From: a bacterium 336/3 | GTDB taxonomy: Bacteria; Bacteroidota; Bacteroidia; Cytophagales; Thermonemataceae | DNA length: 64,000 nt | Reading direction: 5' to 3' | NCBI GenBank assembly: GCA_001281695.1 | Contig: LJIE01000001.1 | Coordinates: 1,440,586-1,504,585, forward strand | Shown here: positions 1 to 64,000 of the stretch, piece after piece | How the letters are laid out: each line of letters begins with the position of its first letter | How positions within the stretch are numbered: position 1 is the stretch's first letter | Notes under the pieces: generated by a model | The model's input: only the letters and a program-made list of their open reading frames with translations | The model's database searches: none | What the model was told of the DNA's origin: nothing | Translations under genes and position numbers: made by a program

Positions 1-961
1 CACCTTTAAATTCTACCCAGCTTTCTTTCAAGGCTAAAATATTTTCTTTTTTCTCCAGCACAATATCAGCATTGGCACTATAACCAGCTCTTAAATAATC
101 ACCTTCTTTTAAAAGAATTTTAGCTCTAATATTAAATTTGATAGCTCCTTCTTCATTTACGCCTTTAGGTGAGATATATTCTAATTCAGCTTTAAAAGTT
201 TTGCCTTCTACAGCACCTACTTGCAAATCTAAAACCATTCCTTCTTTAAGCTTTCCTACTTCTGATTCGTCAATTTTACCTTCAAAAACAAGACTGTTCA
301 TATCAGCAATAGCAGCAATGGTTGTACCTTCATTGAAATTACTTCTTTCAATAACAGAACTACCCACTTTTACAGGTACATCCAAAATAATACCATCTAC
401 AGTAGAATAGACATCATTAGAAACACCTCCTGAGCGTTGTACAGCTCCTTGCTGGGTAAGTCCTAAGTTTCTTTGAGCAGCATTCAAGGCTTCTTTACGA
501 ACATTTAAGTCTGTTTCGAAGCGTACAAATTCCTGATGAGAAATTACTTTCTGGTCATATAATTTTTTATTTCGTTCAAACTCTATCAACGAATTTTGAT
601 AGTTGATGCGAGCAGTTTCCAAATTGTTTTGAGCTGTATTGAGCGTAAGCTGATCTCTATTTAAACCATCTAAATTGGGTACAAGTTTTACTTTGGCAAT
701 CAATTGTCCTGCTTTTACAGGTTGCCCAGCTTCTACATACAGAGCCTCAATAACGCCTGAAACAGAGGGTTTTACTTGTACTTCTTTACGTGGTGTAATA
801 GAGCCCGTGGCAACTGTTTTTTTGATAATAGTAGTACTAAAAGGTTTTTCTACAACATAAATTGTAGGGTTTTTCTTAGATTTTTGATAGAAATAATTGA
901 TGAGCCAGCCAGAAATAGCTACAAATAAAACAGCTGACGCAATATACATTACCTTCTTCAT
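1..961 (-). CDS. MacA/HlyD-type periplasmic adaptor of an ABC exporter (partial)
   Basis: The reading frame starts with ATG at 961 and stays open to base 1, so about 320 residues are seen and the C-terminus lies outside the window. It begins with a short basic segment and one hydrophobic helix (residues 3-18), the usual inner-membrane anchor. A biotinyl-lipoyl-like half motif follows (VKPSVSGVIEAL, then GQPVKAGQLIAKV), then a coiled-coil hairpin and a barrel domain. Adaptors of this family link an inner-membrane MacB-type pump to an outer-membrane channel. It lies 56 bases downstream of the permease genes on the same strand, so it is the last visible gene of that operon. The exported substrate cannot be told from sequence. 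Confidence 0.88.
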   Translation of the reverse strand, partial: MKKVMYIASAVLFVAISGWLINYFYQKSKKNPTIYVVEKPFSTTIIKKTVATGSITPRKEVQVKPSVSGVIEALYVEAGQPVKAGQLIAKVKLVPNLDGLNRDQLTLNTAQNNLETARINYQNSLIEFERNKKLYDQKVISHQEFVRFETDLNVRKEALNAAQRNLGLTQQGAVQRSGGVSNDVYSTVDGIILDVPVKVGSSVIERSNFNEGTTIAAIADMNSLVFEGKIDESEVGKLKEGMVLDLQVGAVEGKTFKAELEYISPKGVNEEGAIKFNIRAKILLKEGDYLRAGYSANADIVLEKKENILALKESWVEFKG

Positions 962-1017
962 GGTTGTAAATTTTATGCTTAAGTTAGAAAATGATATAAT
1001 CTTTAATTTTTACTTGA

Positions 1018-2256
1018 TTATTCTTCACTGAGAGCCACTACAGGTCTAACACTGGCTGCTCGTTTGGCAGGAATTAAACCTGCAAGTGTACCTGAAACAA
1101 CCAATGTAACAGTTGCAGCAATAGCTGCTTGTAAATCTACTTCTGGATTGCTGAAAAATGGTCCTTCTGCTCCAGTACTGTTGACAAGTTCCAAAACACC
1201 AATTCCCCCAATAAGTCCTACATAACCTGCTAAACTCGTAATGACGATAGATTCTTGTAATATAAGTGAGATAATGGACATAGGTGTTGCACCTAAAGCT
1301 TTTCGGATACCTATTTCTTTGGTTCTTTCTTTTACGACTATGAGCATAATGTTACTTACACCAACCACACCTGCTACAATTGTCAGGATACCGACAAACC
1401 AACTAAATGCTCCAATGATGAAAAACAAACCTTGTACTCTCTGAAATTCTTCTTCTACATTGGCAGAACCAAATGCTTTTACATCATCAGGATGGACATA
1501 ATGCCTTTTGGCTAATAAACTTTTTACTTTTGTTTCTATAATTTTTGCAGGAACGCCATCTTTGGGGGTAAGAGCAAAAAAATGTACTGTATTCAGCTGA
1601 TTGAAGGTATATTGTAATGTTGTACTAGGCAAGAAAATAGTCTCTGCTTCTTGTTGGGCATCATCTCCTTTAGCAACACCTTTAAAAACACCTACGACTT
1701 TAAACGAAACGCCTTTGACTTTAATATATTGCCCCATTGGATTTTCACCATCTTTGAATAACAATTCCTGAACACGTTTTCCAATCACACAAACTTTTCT
1801 TCTGTCTTTGATGTCCAAATCGTTGATAAAACGACCATCTGTGATAATAGTAGGTCTTACTTTGGTATAGTCAGGGTATTCGCCAAACACACTAAAAGAA
1901 GCACTTTTTGTATCTCGGTTCACTGTAAAAGAACCAAATAATTGGTTTCTGGGAGCTACCACGCCCATTTCAGGAATTTCATTTCGGATGGCAAAAACAT
2001 CATCATTGGTAAAACGAATAAATCTGCCTGGTTTTAAGCCTTTGTATTCAATACTTGTTCTTTGAGACCAAACGAAAACAGCATTTTTAGCAATATCAAA
2101 TTGTTTATTCACACCATTTTCAAAGCCTTTTCCTGCTCCCAAAAGAATTACAAGCATGAAAATACCCCAAGCGACACCGAGCATCGTAATAATAGTACGT
2201 AGTTTGTTTTTACGAATGGTATGTAAAATTTCTTGCCATTTATCTATATCAAACAT
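1018..2256 (-). CDS. MacB/FtsX-type ABC transporter permease (copy 1)
   Basis: The 412-residue protein has the MacB_PCD/FtsX layout. There is a cytoplasmic start (MFDIDKWQEIL), TM1 at about residues 20-42, a large periplasmic core domain at about 45-270, then three TM helices in the last 130 residues. The cytoplasmic loop KERTKEIGIRKALGA between TM2 and TM3 is the signature that contacts the ATPase. The C-terminus ends in the usual PxxRAAxxxPxxAL pattern. Its neighbour at 2284-3534 is a close paralogue, so the exporter may use a heterodimer of permeases. The gap to that gene is 27 bases, supporting one transcript. Confidence 0.92.
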   Translation of the reverse strand: MFDIDKWQEILHTIRKNKLRTIITMLGVAWGIFMLVILLGAGKGFENGVNKQFDIAKNAVFVWSQRTSIEYKGLKPGRFIRFTNDDVFAIRNEIPEMGVVAPRNQLFGSFTVNRDTKSASFSVFGEYPDYTKVRPTIITDGRFINDLDIKDRRKVCVIGKRVQELLFKDGENPMGQYIKVKGVSFKVVGVFKGVAKGDDAQQEAETIFLPSTTLQYTFNQLNTVHFFALTPKDGVPAKIIETKVKSLLAKRHYVHPDDVKAFGSANVEEEFQRVQGLFFIIGAFSWFVGILTIVAGVVGVSNIMLIVVKERTKEIGIRKALGATPMSIISLILQESIVITSLAGYVGLIGGIGVLELVNSTGAEGPFFSNPEVDLQAAIAATVTLVVSGTLAGLIPAKRAASVRPVVALSEE

Positions 2257-2283
2257 CTTTGTATATAATTTAAAAATAAGTAA

Positions 2284-3534
2284 TTATTCTGCTCTAAGAG
2301 CTTCAATGGGTTTGATATTGGCTGCACGCATTGCTGGAAAAAGCCCTGCTAAAGCACCTGCAATGACTAAGATAAGCGTTGCGGTAATGGCTACACTTAT
2401 ATTTACTTCTGGACGGCTAAAATAACTTACTTCTCCACCATCCATTTCTACTTTTTCAATCAGGGATCTAATAAGTTCTAAAATACCTACACCTAACAGT
2501 AAGCCAATATAACCAGCCATAGAGGTGATAAAAATAGATTCTTGAAGCACTAGGCTAATAATAGACCAAGGGGTAGCTCCAATAGCTTTTCGGATGCCGA
2601 TTTCTTTGGTACGCTCTTTTACAATGATGAGCATGATACTACTAACACCTACAATCCCAGCGGCAAGGGTTCCTAAGCCTACGAACCAAACAATTGCTGC
2701 AATTCCAGTAAACAACCCCATTGTTCGTTCATATTCCTCTTGGTTGTTGTTAATGCCTATAGCTTGTTTGTCTTTTGGGTCAAATTTATATTTATCTGAT
2801 AATAATGTTCTGATTTGGTCTTCTACTTCTTTGGCTGGCACACCTTCTTTGGCTGCAATACCTACCAAATGAATTCTTTTTTGAGGATTAAAAGTAGCCT
2901 GATAAGTTGTAAATGGCATATAAATCCTTTCTTCTAAACGACCATTACCACCTTTTCTTGTAAAAACCCCCACAACTTTAAAATGAACACCTTTGATTTC
3001 AATATATTCGCCAATAGGGTCTTTATCACCAAATAAAATATTTTTTACACGAACGCCAATAACTACGATTTTACGCTTTTCATCCATATCAAGGTCATTG
3101 ATGAAACGTCCATTGATGATTTTTTCGCCATTGAGTTTGAAGAAGTTGTAGTTTGAACCATATACTTGGAAGGAACCATTTTTGTTTTTATAATTAATGG
3201 TAAACTCACCCCACAGACTATTACGAACGCCTATAAAATCTATGTTATTCATTTTATTTTGAGCTGTTTCATAATCTTCATTGGTAAAGAAAATTTCTCT
3301 CCCTGGTTTTAATCCTTTGTAAGGAAGGGTTGTTTTGCCTCTCCAAACCCAAATACTGTTTACAGATTCTCCAGCAAATTCTCGTTTTACGCCATTTTCC
3401 ATGCCTTTACCTACTCCCAAAAGGAAAACAAGCATAAAAATTCCCCAACCTACACCCAAAGCAGTAAGAAAAGTCCGTAATTTATTTTTTTTGATGGTGG
3501 CAAATATTTCCTGCCATTTATCTGAATCAAACAT
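2284..3534 (-). CDS. MacB/FtsX-type ABC transporter permease (copy 2)
   Basis: This 416-residue protein shares topology and many motifs with the permease at 1018-2256: the start MFDSDKWQEIF, TM1 with GWGIFMLVFLLG, the loop VKERTKEIGIRKAIGATP, and a C-terminal PAMRAANIKPIEALRAE. The periplasmic core spans about residues 45-275. The two genes look like a tandem duplication that has diverged. It lies 33 bases downstream of the ATPase gene. Family knowledge points to export of a hydrophobic molecule, peptide or lipoprotein across the envelope; the real cargo is unknown. Confidence 0.92.
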   Translation of the reverse strand: MFDSDKWQEIFATIKKNKLRTFLTALGVGWGIFMLVFLLGVGKGMENGVKREFAGESVNSIWVWRGKTTLPYKGLKPGREIFFTNEDYETAQNKMNNIDFIGVRNSLWGEFTINYKNKNGSFQVYGSNYNFFKLNGEKIINGRFINDLDMDEKRKIVVIGVRVKNILFGDKDPIGEYIEIKGVHFKVVGVFTRKGGNGRLEERIYMPFTTYQATFNPQKRIHLVGIAAKEGVPAKEVEDQIRTLLSDKYKFDPKDKQAIGINNNQEEYERTMGLFTGIAAIVWFVGLGTLAAGIVGVSSIMLIIVKERTKEIGIRKAIGATPWSIISLVLQESIFITSMAGYIGLLLGVGILELIRSLIEKVEMDGGEVSYFSRPEVNISVAITATLILVIAGALAGLFPAMRAANIKPIEALRAE

Positions 3535-3567
3535 AAATTGTAAGTTTTTGATAGTTTAAAGGTAATT

Positions 3568-4263
3568 CTATGCTTCTATTTCAAGAGTAACCTCTTGTGT
3601 TTTTTCTACCAAACCATCTCTTAGACGAATAAGTCTTTCTGTTTGGTCTGCAATATCTTTTTCGTGGGTTACAATCACAACAGTCATACCTTTACTATGT
3701 ACATCTTTGAAAATGTTCATGATTTCATGAGTTGTTTGGGAGTCTAAGGCTCCAGTAGGCTCATCAGCCAATATGATTTTAGGTTGTGTGATGAGAGCTC
3801 TTGCAATGGCTACTCTTTGTTTCTGTCCACCTGAAAGCTCATTGGGTAAATGATGAGCCCTATCAGCTAGCCCTACCTTTTCTAAATATTCCATAGCCAT
3901 TTTATTACGTTTGCTACGGCTTATTTTTTGATAGTAAAGAGGTAGGGCTACATTTTCAAGGGCTGTTTTGAAAGCTATCAGGTTGAAGGATTGAAAAACA
4001 AAACCAATAAACTGATTACGATAGTAAGCTGCTTTAGAAGCAGTAAGGTTTTTGATGAGCGTTCCGCCCAAATGATATTCACCTTCATCGTAATCATCTA
4101 AAATTCCTAAAATATTGAGCAAAGTAGATTTTCCAGAACCAGAAGAACCCATGATGGATACTAGTTCACCTTCTTTTACATCAATGTTGATTCCTTTGAG
4201 TACATGCAAGCGATTATCCTTACCAATAGGGTAGTACTTGTGTAAGTTTTTAATATGTATCAT
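3568..4263 (-). CDS. ABC transporter ATP-binding protein (MacB/LolD type)
   Basis: A complete 231-residue nucleotide-binding subunit of the MacB/LolD/FtsE family. It carries Walker A GSSGSGKST (about residues 39-47), a Q-loop in FVFQSFNLI, the signature LSGGQKQR, Walker B IILADEPTGALD and the switch histidine in VIVTHEKD. It heads the minus-strand operon with the two permeases and the adaptor, and powers transport from the cytoplasm. The start at 4263 is the first ATG, and the conserved N-terminus MIHIKNLHKYY fits the family. The 216-base gap upstream is shared with the divergent cation transporter gene. Confidence 0.95.
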   Translation of the reverse strand: MIHIKNLHKYYPIGKDNRLHVLKGINIDVKEGELVSIMGSSGSGKSTLLNILGILDDYDEGEYHLGGTLIKNLTASKAAYYRNQFIGFVFQSFNLIAFKTALENVALPLYYQKISRSKRNKMAMEYLEKVGLADRAHHLPNELSGGQKQRVAIARALITQPKIILADEPTGALDSQTTHEIMNIFKDVHSKGMTVVIVTHEKDIADQTERLIRLRDGLVEKTQEVTLEIEA

Positions 4264-4359
4264 AGTAAGAAGCGTTTAAAAATATATATCAATCTTGGTA
4301 CCACAATAGACAACTTATGTTTGCAATAGGTTGCAGGCATTTTTGTTTTTTTTTCAAAA

Positions 4360-4407
4360 AAAAAGTGTTCATAAAGGGACACTTTTTGAATTAAATTCGG
4401 ACACTTT
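4360..4407. promoter_or_regulatory. Repeated GGACACTTT sites with inverted AAAAAGTGT, in divergent region
   Basis: The 216-base gap between the ABC operon and the CDF gene holds two direct copies of GGACACTTT (4377-4385 and 4399-4407), 22 bases apart, about two helical turns. An inverted copy AAAAAGTGT (4360-4368) pairs with ACACTTTTT (4379-4387). This pattern suits a regulator-binding region or a weak hairpin. The regulator is unknown and no strong promoter match was found beside it. Confidence 0.35.
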
Positions 4408-4479
4408 GCTTATATCACGGTTTTTACCTTGTTTTTAAGCAAAGAGAATGTTATTTTTGTTTGCCTTTATCATTCCATC

Positions 4480-5457
4480 ATGAAGAAAAAACTCATAATG
4501 TTGTCTTTTATTGTGAGCATCATCTTAATGTTTATTAAGTTTGGTGCTTACTTCTTGACAAATTCTAATGCTATTCTTACAGATGCCCTCGAAAGCATTA
4601 TCAATGTAATTGCCTCTGGATTTGCATTCTATAGTATTCATTTGGCGTCTCAGCCTCGCGATTTTGAACATCCTTATGGGCATGGAAAAATCGAATTTTT
4701 TTCAGCAGGTTTTGAGGGTGCTTTAATCATGATTGCAGCATGTGTAATTTCATGGGAAGCTGTTCAGAGTTTTCTATACCCAAAAATACTTGTTGAAATG
4801 CCAATTGGGCTTGCTTTAATAGCATTTACAACACTTGTAAATGGCTTTGTTGGGTTTTTACTTCAAAAATATGGAAAGAAATATGATTCCATTACCCTCA
4901 TTGCTGATGGAAAACACTTGACGAGTGATGCAATTAGTAGTTTGCTTTTGGTAGTGGGGATAGTCTTAATTATTATTACAAAAATCACATGGATAGATGG
5001 TATTTTGTCTGTTATTTTTGCATTTATCCTTCTTTATCATGGTTACCAATTAGTTAGAAAATCGGTGGCTGGGCTGATGGATGAAACGGATAGAACTTCT
5101 ATTGAAGAAATATTAAAAGTTCTTTTGGTAAGCCGAAAAGATATTTGGATAGATGTTCACAATTTGAGAGTACAACATTATGGCTCGAATTGGCATATAG
5201 ATTGCCATTTGACTTTGCCCTATTATCTGGATTTAAGGCAAGTACATGATGAAGTAGAAGGTTTTAGAGATGTGGTAATTGAACATACAGGCAAAGAAGT
5301 AGAGATTTTTATTCATGCTGACCCTTGTTTGCCCCCTGCCAATTGTGAGGCATGTCATTATACAGAATGTGCATTGAGAGAACTGAAATATATCAAAAGC
5401 CCTGAATGGACAGTAGAAAATTTAGTAAAAGATGCTAAGCATTTTAGGAAGGTGTAA
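4480..5457 (+). CDS. Cation diffusion facilitator (CDF) family transporter
   Basis: The 325-residue protein begins with MKKKLIMLS; I prefer the ATG at 4480 over an upstream TTG at 4429 because family homology starts there. It has about six TM helices in the first 215 residues, the motif HPYGHGK in the TM2-TM3 region and a second histidine/aspartate pair (ADGKHLTSDA), which together form the divalent-metal site. A cytoplasmic ferredoxin-like domain follows. CDF proteins export Zn, Fe, Mn, Cd or Co ions against protons. Unusually, the C-terminus carries a His/Cys cluster (HADPCLPPANCEACHYTEC), probably an extra metal-binding site. It is divergent from the ABC operon. Confidence 0.9.
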   Translation: MKKKLIMLSFIVSIILMFIKFGAYFLTNSNAILTDALESIINVIASGFAFYSIHLASQPRDFEHPYGHGKIEFFSAGFEGALIMIAACVISWEAVQSFLYPKILVEMPIGLALIAFTTLVNGFVGFLLQKYGKKYDSITLIADGKHLTSDAISSLLLVVGIVLIIITKITWIDGILSVIFAFILLYHGYQLVRKSVAGLMDETDRTSIEEILKVLLVSRKDIWIDVHNLRVQHYGSNWHIDCHLTLPYYLDLRQVHDEVEGFRDVVIEHTGKEVEIFIHADPCLPPANCEACHYTECALRELKYIKSPEWTVENLVKDAKHFRKV

Positions 5458-5474
5458 AGTGAAACAAGAATACC

Positions 5475-5912
5475 TCACATAGCGAAAACTCTATCTAGTA
5501 GCGAAATTAATATAAAAATCGTAAAAGTTACTATTATTAACATACCCATTTTTATTGGAAAAATATAACATCTAACGAAATCATCTCTAACTATTGAATC
5601 AATAAGTTTTTCAATATCCTTACTAGTAAAATCTTTAAAGTAAAAATTATATCCAAAGCTCGTCCTGATTTGGTATTTATCATTTATTTTACTTTCATTA
5701 TTCATGATATAATTTCTCACATTTAAAAAGCTACTCATGTTATTGACGGTTAAAATAATGAAAAATATTATCTGAGCGACTATGCTAAACAGCAATGAAT
5801 AATTTGAGTTTTTCGTAAGAAAAAAAACTAGAATATTTGTAATAAATATCAGCGTAATAATCACTCTATACTCAATTATTGCACTAAATACATTATAGTT
5901 TTTTAATTTCAT
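5475..5912 (-). CDS. Small membrane protein of unknown function
   Basis: The 145-residue protein starts at MKLKNYNVF (ATG at 5912). A longer start at 5966 would overlap the preceding gene and adds a non-membrane leader, so I reject it. It has two hydrophobic helices near the N-terminus (about 17-35 and 42-60), a hydrophilic middle, and one helix near the C-terminus (about 121-141). The middle part (FKDFTSKDIEKLIDSIVRDD) could face the cytoplasm. No family was recognised. It sits 28 bases after the peptidase gene and ends convergently with the CDF gene. Confidence 0.6.
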   Translation of the reverse strand: MKLKNYNVFSAIIEYRVIITLIFITNILVFFLTKNSNYSLLFSIVAQIIFFIILTVNNMSSFLNVRNYIMNNESKINDKYQIRTSFGYNFYFKDFTSKDIEKLIDSIVRDDFVRCYIFPIKMGMLIIVTFTIFILISLLDRVFAM

Positions 5913-5940
5913 TATTTTTAATGAAAAAAATCTTAGGTTT

Positions 5941-6669
5941 CTAATTCTGCTTATCCCAACGAGCATACCAGCCTCTTACATCAAAATGGACGGTTTGTGA
6001 CCAAGGATAACGTCCAACACCTCCTTTGTCTTTGATAATGGTGTTTTCCAGTAAATCTAAAATGATTTTTTTGTCTGCTTTTTCAGTTTTACCGTTTCCA
6101 TCTACATCTGCAATATCAATATCTACAGCCATGCCATGTGTATGCAGGCTGCCTTTGGCTCCTCCAACTTTGTCATTGAAGTTGGGATAACGAAAACCAT
6201 CATCAATTTTGAATTTAGGCTTATAACCTTTTGATTTCAGAGCTTTTAATAAATCCAGAAATCGATAAAGTAATTTAGGGTCGAGTAATAAATATTGAAT
6301 ATGTCCTGCTTGTAGGTTTTCTAAATTTTTCTTGGCGTATTCATCATCAGGCAAGAAGTCTTGTACCCTAAAAGTACCTACAAGGTACTTGAAAACATCC
6401 TTGCCTTTGATGATATAAAATGTTCTGTATGCGTATAATTGAGGTATTAAACCTGCTTTTTCAATATAGTTTTTATCAAGTTGTTGATAATTTACTTGTT
6501 TGAAACTTGCCAAGACTTTGTCAATAGCCTCATAACTTTCTACAGGTTTTTGTTTGGTGGCTTTGTCATAAAGTTCTGCCAAAGAAATTTCTTTTGGTTT
6601 TTCTTTTTTACACTGTGTAAAACCAATAAAAAAACAGATAAATAGGACTGAATTTTTTAAGAATTTCAT
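5941..6669 (-). CDS. M15-type (VanY/DUF882-like) peptidase lipoprotein
   Basis: The 242-residue protein has a lipoprotein-like signal (hydrophobic stretch ending at Cys20, then KKEKPKE). The C-terminal half carries the metallopeptidase M15 pattern SxHxxGxAxD (His176, Asp183) and a later HxD (HFD, 228-230), the zinc ligands of D-Ala-D-Ala carboxypeptidases and related murein enzymes. An EF-hand-like loop with acidic and Asn positions (D188, D190, N192, D199) lies directly after the first zinc motif and may bind calcium. The likely role is trimming peptidoglycan peptides from an envelope anchor. It lies 22 bases after the barrel gene, so the two may be co-transcribed. Confidence 0.78.
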   Translation of the reverse strand: MKFLKNSVLFICFFIGFTQCKKEKPKEISLAELYDKATKQKPVESYEAIDKVLASFKQVNYQQLDKNYIEKAGLIPQLYAYRTFYIIKGKDVFKYLVGTFRVQDFLPDDEYAKKNLENLQAGHIQYLLLDPKLLYRFLDLLKALKSKGYKPKFKIDDGFRYPNFNDKVGGAKGSLHTHGMAVDIDIADVDGNGKTEKADKKIILDLLENTIIKDKGGVGRYPWSQTVHFDVRGWYARWDKQN

Positions 6670-6691
6670 AGTTAAAAAGTACTTTTATTGC

Positions 6692-8371
6692 TTAAAATTC
6701 ATGTAAACGGGGAGCTATATTGAGTCTGAGGGTTAAAGATGTAAAAGAGGTATTTTTATAAAGCATATCCACACTGTTGTTGGTTGTTTTTCTAAAAACT
6801 TGTTTGAATTCTATAAAACAATTATGCCATGCCTGATAACTTATAGTAGCATCTACAAATATTGTTTTGGTACTTAAGCCTTGTCCAATACTGTTTCCAT
6901 ATTCTTGTACACGAGTACGGTTATCTAATAACAGGTTTCCACCCCAATTCAAGCCATTTTCGTCCAAACCGTAATTGCTGTAAAATAATTTTCCTATCAA
7001 ATGAAGTCTTGAAAGTGGCTGATAACGCAAAATACCAATAAATTCATAAAAATTAGCCCCCAATGGATGAGCCAAAGGCTGTTGATAATTGGTGTAAGAT
7101 TTGAAATTGTTTTCTTGAGTGTAGGTATAAGGTCTGGCAAAATTCATTTCGGCTTGTAAATCAAGGTTTTTGATACCAAAAGCATTGATGTATTTGGCTC
7201 CCAATTGTCCTGCAAATTTATTGCCCCACCAGCCTCTGCCAGCTCTTATTTCTTTAATTAAAAACTCATCTAATACAAATTGCCCATACAAAGAAAACTT
7301 TTTCGCAAAATTCCATTTGAAATCAGCACCCAAAAGAGCATTATCAGGACTGCCAAGTTGTTGTTCTACAGAACGATAAAAAATAATAGGATTAAGGTAG
7401 TTTAAATCAAAAGAATTGTTGGTAAGAGTATCTCTCTGACCAAAAATAATGGTTTCAAAAATACCTACATTAAAATTTTTGGACACATTAAAACTCAAAT
7501 GGTGTTGAGCCATGTATTTTTTGGGACGTAAACCATCAGCATTTAATACTTCGGCTGTCATCTGAGCGAAAATATTTTGATAGTTAAATCGCCAAGCATT
7601 TGTATTAAGTTTTAAAAATAAATAATTGGGTGAAAAATCAGACAACACCATAGAACGATAGCCATTTCCAATTACGTTTCTATCATGTCCGAATTGTAAA
7701 CCAATATTTTTAACAGGATTAAAAGTAATATAACCTCTGGCATGAATAAAATCTACGTTTGTAGGCTCGGCAGTATCGCCATCTTTGTAATAACCTTCTT
7801 GTGGAACAGCATCAAATTTCTGGATTTGAGCTTGTACATATTTAGGGAAAGATGCTTGATTATCAGTAATGAACGTATAAAAACCCACTTTTTGACTAAT
7901 TGTACCTCTTAGTTCAATACCTCTACTATTTAAAAAAGTAAGTTGACTAGTATTGTTATCTTTTCCAAGACTAAAATGCAGAACAGGATTTACATGTACA
8001 TCAAAATCAGTTTCTTGATGATGAAAAAAGTCAGAATTTTGACGATAAAGGTTTTTCCAAAAAGGTTTTTTGTAAATGGTATCTTGTTTAAAAAACTCCC
8101 AGTTATCTTGTTTGAGATACTCAATATTGGTTAAATCTATTTTAGAAAACTGTAATGTAGAGTCTTTATCCAAACTGTTGATAAAAGAACTAATAGCTTT
8201 ACGAGTATAGGGTTTGATGTGAGAATGAAAACCCTGATATAATTTACCGGATTGTATTTCATAACGTTCTAGTAAATGATAATAGTCTTGATTGAGAGGA
8301 GCGAAAGTAGATTGAGCCTGTAGAAATTGGGAAAGACTCAAAAATAAAATTAAAGAGCAAAGTTTTTTCAC
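6692..8371 (-). CDS. Wzi/RemB-like outer-membrane beta-barrel protein
   Basis: The 559-residue protein has a cleavable signal peptide (residues 1-19, ending in LQAQ). The rest is rich in alternating aromatic/polar strands with frequent Tyr-Asn turns, typical of an outer-membrane barrel. The stretch with GHDRNVIGNGYRSM and SDFSPNYLFLKL resembles the capsule-assembly Wzi family and RemB, linked to gliding in Flavobacterium. I base this on motif memory only; the barrel call is firmer than the family. A role in surface polysaccharide or adhesion would be expected. Confidence 0.65.
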   Translation of the reverse strand: MKKLCSLILFLSLSQFLQAQSTFAPLNQDYYHLLERYEIQSGKLYQGFHSHIKPYTRKAISSFINSLDKDSTLQFSKIDLTNIEYLKQDNWEFFKQDTIYKKPFWKNLYRQNSDFFHHQETDFDVHVNPVLHFSLGKDNNTSQLTFLNSRGIELRGTISQKVGFYTFITDNQASFPKYVQAQIQKFDAVPQEGYYKDGDTAEPTNVDFIHARGYITFNPVKNIGLQFGHDRNVIGNGYRSMVLSDFSPNYLFLKLNTNAWRFNYQNIFAQMTAEVLNADGLRPKKYMAQHHLSFNVSKNFNVGIFETIIFGQRDTLTNNSFDLNYLNPIIFYRSVEQQLGSPDNALLGADFKWNFAKKFSLYGQFVLDEFLIKEIRAGRGWWGNKFAGQLGAKYINAFGIKNLDLQAEMNFARPYTYTQENNFKSYTNYQQPLAHPLGANFYEFIGILRYQPLSRLHLIGKLFYSNYGLDENGLNWGGNLLLDNRTRVQEYGNSIGQGLSTKTIFVDATISYQAWHNCFIEFKQVFRKTTNNSVDMLYKNTSFTSLTLRLNIAPRLHEF

Positions 8372-8393
8372 AACAAATGATGATTAGAAAGCC

Positions 8394-8429
8394 AAAAAAG
8401 TTTTTTGTAATTCTACAAAAAACTTTTTT
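8394..8429 (-). terminator. Rho-independent terminator after the peroxiredoxin gene
   Basis: A perfect 16-base inverted repeat (8394-8409 with 8414-8429) encloses a four-base loop. On the minus strand the right arm ends in six T residues. It begins 14 bases after the stop codon of the peroxiredoxin gene and precedes the barrel gene. Confidence 0.8.
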
Positions 8430-8443
8430 GATGGTCAATAGAT

Positions 8444-8896
8444 TTAAACTGTTTGTATTTTTTTGAGCATTTCTTTGATGTGATCTTCTGCTCCAAAAAA
8501 GTCTTGATAAACAGCTAAAACTTTATGTTCTGCATCCAAAAGATAAGAAATCCTTTTTGGAATACCTACAATTGGAATAAGAGCATCATAGGATTTGCAA
8601 ACTTTACCATCTACATCAGAAAGTAACTCAAAAGGCAATTTGTGCTGCTCTTTAAATTTCAGATGAGTTTCTACATTATCTCTACTGATGCCAAATACAT
8701 CAATATTCAAGTTTCTAAAAGTGGCAAATTGGTCTCTAAATTCACAAGCCTCTTTGGTACAGCCAGGTGTAAAATCTTTTGGATAAAAATAAACTATACA
8801 AGGTTTTCCTTTTAGATCATTTTCTAAGGAAATATTTTTCCCATTAGTTGAAGGCAAATCAAAATTGGGAGCAATAGAATTAAGTTTTAAAGCCAT
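8444..8896 (-). CDS. bcp: Bcp-type thiol peroxiredoxin
   Basis: The start at 8896 (MALKLNSIAPNF) matches the usual Bcp N-terminus; an upstream in-frame ATG at 8977 would overlap the TerB-like gene and adds unrelated sequence. The 150-residue protein has the AhpC/TSA fold with the motif DFTPGCTKEAC, giving peroxidatic Cys46 and a resolving Cys51 five residues later, as in atypical 2-Cys Bcp enzymes. It reduces hydroperoxides in the cytoplasm using thioredoxin. The N-terminal LNSIAPNFDLP and C-terminal EDHIKEMLKKI also fit the family. Confidence 0.93.
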   Translation of the reverse strand: MALKLNSIAPNFDLPSTNGKNISLENDLKGKPCIVYFYPKDFTPGCTKEACEFRDQFATFRNLNIDVFGISRDNVETHLKFKEQHKLPFELLSDVDGKVCKSYDALIPIVGIPKRISYLLDAEHKVLAVYQDFFGAEDHIKEMLKKIQTV

Positions 8897-8930
8897 ATGG
8901 CATTTGGTTGAAGATTGAAAAATGATTATA

Positions 8931-9344
8931 TCATATAAAGTCCTTTTCTTGAGAAAAAGTTTGATAAAGTTCTTCAAAACTTCTACCTTCTTGAATTTTA
9001 GAGATAGTTTTATGAATGAAATTTTGAGGATAATTAAATTTATGAGCCATTACCTCACAAAATTCAATTTCTTTTTCATGGATAACATTGTCTGCCAGTA
9101 CCATATTGATTAAATCGTACCAATAACGAAACTTATCCATTTCTTTTTTGGGAGGAGTAAAATCTTCGCTTTCAATTTGTTTATCTAAATTTTGAATAAA
9201 ACTTATAGACAAACCATATTTACGAGCTACTACTAATAAAAGCTCATACTCATTCATGTGGAAAAACCCATCTGATTTAGCCAAGTTCAATAGGTTTTTG
9301 ATATGATTTTTTTTGTGTGTCTGTTTGAAAAATTGAAATAGCAT
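8931..9344 (-). CDS. TerB-like alpha-helical protein
   Basis: The 137-residue, all-helical protein contains two related helical blocks: LLNLAKSDGFFHMNEYELLLVVARKYGLS and, further on, MVLADNVIHEKEIEFCEVMAHKFN. Each has the acidic D-x-x-x-x-x-E spacing of the TerB/DUF533 fold. TerB proteins are associated with tellurite and stress-response systems, but isolated TerB-like proteins are common in Bacteroidota and have no assigned role. It lies 34 bases upstream of the peroxiredoxin start on the same strand, so an operon is likely. Confidence 0.6.
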   Translation of the reverse strand: MLFQFFKQTHKKNHIKNLLNLAKSDGFFHMNEYELLLVVARKYGLSISFIQNLDKQIESEDFTPPKKEMDKFRYWYDLINMVLADNVIHEKEIEFCEVMAHKFNYPQNFIHKTISKIQEGRSFEELYQTFSQEKDFI

Positions 9345-9432
9345 AGTTGTATAATTTATTAAAAAGAGAATACAAATATACTGCCAAATGAAATCTAAGG
9401 GCTTTTATGGAAGATATCTATGATGTAAGTTT

Positions 9433-11379
9433 TTAATCAAAAAGTCTCCAGCTAAAACCTAAACTAAAAGTTCGACGTAAGCCTGCATAAAATGGGGTAA
9501 CTACATAACCATTATCTGGTTTGGCTAAAATACCATCATTTACATGGCTCATTTTGAGGAACACTCTCGTTTTCTTGATAAGAAGACTTGCAAAAATATC
9601 AACAATAGGATAAGCTCTTACAAAAAAGGTATCTTGTAGATAAAATTGTTTGGTAGCAGGCATATAAGCATCCGCATAATAGCCTGTACGATAGTGCCAA
9701 TCGATACCTGTTTTTAATAACAAAGCATTTTTAAACAGACTTTTTTGATAATACCAAGAACCCCAAAGGTGCCATTCTGGAAAGCGAATAATGTTAGAAG
9801 AAGATAAGTCTTGAGTGTAAAATATTTGATTTTCAAAATGTAAGTTTTTAATGGAAAATCTTGTTTCTAATCCAAATTGCAAAACTTGAATTGTGTTTTT
9901 TGCTTGAATGGGAAATATAAAGGCTGTATCACGTATAAAATATGTATGATTGGTGATAATTTGATAACGAGCAGAAGGCTTTATGAAACCAAATTTGAAG
10001 GGTACAAAGCTTTGGGCAAATAACTCTTGAACAAATGTATTTTTGAGAGTATCTTGGTTATTCCAGTTGGCAATTCTCGAAACATAACGATTCTCCATTA
10101 AAGTTGGAGATACAGACAAACTTTTAATGAAAACTTGCAAAAAACGATTATTCAATACCCCTTCAAGCAAATAATCTTTACTACCTATCCAATATTCACC
10201 TTTACCTTCTAATGTAGATTTTAAAGGCAATGGTATGAAAATCTGTCCACCTAAATAATTTTCGCTTCTATTTTTAATTTTATAAAAATCATCAACAAAA
10301 CTATTAAGTTCATAATCTCTTCTTTTAAAATAACCCAAAAGAATTGCTTTTCTTAAACTTGTTCGGATACCTATTTGATTGGTAAGTAATCGAAACTTAT
10401 AATCGTCATAAACACCATTTGAATAAATATAATTAACAGGAAGAACTGAATCTTTTGCATTTTGTATATAAAATTGCTGGTTTTTTAAGTAACTCTCATC
10501 TACATAATTATCTCTTTCACGTTCAAACTGAACCACTTGAAAAAATGAAAATTTACGAGTAGAATCAAAACTATATTCGTGATAGAGTCGTAATCTATTG
10601 TAGGTGTGCCAACTTTTGGGCGAACCCTCAAGCAAGGCAATGGTTGCATCATAACTATATAAGGTATCTGGATTTGCTCCACCTTTTACACCACCAAGTT
10701 CTTTGAGAGGACTACTAAAGTTATAGTAATGAAACAGTAGTTTATATTTTTGATTTTTAGAGAAATATCTTGCCCAAAATAAAGTATTATATTGTTCTAA
10801 AATTGCATTTTCTGTTCTATTACCACTTTCGGCAAATTGCCTAAAAGTATTGGTTCTAGAAATTTTGAATCCAAAATTAAAATGAGCATTGATATTTCTA
10901 GTAAACTCTACACCAGCAATTTGCTGACCTCTTCCTCCTTGTATAAAAGTGAAATCAGTATAAGGAGAACGAGAATCATAATATCGTACACTATCTGTGG
11001 GTAGTTTATGAAAATCATAAGCTCTCATACCCCATTGAACACCTACTTGAGAAGGTGATGTATAAAAAATAGATTTGGCAGGAGTACCCAAATTGTGTCC
11101 TAAATCTTGAAACAAAAAACGATTTTTTCTTACTAAATCAAACGAGTGAAATTTTTTGAGTGAAGTATCCATTTTAGAAAAGGAATCTTTTTTCTGAATT
11201 ACTCGATATTCTTGAGTAAAAAGAGTAGTAGATACTCCATAAACATTTTGAGTGGAATCGTTAAGAATTTGAGCTGTTAAATTGAAAGCATATAAATTAA
11301 AAACAAAAATAAGATATAGTGTGTTTTGTTTAAAAGAAAATTCTTTATTTCTTAGCAATTTCTTAATAAACTTGTACAT
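9433..11379 (-). CDS. Large putative porin / outer-membrane beta-barrel
   Basis: I choose the ATG at 11379 (MYKFIKKLLRNK), which gives a basic start and a signal peptide ending near LTAQ, over an ATG at 11424. The mature part of about 610 residues is dominated by amphipathic strands with aromatic ends and closes with LGFSWRLFD, a typical barrel-terminal strand. It resembles the Bacteroidota putative-porin family (PF14121-like), including an early GVQWGMRAYDFHKLP segment and RGQQIAGVEFTRN. Transport substrate is unknown. It is divergent from the histidine kinase gene with a 137-base gap. Confidence 0.72.
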   Translation of the reverse strand: MYKFIKKLLRNKEFSFKQNTLYLIFVFNLYAFNLTAQILNDSTQNVYGVSTTLFTQEYRVIQKKDSFSKMDTSLKKFHSFDLVRKNRFLFQDLGHNLGTPAKSIFYTSPSQVGVQWGMRAYDFHKLPTDSVRYYDSRSPYTDFTFIQGGRGQQIAGVEFTRNINAHFNFGFKISRTNTFRQFAESGNRTENAILEQYNTLFWARYFSKNQKYKLLFHYYNFSSPLKELGGVKGGANPDTLYSYDATIALLEGSPKSWHTYNRLRLYHEYSFDSTRKFSFFQVVQFERERDNYVDESYLKNQQFYIQNAKDSVLPVNYIYSNGVYDDYKFRLLTNQIGIRTSLRKAILLGYFKRRDYELNSFVDDFYKIKNRSENYLGGQIFIPLPLKSTLEGKGEYWIGSKDYLLEGVLNNRFLQVFIKSLSVSPTLMENRYVSRIANWNNQDTLKNTFVQELFAQSFVPFKFGFIKPSARYQIITNHTYFIRDTAFIFPIQAKNTIQVLQFGLETRFSIKNLHFENQIFYTQDLSSSNIIRFPEWHLWGSWYYQKSLFKNALLLKTGIDWHYRTGYYADAYMPATKQFYLQDTFFVRAYPIVDIFASLLIKKTRVFLKMSHVNDGILAKPDNGYVVTPFYAGLRRTFSLGFSWRLFD

Positions 11380-11516
11380 TTTGAATGAAATATTACAACA
11401 GTATGTGAAAGTTTGAAAGTACATAGTTTTGAATAGTGTTTATAAAAATGTTAATTTTGTAAGTTTTTCTAAGTTATAAGGAAAATAATACTTTTATATT
11501 TTAATGAATTTTTATA

Positions 11517-13652
11517 ATGATTAATCAAACCACCAAAGTAGAAGATATTTTTGAGCAAATCATCAGGAAAAAACTCTTGATATTTGCCAAAAAACAGCAA
11601 ATATACATCTTCTATGTAAGTTTAGCTATTATGGCATTTAGTCTGATAATAGCCTTTTTTAGTGGTGTGCAAAATAACATAACTTTCTATTCAGTTGCTT
11701 TTATTTTACCATTTATTTCTTTATCCTACTTTCTTTTTAAGAAAAAAGAAAGTGCGAATATAGCTTTCTATTATATTTTTTCCAACTCCATTATCATAAC
11801 AGGAATGCTCATGATGCAAGTCTCTAAGCTAGAAGTTCCTGAACTTTTTATGATATTGGTTGCCTCTGGATATATTACAATTCATTTATTGGTTTTGATA
11901 AATACTACTCATATAATTATAGAAGGTTGTATCGCTTTTGTTCTTTTCGGCTTTGCTGTCAAAGATAATTTTACTGATACACATGCCTATTACGAATCTT
12001 TATTGATTATTGGAAGTATTATTGTGGCTACTTTTATTGCTATTCAGCGTTATCGAATGACCCAGCGTGAAATAGTAGCCCAAACAATTATCTACCACTC
12101 CAATCAAAAACTACACCAACAACAACAAGAAATATCAGAACAAAATAAAAAAATTATAGATAAAGAGTATAACCTCAGAGCCATCGTAGATAACAGTAAT
12201 ATGGCAATTTGGCTTTTGGATAGAGAGTATAAGTTGGTTGAATTTAATGAAAAGTTCATGCAATATATGTGGACAACCTACCAAGAAAGTATAAGCTATG
12301 GAGAAAGTTTCTTGGAGAAAATGCAAAAATTACCACAGACTGTATTTTGGAAAGAACGTTTCGACAAAGCTTTTGCAGGAGAAAAACAAACATACATAGA
12401 TTTTTATCCTGAATTTGGCAACAGATATATTCAAATAGAATTGTTCCCCATTATCATCAATCATGAAATAGTGGGAGCTTCTATTTATGGTAAAAATGTT
12501 ACCAGACAAAAAAATGCTGAAATTACGATTCAGCATAATCAACAATTATTAAGTTCTATTAGTAAAAATATCAGAGAAGGTATTTATCGAAGTACTCCAG
12601 ATGGATTAGTGTATGCTAATGAGGCTTTTATACAATTATTTGGCTTTGAAGACGAAGAAATTTTTTCTATAACACCCTCAGATTTTTACGCAGATAATAA
12701 AAGGAGAGATGAGATTATCAATAGACTATTAACAACAGGATTTATTGACAATGAAGAAGTTTTGTTTCGTAAAAAAGACGGAACTCTCTTTTGGGCTTTG
12801 ATGAGTCTGATAGTACAAAAAGATAGTGAAGGTAATATGCACTTTGATGGAGCTATCAGAGATATTACACAAACTAAAGAAATTAAAGAGCAATTAGAAG
12901 CTCAAAATGAGGAACTTAAAAAGATTAATACAGAGTTAGACAGATTTGTTTACAGTGCTTCTCACGACTTGAAAGCTCCATTGGCTTCTATTTTAGGGCT
13001 TATTAATATTGCTAAACTTGAAAATGACCCTACAGCTGTTTTTAAGTATTTAGAAATGATGCAAAATAGTATCCAAAAGCTTGATCATTTTATCAAAGAT
13101 ATTATTGATTACTCTCGAAACTCAAGAATGGAAGTAGCTTCACAGGAAATTAATTTGGAAGAGATGATAGAAGAGGTTTATGGAAACTTGCATTATTTAG
13201 AGCAATCCGATAAAATTAAGAAGAATATTAGAATTGAGCAAAATGTAGCTTTTTATTCTGATGTTAAACGCTTATTAGTTATATTCAATAATCTGATTTC
13301 TAACGCCATCAGTTATCATAATCTCAACCAAGAAAATCCTTTCATAGAGATAGATATAGTTGTAAAAACTGATAAAGTACATATTACAGTTGGTGATAAT
13401 GGTGTGGGTGTAGGACATGAGCATTTGAATAAAATTTTTGATATGTTTTATCGAGCTTCTTATGATAGCAAAGGCTCTGGATTGGGTCTATATATTGTAA
13501 AAGAGGCTGTTATAAAATTAAACGGGCACATTACAGTACATTCGGAACTTGGTAGAGGGACAAAATTTATTATAATATTACCCAATCAAATATCCTCAAA
13601 AACAGTAACTATTAAAAATGAGCAATCCAATGAAATTTCTTTGGAATATTGA
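11517..13652 (+). CDS. Membrane-bound PAS sensor histidine kinase
   Basis: The 711-residue protein has about six TM helices in residues 30-195, then a short coiled coil. Two PAS domains follow at roughly 220-340 and 345-460, the second with the PAS/PAC pattern GTLFWALMSLIVQKD and GAIRDITQTKE. A HisKA domain carries the phospho-acceptor His483 in SASHDLKAPLASI. The HATPase domain shows the N box (NNLISNAISYH), G1 (DNGVGVG) and G2 (GSGLGLYIV). No receiver domain or response-regulator gene is adjacent, so its partner lies elsewhere. Its 3' end overlaps the pabB start by up to 35 bases, suggesting translational coupling. Confidence 0.93.
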   Translation: MINQTTKVEDIFEQIIRKKLLIFAKKQQIYIFYVSLAIMAFSLIIAFFSGVQNNITFYSVAFILPFISLSYFLFKKKESANIAFYYIFSNSIIITGMLMMQVSKLEVPELFMILVASGYITIHLLVLINTTHIIIEGCIAFVLFGFAVKDNFTDTHAYYESLLIIGSIIVATFIAIQRYRMTQREIVAQTIIYHSNQKLHQQQQEISEQNKKIIDKEYNLRAIVDNSNMAIWLLDREYKLVEFNEKFMQYMWTTYQESISYGESFLEKMQKLPQTVFWKERFDKAFAGEKQTYIDFYPEFGNRYIQIELFPIIINHEIVGASIYGKNVTRQKNAEITIQHNQQLLSSISKNIREGIYRSTPDGLVYANEAFIQLFGFEDEEIFSITPSDFYADNKRRDEIINRLLTTGFIDNEEVLFRKKDGTLFWALMSLIVQKDSEGNMHFDGAIRDITQTKEIKEQLEAQNEELKKINTELDRFVYSASHDLKAPLASILGLINIAKLENDPTAVFKYLEMMQNSIQKLDHFIKDIIDYSRNSRMEVASQEINLEEMIEEVYGNLHYLEQSDKIKKNIRIEQNVAFYSDVKRLLVIFNNLISNAISYHNLNQENPFIEIDIVVKTDKVHITVGDNGVGVGHEHLNKIFDMFYRASYDSKGSGLGLYIVKEAVIKLNGHITVHSELGRGTKFIIILPNQISSKTVTIKNEQSNEISLEY

Positions 13653-14889
13653 TGCTGATTTTGAGAATACTCTTTTACATTGGGCAAACACCTTTTCTTA
13701 TTGCATTTTTCTCAATCCTGACAAAGAACAACAGAATTACCCCAATGGGAGTTTTCCAAAAATATTGGCAGTAGCTTCCTTTAAAAAAGAATATAATTTT
13801 TTTAGTGAACAATTACCTCAGAGCCAATGGATTTTTGGGTACTTAGGATACGATTTGAAAAATCAAATCGAAAATCTCTCCAGTCAAAACCCTGATTATT
13901 TGGGTTTTGAAGATAGTCTTTGTTTTGAACCTGAATTTGTATTTACTTGGCTCAATGACAGACAAATAGAAGTAGAATGTTTCGTTCCAATAGAAAATGA
14001 AGTTTTGAAAAAGCAAATCTTGGAAAATATTGATTCCCAAGAAAAAATAGCTACCCAAAGCACTATCCAGACTCGTGTAACATACCAAGAGTATTGCCAA
14101 AATGTAGATAAAATCAAGAATCATATTTTGGAAGGAGATATCTATGAACTCAATTATTGTACAGATTTTTTTTCTAAAAATACTCATATAGAGCCTATTC
14201 AAGTGTATAAAGCACTGTGTAAGCGTAGCCCTATGCCTTTTTCGGTATTTCTAAAAGCTCAGGATAAATATGCTCTATGTGCTTCTCCTGAACGTTTCTT
14301 GAAAAAACAAGGACAAACGGTTATCTCTCAGCCTATTAAAGGAACTATTCCAAGAGGAGCAAATCCCACAGAAGACCTTTTACAGAAAGAAAAGCTCAGA
14401 AATAGTGAGAAGGAAATGGCTGAAAATATGATGATTGTGGATTTGGTGCGTAATGATTTAGCCAAAAGTGCCATGGTAGGTACTACCAAAGTAACAGAAA
14501 TGTTTGGAATCTATACTTTCAAGCAATTACACCAAATGATTTCTACCATTGAAGCTCAAATGAAACCCAATATAAGCATTGGAGAAGTAATAAAAAATGC
14601 TTTTCCTATGGGTTCTATGACAGGAGCACCCAAAATAAAAGCAATGGAACTCATTGAACATTACGAAAATACAAAAAGAGGACTTTTTTCGGGTGCAATA
14701 GGTTTTGTAAATCCTATGGGCGATTTTGATTTTAATGTAGTTATCAGAACTATTTTTTATGACGCAAAAAAGCACTATCTTTCTTTCCAAGTAGGTAGTG
14801 CCATTACATACGATTCTTCTGGCGAGCAAGAATATGAAGAATGTATGCTCAAAGCCAAAGCCATCAGAGAAGTTTTAAATAGTCTGTAA
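13618..14889 (+). CDS. pabB: Aminodeoxychorismate synthase component I
   Basis: The 423-residue chorismate-binding enzyme converts chorismate and amine to 4-amino-4-deoxychorismate for folate synthesis. Visible family motifs include ASPERFL, QPIKGTIPRG, the EMAENMMIVDLVRNDLAKS block, the PMGSMTGAPKIKAMELI segment and FSGAIGF. PIKGT is typical of PabB, where the lysine attacks C2. It is shorter than anthranilate synthase TrpE, and no trp genes are nearby. The first ATG (13618) overlaps the kinase gene; a second at 13630 (MKFLWNI) is equally possible. The glutamine amidotransferase partner PabA is not in the window. Confidence 0.88.
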   Translation: MSNPMKFLWNIDADFENTLLHWANTFSYCIFLNPDKEQQNYPNGSFPKILAVASFKKEYNFFSEQLPQSQWIFGYLGYDLKNQIENLSSQNPDYLGFEDSLCFEPEFVFTWLNDRQIEVECFVPIENEVLKKQILENIDSQEKIATQSTIQTRVTYQEYCQNVDKIKNHILEGDIYELNYCTDFFSKNTHIEPIQVYKALCKRSPMPFSVFLKAQDKYALCASPERFLKKQGQTVISQPIKGTIPRGANPTEDLLQKEKLRNSEKEMAENMMIVDLVRNDLAKSAMVGTTKVTEMFGIYTFKQLHQMISTIEAQMKPNISIGEVIKNAFPMGSMTGAPKIKAMELIEHYENTKRGLFSGAIGFVNPMGDFDFNVVIRTIFYDAKKHYLSFQVGSAITYDSSGEQEYEECMLKAKAIREVLNSL

Positions 14890-14893
14890 AAGT

Positions 14894-15274
14894 ATGTCTA
14901 AATTTATTTCAGAACTCCGAGAAAAATTAGAATTTTTAGCTGACCCAGAAATAGCTGTTCCGCAAGCCAAATACATGAAAAATAAATTTCAGTTTTTAGG
15001 AATCAAAAGCCCTGAACGAAAAGCTGTTTTTAAGGAAGTTTTGAAAGAGCAGGGCATGCCTAAAAAAGTTTGGGAAGTAGTAAATAGCCTTTGGGAGCAA
15101 GACGAACGAGAGTTTCAGTATTGTGCCATAGAACTTTTGAGCAAATATGCTAAAAAGAAAATGCAGGAATCTGATATTGAGAATATTGAAACGCTGATAA
15201 CTACAAAATCTTGGTGGGATAGTGTGGATGGATTTTCTTCAATTGTAGGTAACTATTTTTTTGCAATATCCTGA
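14894..15274 (+). CDS. AlkD-type DNA alkylation repair protein, N-terminal part (frameshifted)
   Basis: This 126-residue piece is the N-terminal half of an AlkD-like HEAT-repeat DNA glycosylase, which removes 3-methyl and 7-methyl purines. It includes the signature SWWDSVDGFSSIVGNYF, with the Trp and Asp of the damage-recognition region. The frame breaks in a run of seven T residues (15256-15262) and ends four codons later. The missing half is the next feature in a shifted frame. With six T residues the frame would read NYFLQYPEYKK and join the two parts. This could be a sequencing error or a real lesion. It starts four bases after the pabB stop. Confidence 0.82.
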   Translation: MSKFISELREKLEFLADPEIAVPQAKYMKNKFQFLGIKSPERKAVFKEVLKEQGMPKKVWEVVNSLWEQDEREFQYCAIELLSKYAKKKMQESDIENIETLITTKSWWDSVDGFSSIVGNYFFAIS

Positions 15275-15560
15275 ATATAAAAAAGATATAACAAGTAAAT
15301 GGCTTAAAAGTGAAAATATCTGGTTGATACGAATGGCTATTATTTTTCAACTTTCCTATAAAATAAAAACTGATGTAGAATTGCTCTACTCAAATATTTT
15401 GGAAGTAGCCCATCACAAAGATTTTTTTGTACGAAAAGGTATTGGCTGGGCTTTGAGGCAATATGCCAAAACAAATCCTATGGAGGTAGACGCTTTTGTA
15501 GCAGAACACGAAAATGTATTATCCAATTTGAGTAAAAAAGAAGCTTTAAAAAGGAGATAA
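15261..15560 (+). CDS. AlkD-type DNA alkylation repair protein, C-terminal part (frameshifted)
   Basis: The remainder of the AlkD-like protein in a different frame. It contains YPEYKKDITSKWLKSENIWL, the conserved segment AHHKDFFVRKGIGWALRQYAK, and the usual C-terminus VLSNLSKKEALKRR. Preservation of typical sequence on both sides of the break means any lesion is recent, or is a homopolymer read error. Together the two parts give about 222 residues, normal for the family. The ATG at 15261 falls in the middle of the homopolymer area and is unlikely to be a true start. Confidence 0.8.
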   Translation: MQYPEYKKDITSKWLKSENIWLIRMAIIFQLSYKIKTDVELLYSNILEVAHHKDFFVRKGIGWALRQYAKTNPMEVDAFVAEHENVLSNLSKKEALKRR

Positions 15561-15562
15561 CC

Positions 15563-16138
15563 ATGATAGAAGCGTTGGTACATCATATTGGACATTTTGT
15601 AGAAGTTTCAGAGGCTCTTCGAGATAGATTAGAAAAGATTTCAAAAGTTTATATTATAGAAAAAGGAAAGTTTCTACATAAACCTCATAAAATTTGTGAT
15701 ACTACGTATTTTATAGAATCAGGACTTTTAAGAGTATTCTATAAAACTCAGGAAAAAGAAATTACAGATAGCTTTTCGGCAGAAGGAGAGTGGATTACAT
15801 CCGTGTATAGTTTCCTTAAAAATATTCCTGACCATTTTTACATACAGTCTTTAGAACCCTCAAAACTGATAGGTATTAAAATCAAAGATTTGGAACAATG
15901 TTTTGTAGATTTTGCTGAAATGGAACGTTTTGGCAGACAGCTCATGTCTATCTATTATCTACAATTATCTGAAGAAATGGTTTCTCTTAAATTTCATTCA
16001 GCTAAAGAAAAATATGAATTTTTTCTGAAAAATTCTAAAAATAAGGCTTCTCGAATCCCTTTGGGTATGCTCGCATCTTATATAGGCATTTCACAAGAAA
16101 CTCTAAGCCGTATCAGAGCAGAAAAAACTCCTTTTTGA
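15563..16138 (+). CDS. Crp/Fnr family transcriptional regulator
   Basis: The 191-residue protein has an N-terminal cyclic-nucleotide-binding-like beta-roll (about residues 20-130, with YFIESGLLRVFY and a GEWITSVYSFL segment) and a C-terminal winged helix with recognition helix GMLASYIGISQETLSRIRAEK. The beta-roll lacks an obvious RxS phosphate-binding motif, so cAMP binding is doubtful, as for most Bacteroidota members of this group. It begins two bases after the repair gene. The membrane-protein gene just downstream is a plausible target or partner. Confidence 0.9.
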   Translation: MIEALVHHIGHFVEVSEALRDRLEKISKVYIIEKGKFLHKPHKICDTTYFIESGLLRVFYKTQEKEITDSFSAEGEWITSVYSFLKNIPDHFYIQSLEPSKLIGIKIKDLEQCFVDFAEMERFGRQLMSIYYLQLSEEMVSLKFHSAKEKYEFFLKNSKNKASRIPLGMLASYIGISQETLSRIRAEKTPF

Positions 16139-16198
16139 TTTATGTCAAAATCAGCAAAACAATAAAGACCTAATTTTGTGTTATCAAATACAAAGAAT

Positions 16199-16801
16199 AT
16201 GACACAAAAACAATTTGCTTTATTTGGAATGTTTGCTCCTATCTTATTTTGGACGGTTTACAGTGCATTATCCATGCTCAGACCTGAGTACAGTTTTATG
16301 ACAAAAGCTGTGAGTGAAATGGGTTCTTGGGACGCTCCCCATTTATGGATTTGGAATTTTTTAGGCTTTATGGGGACAGGAACATTGATTATGGTGTATT
16401 CGTGGGGACTGTTTAAGGCTATAAGCCCTAAAAAGTCTAATCGACTGCCCATGATAGGACTAATGCTGAGTGGTTTTTTTATGATTATAGCAGGGGTATT
16501 TCCAATAGATATGGAGAATAGAAATTCTCTTTCTTCCTTACTACACACCATAGGTTCTTTTGGTTCATATATTTTCTTTTTGATAGGAGCGTTTACTACT
16601 CCAAAACTCATGAAACAATCAGTGTATTGGAAAGGGGTGATTATGCCAACGCTCACATTTACATGGCTTTCTATTGTATTTGGAGCTTGGGCTTTTGTAT
16701 TTCCTCACATACCAGGGGTTGGACAAAGAATAGTTTTCCTTTTTTACTTCCTATGGATATTTTATACAGCCTTTAAAATGTATAAACAAAATCAGAACTG
16801 A
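16199..16801 (+). CDS. DUF998 family membrane protein
   Basis: The 200-residue protein starts at MTQKQFALFGM (16199); an earlier ATG at 16178 would place the start on the candidate promoter element TAATTTTG (16171-16178). Six TM helices are apparent, with the DUF998 signature MTKAVSEMGSWDAPH after TM1, the pattern FPIDMENRNSLSSLLHTIGS in the middle, and a C-terminal VGQRIVFLFYFLWIFY. DUF998 proteins have no established biochemical role. The 3' end overlaps the convergent glycosyltransferase gene by 10 bases. Confidence 0.82.
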   Translation: MTQKQFALFGMFAPILFWTVYSALSMLRPEYSFMTKAVSEMGSWDAPHLWIWNFLGFMGTGTLIMVYSWGLFKAISPKKSNRLPMIGLMLSGFFMIIAGVFPIDMENRNSLSSLLHTIGSFGSYIFFLIGAFTTPKLMKQSVYWKGVIMPTLTFTWLSIVFGAWAFVFPHIPGVGQRIVFLFYFLWIFYTAFKMYKQNQN

Positions 16802-17904
16802 ATTACCTGAGATAATTTTTTTTGTTCGTGTTCCCAAAATAAATCTTCTTGAACTACATAGTTCTGATATTCAGAATTTTGTGCTGTAACTTCTAACAAC
16901 TCATATAAATCAAGAGCAATATCTAAAGAATCAAAATCCAAGAAAAAAACTTTTAGGTAGTTCATTTTTATAAAGAATTTCTGCCAAAAGTAATTATCAG
17001 AAACAATAATCCATTTATTGAGAGCCATCGCCTCATAAAACTTTGTAGGAATGCGTTTCTCATACGATTTATTAATTTCATAAGGCATCAGAATTGCATC
17101 AGCGAGTTTCATTGCTCTGATAATATCCTCATAATGAACGGGTTTTTCGCTGATTTTACAAACAACGTGTCTGTCTTGAAGATTTTTAAGTTTTTCATAA
17201 AGGTCTTTTTTTGCACATTTTCCATGAATCAGTAATTGTGAATCAGGTTCGTAGTGTTGAATTTTATCAAAAACAGAAAGAGCTTTCCAGATCCCATATT
17301 CTTCGGCTATTGTGCCTACCAAAGCAAATTTACGGACTGTTAAAGGAGGGGGAGTGCTTTCCTGAAAAAATCTTTGGAGAGGTTTGTTTTCAAGGATTAT
17401 AAATTTCTTTCCAAGAAAATTTAATTCTTTGACATAACATTGTTCTGCCAGAAAAAAGTATGTAACAAAAAATGAACAGAACCATTCCACACTTCTAATA
17501 ACCCAAGCTAAGGGATAGCGTAATATTTTAGGATATACTTTTGTATGTAAAATGTTGAGATAGTAATTTTCTTGTACATCATAAAAAACCTTTGTTTTCC
17601 CTAATGTATATATCTTAAAAAATATGCAGAACGGTAAAGCTTCTATACTACTACAAACAATGTGTTGAGGGCGTATTAGAAGCAAATAATAAAACACCAA
17701 ACAACCTGCAAAAAGCCGTTTGATGTTTAATCTCTTAAAATTGAATATCGGATAAAAAAATATTGAAGAAAAATTCTGTACCGAAGCCTCAAAGCCAATG
17801 CTGTGTATTTCGTAGTTTGCTTCTTTCCATGCTTGAGCAATTTTCTGAAACAAGCGAATATCATCCACTGGCTTAAGTACAGATACAAACACAGCTTTCT
17901 GCAT
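16792..17904 (-). CDS. Glycosyltransferase (family 4-like)
   Basis: The 370-residue protein has a two-Rossmann GT-B layout. The N-terminal half (about 1-175) includes VFYDVQENYYL, where an acceptor site is expected. The C-terminal half has LVGTIAEEYGIWKAL and the donor-binding region with MPYEINKSYEKRIPTKFYEAMALNKWII, the PTKFYEAMA being the GT1/GT4 E-x7-E-like nucleotide-sugar motif. A hydrophobic segment at about 65-82 and another at 140-160 suggest membrane association. It follows the M23 peptidase gene by four bases. It likely adds a sugar to a surface polymer; the substrate is unknown. Confidence 0.8.
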   Translation of the reverse strand: MQKAVFVSVLKPVDDIRLFQKIAQAWKEANYEIHSIGFEASVQNFSSIFFYPIFNFKRLNIKRLFAGCLVFYYLLLIRPQHIVCSSIEALPFCIFFKIYTLGKTKVFYDVQENYYLNILHTKVYPKILRYPLAWVIRSVEWFCSFFVTYFFLAEQCYVKELNFLGKKFIILENKPLQRFFQESTPPPLTVRKFALVGTIAEEYGIWKALSVFDKIQHYEPDSQLLIHGKCAKKDLYEKLKNLQDRHVVCKISEKPVHYEDIIRAMKLADAILMPYEINKSYEKRIPTKFYEAMALNKWIIVSDNYFWQKFFIKMNYLKVFFLDFDSLDIALDLYELLEVTAQNSEYQNYVVQEDLFWEHEQKKLSQVIQF

Positions 17905-17908
17905 ACGA

Positions 17909-18748
17909 TTAGGGCATTACAGAAGTATAGGTTTTATCTTTTTGTAAAAAGGTCTTCTTATTACCCTTTGTGGCAAAAAAAGTTTCATAAGTAATCATGT
18001 TTTTGTCATTAACTTGTGGCTTGTAAGAACAAATATTGACATGTAAATGAGGTTCTGAAGACCAACCTGTATTGCCACTATAACCAATTAATTGCCCTTG
18101 TTTTATTGCATCACCTTCATTAACCACACATCCATTTTGTTTGAAATGGTAATACAAACCAAATGTATTGTCAGAGTGGTGAATGAGTATATAATTTCCA
18201 TCATTGGCATAAGAGCTGTTAGGGCCACCTTTATTGGAGTCTTCTTTAACAGCTATGACTACTCCCTCTCGCATAGCAACAACTTTAGAGCCTTCAGGTG
18301 TTTTGAAATCTATAGAGTTTTCATTCTGATGCGAATAAGAACCATTATAACCCTGCATTACTTTGTAAGAAGAGCCTTCAGAAAAAGGAAGCATGTATAC
18401 AAAATCTTTATCAGTAGATTTTAAATCTGTATCTCCAAGCCAATAAGTATATCTATAATTGAAATTATAAGCATCCTTCGTATTACAAGCTTTAATTGTA
18501 AACAAATATTGTTTTTGAGCTTGAGCTTCTACCAAAACTCTCTCAGAAGGAAATCCACAAGTATTGGTGGCTGTATATGTGAAAAAAACAGAAATAGGGC
18601 AGAAATTGGTGTTACGAGCATAAATTTTATAAACATTACCCTCTTTTTCTTTAAAAATTTCTGCCAATTTTGGTCTAACTTGTGCATTGCTCATCAACGA
18701 AATGAAAAGCAAAAAAAAATAAAAAGGCTTCTTTATAAGTTTATTCAT
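17909..18748 (-). CDS. Secreted M23 (LytM-type) metallopeptidase
   Basis: The start at 18748 (MNKLIKKPFYFF) gives a signal peptide ending at SNAQ; a longer frame begins inside the preceding gene and is rejected. The 279-residue protein ends in a LytM domain: HQNENSIDF with the first His/Asp zinc ligands, then GLYYHFKQ, and the PHLHV motif near residue 242. All four catalytic positions are present, so it should be an active murein endopeptidase in the periplasm or outside. It overlaps the small upstream gene by eight bases, suggesting coupled translation. Confidence 0.88.
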   Translation of the reverse strand: MNKLIKKPFYFFLLFISLMSNAQVRPKLAEIFKEKEGNVYKIYARNTNFCPISVFFTYTATNTCGFPSERVLVEAQAQKQYLFTIKACNTKDAYNFNYRYTYWLGDTDLKSTDKDFVYMLPFSEGSSYKVMQGYNGSYSHQNENSIDFKTPEGSKVVAMREGVVIAVKEDSNKGGPNSSYANDGNYILIHHSDNTFGLYYHFKQNGCVVNEGDAIKQGQLIGYSGNTGWSSEPHLHVNICSYKPQVNDKNMITYETFFATKGNKKTFLQKDKTYTSVMP

Positions 18749-19019
18749 CTCTATCTGCTTTTTTGTCTGTGTATTTACTAAAATCTTTCTTAAAGAATCC
18801 TCCAAGCATACTGGAAATATTTTCAGCAACATTGCCAAAATCTTTTTGCATATTCTGACCAAACATATTGGCGAAATTTCCCCCCAACATCATAGCTGAA
18901 ATAGTTTTGAGTGTATCTACTTTTTCCATTTCTACCACCATTTTCAAGGCTTCGTAGTTAGAAAGTCCAAACTCTTCTTTCAAACTTTCCATTTTCCTTC
19001 TTTGAGCATCTGTAAGCAT
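18741..19019 (-). CDS. Small hydrophilic/amphipathic protein of unknown function
   Basis: The 92-residue protein starts MLTDAQRRKMESLKEEFG. Its N-terminal third is strongly helical; the centre is Gly/Met/Asn-rich (MMLGGNFANMFGQNMQKDFG), and the tail is charged (KKDFSKYTDKKADRDE). There is no signal peptide or clear TM helix. Its stop overlaps the start region of the M23 peptidase by eight bases, and the same strand carries the glycosyltransferase, so it belongs to that small operon. No family recognised. Confidence 0.65.
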   Translation of the reverse strand: MLTDAQRRKMESLKEEFGLSNYEALKMVVEMEKVDTLKTISAMMLGGNFANMFGQNMQKDFGNVAENISSMLGGFFKKDFSKYTDKKADRDE

Positions 19020-19164
19020 AATTTTAAATTGTTTAGATTTTAGGAAATTTACTAAAAAATGTTGCTTCTACAAAACATACAACAAAATAAAAACATAATC
19101 CTTACTCAAAAGATTTACTTATTGCTCAAAAAATATTAAATTGCAGTCTAATTTGAGTTGAAAA

Positions 19165-20949
19165 ATGAAGCACATACGTAATTTTTGTATTATAGCCCAC
19201 ATTGACCACGGTAAGAGTACTTTGGCAGATAGACTTTTGGAGTTTACAGGAACAATAGATAAACGCCAAATGCAGGCACAAGTTTTGGATGATATGGATT
19301 TGGAGCGTGAAAGAGGTATTACCATCAAAAGCCACGCCATCCAGATGAAATATACTTATGAAGGAGAAATTTACACACTCAATCTCATTGATACACCTGG
19401 GCATGTGGATTTTTCGTACGAAGTATCTCGTTCCATTGCTGCTTGTGAAGGGGCTTTGTTAATTGTAGATGCATCGCAAGGTGTTGAGGCTCAGACAATT
19501 TCAAACTTATACTTGGCAATTGGAAACGATTTGACAATCATCCCTGTACTCAATAAAATAGATTTACCAGGGGCAATGCCCGAAGAAATTTCTGACCAAA
19601 TTGTAGATTTAATTGGTTGCCCAAGAGAAGATATTATCCATGCATCAGGTAAAGAGGGTATTGGAATTGAAGATATTTTAAAAGCTGTGATTACTCGTGT
19701 ACCTGCCCCCAAAGGTGAAGCAGACGGAAAATTGCAGGCTCTTATTTTTGACTCTGTTTTTAACTCTTTCAGAGGTATTGAGGTTATTTTTCGAGTGAAA
19801 AATGGTTCAATCAAAAAAGGTGATAAAGTAAAATTCGTAGCAACAGGCAAAGAATACTTTGCTGATGAAGTAGGTGTATTAAAATTACAAAAAGAACCTC
19901 GTGATCAAATTGAATGTGGAGATGTAGGCTACCTGATTTCGGGTATCAAACAAGCCAAAGAAGTAAAAGTAGGAGATACCATTACCCATATGAATGCTGC
20001 TTCTGAGGCAATTCTGGGTTTTGAAGATGTAAAACCGATGGTTTTTGCTGGTATTTATCCCGTTGAAACTTCTGAATTTGAAGATTTACGTGAAGCGATG
20101 GAAAAACTCCAACTCAATGATGCTTCATTAGTTTGGGAGCCTGAAACTTCGGCTGCTTTGGGTTTTGGTTTCCGTTGTGGATTTTTGGGAATGCTACATT
20201 TGGAAATCATTCAAGAGCGTTTGGAGCGTGAGTTTGATATGACTGTGATTACCACTGTTCCTTCAGTACAGTTTAAGGTATTTAACATCAAAGGTGAGGA
20301 ATCTCGTATCCAAGCTCCTTCAGAAATGCCTGATCCTGTGCATATTGACTACATCGAAGAACCTTTTGTAAAAGTTCAGATTATCACAAAATCTGATTAT
20401 GTAGGGGCAATCATCACACTTTGTATGGATAAACGTGGTGTTATTAAGAACCAAGTATATCTGACTTCTGATAGAGTAGAACTTACTTTCGATATGCCAC
20501 TTGCCGAAATTGTATTCGACTTCTTTGACAAACTTAAAACCATTTCTAGAGGTTATGCTTCGCTTGACTACGAATTAGCTGGTTGGAGAGAATCGGACAT
20601 GGTGAAACTCGATATTATGCTCAATGGTGAGCCTGTGGATGCTCTTTCTGCCATTGTTCACCGTAAAAAAGCTTACGACTGGGGAAAACGTCTTTGTGAA
20701 AAACTCAGAGAATTACTTCCTCGTCAGCAGTTCGAAATTGCTATCCAGGCAGCTATCGGACAGAAAATTGTAGCCAGAGAAACTGTAAAAGCCTTGCGTA
20801 AAAACGTAATTGCCAAGTGTTATGGTGGTGATATTTCTCGTAAACGTAAACTTTTAGAAAAGCAGAAAAAAGGTAAAAAACGTATGCGACAAATTGGAAC
20901 GGTAGAAGTTCCTCAGGAAGCATTCATGGCAGTTTTGAAATTAGAATAA
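19165..20949 (+). CDS. lepA: Elongation factor 4 (back-translocating GTPase)
   Basis: The 594-residue protein is full-length LepA. The GTPase domain shows G1 AHIDHGKST (residues 10-18), G3 DTPGHVDF, G4 NKIDLP and switch [12 protein letters not shown]-like domains II, III and V follow, then the LepA-specific C-terminal domain with [22 protein letters not shown]. It binds translating ribosomes at the membrane and cytosol and promotes back-translocation under stress. The start at 19165 matches the family N-terminus ([14 protein letters not shown]). A strong terminator follows directly. Confidence 0.98.
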
Positions 20950-20956
20950 AACATTA

Positions 20957-20983
20957 TCCCAACTTTTAAAGTTGGGATTTTTT
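20957..20983 (+). terminator. Rho-independent terminator of lepA
   Basis: The inverted repeat TCCCAACTTT/AAAGTTGGGA (20957-20977) is followed by six T residues, starting seven bases after the lepA stop codon. Confidence 0.9.
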
Positions 20984-21010
20984 GTTAGATTAGATACTAT
21001 TTATAGGATA

Positions 21011-21508
21011 ATGAAAAAATACTATAAAACCCAATTGAAATTAGTGATTTTTATAATTTTCTTTTCTTTAAAGGGATTTTCACAAGGAGCTTGGAATCTA
21101 AAATATGTAATTTTAGATTCTTTAAATACCTCTCATTTAGGTCAAGAAATAAGGATAGATTTTAAAGCAAATTCAATAGATACAAGATCTCATAAAGTAA
21201 CTATTTTGAGTATTAGGGCATTATTGAGGTATCAAGATACAATAATCATAAATTTGAATGGAAAAAAGTTGAAATTTGTTGAAAGCTGGAAGTTGTATGT
21301 AGATCATGGAGCAATTCAAGAACAAAGTTTGGTAAGTATCAATAAAAAATATGTCCTTAAAGATATGATTTTATTGTTATATGACCAGAAATATATAAAG
21401 GTAAAACTCAAAGTTTACACTTTTTCTTCTAAAAAAATTATTGATGAAATAGAAATGACTCTTGAAAAAGAAAAAATAAAAGGTTTGTTGTTTAAAATAG
21501 CAAAATAA
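21011..21508 (+). CDS. Small secreted protein of unknown function
   Basis: The ATG at 21011 gives MKKYYKTQLKLVIFI and a signal peptide ending near FSQG. An upstream in-frame start at 20972 lies inside the lepA terminator and is rejected. The mature part of about 140 residues is beta-rich with regular spacing of Ile/Val and Lys, and has no cysteine. It includes LNGKKLKFVESWKLYVDHG and repeated VKLKV-type strands, so a small secreted beta-sandwich is likely. No family recognised. It stands alone between lepA and cbs. Confidence 0.6.
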   Translation: MKKYYKTQLKLVIFIIFFSLKGFSQGAWNLKYVILDSLNTSHLGQEIRIDFKANSIDTRSHKVTILSIRALLRYQDTIIINLNGKKLKFVESWKLYVDHGAIQEQSLVSINKKYVLKDMILLLYDQKYIKVKLKVYTFSSKKIIDEIEMTLEKEKIKGLLFKIAK

Positions 21509-21585
21509 AACTTATCTAGTATTAGTTCTTACACTATCAAATCCAAAAAACTCATTTTTCTTACTATAATTTTAAGCAATTTTTA

Positions 21586-21593
21586 TAATTTTG
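21586..21593 (+). promoter_or_regulatory. Candidate -7 promoter element of cbs
   Basis: TAATTTTG matches the Bacteroidota -7 consensus TAnnTTTG and sits 25 bases before the cbs start codon. No convincing -33 TTTG was found at the usual spacing, so the assignment is tentative. Confidence 0.35.
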
Positions 21594-21618
21594 TTTTCTA
21601 CAACATCTTTCAAAACTT

Positions 21619-22989
21619 ATGCAATATTACAATTCCATTATAGAGACAGTAGGAAACACGCCTCTTGTAAAATTACAGAAAGTAACCAAAGGTATCAAAG
21701 GAACGATACTTGTAAAAGTAGAATACCTCAACCCAGGGAATTCTGTAAAAGACCGTATGGCTGTCAAAATGATTGATGATGCTGAAAAAGCTGGCTTGTT
21801 AAAACCTGGTGGAACTATCATCGAAGGTACTTCTGGCAATACAGGTATGGGACTTGCTCTTACGGCTGTGGCAAGAGGGTACAAGTGTATTTTTACCATG
21901 TCTGATAAGCAATCGCAAGAAAAAATGAATATTTTGAGAGCTGTTGGTGCTGAAGTGGTGGTTTGTCCTACAAACGTATCTCCTGATGACCCTCGTTCTT
22001 ATTATTCGGTAGCTCGCAGACTCAACAAAGAAATTCCAAATTCTTTTTACCCTAATCAATACGATAACCTTTCTAATTTTGCTGCTCATTATGAGACGAC
22101 TGGTCCCGAAATTTGGAAACAAACAGAAGGTAAAATTACGCATTATGCAGCAGGTGTGGGTACAGGTGGAACAATTTGTGGGGTTTCAAAATATCTAAAA
22201 GAAAAAAAACCTGATGTATTTACTTTAGGACTTGATACTTATGGCTCAGTATTCAAAAAATACAAAGAAACGGGTATTTTTGATGAAAATGAGATTTATC
22301 CATACATGACAGAAGGTATTGGAGAGGATATTTTGCCTAAAAACGTAAACTTCGATTTGATTGATTATTTCTTGAAAGTTACAGACAAAGATGCTGCCCT
22401 GATGACTCGCCGTTTGGCTCGTGAAGAGGGTTTGTTTGTGGGTTGGTCTTGTGGTTCAGCTGTCTATGGAGCTTTAGAATATGCCAAAGAAAACCTGAAA
22501 GATGGAGATGTAATGGTGATTATCCTGCCTGATCATGGAACAAGATACCTCAATAAAATCTACAATGATGAGTGGATGAAAAATCATGGTTTCTTGGAAG
22601 CAGATTATGCAACAGCCAGAGATATTATCAGAAACAGAAACGGAAAGGACAGCCTCTCTACCATTGATGTGAATACCAAAGTGGCAGATGCTATTCGTAA
22701 AATAACCAAAGAAGGTATTTCTCAAGTTCCTGTAACAGAGGGAGATGTGATTGTAGGTAGTTTGACAGATTCTAAAATCTTAGAGCAAATTATTGAAAAC
22801 CCTGAAGTAAAAGATTTGCCTGTAAAAGATGTGATGGGACAACCTTTTAAATTTGTAGGTTTGGATAATACTTTGGATGTGCTTTCATCACTTATCGATA
22901 AAGAAACCAAAGCTTTACTTGTCAGAGACGAAGAAAACAAGGTTCATATCATTACACAAGCAGATTTATTAGCTGCTATGACAAACTAA
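21619..22989 (+). CDS. cbs: Cystathionine beta-synthase with C-terminal CBS domain pair
   Basis: The 456-residue enzyme has a fold-type II PLP domain (1-320) and a Bateman module (about 335-456). The PLP lysine is Lys44 in NSVKDRMA. The substrate-binding loop TSGNTG lies near residue 72, and the phosphate loop is GTGGT (near 178). It condenses serine and homocysteine to cystathionine in the cytoplasm. Cysteine synthases of the same fold lack the CBS pair and differ at EYLNPGNS, so the CBS name is preferred; an acetylserine sulfhydrylase activity cannot be excluded. The N-terminal haem-binding region of animal CBS is absent. Confidence 0.9.
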   Translation: MQYYNSIIETVGNTPLVKLQKVTKGIKGTILVKVEYLNPGNSVKDRMAVKMIDDAEKAGLLKPGGTIIEGTSGNTGMGLALTAVARGYKCIFTMSDKQSQEKMNILRAVGAEVVVCPTNVSPDDPRSYYSVARRLNKEIPNSFYPNQYDNLSNFAAHYETTGPEIWKQTEGKITHYAAGVGTGGTICGVSKYLKEKKPDVFTLGLDTYGSVFKKYKETGIFDENEIYPYMTEGIGEDILPKNVNFDLIDYFLKVTDKDAALMTRRLAREEGLFVGWSCGSAVYGALEYAKENLKDGDVMVIILPDHGTRYLNKIYNDEWMKNHGFLEADYATARDIIRNRNGKDSLSTIDVNTKVADAIRKITKEGISQVPVTEGDVIVGSLTDSKILEQIIENPEVKDLPVKDVMGQPFKFVGLDNTLDVLSSLIDKETKALLVRDEENKVHIITQADLLAAMTN

Positions 22990-22994
22990 AATAA

Positions 22995-23028
22995 GAAAAG
23001 GCGTTGTATTTACAACGCCTTTTCTTTT
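22995..23028. terminator. Bidirectional terminator hairpin between cbs and a convergent gene
   Basis: A perfect 14-base inverted repeat (22995-23008 with 23011-23024) ends in a T-rich tract on the plus side and overlaps the 3' boundary of the minus-strand lipoprotein gene, so it can serve both transcripts. Confidence 0.75.
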
Positions 23029-23881
23029 ACCAGTATTCTATTTTTCGTTTTACATGGTCGCCATATCTGGATGTTTTTTCAATCCAATTACCATGTTTAT
23101 CGTATTTGTATGTATCTGTGGTGTGTGAAGGATTAGGAACAAAAATAATAGTAGTATCCATGCTAGAGTCCCTTCTATTAAAAATGGCATAAGTAATATG
23201 ATAAGTACTGTCTGGAAAAGTTTTCTTTTTAAGAAGCTTTTCTAGTTTTATAATATTTCTTCTGATATTCATGTTTACATCACTACTCCAAGAATGCTCC
23301 TTAAAAAATGAAGTGTGCATAGAACTATCATATTCTGTATGATATTCATAGAGATACATACGATTGTTTCGAAAAGAATAAGATTGCTTGATACGAATTT
23401 TTTGCAGGCTATCGTATGTTTCTATTTTTTTTTCCATTACATGATGTATTTTTATAGCATGGTCTTTAGGATAATGAATTTCCACATCATAAAGCCAGCT
23501 ATCTATCATAGCAAAACTGCTGGTATAATTTTCCCAATACTGAAAAATGGCTTTGGCACCATTGGGATAATACTTGTATTTGATTAGTATCATTGAGGCT
23601 GAAATATATGGATTATATCCACAATCAGGAATGGGATGAACCGTTTCTTTGGATAAAATTAAACGTCCATCTTGAGAGAAATGATAAACCCTATCATAGA
23701 GGAAGGATTTAGGCATATTAGCATTCTTCTCAAGATTTTCGTAAAAACAATATTTAACACGCCCTCTCAACCCCATTTTTTGCCAATCATTGTTGAGAGC
23801 AGGTGGAGGTGGGGAAGGTTCTGAACAGTTTGCCAAAAACAAACTAATTAAAATGATATATAAATATTTGTAAATAAGCAT
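23027..23881 (-). CDS. Lipoprotein of unknown function
   Basis: The start at 23881 (MLIYKYLYIIL) is preferred to an ATG three codons earlier, as it gives a compact lipoprotein signal ending in LANC. The 284-residue protein then has a proline run (EPSPPPP) and a mature part rich in Tyr and aromatic strand pairs (VYHFSQDGRLIL, YDKHGNWIEKTS), reminiscent of RHS/YD-like or MORN-like repeats seen in some Bacteroidota lipoproteins. No function can be given. It is convergent with cbs. Confidence 0.65.
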   Translation of the reverse strand: MLIYKYLYIILISLFLANCSEPSPPPPALNNDWQKMGLRGRVKYCFYENLEKNANMPKSFLYDRVYHFSQDGRLILSKETVHPIPDCGYNPYISASMILIKYKYYPNGAKAIFQYWENYTSSFAMIDSWLYDVEIHYPKDHAIKIHHVMEKKIETYDSLQKIRIKQSYSFRNNRMYLYEYHTEYDSSMHTSFFKEHSWSSDVNMNIRRNIIKLEKLLKKKTFPDSTYHITYAIFNRRDSSMDTTIIFVPNPSHTTDTYKYDKHGNWIEKTSRYGDHVKRKIEYW

Positions 23882-23897
23882 ACTATACAAATAAACA

Positions 23898-23929
23898 AAA
23901 AAGTTGTGTCATATCCAACACAACTTTTT
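23898..23929 (-). terminator. Terminator of the outer-membrane protein gene
   Basis: On the minus strand, AAAAAGTTGTGT and its complement (23898-23909 with 23918-23929) enclose an eight-base loop, with a T-rich 3' side. It lies 25 bases past the stop of the gene at 23955-25238. Confidence 0.75.
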
Positions 23930-23954
23930 ATAAAAAATAGCTATTTGAAGAATT

Positions 23955-25238
23955 TTATCTAAATATCATTCCATTCATTCGAGGGTTTACCACAGAATTG
24001 TTGATAGAGCCAAATGTATAACTTACCCCAAAATAAGCATAATAACTAAAATTAGTAGGTAGAATAGCTCCTTGTAAAAGTACAGCATTTCTATCAATAG
24101 AACCTTTAGGAAGGTACAAATCTTGATCCTTGATATAAGAAGCCCCAGACCACATATAAAAATTAAATCCTTCAAAAACACGCCAATTTACATTCAAATA
24201 TCCATCAAATCGGTACAGTTCTTTTTCTAAATAAAACTGGTGACCACCCACACCAGCTTCTATATTTCCCCAAGGCTGTGTGAGAGAAAGGATACCATCT
24301 ATCCTATAAAAAGGGAGCATTTCTGTATCTTTATCTCTTTCATTGATTCTCTTCAAATCCAAATTCCAAGCTCCTGTTTGGGCTATCCAACGAAATTGTT
24401 TTTGAGTATTTTTAGAAGTAGGGAAAATATTGTACTCAATGGCAGGGGCTAATGAGTGTCCAAAATCAATATTACTTCTTACAGATGACCAGTTTTGATA
24501 ATATCCACCCCACGACCAATGTTCGTTAATGGTTTTTACTAAAATCCCACTTGCTGAGTGGCTTTCATTACGAACAGTTACTTTTGTACTTGTAATATTT
24601 CCTAAGGAATCCTGTTCAGGGAATATAAACTCAGATTTATTGGTGTTATAACTGGCGTTAAATTGCAGTTTTAGGTTTGGCTTTATCCGATTGATATTGA
24701 CAAAACTATTTTGACTAAAGTTTTTAGAATTGCTTTCGGCTGTTAATGAGCCATTCATTCCTACTGTAAAAACCCAAAAATTCCAAGGGTCTTTTTTGAT
24801 AACAGCATCTTCTGTTTTTCTTTTGGGTAAATCAATAGTTATTTGATCTAAAAAATCTGTTGATTTTATATAAGGAACAAGCCCTATTTTAAGATTAGAA
24901 ACTAATTTCTTTCTAATCATATCATCCGAATCAGCTTGCTTAGTAGAAAACTTGAGAGTATCAGTTTGAGACTTGAACCTGCCTTGTCCAATAAAATTGA
25001 GAGTATAACTTGCTCCCCCAGCCCCATTTTCTTGTCTGATGATGAGAACTTGTACATCTGCCTGAAATCTATCTCGTACAAAATCAAAAAACGAAAGTTC
25101 TGTTCTTACATAATCTTCATAACACCCCCAAGAAGAACAGTTGATAAATAGTTTAGGACGATGCAAACTATCTTGACCATAAACATTATGAAAGCAAAAT
25201 AAAGTGCATAGAGCAATAATATTCAGTAAGTTTTTCAT
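23955..25238 (-). CDS. Outer-membrane beta-barrel protein of unknown function
   Basis: The 427-residue protein has a signal peptide ending at VYGQ. An N-terminal globular part (about 25-165) contains two cysteines in FINCSSWGCYEDYVRTEL and the motif VQVLIIRQENGAGGASYTLNFIGQG. The remainder is a predicted barrel of amphipathic strands with alternating aromatics (NLKLQFNASYNTN, HWSWGGYYQNWSS) and ends in a conserved pattern SYYAYFGVSYTFGSINNSVVNPRM. This two-part layout suggests a ligand- or Fe-binding plug with a barrel. No specific family recognised. Confidence 0.7.
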   Translation of the reverse strand: MKNLLNIIALCTLFCFHNVYGQDSLHRPKLFINCSSWGCYEDYVRTELSFFDFVRDRFQADVQVLIIRQENGAGGASYTLNFIGQGRFKSQTDTLKFSTKQADSDDMIRKKLVSNLKIGLVPYIKSTDFLDQITIDLPKRKTEDAVIKKDPWNFWVFTVGMNGSLTAESNSKNFSQNSFVNINRIKPNLKLQFNASYNTNKSEFIFPEQDSLGNITSTKVTVRNESHSASGILVKTINEHWSWGGYYQNWSSVRSNIDFGHSLAPAIEYNIFPTSKNTQKQFRWIAQTGAWNLDLKRINERDKDTEMLPFYRIDGILSLTQPWGNIEAGVGGHQFYLEKELYRFDGYLNVNWRVFEGFNFYMWSGASYIKDQDLYLPKGSIDRNAVLLQGAILPTNFSYYAYFGVSYTFGSINNSVVNPRMNGMIFR

Positions 25239-25372
25239 AAAATACTTAAAAATGGGTGTAAAACTTTAGTAAAAGTATGTCTTAGCTTAAAAACATCTTT
25301 AAAGCACTCATCAAAAATGTGCTACCTAAAAATATTTTCAAGAAAACGAGATTTTGATACTGAATATTGTTT

Positions 25373-25431
25373 AACCTTTTCATAAGTGTAAGTGTTTTTG
25401 TATCAAAGACAATCACTTATTTGAAAAGGTT
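25373..25431. repeat. Long imperfect hairpin in the rlmN/outer-membrane gene gap
   Basis: AACCTTTTCATAAGTG (25373-25388) pairs with CACTTAT-tt-GAAAAGGTT (25414-25431): 16 base pairs with a two-base bulge and a 25-base loop. There is no T tract on either side, so it is not a classic terminator. It lies just after the rlmN stop, in a 203-base gap that otherwise shows nothing. Confidence 0.6.
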
Positions 25432-25441
25432 GCATGAAAAT

Positions 25442-26479
25442 TTAATTATTTTTCCCAGCCAATTGTCCACAAGCAGCATCAATATCTTTTCCTCTACTTC
25501 TACGCACTTTCACAGTTACACCTTTATCTCTTAGATAGTTTGCAAATTGGTCTAATCTATCCAAATCAGTATTCACATAATCAGCTTCTTCTATTGGATT
25601 ATATTCAATAATATTTACTTTAGAAGGTACATGCTTTGTAAAACGATAGAGTTCCTCAGCATCTTCTAAACCGTCATTAAAATCTTTAAATACAATGTAT
25701 TCGTAAGTCAAAGGATTTTTAGTTTTGGTATAATAATATTTCAAGGCATCTCTGAGTACAGAAAGCTTGTTGGAATCATTAATTGACATAATCTGACTAC
25801 GTTTTTCGTCATTGGCTGCATGCAATGAAAGTGCTAAATTACATTTGAAACCATCATCAGCCAATTTCATAATCATTTTGGCTACACCAGCCGTAGAAAC
25901 TGTAATGCGTTTGTATGACATTCCTAAGCCCTCAGGAGAAGTGATTTTATCAATAGCCTTGAGTACATTGGCATAATTGAGAAGAGGCTCACCCATACCC
26001 ATAAAAACGATATTGGAAAGAGGAATTTGATAATGACTTTGTGCTTGCTCAGCAATGGCAACTACTTGTTCATATATTTCATAAGGCTCAAGATTGCGTT
26101 CACGTTTCATGTAGCCAGTGGCACAAAATTTACAATCTAATGAACAACCTACTTGGGAAGAAATACAGGCAGTCATGCGTTTTTCTGTGGGAATCAGAAC
26201 ACCTTCAACCAAACGGTCATCAAATAGTTTAAAAGAAGACTTGATTGTTCTATCCAAACTTACTTGTTTGGTATGAACGGCAATTTTGTGGATAGCAAAA
26301 TGCTCAGTCAGCAAATTTCTGAAAGTATTTGGTAAATTGGTCATCTCATTAAAACTTTGAGCTTGTTTTTGCCATAGCCATTCGTATATTTGCTTCGCTC
26401 TAAAAGTAGGCTGATTATGCTCTTTCAAAAAATCTTGTAATGCTTCTAAACTAAGCCCTCTGATGTCTTTCTTTTGCAT
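25442..26479 (-). CDS. rlmN: Dual-specificity 23S rRNA/tRNA adenine-2 methyltransferase
   Basis: The 345-residue radical-SAM enzyme has the CxxxCxxC cluster motif CSLDCKFC (Cys112, Cys116, Cys119), the GMGEPLLNY motif and the C-terminal catalytic cysteine in DIDAACGQLAGK (about Cys337). RlmN methylates C2 of A2503 in 23S rRNA and A37 of several tRNAs. The length is normal. Its start at 26479 is the first ATG and fits the family (MQKKDIRGLS). The gene stands alone, with a long hairpin just after its stop. Confidence 0.97.
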   Translation of the reverse strand: MQKKDIRGLSLEALQDFLKEHNQPTFRAKQIYEWLWQKQAQSFNEMTNLPNTFRNLLTEHFAIHKIAVHTKQVSLDRTIKSSFKLFDDRLVEGVLIPTEKRMTACISSQVGCSLDCKFCATGYMKRERNLEPYEIYEQVVAIAEQAQSHYQIPLSNIVFMGMGEPLLNYANVLKAIDKITSPEGLGMSYKRITVSTAGVAKMIMKLADDGFKCNLALSLHAANDEKRSQIMSINDSNKLSVLRDALKYYYTKTKNPLTYEYIVFKDFNDGLEDAEELYRFTKHVPSKVNIIEYNPIEEADYVNTDLDRLDQFANYLRDKGVTVKVRRSRGKDIDAACGQLAGKNN

Positions 26480-26612
26480 GTGTATTTGGAAGAAATAAGT
26501 AAAATAATCACAAAGATAGGTTTTTTAATCGAAAATTTGATAAAACAATATTGTGATAATTACGTTATAAAATTAATATTTTGAGGGTTTTATAAAAATA
26601 TTACAAAAAAGT

Positions 26613-26635
26613 GTTGCAACATTAAAAGTTGTAAC
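26613..26635. promoter_or_regulatory. Candidate operator: GTTGCAAC-N7-GTTGTAAC
   Basis: Two eight-base arms (26613-26620 and 26628-26635) form an inverted repeat with 7 of 8 complementary bases. The site lies between the -33 and -7 elements of the yceI promoter, where binding would block polymerase. The downstream MarR-type gene (28018-28473) is the natural candidate regulator. Confidence 0.5.
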
Positions 26636-26644
26636 ATATATTTG
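26614..26644 (+). promoter_or_regulatory. Bacteroidota-type promoter of the yceI cluster
   Basis: TTG (26614-26616) and TATATTTG (26637-26644) are separated by 20 bases and match the -33/-7 consensus TTG-N19..21-TAnnTTTG. Transcription would start about 30 bases before the lipoprotein gene at 26681. Confidence 0.6.
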
Positions 26645-26680
26645 CATCATCAAAATCTAATATAAAAACCCAAAAAGTTT

Positions 26681-27391
26681 ATGAAAAGTTTAAAGACTCT
26701 TTCTATTTTATTGGCTGGTGCTATGGCTGTTGCAAGCTGTGAGCAAGCTCCTAAAAGCGATGATGCAAAAACTACTGATGCAAAAGCAGTAGATACTACT
26801 AAAAAATCTGATGCTCAAGAACTTAAATTGGACTTGGCTACAAGTACTGTAACTTGGGTAGGTACAAAACCTACAGGCAAACACAATGGAACTTTTAATT
26901 TGAAAGAAGGTTCAATTTCTGTAAAAGAAAACAACATAGCTGCTGGTAAATTTGTAGTGGATATAGCTTCTTTAAAAGTTTTAGATATTCCTGAAAAAGA
27001 AGAAGGAAATGGCAAATTAGCTGGACATTTGAAAAGCCCTGATTTTTTTGATGCAGAGAAATTCCCAACAGCTACTTTTGAGGTAACTTCTGTAGAGGCT
27101 TACAAAGCAGATACTACTAAAAAAGTAGATGAAAAAGACAAAGAATACACTTTAGCAAACCCTACTCATACTATTACAGGTAACTTAGAATTGAAAGGTG
27201 TGAAAAAATCTGTTACTTTCCCTGCTGTAGTAAATGTAGCAAATGGTAAAGTAGAAGCAGAAGCTAAATTTAACATTAATCGTAAAGACTGGGGTATGGA
27301 GTATGGAACTGATGAAGCAAAATTAAAAGATAAATTCATCAGACCAACTGTTCATGTAGGTTTTAAAATTTCAACAGTAGCAGCTCAGTAA
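26681..27391 (+). CDS. YceI-family lipoprotein
   Basis: The 236-residue protein has a lipoprotein signal with lipobox VASC (Cys20), a Thr/Asp/Lys-rich linker (to about 45), and a YceI lipocalin-like domain (about 48-234). Domain motifs include STVTWVGTKPTGKHNGTF, LKSPDFFDAEKFPTATF and the C-terminal NRKDWGMEYG. YceI proteins bind isoprenoids or amphiphilic molecules in a beta-barrel pocket. Here the protein is anchored to the envelope. It is followed by a terminator and a second, non-anchored YceI protein, so they may work as a pair. Confidence 0.9.
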   Translation: MKSLKTLSILLAGAMAVASCEQAPKSDDAKTTDAKAVDTTKKSDAQELKLDLATSTVTWVGTKPTGKHNGTFNLKEGSISVKENNIAAGKFVVDIASLKVLDIPEKEEGNGKLAGHLKSPDFFDAEKFPTATFEVTSVEAYKADTTKKVDEKDKEYTLANPTHTITGNLELKGVKKSVTFPAVVNVANGKVEAEAKFNINRKDWGMEYGTDEAKLKDKFIRPTVHVGFKISTVAAQ

Positions 27392-27407
27392 TCAAATATA
27401 ACAAACA

Positions 27408-27440
27408 AAAAACTGTCAAGGAGTAACCTTGACAGTTTTT
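27408..27440 (+). terminator. Terminator between the two yceI genes
   Basis: AACTGTCAAGG (27411-27421), a five-base loop, and CCTTGACAGTT (27427-27437) are followed by a T run. It ends 20 bases before the second yceI gene, so partial read-through would set unequal expression of the two. Confidence 0.8.
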
Positions 27441-27460
27441 GTATATACCAAAAACAAACT

Positions 27461-27994
27461 ATGAACGATTTTGTCTGGAAAGTAGATAAACAACATGCTA
27501 GTATAGAGTTTGCTGTCAGCCATATGGTAATTGCAGAAGTAATAGGTTTGATGAAAAACTTTGATATTACAATACGAACCACTAAAGCAGATTTCTCGGA
27601 TGCCAAAGTAGAAGTAAAAGCAGATGCAAATTCGATTTTTACCAATGTCGAAGCTAGAGACAAACATTTGATGTCTGAGGATTTTCTAGATGCAGAAAAT
27701 TTTCCTGAAATCAGATTTATGAGCAATAATTTTCATAAAATTGCAGAAAAAAAGTTTGAGATGCAGGGAAGGCTTACCATCAAAGATGTTACGCTAACAA
27801 CAACTGTAGAGGTAGAACATACAGGTATTCAAAAAGATCCTTGGGGACATATTAAGGCAGGTTTTAAAGCTAAAGCTAGTATTCGTAGAACAGCCTTCGG
27901 ACTTACTTGGAATACCATTTTAGACAATGGTGCTTGGCTTGTAGGAAATGATATAAAAATCTCATTTCAAGGAGAATTTATCCGAGAAAATTAG
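27461..27994 (+). CDS. YceI-family protein (cytoplasmic form)
   Basis: The 177-residue protein starts directly with the YceI domain (MNDFVWKVDKQHASIEF) and has no signal peptide, unlike its neighbour. Motifs include FAVSHMVIAEVIGLMKNFD, EDFLDAENFPEIRFMS, RLTIKDVTLTTTVEVEHTG and the end RTAFGLTWNT followed by VGNDIKISFQGEF. The likely ligand is an isoprenoid quinone or similar. It is separated from the first YceI gene by a terminator hairpin and from the MarR gene by 23 bases. Confidence 0.9.
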   Translation: MNDFVWKVDKQHASIEFAVSHMVIAEVIGLMKNFDITIRTTKADFSDAKVEVKADANSIFTNVEARDKHLMSEDFLDAENFPEIRFMSNNFHKIAEKKFEMQGRLTIKDVTLTTTVEVEHTGIQKDPWGHIKAGFKAKASIRRTAFGLTWNTILDNGAWLVGNDIKISFQGEFIREN

Positions 27995-28017
27995 TATTAA
28001 TAAAAAAGCAAAAATTA

Positions 28018-28473
28018 ATGAAAACTATTGAAGAATCTATCAAAAGCCGTTTCAGAAATGATAGACACAAAGCCATCGTAAATTTGCTTTACACAGCAAA
28101 ATTTATGGAAAGTAGAATAGAGTGTTTTATCAAAAAGTATGACTTAACACATCAGCAATACAATATTTTACGCATTGTTCGAGGAGCAAATGGAAAGCCA
28201 GTTTCCTTAAAATATATTAAAGAACGTATGTTGGATAAGATGCCTGATGCTTCAAGAATTGTAGATAAACTCTACAATAAAGAACTTTTAAAGCGTGTTG
28301 AGTGCCGTGAAGATAGACGAAGTGTGGACATTACCATTACCCAAAAAGGATTTGATTTATTGATTGATATGGATAAATACGCTCCTGAAATGGATTCGAT
28401 GCTCAGTACTTTAGATGAAAAGCAACTCAAAATATTCAACAATCTTTTAGACACACTTAGGGCAGAGGAATAA
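28018..28473 (+). CDS. MarR-family transcriptional regulator
   Basis: The 151-residue protein has the helical dimer ends and central winged helix of MarR, including LTHQQYNILRIVRGANGKPVSLKYIKERMLDKMPDASRIVDKLYNKELLKRVEC and the wing REDRRSVDITITQKG. Regulators of this family usually repress adjacent genes and respond to small ligands or oxidants. It lies 23 bases after the second yceI gene. The palindromic site at 26613-26635 in the yceI promoter could be its operator, giving autoregulation of the cluster. This link is inference. Confidence 0.92.
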   Translation: MKTIEESIKSRFRNDRHKAIVNLLYTAKFMESRIECFIKKYDLTHQQYNILRIVRGANGKPVSLKYIKERMLDKMPDASRIVDKLYNKELLKRVECREDRRSVDITITQKGFDLLIDMDKYAPEMDSMLSTLDEKQLKIFNNLLDTLRAEE

Positions 28474-29947
28474 GCAAAAGTTGAAAAGATTCTTTTTGCA
28501 TATGTTTCTGTAATTCTAAACTTTCTTCAAAAGAAAGCCCTGTGTATTCTGAGTGTTCTAAAAATAGTGTAGGTGCTAAAAGGCTTTTTTCTGGGTATCT
28601 TAAAATAGCCTTTTTTTGCTTCAAACTATAAAGACTTTGATGCCCTGCTGTTTCACAAAAAACATCATACAATAAATATTTTTTTCCTGTAAATTGTTCA
28701 AATTTAACAGTATCAGCAATTTCTCTTAGAACTTCCATTTTGATAGATTTATCCAAATAAGGATAAATACCCATTCCTAAAGTTGTAAATACTACCTTTG
28801 TGTTTTGTTCTTTCAAATATTGAGCAACTTGCAGATAAGATGTTTGTTTGTAAGGGTATAAATTTTCCTGAATTCGATATACCTGCACTAATAATGAACC
28901 TAATAATAAACTAACTCCAAGCCTTTTTCTTAGTCTTGAAGTTAAAAACTTTTCTTTTAAAATCTCAAAAAAATTAAAAGCCCAAAGATATATCAGAGGT
29001 AATATAAAAATCAGTCCTCTTGGTGCTTTAGGCAAAAAACTCATTACAATAAATACACCTACACAAACAATCGAAATAACCTTTTCTATAATTCTGAAAG
29101 GTATGATTTGCAGAGATAATAATCTACCTAAAAGAAGTATGCCTATTAAGATGTTTTCAAAATTAAGAAAATAAGAAAAATAATATCCCCATTGCATAGC
29201 AGTAGGATTTGAATTCCCTGACATAGAAAAAATACTATATAAAGTAGCAGGATATTGATACCAATGAAGCCCTAAAATCCAACCCAAAAGCATTAAAAAA
29301 ATGATAGGTAATATAAATCCTAACAATGTATAATAAATAACTTTGAAATACAAAGTTTTAATTAAACCAATATCTTTTTTGATAGTCCAAGAACTAAATA
29401 CCAAAAAAGGTAATACAACTATAAATTTATAATTGATAAGCATACAAATAGCACACCAAACGCCAATGATAAAAGCACTTGAAAAGAGGTTTTTAAGTGC
29501 TTTGTTTTGTAAAAAAATATGGATTCTATACCATAAAACTCCCATACTTAAAAGGCTCAAACTCTCAATAGAAAAATAATGACTACAAGTAGAAATAAAT
29601 AAAGAAAATGCGATCCAATATCCTCCTAGCCAAAAAGAGTTTTTAATTGATTTTGTGAAAAAATAAATAGCAAAAATGCTTAATAATATATTGATAAAAA
29701 GGAGATTGTGGATGTTTTTGAAAAACAGAAAGAAAAAAGAATAAAAAAGATAAAAGATAGGCGAACTATGATGAAATAAATTGTGCCAATCACCTTTATG
29801 AATTTCTTCTAAAATTTGAAAATTATGGATAGAGTCGTAATCAAAAAGTTTTAAAGAAAATAAAACATATATGTGTAGAAGTAATAAAATAACGAAAAAA
29901 AGACAAAAATGAATGACACTATTTTGTTTTAATGATAAATAAGGCAT
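28457..29947 (-). CDS. Polytopic membrane protein (GT-C-like)
   Basis: The 496-residue protein has about 10-12 hydrophobic helices. The first periplasmic loop carries FDYDSIHNFQILEEIHKGDWHNLFHHSSPIFYLF, with the acidic/His pair seen in GT-C (PMT/dolichyl-phosphate mannosyltransferase-like) enzymes. The C-terminal about 110 residues are soluble and contain a few motifs (KVVFTTLGMGIYPYLD). The overall layout agrees with a lipid-linked sugar transferase that works on the outer face of the inner membrane, but no catalytic residue can be proven. It overlaps the convergent MarR gene by 17 bases at the 3' end. Confidence 0.65.
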   Translation of the reverse strand: MPYLSLKQNSVIHFCLFFVILLLLHIYVLFSLKLFDYDSIHNFQILEEIHKGDWHNLFHHSSPIFYLFYSFFFLFFKNIHNLLFINILLSIFAIYFFTKSIKNSFWLGGYWIAFSLFISTCSHYFSIESLSLLSMGVLWYRIHIFLQNKALKNLFSSAFIIGVWCAICMLINYKFIVVLPFLVFSSWTIKKDIGLIKTLYFKVIYYTLLGFILPIIFLMLLGWILGLHWYQYPATLYSIFSMSGNSNPTAMQWGYYFSYFLNFENILIGILLLGRLLSLQIIPFRIIEKVISIVCVGVFIVMSFLPKAPRGLIFILPLIYLWAFNFFEILKEKFLTSRLRKRLGVSLLLGSLLVQVYRIQENLYPYKQTSYLQVAQYLKEQNTKVVFTTLGMGIYPYLDKSIKMEVLREIADTVKFEQFTGKKYLLYDVFCETAGHQSLYSLKQKKAILRYPEKSLLAPTLFLEHSEYTGLSFEESLELQKHMQKESFQLLLIPLP

Positions 29948-30029
29948 AAAAACTAAAAATTAGTCTTGTAATTTCGGAATATTTTTTTTACTTTTCTAAA
30001 AAAAATGTGAGATTAGGTAAAATAACACT

Positions 30030-33000
30030 ATGAAAAAATTCTTACTCAAACTACTAAACATTGAGAAAAGTGAATATACGCAAGTAATGACACTTTTGTT
30101 CTTAGGTTTTTTAATTGGAGTGTTTTTAGCAACATATAGCGTTGCAACTACTACGCTTTTTCTACAAAAATGGGACGAAAACGAATATTTGCCTATCGTA
30201 ACCATTGCCACAGGGCTTATAGGAATTGTAACTACCTATATATTTTCTTACCTTCAAAATAAAATTTCTTATGCGACGCTTTCCATTACTACGCTGATTA
30301 TAGTAGTAATATTGGTTGGTGGCTTAAGAGCTGGTTTTGCAGTAGTGGATGATCCCATTCTCAAAAATAGAATCATTTTTGGAGGTTTGGTAATGCTTGC
30401 ACCTTTTGAAGCTTTAGTTGGTTTGGTTTTCTGGGGAACTATTGCTCGAATGTTTACACTCAAACAACAGAGACGTATCGTGGGTGGTGTGGATATTGGA
30501 AAAGGTTTGGCTGCTTTGGCTACCTTTTTTGCCATTCCTATTTTCTCAGCTTTAGTGCCTGCTACCGAAGATTTAATAGATGTTACCTTTGTAGTGGGAG
30601 TACTTATCCTAATAATTTATTTTGCTTTGGTACTAATTTCGCCACTGATTAGTTTTGGTAAGCGTCAAATTATAGAAGGGCAAACTGGACGTTTTGGTAT
30701 CAGAAAAATGTTTAAAAATCAATACATCATTTTGATGGCATTTTTCTTGGTATTGGCAACCATCTCACACAAATTTGTAGATTACACTTTCTTGAACGCA
30801 ACTGGTCAGCAATATCCTGATGAAAGAGATTTACAAAACTTTATTGCTGTTTTTGAAGGAGTTATTTATTTCTTTATACTTACTATCCAGATTTTTGCTG
30901 TTGATAGAATTATAGAAATGTATGGGACAAGGGTAGCCTTGCTGATTAATCCTATTATCTTGGGTGGACTGACTACAGTGGCAATTTTAGTAGGTGTTTT
31001 TTCTGGTTTTAGGCCTGCTGTAGATGGAAGTGGAGGCTTTGTGTTGTTCTTTCTTTCAATTGCTTTAGGTAAATTGTTTTCTGCTGCCCTCAAAGAATCT
31101 ATGGATGATGCAGCCTTTAAACAATATTATTTCCCAATAGACTCTCGTGTACGTCTAGATGTTATCAGCCGTATGGATGGTATTGTAAAAGTAGGAGCTG
31201 GTTTAATAGCTGGTCTTTTGTTATTGGCAATTCAGTACACAGGATTTACCAATCTACTATTATTCTCCATCATATTAATACCCATCGTATTAGGTTGGGT
31301 ATTTACAACCAACAAAATGTATTTGGGTTACAAAGACACACTCAAACAAACCTTGGTAGAATCTAAAAATAAAATATCACAAAGTGCTTTTACAGAACAA
31401 TCTTTAGATAAAATGCTTCGCAAAGAAGCTTATTCTGTTCATGAGGATAGAACAATTTTTGCGTTAAAGTTACTTGAAAAATTAGAACCTACTATTTATG
31501 AAGAAGAACTCATCAGAATAGCAAGTAATACTGAAGGAATACCTCAAAAATATGCTTTGAAGCAAATAGATAAATTGATGATAACCTCTGAGGGTTTAAT
31601 ATCTCCAGAACAACAAAAAACAGTAAGTAATGATTTATACAAACTTGTAAAGTCTAAAAATGCTCAAGATAGACTACTTGCCGTTAAACAACTTCCGCAT
31701 TTAGTAAATGAGCAAAATGAGTTTTTGTTAATGGAGTTGCTTAGAGATATTGATATGAGAGTAAGATTGTATGCTGTTCATGCATGCAGAAAAATTAGAA
31801 AACCTGAAACATGGTCTATCCTTATAGATTTGCTCAATTCTCCAGTGTATGCCAATGCAGCAGCAGCAGCTCTCATTCAGGCTGGAGATACAGTTCTGCC
31901 AACATTAGAGTCAGCTTTTCATAAATCAGGGCAACACGAAGAAGTAATGAGGCGTATTGCAGAAATTTATGGTAGAATAGGGACTGAAAAATCTTTGGAA
32001 TTACTTTGGAATAAAATAAATTTCCCTGATACAGAAATAGTTGAACAAGTTCTGTATGCGTTCAGCTATAATAATATTCGTGTTCCTGCCGAAAGAGCTA
32101 CATTTATCAATCACATTATAGAAATTGAAATCGGTGATGCAGCTTGGGACATGGCAGCTTTATTAGAAATTAGTAAAGACCGTCATGCGTTTTATTTGAG
32201 AAAATCTTTAGAAGATGAAATAGATTATAATTTTGAAGGAATATTTACTTTACTTTCCTTGGTTTACGACCCACAGTCTGTACAGCTTGTAAAACAAAAT
32301 CTTGAAAGTGAATCCGCTGAAGCTCACGTATTTGCTATTGAACTACTGAATGTTTTCTTGGCAGATGAGTTAAAACCTAAATTGTTTCCACTATTAGAGG
32401 ACTTGTCTCCAGAAGAAAAAATTGAGAGGTTACAAGAGTTCTTCCCTCGTGAGCGTTTCAATTCTGTAGAAGTATTAAAACACTTGATAAGTAGAGACTA
32501 CTCTTATACAAATCGCTGGACAAGAGCTTGTGCTATTTATGCATTAGGTTTTGAAGAAAGGTTAGACTCTTTTGATGAATTGGTGGCTAACTTATTTCAC
32601 CCAGACCCACTCTTATATGAAACTTCTGCATGGGCTATTTACAAACATAGGCCTGAAATTTATGAAAAAATGCAAGAACGGTTACCTATTGAGAATGTGA
32701 GAAATATAGAAGTAGTATTAGAGAGAACTTTTAATACAAAAAAAGATTACCTAATGCCTTTAAGAATAGAAAAAACAATGTTTTTGAAGGATATAGACTT
32801 TATGCAAAATGTACCTTCTGATATTGTTTCAGAAATTGTAGAATTGATAGAAGAGAGGCATTATCCACAAACTACTACGATTATCCAAGAAGGACAAGAT
32901 AGCAATCAAGTACCCATTTGTATTGTAGCACAAGGTAGAGTAGATTCTATAAAAAATGGAATAGTGGCGGATGCTTATAATACTAGAGAAATATTTGGAC

Positions 33001-33182
33001 ATCTATATCTAGGAGATGAAGATTATGTAAACCAAACACTCATTGCTCAAGAAGGAACAACAGTTTATGAAATAGATAAAGATTTATTTTATGCAATGGT
33101 GCAGAAAAACCATGAATTCGCTCGAGCATTTATAGATGCTGTGGCTCAAGACTTAACACCAGTATCTATCAAAAACAAATAA
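30030..33182 (+). CDS. Transporter-HEAT-cyclic-nucleotide-domain fusion protein
   Basis: The 1,050-residue protein has three parts. Residues 1-430 form a membrane domain of about 12 TM helices with the look of the MFS/ATP-ADP carrier (NTT) group, including a GGVDIGKGLAALATFF segment and FPIDSRVRLDVISRMDGIVKVGAG. Residues about 440-860 are HEAT-like helical repeats (RLLAVKQLPHL, VRLYAVHACRKIRKPETW). Residues about 925-1045 form a cyclic-nucleotide-binding-like roll (TTTIIQEGQDSNQVPICIVAQGRVD). The classic PBC Arg motif is not clear. The transport role in an extracellular bacterium is unknown. It is 40 bases from the TIR-like gene and may share its transcript. Confidence 0.8.
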   Translation: MKKFLLKLLNIEKSEYTQVMTLLFLGFLIGVFLATYSVATTTLFLQKWDENEYLPIVTIATGLIGIVTTYIFSYLQNKISYATLSITTLIIVVILVGGLRAGFAVVDDPILKNRIIFGGLVMLAPFEALVGLVFWGTIARMFTLKQQRRIVGGVDIGKGLAALATFFAIPIFSALVPATEDLIDVTFVVGVLILIIYFALVLISPLISFGKRQIIEGQTGRFGIRKMFKNQYIILMAFFLVLATISHKFVDYTFLNATGQQYPDERDLQNFIAVFEGVIYFFILTIQIFAVDRIIEMYGTRVALLINPIILGGLTTVAILVGVFSGFRPAVDGSGGFVLFFLSIALGKLFSAALKESMDDAAFKQYYFPIDSRVRLDVISRMDGIVKVGAGLIAGLLLLAIQYTGFTNLLLFSIILIPIVLGWVFTTNKMYLGYKDTLKQTLVESKNKISQSAFTEQSLDKMLRKEAYSVHEDRTIFALKLLEKLEPTIYEEELIRIASNTEGIPQKYALKQIDKLMITSEGLISPEQQKTVSNDLYKLVKSKNAQDRLLAVKQLPHLVNEQNEFLLMELLRDIDMRVRLYAVHACRKIRKPETWSILIDLLNSPVYANAAAAALIQAGDTVLPTLESAFHKSGQHEEVMRRIAEIYGRIGTEKSLELLWNKINFPDTEIVEQVLYAFSYNNIRVPAERATFINHIIEIEIGDAAWDMAALLEISKDRHAFYLRKSLEDEIDYNFEGIFTLLSLVYDPQSVQLVKQNLESESAEAHVFAIELLNVFLADELKPKLFPLLEDLSPEEKIERLQEFFPRERFNSVEVLKHLISRDYSYTNRWTRACAIYALGFEERLDSFDELVANLFHPDPLLYETSAWAIYKHRPEIYEKMQERLPIENVRNIEVVLERTFNTKKDYLMPLRIEKTMFLKDIDFMQNVPSDIVSEIVELIEERHYPQTTTIIQEGQDSNQVPICIVAQGRVDSIKNGIVADAYNTREIFGHLYLGDEDYVNQTLIAQEGTTVYEIDKDLFYAMVQKNHEFARAFIDAVAQDLTPVSIKNK

Positions 33183-33222
33183 TCAGACTTAAATTTTATT
33201 TTCGATATTAATAATATAATAT

Positions 33223-34671
33223 ATGAACAACCTTAATTTTGATATTTATCTTAACTACTCTAATAAGGATAATGAAGATGGATGGGTGAGTAGCCTTCAG
33301 AAAATGATTCAAGAGGCTTTAGGGCAACTTATGGGCGAAAAACCAGTAATATTACATTATCCTAACCAAGAAAAGCCAACAGCTTCTACTTTAGCACAAG
33401 TAGGAGTAATGATTTGTGTAGTTTCTCCTAATTTTATTAAGGATATAAACTGTATAGAAGATATACAAGCTTTTGTAGAGGCAAATGAAGGAATTGTTGC
33501 TAAAAGGATTATTAAAATAGTTAAATATCCTGTTACTTATGATGAACAACCTACAGCTGTTAAGGACTTACTAGCTTATAACTTATATACTATCAATATT
33601 CAAAATGGAGAGTTCAGCGAAATTAAAGAGTTTTTTGGAAGAGAAAATGAGAAAATATTTTGGACTCAATTATTAGACATTGCTCAAGAAACTTACAAAG
33701 CTCTTAATGTTTTAAGAAATAAAACCTTACAGCAAATAGCAGCTCATTTTAAAGGAAAAACGGTGTTTTTAGCTGAAACAACAGATGATTTGTTGATAGA
33801 AAGAAACCTGATTAAAAGAGAGTTAGAAAAATTTGGTTGTGTGGTAATTCCTGATAAAAACTTACCTAGTAATCGCATAGAAATGCAGAGCCTTCTTAAA
33901 AAAGATATAGAAAGAAGTGACTTAGCTATTCATCTGATAGGTAACTCTTATGGAGAAATTTTAGAGGAGAATGGAATATCATTATTAGAATTGCAAAATT
34001 CTTTGGCTACTGAACATGGCAATATTGTAGCAGCCACTAAGAATTCTATTTATGATGAAAAAAGAGGTTTTTCAAGAATTATTTGGGTTGCCCCTTATGC
34101 CAAATTTAATAGTGAACGTCAAAAAGTATTTGTTGATAATTTACGCCAAAATGCAGAAGCATTAGAAGGTGCTGAAATATTACAAGTACCCTTAGAAGAT
34201 TTAAAACAAGCTATTCGAAGAGTATTAAATGAACAAGAAGTTCAAAGTATAGAAGTTGTAGCTCATGCCACAAGCCAAGAAGGTGTTTATTTTATTTATG
34301 ATCCAATGGATGCGGATTCTGCTAAAAATGTAATAGAATATTTAAAGAATAGCAACTATAAGGTTCTTACTCCTGCTTTTGAAAATAATTTGTTAGAAGC
34401 AAGAAAAAAACATATTGATAATCTGGTAAATTGTAAAGCTGCCATTATTTTTTGTGGAAAAGTAAGTAAACAATGGATAGCTATGAAATTATTAGACTTA
34501 CTAAAAGCCCCAGGATTTGGTAGACAAAAACCATTAAAATATAAAGCTATTCTAACGGGTTCATTATTTCAACCTGATGACTTTGTTAGAAATAATCAAA
34601 TACAGGTAATACAGTTCCAAGATGGAGTAATTTACCCTGAATTAAATGAGTTTATACACACCATAGTTTAA
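33223..34671 (+). CDS. Protein with three tandem TIR/DUF4062-like domains
   Basis: The 482-residue soluble protein has three Rossmann-like units. Unit 1 (about 5-150) begins FDIYLNYSNKDNEDGW and continues GVMICVVSPNFIKDINCIED, matching the start and the SPN..C..E region of TIR domains. The usual catalytic Glu position falls at Glu79/Asp80, so NAD hydrolase activity is uncertain. Unit 2 (about 170-320) has VFLAETTDDLLIERNLIKREL and SDLAIHLIGNSYGE, as in DUF4062. Unit 3 (about 350-480) starts GVYFIYDPMDADSAKNVIEYL. The gene is 11 bases upstream of the STAND NTPase, implying a functional pair, possibly a receptor-effector or conflict system. Confidence 0.72.
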   Translation: MNNLNFDIYLNYSNKDNEDGWVSSLQKMIQEALGQLMGEKPVILHYPNQEKPTASTLAQVGVMICVVSPNFIKDINCIEDIQAFVEANEGIVAKRIIKIVKYPVTYDEQPTAVKDLLAYNLYTINIQNGEFSEIKEFFGRENEKIFWTQLLDIAQETYKALNVLRNKTLQQIAAHFKGKTVFLAETTDDLLIERNLIKRELEKFGCVVIPDKNLPSNRIEMQSLLKKDIERSDLAIHLIGNSYGEILEENGISLLELQNSLATEHGNIVAATKNSIYDEKRGFSRIIWVAPYAKFNSERQKVFVDNLRQNAEALEGAEILQVPLEDLKQAIRRVLNEQEVQSIEVVAHATSQEGVYFIYDPMDADSAKNVIEYLKNSNYKVLTPAFENNLLEARKKHIDNLVNCKAAIIFCGKVSKQWIAMKLLDLLKAPGFGRQKPLKYKAILTGSLFQPDDFVRNNQIQVIQFQDGVIYPELNEFIHTIV

Positions 34672-34682
34672 TAAAATATAAT

Positions 34683-36965
34683 ATGGAAACGAATGTAATC
34701 CAAAACACTATCCTTCAACAACAAGGTATCAATTTTAATCCTTTTCCTGGACTAAGACCATTTACCATAGAGGAAAGCCATTTGTTTTTCGGAAGGGAAG
34801 GGCAAAGTGATGAAGTTTTGATGAAGCTTTATCAAAATAGGTTTGTGGCCGTTGTAGGTCCTTCTGGAAGTGGTAAATCATCTTTTATTTATTGTGGTGT
34901 CATACCTATTTTGTACGGAGGATTTGTAGCTAATAAAACTTCCAATTGGAATGTTGTAGTTGCTCGACCTGGAGCATCTCCTATTGATAATCTTGCAGAG
35001 TCTATTTATAAAAAAATTACTCAAATTAATGCCTCTGAAGAAGAACAAAAAATTCGTAAAAAGGTAATAGCTACCTTATTGCGTAGTAGTTCTTTAGGTC
35101 TTATAGAGTCTATTATGCAAACCAAAGAGTTCTCGGATAAGAATACACTTATTCTTATAGATCAGTTTGAAGAGCTATTTAGATTTAGAAGACAAGATGA
35201 CCCAGAGGCTATTAATGAAGCTCTTAATTTTGTAAACTTACTCACAGAAGCTATACGCTATGAAGGTTTGCCTATTTATGTAGCTATTACTATGCGTTCG
35301 GACTTTATTGGTGAATGTGCGTTCTTTCCTGAACTTACAAGAGCTATCAATAACAGTTATTACATGATTCCACAAATGACTCGTGAGCAAAAACGAAATG
35401 CTATTACGGGTCCTGTAGCTGTGGGTGGAGGTGAAATTACGCCACGATTAGTACAAAGATTGTTGAATGATTTGGGAGATAACCCAGATCAATTACCTAT
35501 TCTTCAGCATTCTCTGATGCGTACTTGGGATTACTGGACTCGTCATAAAGAAACAGAAGAGCCTTTGGATGTGCATCATTATGAGGCAATTGGTACAATG
35601 AACGAAGCTCTTTCTTTACATGCTAATGAAGCTTATGACGAACTAACAGAGGGACAAAAGCGTGTTTGCGAAAAGTTATTTAAAAGTATTACAGAAAAAG
35701 GAGGCGATCAAAATCAAGGAATACGTCGCCCAACTAGACTTTCAGAAATTACAGCGATCGCAGGAGCAAGAGAAGAGGATGTAATAGCTATTATTGATAA
35801 ATTTAGAGAACCAGGACGTTCATTATTAACTCCTGCCGCAGGAGTTACACTTACAGGAGATTCTATCATAGATATTTCTCATGAAAGTTTGATGCGTATT
35901 TGGGTACGCTTGAAAAACTGGGTAGATGATGAAGCTGAAGCTGTTCAAATGTATCAACGTCTTTCAGAAGCATCTGCCATGTATCAAATTGGTAAAGCAG
36001 GTTTGTGGAGACCACCAGATTTGCAACTTGCTTTAAACTGGCGTGAAAAACACAAACCATCTCTTATTTGGGCAAAAAGACATAATCCTGCCTTTGAAAG
36101 AGCAATGGTATTCTTGGATTATAGTCAAAAAGAATACGAAACAGAACAGCGTATCAAAGAAATGCTTCAAAAGCGTACTTTGAAACGTACTCGTATTACA
36201 GCTATTATCATGGGTTTGTTTACATTGGTGGCAATTGCATTCTTGATTTATGCGTTGGCAAAAAGAGTAGAAGCAGACCAACAAAGAGCCAAAGCATTAG
36301 AACAAACAAAATTAGTTGAAAAACAAAAAGAAATAGCTGAAAAACAACGTGCTGAAGCAGAAAAAGCAAAATCTGAAGCAGAAAAAGCAAAAGAAGCTGC
36401 TGTACTTGCTCAGAAAGAAGCAGAGGAACAAAAAGAAGAAGCAGAAAAAGCAAAAGAAGAGGCTGAAAAACAAAAAGATATTGCTGAAAAGCAACGTGCA
36501 GAAGCTATTAAAGCAAAAGAAGAAGCTCGTTTGAGTGAAGCAAATGCAAAAGAAAGTGCTCGTGTAGCCGAAGCTGCCAGCCAAGAAGCTAGAAAGCAAG
36601 CAGATATTGCGAAAAAAGCAGAAAATAAAGCTAAAAATCAGCGTTTATTGTCTATTGCTCAATCAATGGCTTTAAAATCAAAACAACTTTCTGATGATCC
36701 TGAGCTACAAGCTTTAAATGCTCAACAAGCATATAAGTTCCATAGTGAAAATGGTGGTAGTAAATTCCATCCTGATATATACCAAGGACTTTATTATGCT
36801 ATCAGAACATTTGAAGGACAGGACTTTAATAAATTAAAAGGACATACTGATTACATCAGAGGTATTGTGCCTGCAAGTTCAGGAAAGTACATGTATTCTG
36901 CTGGTAGTGATGGACAGGTTTTAAGGTTTGACTTAGAAGATACCAAAAACAAGGTGAAGTCTTAA
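34683..36965 (+). CDS. nSTAND1 NTPase with TM helix, coiled coil and WD40 start (frame broken at 3' end)
   Basis: The 760-residue frame begins with FPGLRPFTIEESHLFFGRE and Walker A GPSGSGKSS (about residues 60-68), Walker B TLILIDQFEELF, and a winged-helix region, typical of the novel STAND NTPase 1 group. One TM helix lies near 505-525. A Glu/Lys/Ala-rich coiled coil spans about 530-660. The first WD40 blade follows (KGHTDYIRGIV, YSAGSDGQVLRFD). The frame stops shortly after; the remaining blades are in a different frame starting upstream of 36992. Such proteins act as regulated switches; the coiled coil could form an oligomer. A deletion in an A run explains the break. Confidence 0.85.
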   Translation: METNVIQNTILQQQGINFNPFPGLRPFTIEESHLFFGREGQSDEVLMKLYQNRFVAVVGPSGSGKSSFIYCGVIPILYGGFVANKTSNWNVVVARPGASPIDNLAESIYKKITQINASEEEQKIRKKVIATLLRSSSLGLIESIMQTKEFSDKNTLILIDQFEELFRFRRQDDPEAINEALNFVNLLTEAIRYEGLPIYVAITMRSDFIGECAFFPELTRAINNSYYMIPQMTREQKRNAITGPVAVGGGEITPRLVQRLLNDLGDNPDQLPILQHSLMRTWDYWTRHKETEEPLDVHHYEAIGTMNEALSLHANEAYDELTEGQKRVCEKLFKSITEKGGDQNQGIRRPTRLSEITAIAGAREEDVIAIIDKFREPGRSLLTPAAGVTLTGDSIIDISHESLMRIWVRLKNWVDDEAEAVQMYQRLSEASAMYQIGKAGLWRPPDLQLALNWREKHKPSLIWAKRHNPAFERAMVFLDYSQKEYETEQRIKEMLQKRTLKRTRITAIIMGLFTLVAIAFLIYALAKRVEADQQRAKALEQTKLVEKQKEIAEKQRAEAEKAKSEAEKAKEAAVLAQKEAEEQKEEAEKAKEEAEKQKDIAEKQRAEAIKAKEEARLSEANAKESARVAEAASQEARKQADIAKKAENKAKNQRLLSIAQSMALKSKQLSDDPELQALNAQQAYKFHSENGGSKFHPDIYQGLYYAIRTFEGQDFNKLKGHTDYIRGIVPASSGKYMYSAGSDGQVLRFDLEDTKNKVKS

Positions 36966-36991
36966 TCAAGAATCCTACTTACAACACAACA

Positions 36992-37837
36992 ATGGCAATG
37001 AATCATAATGGACAGAATTTAGCAGTAGGTAGCCATACTAATAAAATCCAAATATTTAACATACAAGGAGATTCAAAATCTTTAAAAAATACGATTGTAT
37101 TGCCTGAAGGAATCACTACATGGTATTTGGCATATCCATCAAGAACGGATAATGGTTTGGCATTTGTAACTTCTAATAATAAAGTCTATTTCTATAATAA
37201 TAAAGAAGCAAAAGCTTTAGGTACTTCTACTGAGCAAATTACAGCTTTAGCAATTACTTCTGATGGAAAAAGCATTATTACAGGAAATGAAAAAGGCGAA
37301 GTGATTTTCTGGAATACAACAACAGGAGAACAAAGAAACTTTACCAAAGATAATAATGCAGTTTCTGCAATACGTGTAAGCCATAATGGAAAATGGATGT
37401 CTATTGGGAATCATGGTGGAAAACTCAAATTATATGATTTGAATAAAGGTACAGACAAGCCTATCAACTTATTCGGACATAATAGAGAGATTACTGATAT
37501 TGCTTTTAGCAATGATGATGCACAAATGGCATCTGCAAGCCGAGATAAAACGGTAAGAGTTTGGAACTTGAATGCTCTGAATACAGAACCTATGGTATTC
37601 AATGACTACTCTTCATGGGTAACAGCTATCAATTTTAGTGCTGATGGTTTGAAACTTATTGCAGGAACAAAAGATAAAACTATTCGCTTTTGGTATACTG
37701 ATATCACTAAAATGAGTGATTATCTATGTGGTAAAATTAAAAATAATATGAGTTTAGAAGAATGGGAAAGATACGTTGCAACTCCCAGTGACGTTCCATT
37801 CGAAAATACTTGTGGTAGCCTTCCTCAAAGACAATAA
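36992..37837 (+). CDS. WD40 propeller, C-terminal part of the split STAND protein
   Basis: The 281-residue frame carries about five WD40 repeats with typical spacing: ITALAITSDGKSIITGNEKGEVIFWNT, then AIRVSHNGKWMSIGNHGGKLKLYDL, GHNREITDIAFSNDDAQMASASRDKTVRVWNL and AINFSADGLKLIAGTKDKTIRFWY. The same frame is open further upstream to 36932 and continues the blade pattern (GEVLIKNPTYNTT), so the ATG at 36992 is probably not the real start. One extra A in 36945-36949 would fuse it to the NTPase frame into one protein of about 1,050 residues. The C-terminal tail has Cys residues (YLCGK, NTCGS). Confidence 0.85.
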   Translation: MAMNHNGQNLAVGSHTNKIQIFNIQGDSKSLKNTIVLPEGITTWYLAYPSRTDNGLAFVTSNNKVYFYNNKEAKALGTSTEQITALAITSDGKSIITGNEKGEVIFWNTTTGEQRNFTKDNNAVSAIRVSHNGKWMSIGNHGGKLKLYDLNKGTDKPINLFGHNREITDIAFSNDDAQMASASRDKTVRVWNLNALNTEPMVFNDYSSWVTAINFSADGLKLIAGTKDKTIRFWYTDITKMSDYLCGKIKNNMSLEEWERYVATPSDVPFENTCGSLPQRQ

Positions 37838-37841
37838 TAAA

Positions 37842-37877
37842 AATTTGGAGATACATATGATTATGTATCTCCAAATT
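37842..37877. repeat. 16-base perfect hairpin between STAND gene and barrel gene
   Basis: AATTTGGAGATACATA (37842-37857) is perfectly complementary to 37862-37877 around the loop TGAT. The 3' side lacks a clean T tract (ACTTACATC), so it may be a weak terminator, an RNA-processing site or an mRNA stabiliser that tunes expression inside the operon. Confidence 0.65.
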
Positions 37878-37915
37878 ACTTACATCTGAATCTGGAAACT
37901 CTTTAATTCAACACA

Positions 37916-39049
37916 ATGAAAATAAATACAACTACTATAATCTCTTTTTTTGCTTGTTTTTTTCTTTTTACATCAGTCAATATTCTTTTTGCTCAAGAAA
38001 AACAAGAAGGTGAATCAGATTGCTCTGTAAAACTACAAGAGGGAGAAATAGCCTACGAAGATGGCTCACTAAGCAATTCTATTTTACTTTTAGAAGAATG
38101 TTTGAAATCAGGAGGTTTTAACACAGAAGAAAAAGTAAGAGCTTATCGTTTGCTTACAATTATTTACTTGTACAAAAATCAGGATGCAAAAGCTTCAGAA
38201 TACATGCACAGCATGCTGAAACTAAACCCTGAATACAGACTACGTCCTAATGACCCTTCTGAATTTGTAGATTTATACAAACAATACCGTATTCGTCCTT
38301 ACTTGATAATAGGAGGAGCAGGAGGAGGAAATATGCCTGTTTTGAACGTAAGTACACTTTATAGTACAGATAATGCAACCAATCAGGGTATTGTTTATAC
38401 AGGTTTATTAGGATTTCAAATTAATTTTAATACATCTAAACCCCTTACCAATAAACTTGAAATCATGTTTAATCCAACCTTTGCTGTAATGAGATACAGA
38501 TTTGAAGGAGACTACTTCGATTACTCAACACTTATATTTACAGAAACACAAACTCGCATAGAAGCTCCAATTTTACTTAAATACAACTTAAAAGATAAAT
38601 ATAATTTTAATATAGGAGGCTTAAAACCTTATTTTATGATAGGGGCTACACCTAATTATATATTAAGTTCTTCTGGAAATGCTCAAAGAGTGGATATTGT
38701 AAGCGAAGACCAAAGCCGTTCTGTAGAGGGCAAATCCATTCAAATGACAGATTTAAGAAACCAATTGACCTTTTCTGCTGTAGCAGGTGCAGGTGTAGAA
38801 TATAAATTAGGTTTAGGACATCTATTCGGGCAGCTTCAGTATCAACACGCATTCATGAATATGGTAAACTCAAATAACAGATATCTACTTCAAAATGAGA
38901 TAGCAAAATATGGGTATTTAGACAACGATTATAAAATGGGGGCTTTGACTTTCACATTAGGCTATAATTACCCTTTATATAACCCTAAAAAGAGAAAAAC
39001 AAAAAATAAAAAGATTACAGAAGAAATAAAAATTGAAAGTAATAATTAA
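37916..39049 (+). CDS. PorT-like outer-membrane beta-barrel protein with N-terminal helical domain
   Basis: The 377-residue protein has a signal peptide ending at LFAQ, a helical N-terminal part (about 30-125) that contains a TPR-like pattern (YEDGSLSNSILLLEECLKSGGF, then EYMHSMLKLNPEYRLRPNDP), and a C-terminal barrel of about 240 residues (GFQINFNTSKPL, GAGVEYKLGLGHLF). The end is lysine-rich. PorT-type barrels serve T9SS export or envelope assembly, so a role in secreting or anchoring the downstream giant protein is plausible but unproven. It follows the 16-base hairpin and overlaps no other gene. Confidence 0.72.
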   Translation: MKINTTTIISFFACFFLFTSVNILFAQEKQEGESDCSVKLQEGEIAYEDGSLSNSILLLEECLKSGGFNTEEKVRAYRLLTIIYLYKNQDAKASEYMHSMLKLNPEYRLRPNDPSEFVDLYKQYRIRPYLIIGGAGGGNMPVLNVSTLYSTDNATNQGIVYTGLLGFQINFNTSKPLTNKLEIMFNPTFAVMRYRFEGDYFDYSTLIFTETQTRIEAPILLKYNLKDKYNFNIGGLKPYFMIGATPNYILSSSGNAQRVDIVSEDQSRSVEGKSIQMTDLRNQLTFSAVAGAGVEYKLGLGHLFGQLQYQHAFMNMVNSNNRYLLQNEIAKYGYLDNDYKMGALTFTLGYNYPLYNPKKRKTKNKKITEEIKIESNN

Positions 39050-39101
39050 AAGTGTTTACATTTTTATCTATATCAGTATTAATAATATCCAACGAAAAAT
39101 C

Positions 39102-40406
39102 ATGAAAAACTATCATATATTCATATTTATAATATTCATTTCTATCGTTTCATGTAAAGTGACTCCTAAGATAGCTTTAGATGAGTCAGGTACATTTTAT
39201 AAAATGCTAGGAGGTGCTCTTGATGAAAAAGCTCATGATGTAGCAGAAACTGCAGATGGAGGTTTTATGATAGCAGGCTCTACAAAAATATTAGTTATTG
39301 ATGAAGCATCAGGTAGTGAAATTGAAAAAGAAGTAACCTATGTAACAAAGACTGACAAATTTGGTAATGTAATCTGGAAAAAGCAATACCCAGGGCAAGC
39401 TGCAAAAGCTGTTTTGCAAGCTCCTGATGGTAATTGGTTTATTGGTTTAGATTCATTGGTGGTTGTTAGTTCTACGGTTTCCCATACAGATTATGCTTTG
39501 ATGAAAATAGATAACAATGGAAATCCTTTATGGGTGCGAAAATACAATGGGGTAGGTACAAGGTCAGAGGTAATTAAAAAAATGCAAATGGTAGAAAGTG
39601 AGATTTATATAGTGGGAAATGCTGTTGCAAAACTTATAGACGAAACAGAGTTAAATGCTGTATTTATTATTGCTACTAATTTAGATGGAGTAGAAAGAAC
39701 AAGAAATGAATATGGTGCTTTAACCATACCAACAGCCAATACCCCAGCCGATAAAAGACCCACTTCTGCCAATAGTGCAATTATAGACCCTGTTGCAAGT
39801 CTCAAATATTTGGTATCCATAGGTTCTACTGTTAAACAAGGTGATGATAGAATTAACAGTCAATTGATAGTATTTAGTAGAGAAGGTATTGTTCCTATTG
39901 ATGCTGGAGGAGAATTTGGTGGAGGTGGTGATGATGTAGGTGAAAGCATTCAACCCACAAGAGATAATGGTTATGTAATTTGTGGAACAACTAATAGTTC
40001 TGGCAATGGAGGAAAAGATATGTTTGCTATCAAATTAACTTTTCCGAGAGATTTACAAGATGGTAAACCACAAGCAATCAATCCTACCAGAATTGCTTGG
40101 TCTAAAACATTTGGTGGAGGTGGTGATGATGAAGGAAAAAGTATTTATCCTACTTCTGATGGAGGCTATTTATTATTGGGAAATGTTGCTACCACCACTG
40201 CTGGTACTGATATTCATCTTATTAAATTAGATGGATTAGGAAATCAGGTTTGGGAAAAGTTTTTTGGAGGTACACGAAACGACCAAGCTAAATTTGTAAA
40301 AGAGCTTTCTAATGGGGATATTTTGATATTAGGAACAATTAGCTTTGAAAATAATGATATGATAACACTCATTAGAGCGAATAAGAATGGCGAATTAGTT
40401 AAATAA
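39102..40406 (+). CDS. Lipoprotein with propeller-like repeats
   Basis: The start at 39102 (MKNYHIFIFII) gives a lipoprotein signal ending at Cys (IVSC). A longer frame from 39033 overlaps the barrel gene and is rejected. The 434-residue mature protein shows repeated units with GGGGDDxGxSIxPTxDxGY, for example near residues 290-300 and 350-360, each followed by a short strand pattern such as VICGTTNSSGNGGKDMFAIKL. These resemble the long-chain propeller repeats found in many Bacteroidota surface proteins. It probably sits on the outer membrane. It is 36 bases upstream of the giant protein gene. Confidence 0.7.
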   Translation: MKNYHIFIFIIFISIVSCKVTPKIALDESGTFYKMLGGALDEKAHDVAETADGGFMIAGSTKILVIDEASGSEIEKEVTYVTKTDKFGNVIWKKQYPGQAAKAVLQAPDGNWFIGLDSLVVVSSTVSHTDYALMKIDNNGNPLWVRKYNGVGTRSEVIKKMQMVESEIYIVGNAVAKLIDETELNAVFIIATNLDGVERTRNEYGALTIPTANTPADKRPTSANSAIIDPVASLKYLVSIGSTVKQGDDRINSQLIVFSREGIVPIDAGGEFGGGGDDVGESIQPTRDNGYVICGTTNSSGNGGKDMFAIKLTFPRDLQDGKPQAINPTRIAWSKTFGGGGDDEGKSIYPTSDGGYLLLGNVATTTAGTDIHLIKLDGLGNQVWEKFFGGTRNDQAKFVKELSNGDILILGTISFENNDMITLIRANKNGELVK

Positions 40407-40442
40407 AAATTTTTAATTATTATTGTTTTACACTTAAGGCAT

Positions 40443-43400
40443 ATGAACTATATTACTATGCAAAAACTGTGGAAATACAGTTTAATACTATTCTTATTTC
40501 CACTATTAGCCTCAAAGGCTGCTGTACCTGTCTTACAGTCAACAAATCCTACAAACTTGGCTAGTGGAGTAGCAATCAATACTACAGTTTCTTTCACTTT
40601 TGATATCAATATCAGCAAAGGAACAGGAAATATTACACTTACACCCTCTCCTTCTGGGGCAGCTATTGTTGTTGATGTAAATTCAGTATCTGTTACAATT
40701 ACAGGAGGTAATAAAATATTGAATATTACTGGTTTAACAATGTTGCAAAACCGTACTTATGAAGTTACAATGCCTTCAGGAGTGGTTCTAGAACAAGGAG
40801 GAGCCAATGATCCTTTTGGAGGAATTGCATCAAGTATATATAGTTTTACCACAGTTGCTCCTGCTCCTACTCTTTCCAGTCGTACACCAACACATAATGC
40901 TACAAATATAGCTACCACAAGCAACTTAACACTAACATTTGATATGCCTGTAGCAAAAGGTACAGGTAATATTGAAGTACAAGCTATTACTCCTGCTGGT
41001 ACTACCCAAAATATAGATGTAACAGGAACTAATGTAACTGTTGCAAGTAATGTAGTAACAATAGCTAATGCTGGTTTTACATTGAATAGTGGTACTTTAT
41101 ATGAGGTTCGTATTCCTAATACGGCTTTTGTAGCCTCTGGAGGTGCTACAAGTCCAGCTTTTGCAGGAATAACAGCTTCCAATTGGCGATTTATTACACA
41201 AGGAATAGCACCAGTATTAGCTTCTACATCACCTGCTCATAATGCAACCAATGTTTTAACTACAGCTACTTTAACATTGAATTTTGATATTAATGTAAAA
41301 AAAGGCTCTTCAGGAAATATTACCATTACACCTATTACACCTGCTGGAGCAGCAACAGTAAAAGCTATCACCTCTGGAGATATAACAATAGCTGGAAATG
41401 TAGTTACTGTAGCAAGTTTGGGGCTGTCAGCCAATACACTCTATGAAGTAACTATTGATGCAGGAGCTATTCTAGCAGATAATCCATCTTCAGAACCTTA
41501 TGGAGGCTTAACAACTGGGCTATGGCGATTTGCAACAACAGGAAATATTCAGGTAACAGCCCCTAGTTTGACAGATATATGTAGAGATAACAAAAGCTTT
41601 AAGTCATTGGGGGATATTGTAATAGATGAAAGGTCTGTTGACAATTTTATTGCTGGTGCAGGACAGTTATTAATACTTAATATGCCTACTAACTTTGAGT
41701 TAAATCCAGGAGTGGGTAGTGTAAGTGCTACAGGTGGTTCAGATATAACTATCAATTCGTTTTTTATTTCTAATACTAAAATATTTATCATATATAGTAT
41801 TACAGGTACATCCAATATTAATGAAATAACAATCTCAGGATTACAAGTAAAAGCAAATACCACAGCTACTACAGGAAATATTACAAGAGATGTGGCAAGT
41901 ACTGCACAAATGGATGGCTTGGCAGGTGTTTCTTCTTTTGCCAGTCTTATAAGTGTAGCTTTACCAAGTGTTCCTGCCTTAACTGCTGGAGCTGATACAG
42001 ATTATTGTGTAGGAGATAATCTTGCTACAGCCATATTAACAATCAATAATCCTTTAAGTTTCATACACAAATGGTACAGTGATGCATCCTTAACAACATT
42101 AGTTTTTACAGGAAATAGTGCGTCTATTGGAACCAATTTAGGGGTAAGTAGTATAGTGGCAGGCTCTCATAATTTCTATATAGTAAGAGAAAGCCCTACA
42201 ACATCATGTCAGAGTACACCTCTTTTGGTAACCATAAATATTTCTGCAAGTCCTACAATAGGAGTATCCAGCAATGATGCAGATAATGAAATATGTAGAT
42301 TTGAGACAATAGAAGTGACATTCTTTGGTACAGCATCCTCTTATACAGTAACTATAGATGGCTTGCCTGTTACTACACAAGGTACAGTTACTACTATTCC
42401 TGGTGGGGTGAAGTTTACGTCCAATAATACACTTACAGCAAATACTTATAATGTAGAAGCTACAGGTACTTTAAATGGTTGTACAGCAACAACTTCACTA
42501 AGCTTTACTGTAAAACCTTTACCATCTGTAACTTATATATCTCCAAGAAGTACTTTTGGAGTTGCTGAATCACCATATCTACTGACAGGAGGTTCTGGAA
42601 TACCAGCAGGAGGTTCTGGTGTATATTCTGGAACTGGTGTAAATACTGCTGCAAGTACCTTTAACCCCACAACAGCAGGCATAGGTACCCATATTATTAC
42701 TTATACTTATACAGCACCTAATGGTTGTACCAACAGCACAACCCAAACATTTTTTGTTACTTCTGGTACTCTACCTATTATAGGTATAGATCCTGTTGAG
42801 TGTACATCTGGAGGTGGTTTTATTGGTCCTTTAGTTCCAAGTACAAGTTTATATACAGGTGGACCTGTCAATCCTAATCCTGGTTTAGACTTAGGCTCGC
42901 CTTGTTCATTTCCTTGTGTAGGTGGAAATAGAGATTATTATATTACTACAAGAAATCGGAGTCTATCTACTATTGTTGAATTTTCAGGAGGTAATTTTAG
43001 AATCAATTTGGCACAAGTACATGCCTTTAGTGGAGGTTTTTATCCATACTCATTTGAATTAGAAATGGGCGGATGTGCTTTATCTGGAGGGTGTCATACA
43101 CAATTGGTTACAATTAATAGACAACCAGAAATAGATCAAGTACAATACAATTTAAATGGAGGTCCAACGCAAACATGGTTGCCTTTTGATGTAGGTAATC
43201 CTGCTACAGTTCCTGCTTTTTGTAAAGATGGAGGGAATTTGCAAGTTAGTCCAAGTATATTAGCTGGCACAGGCTCTGGCTCAGGCTCTTTTTCCTATCA
43301 ATTACGTGTGGTTGCAGGTACTTATGCTCCAGCATCTAATGTGATTAACTTATCTACTCTTACTGCGGGCAATGCTTATGAAGTACAAATTACCTATAAC

Positions 43401-46400
43401 GATGCTAATACTTGTAATTATGTAGTAACACGTAGATTCCGTATCTATCAAGATCCAACACTTGTAACTACATATAATACAGGTACAAGATTATGTGCCA
43501 ATGCTACAGTATTTGATATGAATACTTCTGCTACCTCAGACCCTACGGGGGCTTATAGTCAAACAAGAGGACAGTTTTCTATTTGGAATTCAACAGCTAC
43601 TAATTTGCTATATATAAATCCTTTGGGTGTAAACTTATTTTCTGTGAATTTCCTAAGTGCTGGTACGTATGTGTTGCGTTATACTTATGAAAGTGCTGTT
43701 GGTTGTAATGTTTCTTCTGATCAAACATTTACAGTGAACACCTTACCAACACCAACGTTTACATTTAATGCTGGTGCTGGACAATGTGCAAATGTGGGAA
43801 CAATTGCTGTTACAACAAATCCTGCAATGAGTGCAACAGGTAGAATGTATATGAGAAAAGTAGGTAATCCATCTTTTGTTTCACAACCTTTTAATTCAAG
43901 TTCAATTCTTTTACCAATATTTACATTGAGAGTAGGTTCTTACGATGTGTATTATGAATATACTGATGGAAATGGTTGTACAGCAAATTCACCCATTCAA
44001 ACCTTTACAGTTTATCCTTTACCTGCCTTAGATTTTACACTTACAGGCGGAATAGGAGCTGGTAATAATGAGTATTGTAGAGATGCAGGAGACATAACAC
44101 TTATTCCCAGCCGTAGTAATGGTTCTTTGACAAGTGCTAATGGTTATTTCAGATTTATAAAGACAACAGCACCATCTAATGGTACCATTATTGATTTACC
44201 TAATGGAGACAACACTGTAAATATTGCTACTGATTTATTTGCTGTGGCAGGTGTGGGTACATACGATGTAGCTTATTATTATACAGATGAGAATGGTTGT
44301 ATTAATAATTCTTTGGGTAAAACATTGATTGTAAATCCTATTCCAACACCTGATTTTACAGGTTTACTAGCTGGATATTGCGAAGATTTAATTTCGTTTA
44401 CATTAAATCCACTTGTCAATGGAAGTGCTCCTGCAACACCTACCAATGGACGTTTTGGTATTAGACAAACATTACCTGTAGCTGGTACAGAATTTTTCTT
44501 AGCCAATGGAGTAAATGATATTCCTGTGAGAGGAACAGGTCCTCTTCCTGTACTTACAGCAGGTACTTATGAAATAAGATATTTATATACAAATGCTTCT
44601 GGTTGTACAGCAAGTAGTGTTGTAAGAACTTTTATTGTAAGACCTTTACCTAGCTTAAGCTTTACAATGCCAAGTTCAGCATGCCAAGATGCTGGAAATA
44701 TTACTTTAACACCTACTCCTACAGGTGGCAGTTTTACCTTTACTAAAGGAGCATTCTCTCTTGCATTGGCAAATGGAGATGTGAATGTTAATGTAAATAC
44801 AGAACTATTTGCCAATGCAGGTTTAGGAAATTACTCTGTGACTTACACTTATACAGATGCTAATGGTTGTTCTAATACTTCAGTGGCTCAAACATTGACA
44901 ATAAATGCACTACCTACTCCTGATTTTGTTGGTCTAGGAACAAGTTATTGTGTGAGTAATGCAGATGTTGTTTTAACTCCTTTACCAGCAATAGGTGGTA
45001 CATTTAGAATCAGAAGAACGCTTCCTACTGTAACTAGTTTTGAAACATTTAGTGGAGTATTCAAACCTTCAGCACCTCTTCCAAGTAGTCCTTTGCCTGG
45101 TTTACCAACCTTAGTTGATAGAAACAGTAAAGCAGGAACATACGAAATTACTTATACTTACACAGATGGTAATGGTTGTATTAATACGTCTGTTGCAAAA
45201 ACAGTAATCGTCAATACATTGCCAGATGTAGATTTTGTATTTCAAGGAGGGGTAAGCACTTATTGTATAGATGCTACCAATGTAAGTATGACTCCTAGTA
45301 GAGCAAATGGGGTGCTTACACCTGCTAATGGTTTTTTCACAATTGGCAGAACATTACCTACTTTTAATTTGGTATTAGCAAATGGTGTAAATAGTTTTAA
45401 TCCAGCTACTCAATTAACCCCTGGTGTAGGTACCTATAATGTAACCTATACTTATACAGATGCTAATGGTTGTACAAACATTTCACCAGTTGGAACACTT
45501 ACAATAGTTCCGTTGCCTACACCAAGTGTTACGGGTTTTAGCCCTAGTTATTGTGTAGATGCTAGTGCTTTTGCACTGACACCTCTACCAACAACAGGTG
45601 GTACATTTAGAATCAGAAGAGTAAGTCCTTCAATAACAGCATTTGAAATCTTTAGTGGAACATTTAATCCTTCCGCTCCATTACCAAGTGATCCTCTTCC
45701 TGGTTTGCCTACCTTAGCTGATAGAAATAGTAAAGCTGGGATTTATGAAGTAACATATACTTACTCTGATGGTAATGGCTGTACAAATACTTCTAGTGCT
45801 ATACAAATAATAGTAACACCTTTACCAGATGTAAACTTCTCGTTTAATGCTGGCACAAATGCATATTGTGAAGATGTAACTTCTGTTACCCTGACACCTA
45901 ATAGAGCAAATGGAAGTATAGTTCCTGCAAATGGGTTCTTTCGTATAACAAGAACTGCACCTGCTTTTACACTAAATTTGGTAGCGGGAGATAATAATTT
46001 CAATCCTTCAACAGAACTGTTGCCAGCACCTAATAGAGCAGGTACATACCAAATAACTTATACTTATACAGATGAAAATGGTTGTATAAATACATCACCA
46101 TCTCAAAACTTAATTATCAATGCTTTACCTAATTTAAGTATTACAGGGTTTGCTTCTAATTATTGTATAAGTGATGCAGATGTAACAATTACAGGGTTAA
46201 ATAATTTAGTATCTGTTACAGGAGGGCAGTTCAGAATAAGAAGAACATTACCTGCTGTTTCTGCTACTTCTTTTGAAAATTTATCAGGAGCATTATTTAG
46301 ACCTTCAGCACCTCTTCCAAGCAGTCCATTGGGTAGTAATCCTACTTTAACAGATAGAAATAGCAAAGCAGGAACATACGAAATTACCTACACTTATACA

Positions 46401-49244
46401 GATGGTAATGGTTGTACAAATACTTCTGCTCCAATTACAATTGTAGTAAATCCTTTGCCAGTAGTTACATTCTTATTCCCTAATTCAGATAAAGATAATT
46501 ATTGTCAAGACCAAGGAGTAATATCATTGATACCTCAATTGGATGGAGGAACAGGTGTTATTACACCAATAAGAGGATTCTTTACAATTACTAAAACAAC
46601 AACACCTACTTTAAATCTTGTTTTAGCAAATGGAGATAATACAGTGGATATTACAACAGAATTATTTGCTGTAGGGGGTATAGGAAGTTATGATATTATT
46701 TACACTTATATTGATCCTATCACAAATTGCCAAAATATATCACCTAGCCGTACATTAATTATAAATCCTTTACCTGTATTAACTTTTGAATATCCAAAGC
46801 CAGATGGTATAAATGAAGATAATACATACTGCGAAAATGCAACTGTATTAACTTTAGACCCAATTTGGGTAAATTCAGGAGGAAGACCCTTTATACCTTC
46901 TAGTGGGTTCTTTAGATTTACAATAGGAACATTTACATACAATGCACCAGCAGGAATCAATGTTATTAATCCTAGTATTAATCTTGTACAAGGAGGTGGA
47001 AGTTATGGAATTTATCAAGTAACATATCATTATACAGATGCAAATGGTTGTACAAGTGTCTCACCAGCTCGTGAACTAAGAATATATCCTTTACCACGAA
47101 TAGGTTCTAGTTTGCCTCCAGTAGCTTTTAGTTATACCAATGCTTGTTTGGGAGATGTAACACAATTTTCTGCAAATATAACCTTACCTACAATTGATGC
47201 TAATGATGGTATTACTGAAATTAAGTGGGAATATGGAGATGGTACAGTTGAAACGTATGTTGGGCCAACACTATCACAAGGCTATAATGTAAGCCATACA
47301 TATAGTATAGCTATTACATATCAAGCTAAATTAACAGTATCTACTATACAAGGATGTAGTAGTACATTCATTAGAAATGTTAGAATTGGAGCTATTCCAG
47401 TTGCAGGATTTAACCCATCTCGTTTCTGTCAAGGAGATATGGTTCAATTTATTAGTACATCAACAATAGCCCCTACGGATAGTATTGCAAGAGTAATTTG
47501 GCGTTTTGGAGATGGTGTTTCACAAGTTATAGACATCTATTCAACAAATCCAGCGTTGTCTCCAAATACGGAATATCAATATTCTGCTCCTGGAGAGTAT
47601 GAGGCAGAATTGACAACTATTTCTACTTTAGGATGTACTAATACAATTAAAAAGCAAATATTTATATTTCCTAATGTTACAGTAACACCAACAACTCCAT
47701 ATAACGAAAATTTTGAGGCATCAAGTGGAGGATGGTTACCTAATGGCGTAACAGGAGGTGTATCTAAGCTGTATAGTTGGACCCACAGACCTACAAATGG
47801 AGTAAAAATGCCTTTGAGTAACTCCTCAAGAGCATGGGTAGCCAGAATGGCAGATAGTACAAAATACATGAATAATGAGCAGTCGTATGTAGAGAGTCCT
47901 TGTTTTAATATATCTACTTTACAAAGACCAATGCTACAAATGAGGATATTTTATGATACTGACCAAGGTGGTGATGGAGCTGTAGTACAAGTAAGTAAAG
48001 ATGATGGTATTACATGGAATATTTTAGGTTCTGTTGGTGAAGGAGTAGAATGGTATAATACAAGTGGTATAGCAGGTTTACCTGGTGGACAAGGACTGAA
48101 AGGTTGGTCTGGTCGAACTATGAATAATTGGGTATATGCTCGTTATCCATTGGATATATACAGAGGAGAATCTAAATTACGTTTCAGAGTTGCATTTGGT
48201 TCTAATGCTGATAACGTTACGCCTGCACCATTTGATGGGTTTGCTTTTGATGAAGTATTTATTGGAGAAAGAAATAGAAAAGTATTGATTGAGCATTTTA
48301 CAAACTCATCTGATGCAACATCAAATTCTGAAAATGAAGCTGTTAATAATTTTTCAGGTGTTGTAAATGGAGAGGCAGTACACATTCAATACCATACTTC
48401 ATTCCCTGGAACAGACCCTATGAATGCAGATAATACAGCAGACCCAAGTGCTAGAGCTTTGTATTATGGTGTTACACAAGTACCTCGTACAAGTTTGGAT
48501 GGAACTCTAAGAAACAATCCATCACAATTTTCTGTTTGGGGGCAAGCAGCTTATAATCAAAGAGTTTTATTGCAGTCACCATTTGATATTAAGGTAACCT
48601 ATCCAACAAACCCAGCTGAATTATTGAATGTTTCTGCAGAAATCAATGCTTTGAGTAGAGTGGATAGCTCATTGATTGTACAAATAGTAGTTGTAGAAAA
48701 AGAAATAGATGGTAGTGCATTTACAGGTGTAAATTTAGGAAGTCTTAAATTTAAAAATGTTGTGAAAAGAATGCTTCCTGACGCAGCAGGAACAAGGGTT
48801 AATCAGGTATGGATACCACCAGCAAGAGTTGTTGTTAATCAATCTTGGAATCCTGTGAATGTTTATGATAAAAATAAGTTAGGAATTGTTGTTTATTTAC
48901 AGAATGAAATTAATAAACAAGTTTATCAATCATTTTACAGTGATGTGAGTACAAGACCATCAGGTATAACGTCTTTGCCTAATAATTTGGTTCAGAACTT
49001 TACACTCTATCCAAACCCTACTAAAGATAAAATTATCGTAGGTTTTGAGGGCGTTACAGCTACTGAAAACTATCAAATATATATCTATGACCAATTGGGT
49101 AGAATGTGCAAAGAAGCAACATTACAATCTGGAAATCAAGGGGTAGTAGTAAATGTAGAAAACCTTGCAGATGGAATGTATGTGTTGAAATTACAAAATT
49201 CACAAGGTGATATGATAACTCGTAAGTTTTCAATAGTAAAATAA
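40443..49244 (+). CDS. Giant T9SS-exported repeat protein (2,933 residues)
   Basis: The protein starts MNYITMQKLWKYSLIL with a signal peptide ending near SKA; a start at 40458 (MQKLW) is equally possible. Three Big_5 Ig-like domains (about 28-355) have LxLxFDxxVxKGTGNI motifs. Further Ig-like units follow, then 11 tandem modules of about 100 residues (about 1,100-2,218), each with an early YC and a late YTYTDxNGC, suggesting one disulfide per module. Two PKD-like units (about 2,223-2,412) and a jelly-roll-like region follow, then an Omp28-like domain (about 2,610-2,730) and a T9SS type A sorting domain (about 2,848-2,933; YPNPTKD, LADGMYVLKL). It is likely a surface adhesin or matrix protein. 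Confidence 0.9.
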   Translation: MNYITMQKLWKYSLILFLFPLLASKAAVPVLQSTNPTNLASGVAINTTVSFTFDINISKGTGNITLTPSPSGAAIVVDVNSVSVTITGGNKILNITGLTMLQNRTYEVTMPSGVVLEQGGANDPFGGIASSIYSFTTVAPAPTLSSRTPTHNATNIATTSNLTLTFDMPVAKGTGNIEVQAITPAGTTQNIDVTGTNVTVASNVVTIANAGFTLNSGTLYEVRIPNTAFVASGGATSPAFAGITASNWRFITQGIAPVLASTSPAHNATNVLTTATLTLNFDINVKKGSSGNITITPITPAGAATVKAITSGDITIAGNVVTVASLGLSANTLYEVTIDAGAILADNPSSEPYGGLTTGLWRFATTGNIQVTAPSLTDICRDNKSFKSLGDIVIDERSVDNFIAGAGQLLILNMPTNFELNPGVGSVSATGGSDITINSFFISNTKIFIIYSITGTSNINEITISGLQVKANTTATTGNITRDVASTAQMDGLAGVSSFASLISVALPSVPALTAGADTDYCVGDNLATAILTINNPLSFIHKWYSDASLTTLVFTGNSASIGTNLGVSSIVAGSHNFYIVRESPTTSCQSTPLLVTINISASPTIGVSSNDADNEICRFETIEVTFFGTASSYTVTIDGLPVTTQGTVTTIPGGVKFTSNNTLTANTYNVEATGTLNGCTATTSLSFTVKPLPSVTYISPRSTFGVAESPYLLTGGSGIPAGGSGVYSGTGVNTAASTFNPTTAGIGTHIITYTYTAPNGCTNSTTQTFFVTSGTLPIIGIDPVECTSGGGFIGPLVPSTSLYTGGPVNPNPGLDLGSPCSFPCVGGNRDYYITTRNRSLSTIVEFSGGNFRINLAQVHAFSGGFYPYSFELEMGGCALSGGCHTQLVTINRQPEIDQVQYNLNGGPTQTWLPFDVGNPATVPAFCKDGGNLQVSPSILAGTGSGSGSFSYQLRVVAGTYAPASNVINLSTLTAGNAYEVQITYNDANTCNYVVTRRFRIYQDPTLVTTYNTGTRLCANATVFDMNTSATSDPTGAYSQTRGQFSIWNSTATNLLYINPLGVNLFSVNFLSAGTYVLRYTYESAVGCNVSSDQTFTVNTLPTPTFTFNAGAGQCANVGTIAVTTNPAMSATGRMYMRKVGNPSFVSQPFNSSSILLPIFTLRVGSYDVYYEYTDGNGCTANSPIQTFTVYPLPALDFTLTGGIGAGNNEYCRDAGDITLIPSRSNGSLTSANGYFRFIKTTAPSNGTIIDLPNGDNTVNIATDLFAVAGVGTYDVAYYYTDENGCINNSLGKTLIVNPIPTPDFTGLLAGYCEDLISFTLNPLVNGSAPATPTNGRFGIRQTLPVAGTEFFLANGVNDIPVRGTGPLPVLTAGTYEIRYLYTNASGCTASSVVRTFIVRPLPSLSFTMPSSACQDAGNITLTPTPTGGSFTFTKGAFSLALANGDVNVNVNTELFANAGLGNYSVTYTYTDANGCSNTSVAQTLTINALPTPDFVGLGTSYCVSNADVVLTPLPAIGGTFRIRRTLPTVTSFETFSGVFKPSAPLPSSPLPGLPTLVDRNSKAGTYEITYTYTDGNGCINTSVAKTVIVNTLPDVDFVFQGGVSTYCIDATNVSMTPSRANGVLTPANGFFTIGRTLPTFNLVLANGVNSFNPATQLTPGVGTYNVTYTYTDANGCTNISPVGTLTIVPLPTPSVTGFSPSYCVDASAFALTPLPTTGGTFRIRRVSPSITAFEIFSGTFNPSAPLPSDPLPGLPTLADRNSKAGIYEVTYTYSDGNGCTNTSSAIQIIVTPLPDVNFSFNAGTNAYCEDVTSVTLTPNRANGSIVPANGFFRITRTAPAFTLNLVAGDNNFNPSTELLPAPNRAGTYQITYTYTDENGCINTSPSQNLIINALPNLSITGFASNYCISDADVTITGLNNLVSVTGGQFRIRRTLPAVSATSFENLSGALFRPSAPLPSSPLGSNPTLTDRNSKAGTYEITYTYTDGNGCTNTSAPITIVVNPLPVVTFLFPNSDKDNYCQDQGVISLIPQLDGGTGVITPIRGFFTITKTTTPTLNLVLANGDNTVDITTELFAVGGIGSYDIIYTYIDPITNCQNISPSRTLIINPLPVLTFEYPKPDGINEDNTYCENATVLTLDPIWVNSGGRPFIPSSGFFRFTIGTFTYNAPAGINVINPSINLVQGGGSYGIYQVTYHYTDANGCTSVSPARELRIYPLPRIGSSLPPVAFSYTNACLGDVTQFSANITLPTIDANDGITEIKWEYGDGTVETYVGPTLSQGYNVSHTYSIAITYQAKLTVSTIQGCSSTFIRNVRIGAIPVAGFNPSRFCQGDMVQFISTSTIAPTDSIARVIWRFGDGVSQVIDIYSTNPALSPNTEYQYSAPGEYEAELTTISTLGCTNTIKKQIFIFPNVTVTPTTPYNENFEASSGGWLPNGVTGGVSKLYSWTHRPTNGVKMPLSNSSRAWVARMADSTKYMNNEQSYVESPCFNISTLQRPMLQMRIFYDTDQGGDGAVVQVSKDDGITWNILGSVGEGVEWYNTSGIAGLPGGQGLKGWSGRTMNNWVYARYPLDIYRGESKLRFRVAFGSNADNVTPAPFDGFAFDEVFIGERNRKVLIEHFTNSSDATSNSENEAVNNFSGVVNGEAVHIQYHTSFPGTDPMNADNTADPSARALYYGVTQVPRTSLDGTLRNNPSQFSVWGQAAYNQRVLLQSPFDIKVTYPTNPAELLNVSAEINALSRVDSSLIVQIVVVEKEIDGSAFTGVNLGSLKFKNVVKRMLPDAAGTRVNQVWIPPARVVVNQSWNPVNVYDKNKLGIVVYLQNEINKQVYQSFYSDVSTRPSGITSLPNNLVQNFTLYPNPTKDKIIVGFEGVTATENYQIYIYDQLGRMCKEATLQSGNQGVVVNVENLADGMYVLKLQNSQGDMITRKFSIVK

Positions 49245-49266
49245 TTTTGAATATCATAAAATATCT

Positions 49267-49297
49267 AAAAGGGGATAAGAAACTATCCCCTTTTTTT
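49267..49297 (+). terminator. Terminator of the giant-protein operon
   Basis: AAAAGGGGATA (49267-49277) and TATCCCCTTTT (49284-49294) enclose a six-base loop and run into a longer T tract. It begins 22 bases after the stop of the giant gene. Confidence 0.88.
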
Positions 49298-49331
49298 ATT
49301 TGTTTTGTATATAATCAAATACTTAAATTCT

Positions 49332-50666
49332 ATGAGATATATTAGTGTGTTAGCGTTTTTGTTTTGTACATGGTTTTTGGGATATGGACAAAAAGTGTAT
49401 TATTTTAAGATAGAAGAAACGATTGATAAGCATACACAAATTCAAACTGATTCTGCTTTGGCTAAAGCTACTCGCCTCAAAGCAGATTATATTATTATTG
49501 AAATCAATACACCTGGAGGAGATTTAAGTGCTTCAATGGCTATTAATCAGTTATTATTAGATTATCCAAAGCCTACAATAGCTTTTATTAATAACAATGC
49601 TTATTCAGGAGGGGCAATGATAGCTCTGGCTTGTGATAGTATTTATATGGCCGATGGAGGAAGTATGGGTGCTGTAACACCCATTGATGGACAAACTGGC
49701 AAATATGCTTCTGAAAAAATAAGATCAGCAGTACGTGGGAAAATGAGAGCTACAGCCGAAAAAAACGGACGCAACCCTGATATAGCAGAAGCTATGGTAG
49801 ATGAAACCCATGAACACGATTCAGTGGCTACACCAGGAAAAATAGTGGTTTATACTCCCAAAGAAGCCATCAAAAATAAATATTGTGAAGGTAATTTGAA
49901 CTCTGTGGATGAGATTTTGGCAAAATACAAAATGTCCAATGCTCAAGTTTATCGTTATGAGCCATCTTTTGTAGAAAAAGTTATTTCATTTTTTGTGAAT
50001 CCTGCTGTAAGTAGCATTTTGATACTACTCATTATTGGAGGAATTTATTTTGAGCTTCAGAGCCCTGGAATAGGTTTTCCTTTGTTTGTAGCCATTGTTG
50101 GCTTGGTATTATACTTTGTTCCTTATTATATTAGAGGAATGGCTGAAAACTGGGAGTTACTTTTGTTTTTGGGAGGTTTAGGGCTTGTTGCAGTTGAACT
50201 TCTACTTTTCCCAGGTATAAAAGTTGCAATTATTACAGGATTGATAATTATATTTGTAGCTCTTGGACTCATGATGGTTGGAAATGTAGGTTTCAGTATG
50301 GAGGGTGTGAGCAAAGCAGCACTTGTAAGTGCTTTGATAGCAACTAGTATAGGACTTTTTGGCTCTTTTGGTGTAATTGTAGCATTAGCTCCTAAACTAG
50401 CTACAAGTAAAAAATTTAGTCATGTAACTTTACAAACTTCACAAGATTCTAAGCAAGGATACACAGCTTCACAAACACCCTTGATGATAGGTAGAATTGG
50501 AGAAAGCTATACAGTTTTACGACCTTCGGGTAAAGTGTATATTGATGGTCAGGTTTTTGATGCTTTTACACAAGGTGATTTTCTTGAAAAAAACACACAC
50601 ATTGTTGTGATTGGACAAGAGGGGGCAGAGTTGATTGTAAAACCAATAGAAACAAAACAATCTTAA
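49332..50666 (+). CDS. NfeD-family membrane serine protease
   Basis: The start at 49332 (MRYISVLAFLF) gives a signal peptide; a start at 49305 would sit close to the terminator. The 444-residue protein has a ClpP-like protease domain (about 25-200) with EINTPGGDLSAS and the nucleophile Ser92 in NNAYSGGAM; a Lys partner lies about 45 residues on. Four to five TM helices (about 215-345) and a C-terminal OB-fold NfeD domain (RIGESYTVLRPSGKVYIDGQ) follow. These proteases act with stomatin-like proteins in membrane quality control. A stomatin gene is not adjacent here. Confidence 0.88.
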   Translation: MRYISVLAFLFCTWFLGYGQKVYYFKIEETIDKHTQIQTDSALAKATRLKADYIIIEINTPGGDLSASMAINQLLLDYPKPTIAFINNNAYSGGAMIALACDSIYMADGGSMGAVTPIDGQTGKYASEKIRSAVRGKMRATAEKNGRNPDIAEAMVDETHEHDSVATPGKIVVYTPKEAIKNKYCEGNLNSVDEILAKYKMSNAQVYRYEPSFVEKVISFFVNPAVSSILILLIIGGIYFELQSPGIGFPLFVAIVGLVLYFVPYYIRGMAENWELLLFLGGLGLVAVELLLFPGIKVAIITGLIIIFVALGLMMVGNVGFSMEGVSKAALVSALIATSIGLFGSFGVIVALAPKLATSKKFSHVTLQTSQDSKQGYTASQTPLMIGRIGESYTVLRPSGKVYIDGQVFDAFTQGDFLEKNTHIVVIGQEGAELIVKPIETKQS

Positions 50667-50704
50667 AAAAATGTAGTTATTATTTTATAGAAACAATATA
50701 TATT

Positions 50705-51016
50705 ATGGAAATACCTGATTTAAAAGAAAAAGTATTAGACGCTATCAAAACAGTTTATGACCCAGAAATACCTGTTGATGTTTGGGAGTTGGGACTTATT
50801 TATGATTTAAAAATATTTCCTATAAACAATGTGTATATACAAATGACTTTGACTTCGCCCAATTGCCCTTCTGCGGAACAATTACCACAAGAAGTAAAAG
50901 ACAAAATAAAAGCAATAGAAGGGGTAAATGATGTGGAGTTAGAACTTACTTTCGACCCGCCTTATACTACCGAAATGATGAGCGAAGTAGCTAAATTAGA
51001 ACTGGGCTTTATGTAA
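50705..51016 (+). CDS. MIP18/DUF59 (SufT-like) iron-sulfur assembly factor
   Basis: The 103-residue protein consists of one DUF59 domain: VYDPEIPVDVWELGLIYDL, the TLTSPNCPSAEQLPQEV motif with the conserved Cys (about residue 59), and VNDVELELTFDPPYTTEMMSEVAKLELG. Such proteins help mature Fe-S clusters with the Suf system, or are fused to Mrp. Spacing and the single Cys fit SufT. The stop codon lies in the terminator stem that follows directly. No suf genes are near. Confidence 0.88.
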   Translation: MEIPDLKEKVLDAIKTVYDPEIPVDVWELGLIYDLKIFPINNVYIQMTLTSPNCPSAEQLPQEVKDKIKAIEGVNDVELELTFDPPYTTEMMSEVAKLELGFM

Positions 51017-51033
51017 AACATAAAGCCTTTTTT
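51005..51033 (+). terminator. Terminator overlapping the end of the sufT-like gene
   Basis: GGCTTTATGT (51005-51014) and ACATAAAGCC (51018-51027), with a three-base loop and six T residues after, form a compact hairpin. The 5' arm is made from the last codons, and the stop codon (51014-51016) runs from the arm into the loop. Confidence 0.88.
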
Positions 51034-51131
51034 GATACAAATAATTTTAGAATATTTCTAAATATAAAATCTAAATAACATTTTAAAGACTCTTGCGTTT
51101 TAGTGTTATAACATTTAATAAAACAAAAAAT

Positions 51132-53513
51132 ATGTGGAAAATTGTAACATCATTGCTTTTTTTATCTCATTTATTACAAGCTCAAGTAATAAAAGGAAAA
51201 GTAGTGGATAAAGGAACAAAGCAAACAGTAGGCTTTGCAAATGTATTTCTGTATAAAGCTGATAATACAGAAAAAGCTGTTGGAGGGGCTGTAACAGAAG
51301 AAAATGGTAGTTTTGTAATACCAAATGTGGTAATGGGTAGCTATTTAGTAAAAATACAAATGATTGGCTACAAAAATGTAACTCAAAGTATAGAAGTAGC
51401 ATCGGCAGATGTAGATATGGGAGTAATGGCAATGGCTGGAGAAACAGAATCTATAGAAAAAGTGGAGATTGTAGCTCAAAAAGACCTTATCAAAACAGAT
51501 ATAGGGACAAGAACTTATAATGTTAGTCAAGACTTGATTAATAGAGGTGGTACAGCTCTTGATGTGATGCAAAATATTCCGTCTGTACAAGTAGATGAAA
51601 ATAATAATGTAACACTAAGAGGCTCAAGTAATTTAACAATTTTGATAAATGGAAAACAATCTGGACTGATGGGGAGTAACCCACAGGCAGTTTTTCAGAG
51701 AATACCAGCAAGTTCTATTGAACGCATAGAAGTAATTAATAATCCTTCAGCAAAATATGATGCTCAAGCCAGTGGAGGAATTATCAATATTGTTCTTAAA
51801 ACACAGTCTGATGAAGGTTTTGGTGGAAATATTGGTTTCAATGGAGGTAATTTTGATAGATATAATTCTAATCTTGATTTTAATTATAAAAAAGGGAAAT
51901 TGAATGTATTTGGAAGCATAAATGGTAACCAAGATACAAGAATCTCAAATGTTACTGTATTTAGAAAAAGTTTTATTGAAAATACAACACCCATCATAGA
52001 CCAAAGAAGAACAATCAATCGTTTAGGGCAGAATTTTACGGGTAGTTTCGGTTTAGAATTTGCTCCCAATCAGAAAAATATCTTCAGTTTGGAAATGAAT
52101 CTGGGAGGAGGGCGTAACAATTCTGATGAAATTCTCAATAACTTTAATAGAAATGCAGATAACAGCTTAATAAGTGAATTTGTCAGACTTTCTGATGAAC
52201 AAGGACGTTCTTTTAATCAGAACTATGCTTTTGGTTATACAAGAAAATTTGCTAAACCAAGGCAAGAACTGAAAATCTCAGCTTCTTTGGCTAAATCTGA
52301 AGACAATACAGATTTGAATTCAAATCAAGGCACAGATATTTTACAAAGAACATCTGAAGACAATGGAAACCAAATGATTATTTTACAAGCTGATTATACA
52401 CACCCACTTAAAGATGGCTGGAGAGTAGAAACTGGCTATAAAAGTATTTTCAGACAGGTAAATAATGAATTTCTTTTAGATGATTGGACAAATAATATTT
52501 GGACAAACAATACCAATTTCTCCAATGACTTTCGTTTTGATGAAAAGGTATTGGGTGCTTATGGAATTTTGTTCGGAAAATATAAAAAAATAGAATTTGA
52601 AGCTGGGTTGCGTGTAGAGCAAACCTTTATGAGTTCGGAGCTTATCAATACGCAAGAAAAATTTAATTTTGATTATTTGAATGCTTTCCCTAATGGAGCA
52701 ATTTCGTACAGTTTGCCCAAAGACCAACAAATAAAAATGACTTATGGCAGACGTATCAATCGTCCAGGGTTTAGACAATTAAATCCTTTTGCAAATTTCT
52801 CTAACCCACTTACATTGCGTTCAGGAAACCCATTCTTGCGTCCTGAATATACAAATTCTTATGAGGTAGGCTATTTAAAAGATTGGAAAAAGGCTTCTCT
52901 TACAAGTTCTGTATTTTATAGAGGAACAACAGATGTAATTCAGCCTATTATTAGACAATTATCAGGAGATACCACTCTATTTGCTCCGCAAAATGTGGCA
53001 ACATCAGATAATTATGGTTTAGAAATGATAGCAAGCTACAGAGTAGGCAAATGGCTGACACTCAATGGGGATTTCTCTGTTTTTAGAATGGTTGTCAATG
53101 CTCAAAATGTAGATGACCAAGCTCTCAACGATATGATTTCTTGGAATACCCGCTTGAATGCTATTTTTAACTTACCTAAAAGTTTTAGAATTCAAACCAT
53201 GATATTTTATAGAGCTCCTGTTGCTACGGCTCAGGGTACTCGTAAAGATATGATTATGAATAGTATAGGACTTTCTAAAATAGTTTTAAAAAATAGAGGA
53301 ACTTTGAATTTTCGAGTAAGTGATGTAGGAAAAAATATGCGTTTTGGTGGAACAGTTAATACACCTAACTTATATAATGATTTTACATTTAGAGGTAATA
53401 CTCGTACTTATATGGCCGGTTTTAGTTATCGTTTTGGTGGGGAAATAAAAGGTAAAAAAGGTAAAGGCAGAAGAGATATGCAAGGTGGCGATTTTGATGG
53501 AGGGGATTTCTAA
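51132..53513 (+). CDS. TonB-dependent receptor-like outer-membrane protein
   Basis: The start at 51132 (MWKIVTSLLFLSHLLQAQ) gives a signal peptide; an upstream ATG at 51093 adds a non-signal leader. The 793-residue protein has a CarboxypepD_reg-like domain (about 20-105), a plug domain (about 115-220, with VEIVAQKDLIKTDIGTRTYNV and IERIEVINNPSAKYDAQASGGIINIVLK), and a 22-strand barrel of the OMP_b-brl_3 type. The glycine-rich tail (KGKKGKGRRDMQGGDFDGGDF) is unusual. No SusD-type partner is adjacent, so it may carry iron complexes or another large nutrient. Confidence 0.9.
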   Translation: MWKIVTSLLFLSHLLQAQVIKGKVVDKGTKQTVGFANVFLYKADNTEKAVGGAVTEENGSFVIPNVVMGSYLVKIQMIGYKNVTQSIEVASADVDMGVMAMAGETESIEKVEIVAQKDLIKTDIGTRTYNVSQDLINRGGTALDVMQNIPSVQVDENNNVTLRGSSNLTILINGKQSGLMGSNPQAVFQRIPASSIERIEVINNPSAKYDAQASGGIINIVLKTQSDEGFGGNIGFNGGNFDRYNSNLDFNYKKGKLNVFGSINGNQDTRISNVTVFRKSFIENTTPIIDQRRTINRLGQNFTGSFGLEFAPNQKNIFSLEMNLGGGRNNSDEILNNFNRNADNSLISEFVRLSDEQGRSFNQNYAFGYTRKFAKPRQELKISASLAKSEDNTDLNSNQGTDILQRTSEDNGNQMIILQADYTHPLKDGWRVETGYKSIFRQVNNEFLLDDWTNNIWTNNTNFSNDFRFDEKVLGAYGILFGKYKKIEFEAGLRVEQTFMSSELINTQEKFNFDYLNAFPNGAISYSLPKDQQIKMTYGRRINRPGFRQLNPFANFSNPLTLRSGNPFLRPEYTNSYEVGYLKDWKKASLTSSVFYRGTTDVIQPIIRQLSGDTTLFAPQNVATSDNYGLEMIASYRVGKWLTLNGDFSVFRMVVNAQNVDDQALNDMISWNTRLNAIFNLPKSFRIQTMIFYRAPVATAQGTRKDMIMNSIGLSKIVLKNRGTLNFRVSDVGKNMRFGGTVNTPNLYNDFTFRGNTRTYMAGFSYRFGGEIKGKKGKGRRDMQGGDFDGGDF

Positions 53514-53533
53514 AAAATATATTCAAATTACTT

Positions 53534-53561
53534 AAAAGCCTGCTCAAAGCAGGCTTTTTTT
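53534..53561 (+). terminator. Terminator of the receptor gene
   Basis: AAAAGCCTGCT (53534-53544) and AGCAGGCTTTT (53548-53558), with a three-base loop, run into further T residues, 20 bases past the stop codon. Confidence 0.9.
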
Positions 53562-53567
53562 ATGATA

Positions 53568-53684
53568 AACGAAGTGATAGATTGCTTCGTTGCACTCATA
53601 ATGACGGAAGGATTGCATCATTATGAGTGAACGAAATGAGGTCCCAAAGGCTCGGCGTAGCTAATCTCTTTAGATTCGCTATGC
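53568..53684. repeat. Cluster of three palindromic intergenic repeats
   Basis: Three inverted repeats follow one another. AACGAAG pairs with CTTCGTT (53568-53574, 53585-53591). CACTCATAATGA pairs with TCATTATGAGTG (53593-53604, 53618-53629), with TTCGTT/AACGAA extensions on both sides. GCGTAGCTAATCT pairs with AGATTCGCTATGC (53655-53667, 53672-53684) with two mismatches. Copies of a short motif near ATGACG-AAGG occur at about 53602 and 53698. This is a REP-like repeat cluster lying between two terminators; no coding frame is supported here. Confidence 0.6.
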
Positions 53685-53710
53685 TCGCAGTTCGCAATGA
53701 CGAAGGGAAC

Positions 53711-53741
53711 AAAAAAAGCCTACCCAATTGGGTAGGCTTTC
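53711..53741 (-). terminator. Terminator of the RND efflux operon
   Basis: The perfect palindrome AAAGCCTACCC-AATT-GGGTAGGCTTT (53715-53740) is followed on the minus strand by a T tract and lies 27 bases beyond the stop of the pump gene. Confidence 0.9.
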
Positions 53742-53767
53742 ATCATTATAGTTGAAGGGTATTTAGC

Positions 53768-56700
53768 TTACTTTATAGTTTCTAATTCTTTTTCTTCATG
53801 GTTTTCTACCAATGTTTCTGTATGATTATCAGTATTCTTTTTGAATCTTTTTAAAAGTTTTTCTTTAAAAGATTGAGAAACTAAATACATGGCAGGTACA
53901 AGAATAAGGGTAAGTAATGTTGCAAATGCCAATCCGAAAATCATAGTCCAAGAAAGAGGACCCCAGAAGGCAACACTATCACCACCAAAGAATAAATGAG
54001 GATTTCCTTCAGAAAACAGTTTGGCAAAGTCAATGTTTAAACCTACTGCTAAAGGAATAAGACCCAAAATAGTAGCTGTTGCTGTAAGCAATACAGGTGT
54101 CATCCTTTCTCTACCAGCCTCAATAATAGCTTCTTTCATGGGTAAGCCTCTTTCACGAAGAATATCTGTAAATTCTACCAATAAAATACCATTACGAACC
54201 ACAATACCTGCAAGAGCTACAATACCAATACCTGTCATGATGATGGACACTGTCATACCTGTGATAGCCAAGCCCAACATCACCCCAATGATACTAAAGA
54301 TAATTTGAATAAGAATAATAGCTGTTTTGGTAAGTGAATTGAATTGAAGAATGAGAATTACTAAAATCAAACCCAAAGCTATTAAACCAGCAAGCCCTAA
54401 GAAACTGGAAGTTTCTTTTTGTTGCTCTTGTTCGCCTCCCATAACAATGGTTACATTTTCTGGAACGTCAAATTTATCTTTGAAAACACTAATTTGGTCT
54501 TCTACTTCTTTTACAACTTGGCTGGGGTCATAACCTGATAAAATATTTGAACCAATGGTAATGATTTTCTTCTGATTTTTACGCTTAATTCCTCCAAAAG
54601 TGTTATCATACTTCAAATCTGCAACAGCTGAAACAGGTACTTGGCGTAATACGCCACCTTTCGCCATATCTCTAAAAGTGATTTTATGGGTAATCAAGGC
54701 TGCTAGATTGTCTCTTTGGTCTTTTCTGTAACGAAGCATAATAGGATATTCATCTTCACCTTCTTTGAGTTTAGAAAGCTCTTTCCCCAAAACAGCAGTA
54801 CTAATTTCACCACCAATTTGTCCTGTAAATAGACCCTCTCTGTTAGCTCTTTCTCTATCAATAACTACACGTAACTGTGGTTTATCTCTTTGAATATCAG
54901 ACTGTAACTTTTCAACACCTGCAATTTGTTGATTTTCCAAGAACTTTTGAAGTGAATCTCCAACAATGACAAGTTCATCCAAATTTTCACCCATAATTTC
55001 TACAGCAATGGGTTTTCCTGTTGGAGGTCCTCCTTTTTCTTGGTCCACTACAATCTTGATGGTATGAGGTATATCCAATTTCGCCATATCATCACGGATT
55101 TTATTCATATAATCTCGTGTAGATTGTCCATTACGTTGTGCAAATTCTACAAATGCTACCTGAATTTTACCTTTGTGAGGTGTTGGGCTTCTATCATTTT
55201 GGTCTTCACTTGCACCAATTGTTACATTACTGATAACAGATGAAACCAAAGGGTTGTTCTTGCCATTGGGGTAAATGATATTATTTACACGCTTCTCCAA
55301 AACTTTCATCACGGAGTCTGTATAAGTTTGGTCTGTACCAATAGGCAAAGAAGCATACACATACACGAAATTAGGGTCTGCTTGTGGGAAAAACTCCACA
55401 GCAGGTTTACGAATACCAATCAAAATAACACTGAAAATAAACAAACCAATTCCTCCTACAAACAACATGGCAGGTCTTAAGCCTTTGAGAAGCCAAGTAA
55501 GCAAACGCTTATAAGCATCTTGTACAGCAGGCCAAGTTTTGTTTTGGAAATTGTAAATAACTTTTGTTAAAACATATTTATTTAGTAAAAAGAAAGCAAA
55601 AAGAGTCAATGTAAAATTACCCATGCCCACAGAGCCTGCTGCATAAAAAATAAGAGCTAAAAACAGGAATATAACACCTACTGTAATTGTTCCTTTGTTT
55701 CGTTGGTAAAAAGTACCTTCTTTTTTCTTCGTATGGTCATCATGAGGCTTCATAAAATCAACAGCAAATACAGGGTTGATGATATAAGCAATGATAAGCG
55801 AAGCAACCAACGTAACAATCAGTGTTACAGGTAAAAAGTACATGAATTTTCCAATAATACCAGGCCAGAAAGCAAGTGGAATAAAAGGAGCTAAGGTAGT
55901 AGCTGTACCCGAAAGAACAGGTAAAAACACTTCACCAGCAGCAGTTTTAGCAGCTTGTTTGATAGGCACTTTACCATTATCAAAAATACGGTGTGTATTT
56001 TCAATAACGACAATGGCATCATCTACCACAATACCTAATGCGAGTAAAAAAGCAAAAAGTACAATGAAATTAAGTGTAAAACCTATACTTGGGAAAACCA
56101 AAAAGGCTAATGCTACAGATAAAGGTACAGACATTGCCACAAAAATAGCATTGGTTACACCCATGAAAAACATTAAAATAATAGTAACAAGTACAAAACC
56201 AATGATGATGGTGTTTATTAAGTCGTGTAGTGTGATACGAGTATTTTTAGATTGATCACCAGTGAAATCTACTGCCAATGCTGAAGGTAATTTACCTTCT
56301 GTTTGAAGCATCTTAGTTAAGTCTTTTATTTTATCTGATGCAGAAATAAGATTTTCTCCACCTTTCTTGATAATATTAAGCGTAACAACAGCCTTATTAT
56401 TCATTCTTGCAAAGCTTTCTTGCTCTTTGAAGCCATCTTTGATTTCAGCTATATCTTTGAGATACACATTTCCACCTGAGGCACTACTAATAACCATTTT
56501 TTGGAGGGCATCAATATCTTTAAATTCTCCTGAAATGCTTACAGAACGGCGAACTGCATCTAATTGAATTACACCACCAGGGATGGTGACGTTTTCTGCA
56601 CCCACAGCTCGCTCAATATCTCCAAAAGAAATATTGGCAGCTTCCATTTTAAATTTATCAATATTGATTTGAATTTCTCTGTCCAATGCTCCCACAATAT

Positions 56701-57244
56701 CTACACGTCTGATTTCAGAGAAACCTTCAATTTTTTCTTCCAACAATTCTGCATATTTCTTGAGCTTATCTAAAGGGTAGTCTCCTGAAATATTGACATA
56801 CATAATTGGAAACTCCGAAAAATCGACCTCTTGAACTAGAGGTTCTTTACGCAAAGTACTATTGGGTAATTTGGGTTTAGCTTTATCTACAGCATCTTTT
56901 ACACGCTGTTTAGCAATTTCTGTAGTAACACTGGTGTTGAATTCTACCATTACAGCCGAAAAGTTTTCTACAGAAGTAGATGTTACCTTTTTAATATCTT
57001 TTACAGATTTCAATTCATCTTCAATAGGCTTAGAAATAAGGTTTTCTACATCCTTTGGTGATGCTCCAATATAAGTAGTTTGTACATAAATAGTAGGGAC
57101 TACAATATCAGGAAATTGTTCTTTGGGCAATTTATCGTAAGAATATAAGCCAGCAAGTAATAAAAATACAGTAATTACATAAACCACAGTTTTATTATTA
57201 ATTGCCCAACTTGAGGCGAAAAATTCTTTCATTTTATGACTCAT
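53768..57244 (-). CDS. RND-family efflux pump (inner-membrane permease)
   Basis: The 1,158-residue protein is a full-length AcrB/HAE1-type pump, longer than E. coli AcrB by about 110 residues. It has 12 TM helices in two halves, an AFLLALGIVVDDAIVVIENTHRIF motif with the proton-relay Asp pair near TM4, and a matching GIGIVALAGIVVRNGILLVEF in the second half. Two large periplasmic loops (about 35-330 and 640-930) form the porter domain. A hydrophilic insert lies between the halves. An alternative start at MKEFFASSW (57232) is possible. It follows its adaptor by 35 bases. Substrate (drug, detergent or metal) is unknown. Confidence 0.95.
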   Translation of the reverse strand: MSHKMKEFFASSWAINNKTVVYVITVFLLLAGLYSYDKLPKEQFPDIVVPTIYVQTTYIGASPKDVENLISKPIEDELKSVKDIKKVTSTSVENFSAVMVEFNTSVTTEIAKQRVKDAVDKAKPKLPNSTLRKEPLVQEVDFSEFPIMYVNISGDYPLDKLKKYAELLEEKIEGFSEIRRVDIVGALDREIQINIDKFKMEAANISFGDIERAVGAENVTIPGGVIQLDAVRRSVSISGEFKDIDALQKMVISSASGGNVYLKDIAEIKDGFKEQESFARMNNKAVVTLNIIKKGGENLISASDKIKDLTKMLQTEGKLPSALAVDFTGDQSKNTRITLHDLINTIIIGFVLVTIILMFFMGVTNAIFVAMSVPLSVALAFLVFPSIGFTLNFIVLFAFLLALGIVVDDAIVVIENTHRIFDNGKVPIKQAAKTAAGEVFLPVLSGTATTLAPFIPLAFWPGIIGKFMYFLPVTLIVTLVASLIIAYIINPVFAVDFMKPHDDHTKKKEGTFYQRNKGTITVGVIFLFLALIFYAAGSVGMGNFTLTLFAFFLLNKYVLTKVIYNFQNKTWPAVQDAYKRLLTWLLKGLRPAMLFVGGIGLFIFSVILIGIRKPAVEFFPQADPNFVYVYASLPIGTDQTYTDSVMKVLEKRVNNIIYPNGKNNPLVSSVISNVTIGASEDQNDRSPTPHKGKIQVAFVEFAQRNGQSTRDYMNKIRDDMAKLDIPHTIKIVVDQEKGGPPTGKPIAVEIMGENLDELVIVGDSLQKFLENQQIAGVEKLQSDIQRDKPQLRVVIDRERANREGLFTGQIGGEISTAVLGKELSKLKEGEDEYPIMLRYRKDQRDNLAALITHKITFRDMAKGGVLRQVPVSAVADLKYDNTFGGIKRKNQKKIITIGSNILSGYDPSQVVKEVEDQISVFKDKFDVPENVTIVMGGEQEQQKETSSFLGLAGLIALGLILVILILQFNSLTKTAIILIQIIFSIIGVMLGLAITGMTVSIIMTGIGIVALAGIVVRNGILLVEFTDILRERGLPMKEAIIEAGRERMTPVLLTATATILGLIPLAVGLNIDFAKLFSEGNPHLFFGGDSVAFWGPLSWTMIFGLAFATLLTLILVPAMYLVSQSFKEKLLKRFKKNTDNHTETLVENHEEKELETIK

Positions 57245-57279
57245 AACTATAAGAGGTCAAATGGTTTAAGTGTAAAGTT

Positions 57280-58389
57280 TTAAAGCTTGTAGCTAATTAA
57301 ATCGCCTTCATTGAGGTCTTGATAACCAACAGTGATTACTTTATCACCATTTTGTAAACCTCCTAAAATTTCGGCAGAACGATTATAAATTTGCCCAACT
57401 TGGATTTTTCTTCTTTTAGCTACTTTTTGTCCATTTTCTTCAACAGCTACCATTACAAAACTACCATCAGTACTACTTTGTACTACATTGATAGGCACTG
57501 TAATAGAAGCATCTTTTTGATAATTTTCTACTTTAAGAGTTGCAATCATGTTAGGACGAATGTCTTTATCGTAAGGAATAACTACCTCCACTCTAAAACT
57601 ACGATTCAGAGGATTGATGGTTTGTGCTGTAAAGACAATTTTACCTTTTACATCTCTCTTTAAATCAGGAAGATGAACAATCACCTCTGCTCCGTTTTTA
57701 ATTTGAGCTGAGTAGCTTTCAGGCACATCCGCAACAGCTCTCAAATCAGAAGCATTTACAATCTTGATACCTGGCATACCTGGTGAAGCCATTTCACCCA
57801 TTTTCATATAAACTTCTTCTACTGTTCCACCCATTGGAGCCACAACTCTCGTTTTAGAGTATTGTTCTTGCAAAGCAGACATTTGTTGTTCTAAACCATC
57901 TACGGTACTTTTAGCTTGTAAATAAGCGATTTCTGTTCCTATTTTTTGTTCCCAAAGGGTTTTTTGTTTCTCATAAACAGTTTTTGCAAGTTCTATTTGT
58001 GTTTTGAGAGGAGCCATATTCTTGAGAATGAGACTTCCATCAATCACTGCAACAACCTGTCCAGCACCTACAAAATCGCCTCTGCGTACATATACGGCTT
58101 GTACTACACCAGGTACTTGTGCCCCAACGTTTACAATACGGTCAGATTCAAATCTTCCTTGTATTTCTACATAATTAGAGAAACTACCACTTTGTAAAGA
58201 GGTTATCATTACATTTTTGGCTTTCATCAGCTTGGTATTTGTACCAAGTTCTTTTTCTAATTGAGCAATTTTAGCATCTATCTCTTTCTTTTGAGATTTT
58301 AATTGAGCTAATTCAGCTTTTTTATCTACTTTGCCTCCACAGGCACTTACTAAAAAAACTAAGAGTGTAAAAAATAGTATGGGTTTCAT
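57280..58389 (-). CDS. RND efflux adaptor lipoprotein (membrane fusion protein)
   Basis: The 369-residue protein has a lipobox (VSAC, Cys17), a coiled-coil start (VDKKAELAQLKSQKKEIDAKIAQLEKEL), a lipoyl-like half motif pair (VPGVVQAVYVRRGDFVGAGQVVAVIDG and VVAPMGGTVEEVYMKMGEMASPG), a barrel domain and a membrane-proximal domain ending in GLQNGDKVITVGYQDLNEGDLI. It bridges the pump to the TolC channel in the periplasm. The early coiled coil before the lipoyl region is longer than in AcrA. It is second from the end of the operon. Confidence 0.94.
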   Translation of the reverse strand: MKPILFFTLLVFLVSACGGKVDKKAELAQLKSQKKEIDAKIAQLEKELGTNTKLMKAKNVMITSLQSGSFSNYVEIQGRFESDRIVNVGAQVPGVVQAVYVRRGDFVGAGQVVAVIDGSLILKNMAPLKTQIELAKTVYEKQKTLWEQKIGTEIAYLQAKSTVDGLEQQMSALQEQYSKTRVVAPMGGTVEEVYMKMGEMASPGMPGIKIVNASDLRAVADVPESYSAQIKNGAEVIVHLPDLKRDVKGKIVFTAQTINPLNRSFRVEVVIPYDKDIRPNMIATLKVENYQKDASITVPINVVQSSTDGSFVMVAVEENGQKVAKRRKIQVGQIYNRSAEILGGLQNGDKVITVGYQDLNEGDLISYKL

Positions 58390-58440
58390 ATTATAAAAAG
58401 TTTAAATTCAATAAAAATAAAAGGTTGAAGGCTGAATATT

Positions 58441-59793
58441 TTAGTTTTTGATAAGTTTTCCTAATGCTTTATCTAAATCTACTTTGGCAATGAGAGCATC
58501 ATATAATGAAGCATAATAATTGGTTTCAGCTTCTTTAACTGCACTTTCTGCGGTTACAATGTCTGAGCTTGTACCTACACCTTGCTTATATTTAATTTGA
58601 GATACTCTCACAACCTCTTTGGCAAGCTCCATATTACGTTTTTGGATTTCCAAAGATTCTAAGGCATTACGAAGCGTGATTTGAGACTGATTAGTCTGAA
58701 AATCAATAGCTTTTTCAAGATTTTTTCTATCTTGTTCCAATTTGAGAAGCTCTAAATTACTTTGTTGGACTTTGTACTTTTTCTGTAAACCATCAAAAAT
58801 AGGAACGTTGAGTTGCAAGCCAACTGTACCATAACCCAACCAACGATTTTTGAAATCTCCAATATTGGCAAAATATTTTGTACCAGTCTGATAACCCATT
58901 TGCCCAAAAGCTACTAAATTGGGTAGATAACCTGAGCGTACATTCTTTTTGTTAAGTTCAGATAAAGCAATACCTGTTTCGAGAGTGCTGTATTCAATTC
59001 TACTTTTGTAGTCAGCTTTTACATTTTGTTCAGGGATTTGCTCCAACTGAAAATCTCTAATAGAACCTGTCACATCCAATTGATCTTGAGCAGGCATTCC
59101 CATTTGAAATTTTAAAAGCTCATTGCTCAACTGAATCAATCTATCTACTTTGTTTTTCTCTGAACGCAAATTATTGGCTGTTACTTCCAAACGGTTTAAA
59201 TCTAGATTTTCTGCGAAGCCTTGTTTGTTCAATGCTCTTACATCTTTGAGTAATGAATCTAAACGGGATAGGTTATTATCTAATAGTGTAACTCTCTCTT
59301 TAGCAACCAATAATGAAAAATACGCTTTGGTTACATTTTCGGCTGTAGCTATTTTAGATGTTTCTGTATTTCTTTTGGATAATTGAGTGTATGTTTGAGC
59401 GGCTTGCAAACCCACTAAATAAGAACCATTGAAAATAATCTGATTGATGGTTATTCCTGCACTACTAGAAAATTTTGGACTAAAAATACCTCTTCTTGCA
59501 ATAAAATCTGCATCTGCTGGGGCTGTTGGGTCAAAAAAGTTAGCAGGTAGAAAATTAGGGGCTAACTCAAAGTTATACAACAAACTCGCAGAGCCATTAA
59601 TTTGCGGTAAACCAATACCAATGGTTTCATTTACTCTGGCTTTGGCAATTTGTTCATCCAACAATGATTTTTGAATGGTAGCAGAATTTGTGTAGGCATA
59701 TTCCAAACATTGTTGGAGCGTCATGGTGTGGCGTTGTTGTGCATAAGAAAAATGTGCAAACAGCAAAAATGTCAAATAGATTAGTTGTTTCAT
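58441..59793 (-). CDS. TolC-family outer-membrane efflux channel
   Basis: The 450-residue protein has a signal peptide ending at FSYAQ and the TolC repeat structure: two related halves, each with long helical pairs (LLAQ-type coiled coil) and barrel strands. Typical motifs are TLQQCLEYAYTNSATIQKSLLDEQIAKARVNETIG at the start and RVSQIKYKQGVGTSSDIVTAESAVKEAETNYYASLYDALIAKVDLDKALG near the end. It forms the outer-membrane exit duct for the RND pump. The gene lies 51 bases upstream of the adaptor gene. Confidence 0.93.
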   Translation of the reverse strand: MKQLIYLTFLLFAHFSYAQQRHTMTLQQCLEYAYTNSATIQKSLLDEQIAKARVNETIGIGLPQINGSASLLYNFELAPNFLPANFFDPTAPADADFIARRGIFSPKFSSSAGITINQIIFNGSYLVGLQAAQTYTQLSKRNTETSKIATAENVTKAYFSLLVAKERVTLLDNNLSRLDSLLKDVRALNKQGFAENLDLNRLEVTANNLRSEKNKVDRLIQLSNELLKFQMGMPAQDQLDVTGSIRDFQLEQIPEQNVKADYKSRIEYSTLETGIALSELNKKNVRSGYLPNLVAFGQMGYQTGTKYFANIGDFKNRWLGYGTVGLQLNVPIFDGLQKKYKVQQSNLELLKLEQDRKNLEKAIDFQTNQSQITLRNALESLEIQKRNMELAKEVVRVSQIKYKQGVGTSSDIVTAESAVKEAETNYYASLYDALIAKVDLDKALGKLIKN

Positions 59794-59844
59794 ACATTAA
59801 AATAAATAAAGAGTAAAACTTTTATAGCTGGTTAAAGGTAGATT

Positions 59845-60474
59845 TTAAGGATTATTAAAAACTTTTTGAGGTTCTTTTGTAAAATACTCTTCAAGCAGAG
59901 CAAAGCCTTTTGGAGTAACAATACCTCTAATAAAATGCTCTAAAAACGTAATTTGAATTGTTAAGATGTCAAATTTATCAGGAGGGAACAAAGTGCCATC
60001 AAAAGCCATTTCTATTTGCATTACTCTTAAAATAGCTAAAATTTCGATGTTTAAATCAGCTTTGTATAAACCCTCTTGTACACCTTGTTCAATATTTTTC
60101 TTTACTTGTTCGATGATAAAGCCTTTTTTGTGCTCTTGCCATAAACTCCAAGCCTTTGGATGATAACGTTGTAAGTCGAAAAATAATGATGGATTGACAC
60201 CTTTTAAATTATTTTTAAGATGTCGACTCATACCAATTACTTCGTCTATGGCATTTCCTGCACTTTGCATGATTTGGCAAATTTCACTTTTATCTTGCTC
60301 AAAATGACGAACTCCCATCTGATATACCAAATCATCTTTATCCTTAAAGAATTGATAAATTGTTTTTTTAGACATAGCCAAATCTCTTGCGATATCATCC
60401 ATCGTGATACTACGGATACCATATCTCATAAAAAGTTCTTCTGCTTTGGCTAATATGCGTTCTTTTGTTTCCAC
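59845..60474 (-). CDS. TetR/AcrR-family transcriptional regulator of the efflux operon
   Basis: The 209-residue protein has a TetR N-terminal helix-turn-helix (ERILAKAEELFMRYGIRSITMDDIARDLAMSKKTIYQFFKDKDDLVYQM) and a ligand-binding C-terminal part rich in helices (VQEGLYKADLNIEILAILRVM). It is the first gene of the minus-strand operon with TolC, adaptor and pump, 51 bases from the TolC gene. It likely represses the operon until a toxic substrate binds. A palindromic candidate operator lies at 60509-60534. Confidence 0.93.
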   Translation of the reverse strand: METKERILAKAEELFMRYGIRSITMDDIARDLAMSKKTIYQFFKDKDDLVYQMGVRHFEQDKSEICQIMQSAGNAIDEVIGMSRHLKNNLKGVNPSLFFDLQRYHPKAWSLWQEHKKGFIIEQVKKNIEQGVQEGLYKADLNIEILAILRVMQIEMAFDGTLFPPDKFDILTIQITFLEHFIRGIVTPKGFALLEEYFTKEPQKVFNNP

Positions 60475-60499
60475 TTAAATTTTAAAATATTTTTCGACA

Positions 60500-60507
60500 C
60501 AAAACTA
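60500..60507 (-). promoter_or_regulatory. Candidate -7 promoter element of the RND operon
   Basis: On the minus strand TAGTTTTG matches TAnnTTTG and lies 26 bases before the TetR start codon. The candidate operator abuts it on the upstream side. Confidence 0.4.
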
Positions 60508-60508
60508 C

Positions 60509-60534
60509 GGAAACTTTAAAAATTTCCAAAGTTT
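60509..60534. promoter_or_regulatory. Candidate TetR operator
   Basis: AAACTTT (60511-60517) and AAAGTTT (60528-60534) form a perfect seven-base inverted repeat with a 10-base spacer. GGAAA (60509-60513) and TTTCC (60523-60527) form a second, overlapping one. The site lies directly upstream of the operon's -7 element, as expected for a TetR repressor. Confidence 0.4.
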
Positions 60535-60613
60535 TTTCAGTTTTTTTTATGACTTTTTCTTTTAATTTTGAAGTTTATTCAAAGTATTCTACTTTCACAT
60601 TTTCTATATCTGT

Positions 60614-61000
60614 ATGCCTCAATCTATTGCACATATTGCTTTGGTAGTTGATGATTACGACAAAGCCATAACATTTTATACTCAAAAACTCAATTTTAAA
60701 CTTATAGAAGATACAAAACTCTCAGAAACTAAACGTTGGGTCATTGTAAAACCTGATGGTTCAGATTGTTCATTATTATTAGCTAAAGCAAATAATGATG
60801 AACAAGCAAGCAGAGTGGGAAATCAAACAGGTGGGCGAGTTTTTTTATTTCTGTACACTGATAATTTTGAAAGGGATTATCAAAATTTATTGGACAAAGA
60901 TGTACAAATTGTTAGAGAGCCTATTGTAGAAGTTTATGGTAAGGTTTGTGTTTTTGCAGATTTATATGGTAATCTTTGGGATATGATACAGCCTATTTAG
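60614..61000 (+). CDS. VOC-superfamily (glyoxalase-like) protein
   Basis: The 128-residue single-domain protein carries two beta-alpha-beta-beta-beta units: SIAHIALVVDDYDKAITFYTQKLNF and, in the second half, RVFLFLYTDNFERDYQNLLDKDVQIVREP followed by VYGKVCVFADLYGNLWDMIQP. Probable metal ligands are the first His (near residue 7), and a Glu and Asp near the end. Such proteins can be glyoxalases, bleomycin-binding proteins or dioxygenases; the reaction cannot be chosen. A TAATTTTG element (60563-60570) is a possible -7 promoter. It ends one base before the convergent sua5-like gene. Confidence 0.85.
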   Translation: MPQSIAHIALVVDDYDKAITFYTQKLNFKLIEDTKLSETKRWVIVKPDGSDCSLLLAKANNDEQASRVGNQTGGRVFLFLYTDNFERDYQNLLDKDVQIVREPIVEVYGKVCVFADLYGNLWDMIQPI

Positions 61001-61951
61001 TTATTTGGTGGCAGCTCTACGAAGCCTATCATTGATGGCTTTGCCTAAATTTTCTTCGGGTAATAATTCAGCAATAATGACTTTTATAGGCATTTGGTCG
61101 AGTTCTCGCATAAAGGAAAACAGATTTTGAGCTGCTTCTAAAAAGTCTTTGTTGGGGGATAGTATTTTTTGATTCTCCAAAGGAAAATCTTCTTTAAATT
61201 CAAAAAAAGATAATACCCCAATTTCTTCAGGAAGGAATTTCTCTAAAAGAGCATTTTTATTATCCAAGAAAAAAGGTTTTCGAGGGGCATAATGGCTTTC
61301 TAACATGCCAGGGGCATTGGGGTTGGAGCTGGAATGAGGGCGTATTTCTACACTACCTATCACATTTTCAATGGTTTCTACACTGATGCCACCTAATCTA
61401 TAAATAATAGCTTTTCCTTCTTCAAAACCAACAATTGTGGACTCAATACCTACTTCACAAGCTCCGCCATCCAAAATTAAAGAAATTTTATTACCTAATT
61501 GAGCTTCTACATGCTCGGCTTTGGTGGGGCTGATATACCCAAAAGGGTTTGCACTGGGAGCAGCCAAAGGAAAATCAAGCTTTTCTAATAGATTAAGTGT
61601 TAGTGTATGTTTGGGAATACGAACAGCCACCCTTGAGAGCCCCGAAGTAACCAAATCGGGTATAATATCCCTTTTGGAAAGTAATAAAGTAAGTGAACCA
61701 GGCCAAAATGCTTGAGCCAATAACCATGCTTGCTCAGGAATATACTCTACAAATTGGTTTATTTTGTCAATAGAATTGGTATGTATAATGAGAGGATCAA
61801 ATGTTGGTCTATTTTTGACTTCAAAGATTTTAGCTACAGCTTTTACATCCAAAGCATTGGCAGCAAGCCCATATACAGTTTCAGTGGGTATGGCTACCAA
61901 ATTTCCTTCTCTTAGGAGTTTTTCTGCTAATTGTAAATCTTTGCTTATCAT
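61001..61951 (-). CDS. L-threonylcarbamoyladenylate synthase (Sua5 type)
   Basis: The 316-residue protein has a full YrdC domain (about 5-190) with VAIPTETVYGLAANALD, the KxR-type nucleotide motif KNRPTFDPLIIH and FPLAAPSANPFGYISPT, and the C-terminal Sua5 domain (about 225-316), which distinguishes it from short TsaC. It makes threonylcarbamoyl-AMP for the tRNA t6A37 modification. The linker contains the conserved PGMLESHYAPRKP. Other tsa genes are not in the window. Its start is divergent from tatD with a palindromic promoter region between. Confidence 0.93.
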   Translation of the reverse strand: MISKDLQLAEKLLREGNLVAIPTETVYGLAANALDVKAVAKIFEVKNRPTFDPLIIHTNSIDKINQFVEYIPEQAWLLAQAFWPGSLTLLLSKRDIIPDLVTSGLSRVAVRIPKHTLTLNLLEKLDFPLAAPSANPFGYISPTKAEHVEAQLGNKISLILDGGACEVGIESTIVGFEEGKAIIYRLGGISVETIENVIGSVEIRPHSSSNPNAPGMLESHYAPRKPFFLDNKNALLEKFLPEEIGVLSFFEFKEDFPLENQKILSPNKDFLEAAQNLFSFMRELDQMPIKVIIAELLPEENLGKAINDRLRRAATK

Positions 61952-61980
61952 GTGTTTAAATAAAGAGTCAAAGCAAATGC

Positions 61981-62021
61981 TTTGTTCTTGGTTTATTTGT
62001 TGCTATTTTTGCACAAAAATA
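61981..62021. promoter_or_regulatory. Palindromic bidirectional promoter region between sua5-like gene and tatD
   Basis: TTTG (61981-61984), N19 and TATTTTTG (62004-62011) give an exact Bacteroidota promoter for rightward transcription. TATTTTTGCACAAAAATA (62004-62021) is a perfect 18-base palindrome, so the other strand also carries TATTTTTG, for leftward transcription of the sua5-like gene. Confidence 0.55.
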
Positions 62022-62128
62022 ACTAAAAACTCTTTATTTGAATGACAAGTTATGAGTTATAAATTGTTGTTGTTGTATAAAATGTTGATTTGTAGATAAT
62101 TAAAAAAAAGAAATAAAAATATAAAAAA

Positions 62129-62896
62129 ATGTTTATAGACACACATGCTCATTTGTATTTGAAAGAATTTAAAAATGACCTTTCAGATACAGTGAATCGT
62201 AGTAAGGACGCAGGGTTAGAGAAAATTTATTTACCCAATATTGATGTAAAAAGCATAGATAGTATGCTTGAATTGGAATTAAAGCATCCAGAATGTATTG
62301 CTACAATGGGTTTACACCCTTGTTCTGTGAAAAAAGGTTTTGAAAAAGAACTTTATATTATAGAAGATTGGCTCAAAAAACGAAAATTTGTGGCTATTGG
62401 CGAAATGGGTACAGATTTGTATTGGGACAAAACACATTGGAAAGAGCAAGTAGAGGCTTTTAAAATACAAGCTTTGTGGGCTAAAGAATACGATTTACCC
62501 CTGATTATTCATTGCAGAGATTCAATGGATGAAACAATCCAGCTTATTGAGGATTTGCAAATAGAAGGGCTCAGAGGAGTATTTCATTGCTTTGGGGGAA
62601 CAGTAGAACAAGCTGAAAAAATAATTGCATTGGGATTTTATTTAGGGATTGGTGGGGTTGTAACTTTCAAAAAATCAGGTTTAGATACAGTATTGCCACA
62701 AATAAACCTTGAACACTTGGTTTTAGAAACAGATAGCCCATATTTAGCACCCGTTCCACATAGAGGTGGACGAAATGAAAGTAGCTATATTCCTATCATT
62801 GCCAAAACCATTGCTCAAATAAAAGGTGTGAGTGTGGAAGCTGTGGCACAAGCTACTACCAAAAATGCTAAGAAAATGTTTGGTGAAATTATATAA
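62129..62896 (+). CDS. TatD-family metal-dependent nuclease/hydrolase
   Basis: The 255-residue TIM-barrel protein begins MFIDTHAHLYL with the metal-binding HxH (His6, His8), has GLHPCSVKKG, the catalytic Glu in AIGEMGTDLYW, His in LIIHCRDS and FHCFGG, and the DSPYLAPVPHRGGRNE signature with Asp. TatD enzymes are 3'-5' exonucleases/DNA repair nucleases or deacylases. The 5' region before it is A-rich, as usual for strong Bacteroidota starts. It stands alone after a 177-base divergent gap. Confidence 0.94.
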   Translation: MFIDTHAHLYLKEFKNDLSDTVNRSKDAGLEKIYLPNIDVKSIDSMLELELKHPECIATMGLHPCSVKKGFEKELYIIEDWLKKRKFVAIGEMGTDLYWDKTHWKEQVEAFKIQALWAKEYDLPLIIHCRDSMDETIQLIEDLQIEGLRGVFHCFGGTVEQAEKIIALGFYLGIGGVVTFKKSGLDTVLPQINLEHLVLETDSPYLAPVPHRGGRNESSYIPIIAKTIAQIKGVSVEAVAQATTKNAKKMFGEII

Positions 62897-62920
62897 AAGA
62901 CTGTTTCATGCAATCTTTTA

Positions 62921-63400
62921 TCATTTACAGTTTTTGTCTATCATTTCTTGAACTTTTGAGTATTTGTACTCCAAAGCCTTTTTAAACTCTAAACAAGCTC
63001 CTGATTTATCATTCACAGATAATCGTATCAAACCTCTTTGGTAATAAGCTGGAGCATTTTTAGAGTCTAATAAAATAACTTTATTGAAATCGTTGATGGC
63101 TCCTGATGCATCATCCAATTTTATTTTTAAAATGCCTCTCAAATAATAAGCATCAATATTTTTACTATTTAATTTCAGCGTTTCATTGACGTCTGTAAGA
63201 GCTTTTAAATAATTTTGAGTGCTATCTAAAGCATGAGCTCTTTCAAGATATAAAGATGCATCTTGAGGGTTTTGGGAGATTTTTCTATCTAAAACACTGA
63301 TACGATTAGAAATAATTTCTTTATTATCTTTTTGTGCTACACAAGATTGTAAACAAAAATATATGAAACCTAATAAGTAGCTTTTTTTGCAAAAATTCAT
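62921..63400 (-). CDS. TPR lipoprotein of unknown function
   Basis: The 159-residue protein has an N-terminal signal ending at Cys (LQSC). Three tetratricopeptide units follow: ASLYLERAHALDSTQNYLKALTDVNETLKLNSK, then IDAYYLRGILKIKLDDASGAINDFNKVILLDSK, and APAYYQRGLIRLSVNDKSGACLEFKKALEYK. A short C-terminal helix follows with Cys. TPRs mediate protein binding, so it may be a periplasmic or envelope scaffold. It is convergent with tatD and divergent from the sensor gene. Confidence 0.8.
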   Translation of the reverse strand: MNFCKKSYLLGFIYFCLQSCVAQKDNKEIISNRISVLDRKISQNPQDASLYLERAHALDSTQNYLKALTDVNETLKLNSKNIDAYYLRGILKIKLDDASGAINDFNKVILLDSKNAPAYYQRGLIRLSVNDKSGACLEFKKALEYKYSKVQEMIDKNCK

Positions 63401-63459
63401 GTCTTTTTTTTGTAAAATTAGAAAAGAGAAACAGTTTTAACAAAAAAAAAGCATTTGTA

Positions 63460-63492
63460 TTGAAAATTTTTCGTAAAATCAATATATTTTTG
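63460..63492 (+). promoter_or_regulatory. Candidate promoter of the two-component propeller sensor
   Basis: TTG (63460-63462) and TATTTTTG (63485-63492) are 22 bases apart and fit the Bacteroidota -33/-7 pattern, 41 bases before the ATG at 63533. Confidence 0.5.
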
Positions 63493-63532
63493 CATCTTTA
63501 ATATAAAGTTATTGAAGTCTTTTAGACTGCCT

Positions 63533-64000
63533 ATGCACAAACTAAAATATACATATCTATATATAATTTTTTTCATCTCTTACTGTTTAGTTTCAAAAGC
63601 TCAACAATATCGGTTCAGTACCTATTCACTTGAAGAAGGATTGCCACAATCAGAAGTAATGGATATTTTAGAAGATAGAAGAGGAAGTATTTGGGTTGGG
63701 ACAAATGGAGGAGGAGTCGCTCGTTTCAATGGAATTTCCTTTAAATCATATAATGAACAAAATGGGTTAGCTAATAACAGAGTGAAAAAACTCTATGAAG
63801 ATAAACAAGGGAATTTGTGGTTTATTTCTGAAAGAGGAATTACTAAATATGATGGAAAAAATTTTAAAAAATATACAGAAACACAAGGATTTAGCAATGG
63901 AGTAGATTTTGAAGTAACAGAAGATTATGAAGGGAAATTGTGGTTTTTGATTAAAAAAGAAAAAGGGGCTAATAAAATTGTATATTATAACAATGACAGT
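63533..64000 (+). CDS. Sensor with two-component regulator propeller repeats (partial)
   Basis: The frame opens with ATG at 63533 and runs past the end of the window, so only 156 residues are seen. It has a signal peptide (YIIFFISYCLVSKAQ) and then repeated Reg_prop units: GLPQSEVMDILEDRRGSIWVG, GLANNRVKKLYEDKQGNLWF and an incomplete third. Such proteins normally carry a seven- or eight-blade periplasmic propeller, a Y_Y_Y domain, a TM helix and a kinase or HTH output domain. The output domain lies beyond the window, so its type is unknown. Confidence 0.85.
   Translation, partial: MHKLKYTYLYIIFFISYCLVSKAQQYRFSTYSLEEGLPQSEVMDILEDRRGSIWVGTNGGGVARFNGISFKSYNEQNGLANNRVKKLYEDKQGNLWFISERGITKYDGKNFKKYTETQGFSNGVDFEVTEDYEGKLWFLIKKEKGANKIVYYNNDS

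Follow-up and report, generated by a model that had tools for sequence, protein, structure and literature searches.

The window analyzed here is a 64,000-nucleotide stretch of bacterium 336/3 (contig LJIE01000001.1), in which the gene for a three-domain membrane protein heads an operon, all on the forward strand:

30030 to 33182, + strand: NTT-HEAT-cNBD fusion, 1,050 amino acids (aa), ATG start; 12 transmembrane (TM) helices (residues ~13 to 452), HEAT solenoid (459 to 902), and CNB-like β-roll (930 to 1042), from profile searches, hydropathy, AlphaFold2, and structure comparison
33223 to 34671, + strand: triple TIR/DRHyd-fold protein, 482 aa; TIR domain (3 to 163), DUF4062 domain with DNPH1/MilB-like fold (178 to 338), and third, deoxyribosyltransferase/TIR-like domain (350 to 482), from Pfam, AlphaFold2, and VIA-align
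34683 to 36965, + strand: nSTAND1 NTPase with single TM helix, Ala-rich coiled coil, and start of a WD40 propeller, 760 aa
36992 to 37837, + strand: remainder of the STAND WD40 propeller in a different frame, 281 aa
37916 to 39049, + strand: OMPB, with signal peptide, N-terminal helical part, and outer-membrane β-barrel, 377 aa
39033 to 40406, + strand: LIPO, a lipoprotein with β-propeller-like repeats; the listed open reading frame (ORF) starts at TTG
40443 to 49244, + strand: GIANT, a surface protein of 2,933 aa with signal peptide, Big_5, PKD, and a C-terminal Por_Secre_tail, the type IX secretion sorting domain

Successive reading frames are separated by 40, 11, 26 (the frame break), 78, −17, and 36 bases, the first being exactly the distance between the fusion and the TIR gene given in the original prediction. 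The STAND reading frame is interrupted in the window, and its relatives are about 1,040 aa long. LIPO more likely starts at an ATG 69 bases inside the listed ORF, with the lipobox SIVSC. The Pfam domain OMP_b-brl_2 was detected in 23 of 30 members of the OMPB family and not in the window's own OMPB, and the YPNP sorting motif is present in 18 of 20 complete giants.

Architecture and topology of the fusion

The combination of transporter, HEAT, and CNB parts in the first ORF is real. When the genome was searched in six frames, PF03219 (TLC/NTT) exceeded its cut-off with 38.6 bits (E = 8.8e-10), and HEAT_2 (1e-13) and cNMP_binding (8.8e-8) did likewise in Pfam searches. PF03219 was absent from the hmmscan output for the fusion protein run singly, and hmmscan of the isolated TM halves of the fusions returned TLC in only 3 of 28 and MFS_1 in 7 of 28. 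Profile searches of the TM half against the PDB reached NTT at 6.9e-24 and 4.1e-20, and hhalign matched the fusion to NTT at 98.5% (3.1e-15).

The AlphaFold2 model (mean pLDDT 85.8, pTM 0.75) has TM helices up to residue 452, followed by the α-solenoid and the β-roll at the boundaries listed above. NTT structures ranked first for the TM half in Foldseek and VIA-align, with AtNTT1 (9j3m) at Z 38.7 across 428 residues and the next other family, SLC19A3, at Z 28.9. By descent, judged from the TM-half profile match and NTT as best fold match, the protein belongs to the NTT superfamily; with three domains in the correct order on one polypeptide, it belongs to the NTT-HEAT-cNBD family, and Pfam and AlphaFold2 both identify the CNB β-roll. 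The original prediction of a 12-helix ATP/ADP-type carrier joined to HEAT repeats and a CNB-like roll was thus borne out by Pfam, AlphaFold2, and structure ranking alike, and a plain MFS protein lacking the HEAT and CNB parts was not seen in the predicted structure.

Twelve hydrophobic segments lie between residues 20 and 427. The loops of the fusions carry a mean of 25.2 Lys and Arg residues on one side versus 3.0 on the other (60 relatives); given this strong positive-inside pattern, both termini and the soluble half are expected in the cytoplasm.

Transport residues and the nucleotide pocket

The charged residues essential in characterized NTTs are K155, E245, E385, and K527 (PMC4256464 and PMC3306366). 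All four are kept in 6 of 6 canonical NTTs from the same order. Only the E385 position is largely retained in 60 aligned fusions, being acidic in 50; the E245 zone is acidic in a single fusion, the window copy, the K527 zone is basic in 8 of 60, and columns 57, 58, and 61 of that alignment, the K155 core, contain no basic residue. The fusion family therefore lacks the residue set of an AtNTT1-type exchanger. The fusions share the 12-TM fold with AtNTT1 (9j3m), Chlamydia pneumoniae NTT1 (9j3n), and the plastid and chlamydial carriers generally, their best structure and profile matches, but they differ in having mostly lost three of the four essential residues and in adding the HEAT and CNB parts.

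The phosphate-binding cassette of cNBDs that bind cAMP or cGMP is marked by a Glu and an Arg motif. The Arg motif (R[STA]A) was found in 0 of 60 fusions, the Glu in 17, and the two together in none. The missing motif argues against sensing of cAMP or cGMP through a canonical pocket, although the fusion may be gated by some other nucleotide signal. The original functional reading, that of an ATP/ADP-type carrier gated by nucleotide signals, is thus weakly supported: neither carrier activity by the known chemistry nor cyclic-nucleotide gating through the known pocket agrees with the residues of the 60 fusions.

The TIR-fold and STAND partners

Domain 1 of the second protein has the TIR fold, with VIA-align Z scores of 14.0 to the SPARTA TIR and 13.4 to MyD88, and TIR_2 was detected by Pfam in 50 of 62 triple-TIR proteins; a PDB search with the TIR profile gave weak matches only. 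In NAD-cleaving TIR enzymes, the catalytic Glu lies in the helix after a W/C-x-x-E motif. Catalytic positions vary among the relatives, which leaves a nucleotide signal from this protein putative: column 80 of domain 1 is Glu in 9 of 62 proteins and Asp in the window, and column 82 is Glu in 44 of 62 and Gln in the window. Domains 2 and 3 resemble nucleotide N-glycosidases and deoxyribosyltransferases, and domain 3 has a Lys that is invariant (62/62) four residues past an invariant Trp.

The third protein is an nSTAND1 NTPase (Pfam, 2.5e-96). Of the 15 STAND members reached through the NTT gene (alignment A2), 14 have the P-loop (Walker A) and all 15 have the Walker B-type motif DQFEE[LI]F. 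In the named loci, the P-loop and the TM helix are each found in 76 of 77 proteins; DQFEE is found in 77 of 77, partly by construction, as DQFEE[LI]FR belonged to the search pattern. From hydropathy alone, the WD40 propeller is predicted to lie in the periplasm.

PADLOC, run on six proteins, gave as its sole match a weak one, that of a STAND relative to mad3 (5.1e-4), and the TIR protein had no tblastn match at 1e-5 among 72,556 plasmid records. Both results argue against a mobile or catalogued defense system as the default reading.

Conservation and co-occurrence in Cytophagales

The fusion is the first member of a conserved Cytophagales operon that also encodes the triple TIR protein, the nSTAND1-TM-coiled coil-WD40 protein, the outer-membrane barrel, the lipoprotein, and a giant type IX-secreted protein. 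The named loci were retrieved with the STAND protein alone, and the best 80 of 570 were confirmed. Among these best 80, the NTT fusion is present in 61 and the TIR protein in 59 of the 62 STAND loci having at least 5.5 kb upstream, OMPB in 69 and LIPO in 66 of the 69 loci having at least 2.7 kb downstream, and a same-strand ORF of at least 1,200 aa directly follows LIPO in 40 of the 42 loci having at least 5 kb beyond it. Besides the three loci thus lacking it, the TIR gene is absent from locus L025. Gene order is stable across many genera; candidate carriers of the operon among named relatives include Chryseolinea, Marivirga, Fulvivirga, Dawidia, and Raineya. The repeated neighborhoods and the 61/62 linkage rule out chance as the source of the adjacency between the fusion and the TIR/STAND genes, and these neighbors, touched only in passing in the original prediction, are the main clue.

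Among the matches listed for 194 genomes of the order, which are related and not independent events, 60 genomes have both STAND and fusion, 1 (79% complete) has STAND only, 23 have the fusion only, and 110 have neither. The fusion thus accompanies STAND in 60 of 61 STAND-bearing genomes, even where the two are unlinked: they lie 450 kb apart in G040 (3 contigs) and on different contigs in G025. For the stronger places among the matches listed, 39 of 75 STAND places have a fusion within 10 kb upstream on the same strand. Another 19 have no listed fusion on their own contig, and many of these contigs are short, so that genuine unlinking is demonstrated in few. Conversely, 23 of 83 fusion-bearing genomes among the matches listed lack STAND at a cut-off of 1e-150 that, like alignments A1 and A2, was derived from the first 20 neighborhoods, mostly operon members. 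The operon is missing beside the fusion in 5 of these 20 neighborhoods. Both observations suggest that the fusion functions by itself or in different contexts as well.

A sister form in eCIS loci

A sister form of the module sits in extracellular contractile injection system (eCIS) loci. A sheath search of the window's own genome gave a single match, beside a second module copy at C1:1800074, and none beside the window copy, which is not an eCIS locus. Of 38 sheath matches, 15 are no more than 25 kb from an NTT/STAND place among the matches listed, against 0.79 expected as computed with rounded genome sizes. Sheath matches were counted to E 0.01; of those near the module, only the one in G191 falls short of the family cut-off, although some others exceed it only when neighboring matches in the frame are included. 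In 19 of 34 sheath-bearing genomes, no module place among the matches listed lies within 25 kb of the sheath, perhaps in some cases due to contig breaks. The two settings overlap to some extent, since G011 and G140 each have eCIS genes no more than 25 kb from a giant-like gene.

In a FastTree phylogeny that has several long branches and was built without cyanobacterial or chlamydial fusions, eCIS genes neighbor the module in one sister clade; the tree label “adhesin” covers every locus not otherwise classed, including L099 (eCIS) and L141 (contig edge). Tube and sheath were confirmed by Pfam in L132 only. The three baseplate-like proteins scanned had no Pfam match, and the names baseplate, spike, gp25-like, and second-tube reflect sequence reading and blastp among the loci.

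A possible envelope-spanning signaling module

We tentatively regard the fusion as the inner-membrane component of an envelope-spanning STAND/TIR signaling module encoded by one operon, a reading in which our confidence falls somewhat short of even. That the module exists is well supported by gene order, co-occurrence, domain make-up, topology pattern, and secretion signals, and from these we infer how it might work. The outer part would consist of the giant type IX-secreted surface protein (or, in sister loci, the eCIS) together with the outer-membrane barrel and the surface or periplasmic lipoprotein, and its state would be conveyed to STAND through the predicted periplasmic WD40 propeller behind one TM helix and the Ala-rich coiled coil. 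ATP-driven assembly of STAND in the cytoplasm may then recruit the triple TIR-fold protein, and the two may act on the HEAT-cNBD arm that the NTT-fold protein extends into the cytoplasm. The NTT-fold protein would move an altered solute, probably one that is nucleotide-like or phosphorylated, or would be a nontransporting receptor, serving in either case as membrane effector or signal conduit of the module and not as an ATP/ADP feeding carrier. More speculatively, the whole could be a novel type of bacterial surface alarm or launch control. Its interchangeable outer part (giant type IX-secreted protein or contractile injection system) would signal to TIR-fold proteins by way of a STAND/WD40 receptor that spans the membrane, and the NTT-fold carrier with its HEAT-cNBD arm would form a gated path along which a nucleotide-type signal crosses the inner membrane.

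The fusion might instead be a genuine transporter of nucleotides (or of NAD or a phosphate compound) that provides the TIR/nucleosidase-fold and STAND proteins with a substrate or takes it away, with the HEAT-cNBD arm sensing a noncyclic nucleotide. The clear NTT homology and fold, the retained acidic E385 position, and the likeness of TIR-protein domains 2 and 3 to nucleotide-processing enzymes are consistent with this, but the losses at the K155, E245, and K527 positions and in the cNMP pocket make it rather doubtful. The giant ORF adjoining nearly every testable locus and the eCIS genes beside the sister clade would suit not an alarm but machinery that builds or quality-controls large envelope structures (type IX giant proteins and contractile systems), with STAND, TIR, and NTT proteins governing the export, anchoring, or release of cargo. 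This is unlikely, as STAND and TIR parts elsewhere typically belong to conflict and stress signaling (PMC7159879 and PMC8195603, in the parts available) and many sheath-bearing genomes have no module place near the sheath, contig breaks perhaps explaining some.

A contact- or phage-triggered death system with the NTT-fold protein as membrane-damaging effector is quite improbable. The combination of STAND, TIR, and membrane proteins recalls the logic of STAND defense effectors, but the PADLOC match is weak, the gene order is steady over many genera, and the TIR protein is unmatched in the plasmid collection. A plain ATP/ADP or nucleotide scavenging carrier in an incidental operon, to which only fold and homology point, is very improbable, since the missing essential residues and the co-occurrence with STAND (both by genome and by locus) speak against scavenging as the main role.

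Relation to known systems

NTT-HEAT-cNBD fusions were described, with function unknown, in 2017 by Major et al. (PMC5381601), the available part of which finds them mainly in bacteria and oomycetes, emphasizes Cyanobacteria, Chlamydiae, and oomycetes, treats NTT-HEAT fusions as monophyletic, and proposes cAMP control of ATP uptake. The window protein has the same three domains in the same order on one chain, but the cassette motif is degenerate in the fusions aligned here, and a TIR/STAND/surface operon is not reported for the fusions in the part of that paper available. In line with the original prediction, the fusion is uncharacterized in the literature searched, which gave no function for NTT fusions of free-living bacteria since 2017. 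What looks new is the operon context, the fusion architecture being already known. An operon joining intracellular immune-type signaling proteins to external giant proteins or injection machines is apparently undescribed in the literature searched, which lay mostly outside subscription journals. The strict genetic partnership with the STAND/TIR pair and surface cargo makes the function testable and points to a path by which Gram-negative bacteria could connect their surface with NLR-like proteins.

As far as the available parts of PMC7159879 and PMC8195603 (which names nSTAND1) go, the nSTAND1/TIR conflict systems, with Bacteroidota among their carriers, likewise combine STAND NTPases, TIR-fold domains, and repeat or propeller parts. 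The module described here differs in adding a TM helix, an outer-membrane barrel, a lipoprotein, giant type IX cargo, and an NTT-fold partner. It is also a possible control module for the contractile injection systems of Bacteroidota. The sister module adjoins loci of the kind described for Bacteroidota eCIS (PMC8213781 and PMC8894135), also in the window's own genome, whereas the window copy has no nearby sheath and carries the giant surface protein in the cargo position.

Fusion protein and partner proteins

The window holds the following features:

28457-29947 (-), divergent membrane-protein gene upstream of the fusion
30030-33182 (+), NTT-HEAT-cNBD fusion, 1,050 amino acids (aa)
34683-37837, STAND gene, split in its WD40 region into 760 and 281 aa

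The original prediction described a 12-TM ATP/ADP-type carrier followed by HEAT repeats and a CNB-like roll, and the open reading frame (ORF) at 30030-33182 is genuine, with all of these parts present. In HMM searches, its TM half matched PF03219 above the cutoff (8.8e-10 in a genome search), and the protein also matched HEAT_2 (1e-13) and cNMP_binding (8.8e-8). A profile of 28 fusion relatives retrieved the ATP/ADP carriers of known structure (6.9e-24 and 4.1e-20) and one further chain (0.011), and profile-profile comparison of the TM half with six canonical NTTs gave 98.5% (3.1e-15, 418 columns). Structure prediction agreed, as the AlphaFold2 model built with 60 sequences (pLDDT 85.8, pTM 0.75) contains a TM bundle, an alpha-solenoid, and a beta-roll, and AtNTT1 topped the fold search (Z 38.7, rmsd 3.0, 428 residues aligned; best non-NTT family, Z 28.9). 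Loop charges suggest that the N- and C-terminal ends are both cytoplasmic. One relative (L040 7997-12703, minus strand) is 1,568 aa long, with several hundred extra residues.

Passages of Major et al. (2017; PMC5381601) report exactly this NTT-HEAT-cNBD architecture within a monophyletic, predominantly bacterial NTT-HEAT group, term the family uncharacterized, and suggest cAMP as a possible ligand of the cNBD. The fusion taken alone is therefore a further member of a family already described in 2017.

The neighboring STAND protein consists of nSTAND1, one TM helix, an Ala-rich coiled coil, and WD40. Relatives have it as one ORF of ~1,040 aa, and the frame break in the window is either an assembly error or a real loss. 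The TIR protein has three TIR/DRHyd-fold domains, which in VIA-align searches resembled the SPARTA TIR (Z 14.0) and MyD88 (Z 13.4), the nucleotide N-glycosidases DNPH1 (Z 13.6) and MilB (Z 12.5), and a deoxyribosyltransferase (Z 12.0), respectively. Its catalytic positions are variable, and Trp418, Lys422, and Lys428 of domain 3 are each invariant (62/62). Downstream genes encode an outer-membrane barrel (OMPB; OMP_b-brl_2 in 23 of 30 members), a lipoprotein (LIPO; lipobox-like motif in 48/67 by a crude pattern, propeller-model matches in a minority, DUF5122 in 7/29), and a giant type-IX-secreted surface protein with Big_5, PKD, and a C-terminal domain for type IX sorting. Among the complete giants, 18 of 20 carry YPNP close to that terminus.

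Conservation of the gene neighborhood

In a first set of 20 neighborhoods, covering 16 relatives and the window's own genome, STAND, OMPB, and LIPO genes adjoin the fusion in 14. TIR is also present in 13 of these (missing in L025; only a short TIR-gene match in L028). L022 shows TIR and a giant-like gene as far as the contig end. Five neighborhoods lack the set (L023, L031, L035, L039, and L040), and in the genomes of all of these except L035 the STAND gene was found on a different contig.

To avoid selection by the fusion, we fetched 80 named loci by the STAND protein alone (the best 80 of 570). These contained the fusion in 70, TIR in 68, OMPB in 78, and LIPO in 72; corrected for contig ends, the counts were 61/62, 59/62, 69/69, and 66/69, with a big downstream ORF in 40/42. 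L112 was the single testable locus among them without a recognized fusion. A SpoIIE-type gene occurred in seven of these 80 loci, in four of them between fusion and TIR. A gene of 650 to 680 aa lies between fusion and TIR in L028, L030 (a HAMP-SpoIIE phosphatase by Pfam), L032, L101, L103, L113, and L121, and such a gene also lies beside TIR/STAND in L098 and L112. The divergent gene at 28457-29947 matched HupE_UreJ below threshold only and is 37% identical to a G002 gene in the same position (L022 5585-7078).

Among 194 genomes of the order (cutoffs, E <= 1e-150 for STAND and E <= 1e-20 for the fusion), 61 had STAND, 83 had the fusion, and 60 had both; the one genome with STAND without the fusion is 79% complete. 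Among the matches listed, the fusion lay upstream of STAND within 10 kb on the same strand at 39 of 75 STAND places, within 10 kb in a different order at 8, 10 to 30 kb away at 5, and farther along the contig at 4; the other 19 had none on the contig, many being short contigs. The pair can thus be unlinked yet both present, since the two genes are some 450 kb apart in G040 (3 contigs) and on separate contigs in G025 (about 20 contigs). Across the phylum, the STAND form occurred in 13 of 395 genomes (in 6 of them the match was limited to the NTPase half); the fusion occurred in 32 of 395 (E <= 1e-30). The module (fusion, TIR, STAND, OMPB, LIPO, and outward cargo) therefore belongs mainly to this order; L135-L138 are outliers from other classes.

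Other genomic settings

The window's own genome carries a second NTT-TIR-STAND-OMPB-LIPO copy at C1:1785328 (L041/L142, G000:C1:1785328-1810000), followed by a sheath gene (PF04984) and by genes that we read as probable baseplate, tube, spike, and gp25-like components of an extracellular contractile injection system (eCIS). A search of 80 out of 84 genomes gave 38 sheath matches in 34 genomes. Among the places listed, 15 of the 38, in 15 genomes, lay within 25 kb of a fusion/STAND place (0.79 expected), examples being L154, L155 with L139, L159, and L161; tube and sheath were confirmed in L132 (Pfam). In the fusion tree, eleven eCIS-linked fusions form one clade (support 98) with those of L099 (also eCIS), L141, and L040, and the window fusion is one of 41 rows that group together (support 94), none of them from a locus classed as eCIS. 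G011 and G140 each combine eCIS genes with one that is giant-like. In G092, a tandem array of eight lipoprotein-like genes with closely similar starts (L145 10026-19613; 372 to 386 aa) lies near the eCIS/NTT/STAND region.

A third setting is seen in L133-L136, where the genes found alongside STAND and the fusion encode a TonB-dependent receptor and a Y_Y_Y histidine kinase, named by Pfam in L133 and by blastp likeness in L134-L136; a GNAT gene is present as well in L133 and L134.

Possible function of the module

The module's parts are of known kinds. The operon was not the subject of any title listed in the literature searches and is unmentioned in the passages of STAND/TIR and eCIS papers found, and the system as a whole appears undescribed in that literature.

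The module genes very probably form one functional unit. Because STAND, the fusion, and an outer-membrane protein are common to all settings and the outward cargo varies, we tentatively favor an envelope-spanning signaling module in which the fusion would serve as inner-membrane effector or conduit. One main rival is that the module controls assembly of its cargo, be it giant or eCIS. The other is that the fusion truly transports nucleotides, as its likeness to AtNTT1 might suggest. Four charged residues matter in AtNTT1 (K155, E245, E385, and K527, according to passages of PMC4256464 and PMC3306366), and all are kept in 6 of 6 canonical NTTs of the same order. Among the fusions, conservation is broad at just one of the four, the E385 position (acidic in 50/60; Asp251 in the window protein). 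The E245 zone is acidic in 1/60, the window protein itself (Glu127), the K527 zone is basic in 8/60, and the K155 core columns (57, 58, and 61) have no basic residue in the 60 aligned fusions. In the CNB-like roll, the phosphate-cassette R[STA]A motif occurs in 0/60 relatives and the cassette Glu in 17/60. With these residues altered and the motif absent, neither ATP/ADP exchange by known chemistry nor the earlier proposal that the soluble half gates transport, taken as canonical cNMP gating, is supported. The fusion may transport something else. Other charged residues, on the cytoplasmic side by topology, are nearly invariant in it, K/R148, R149, and K364 among them.
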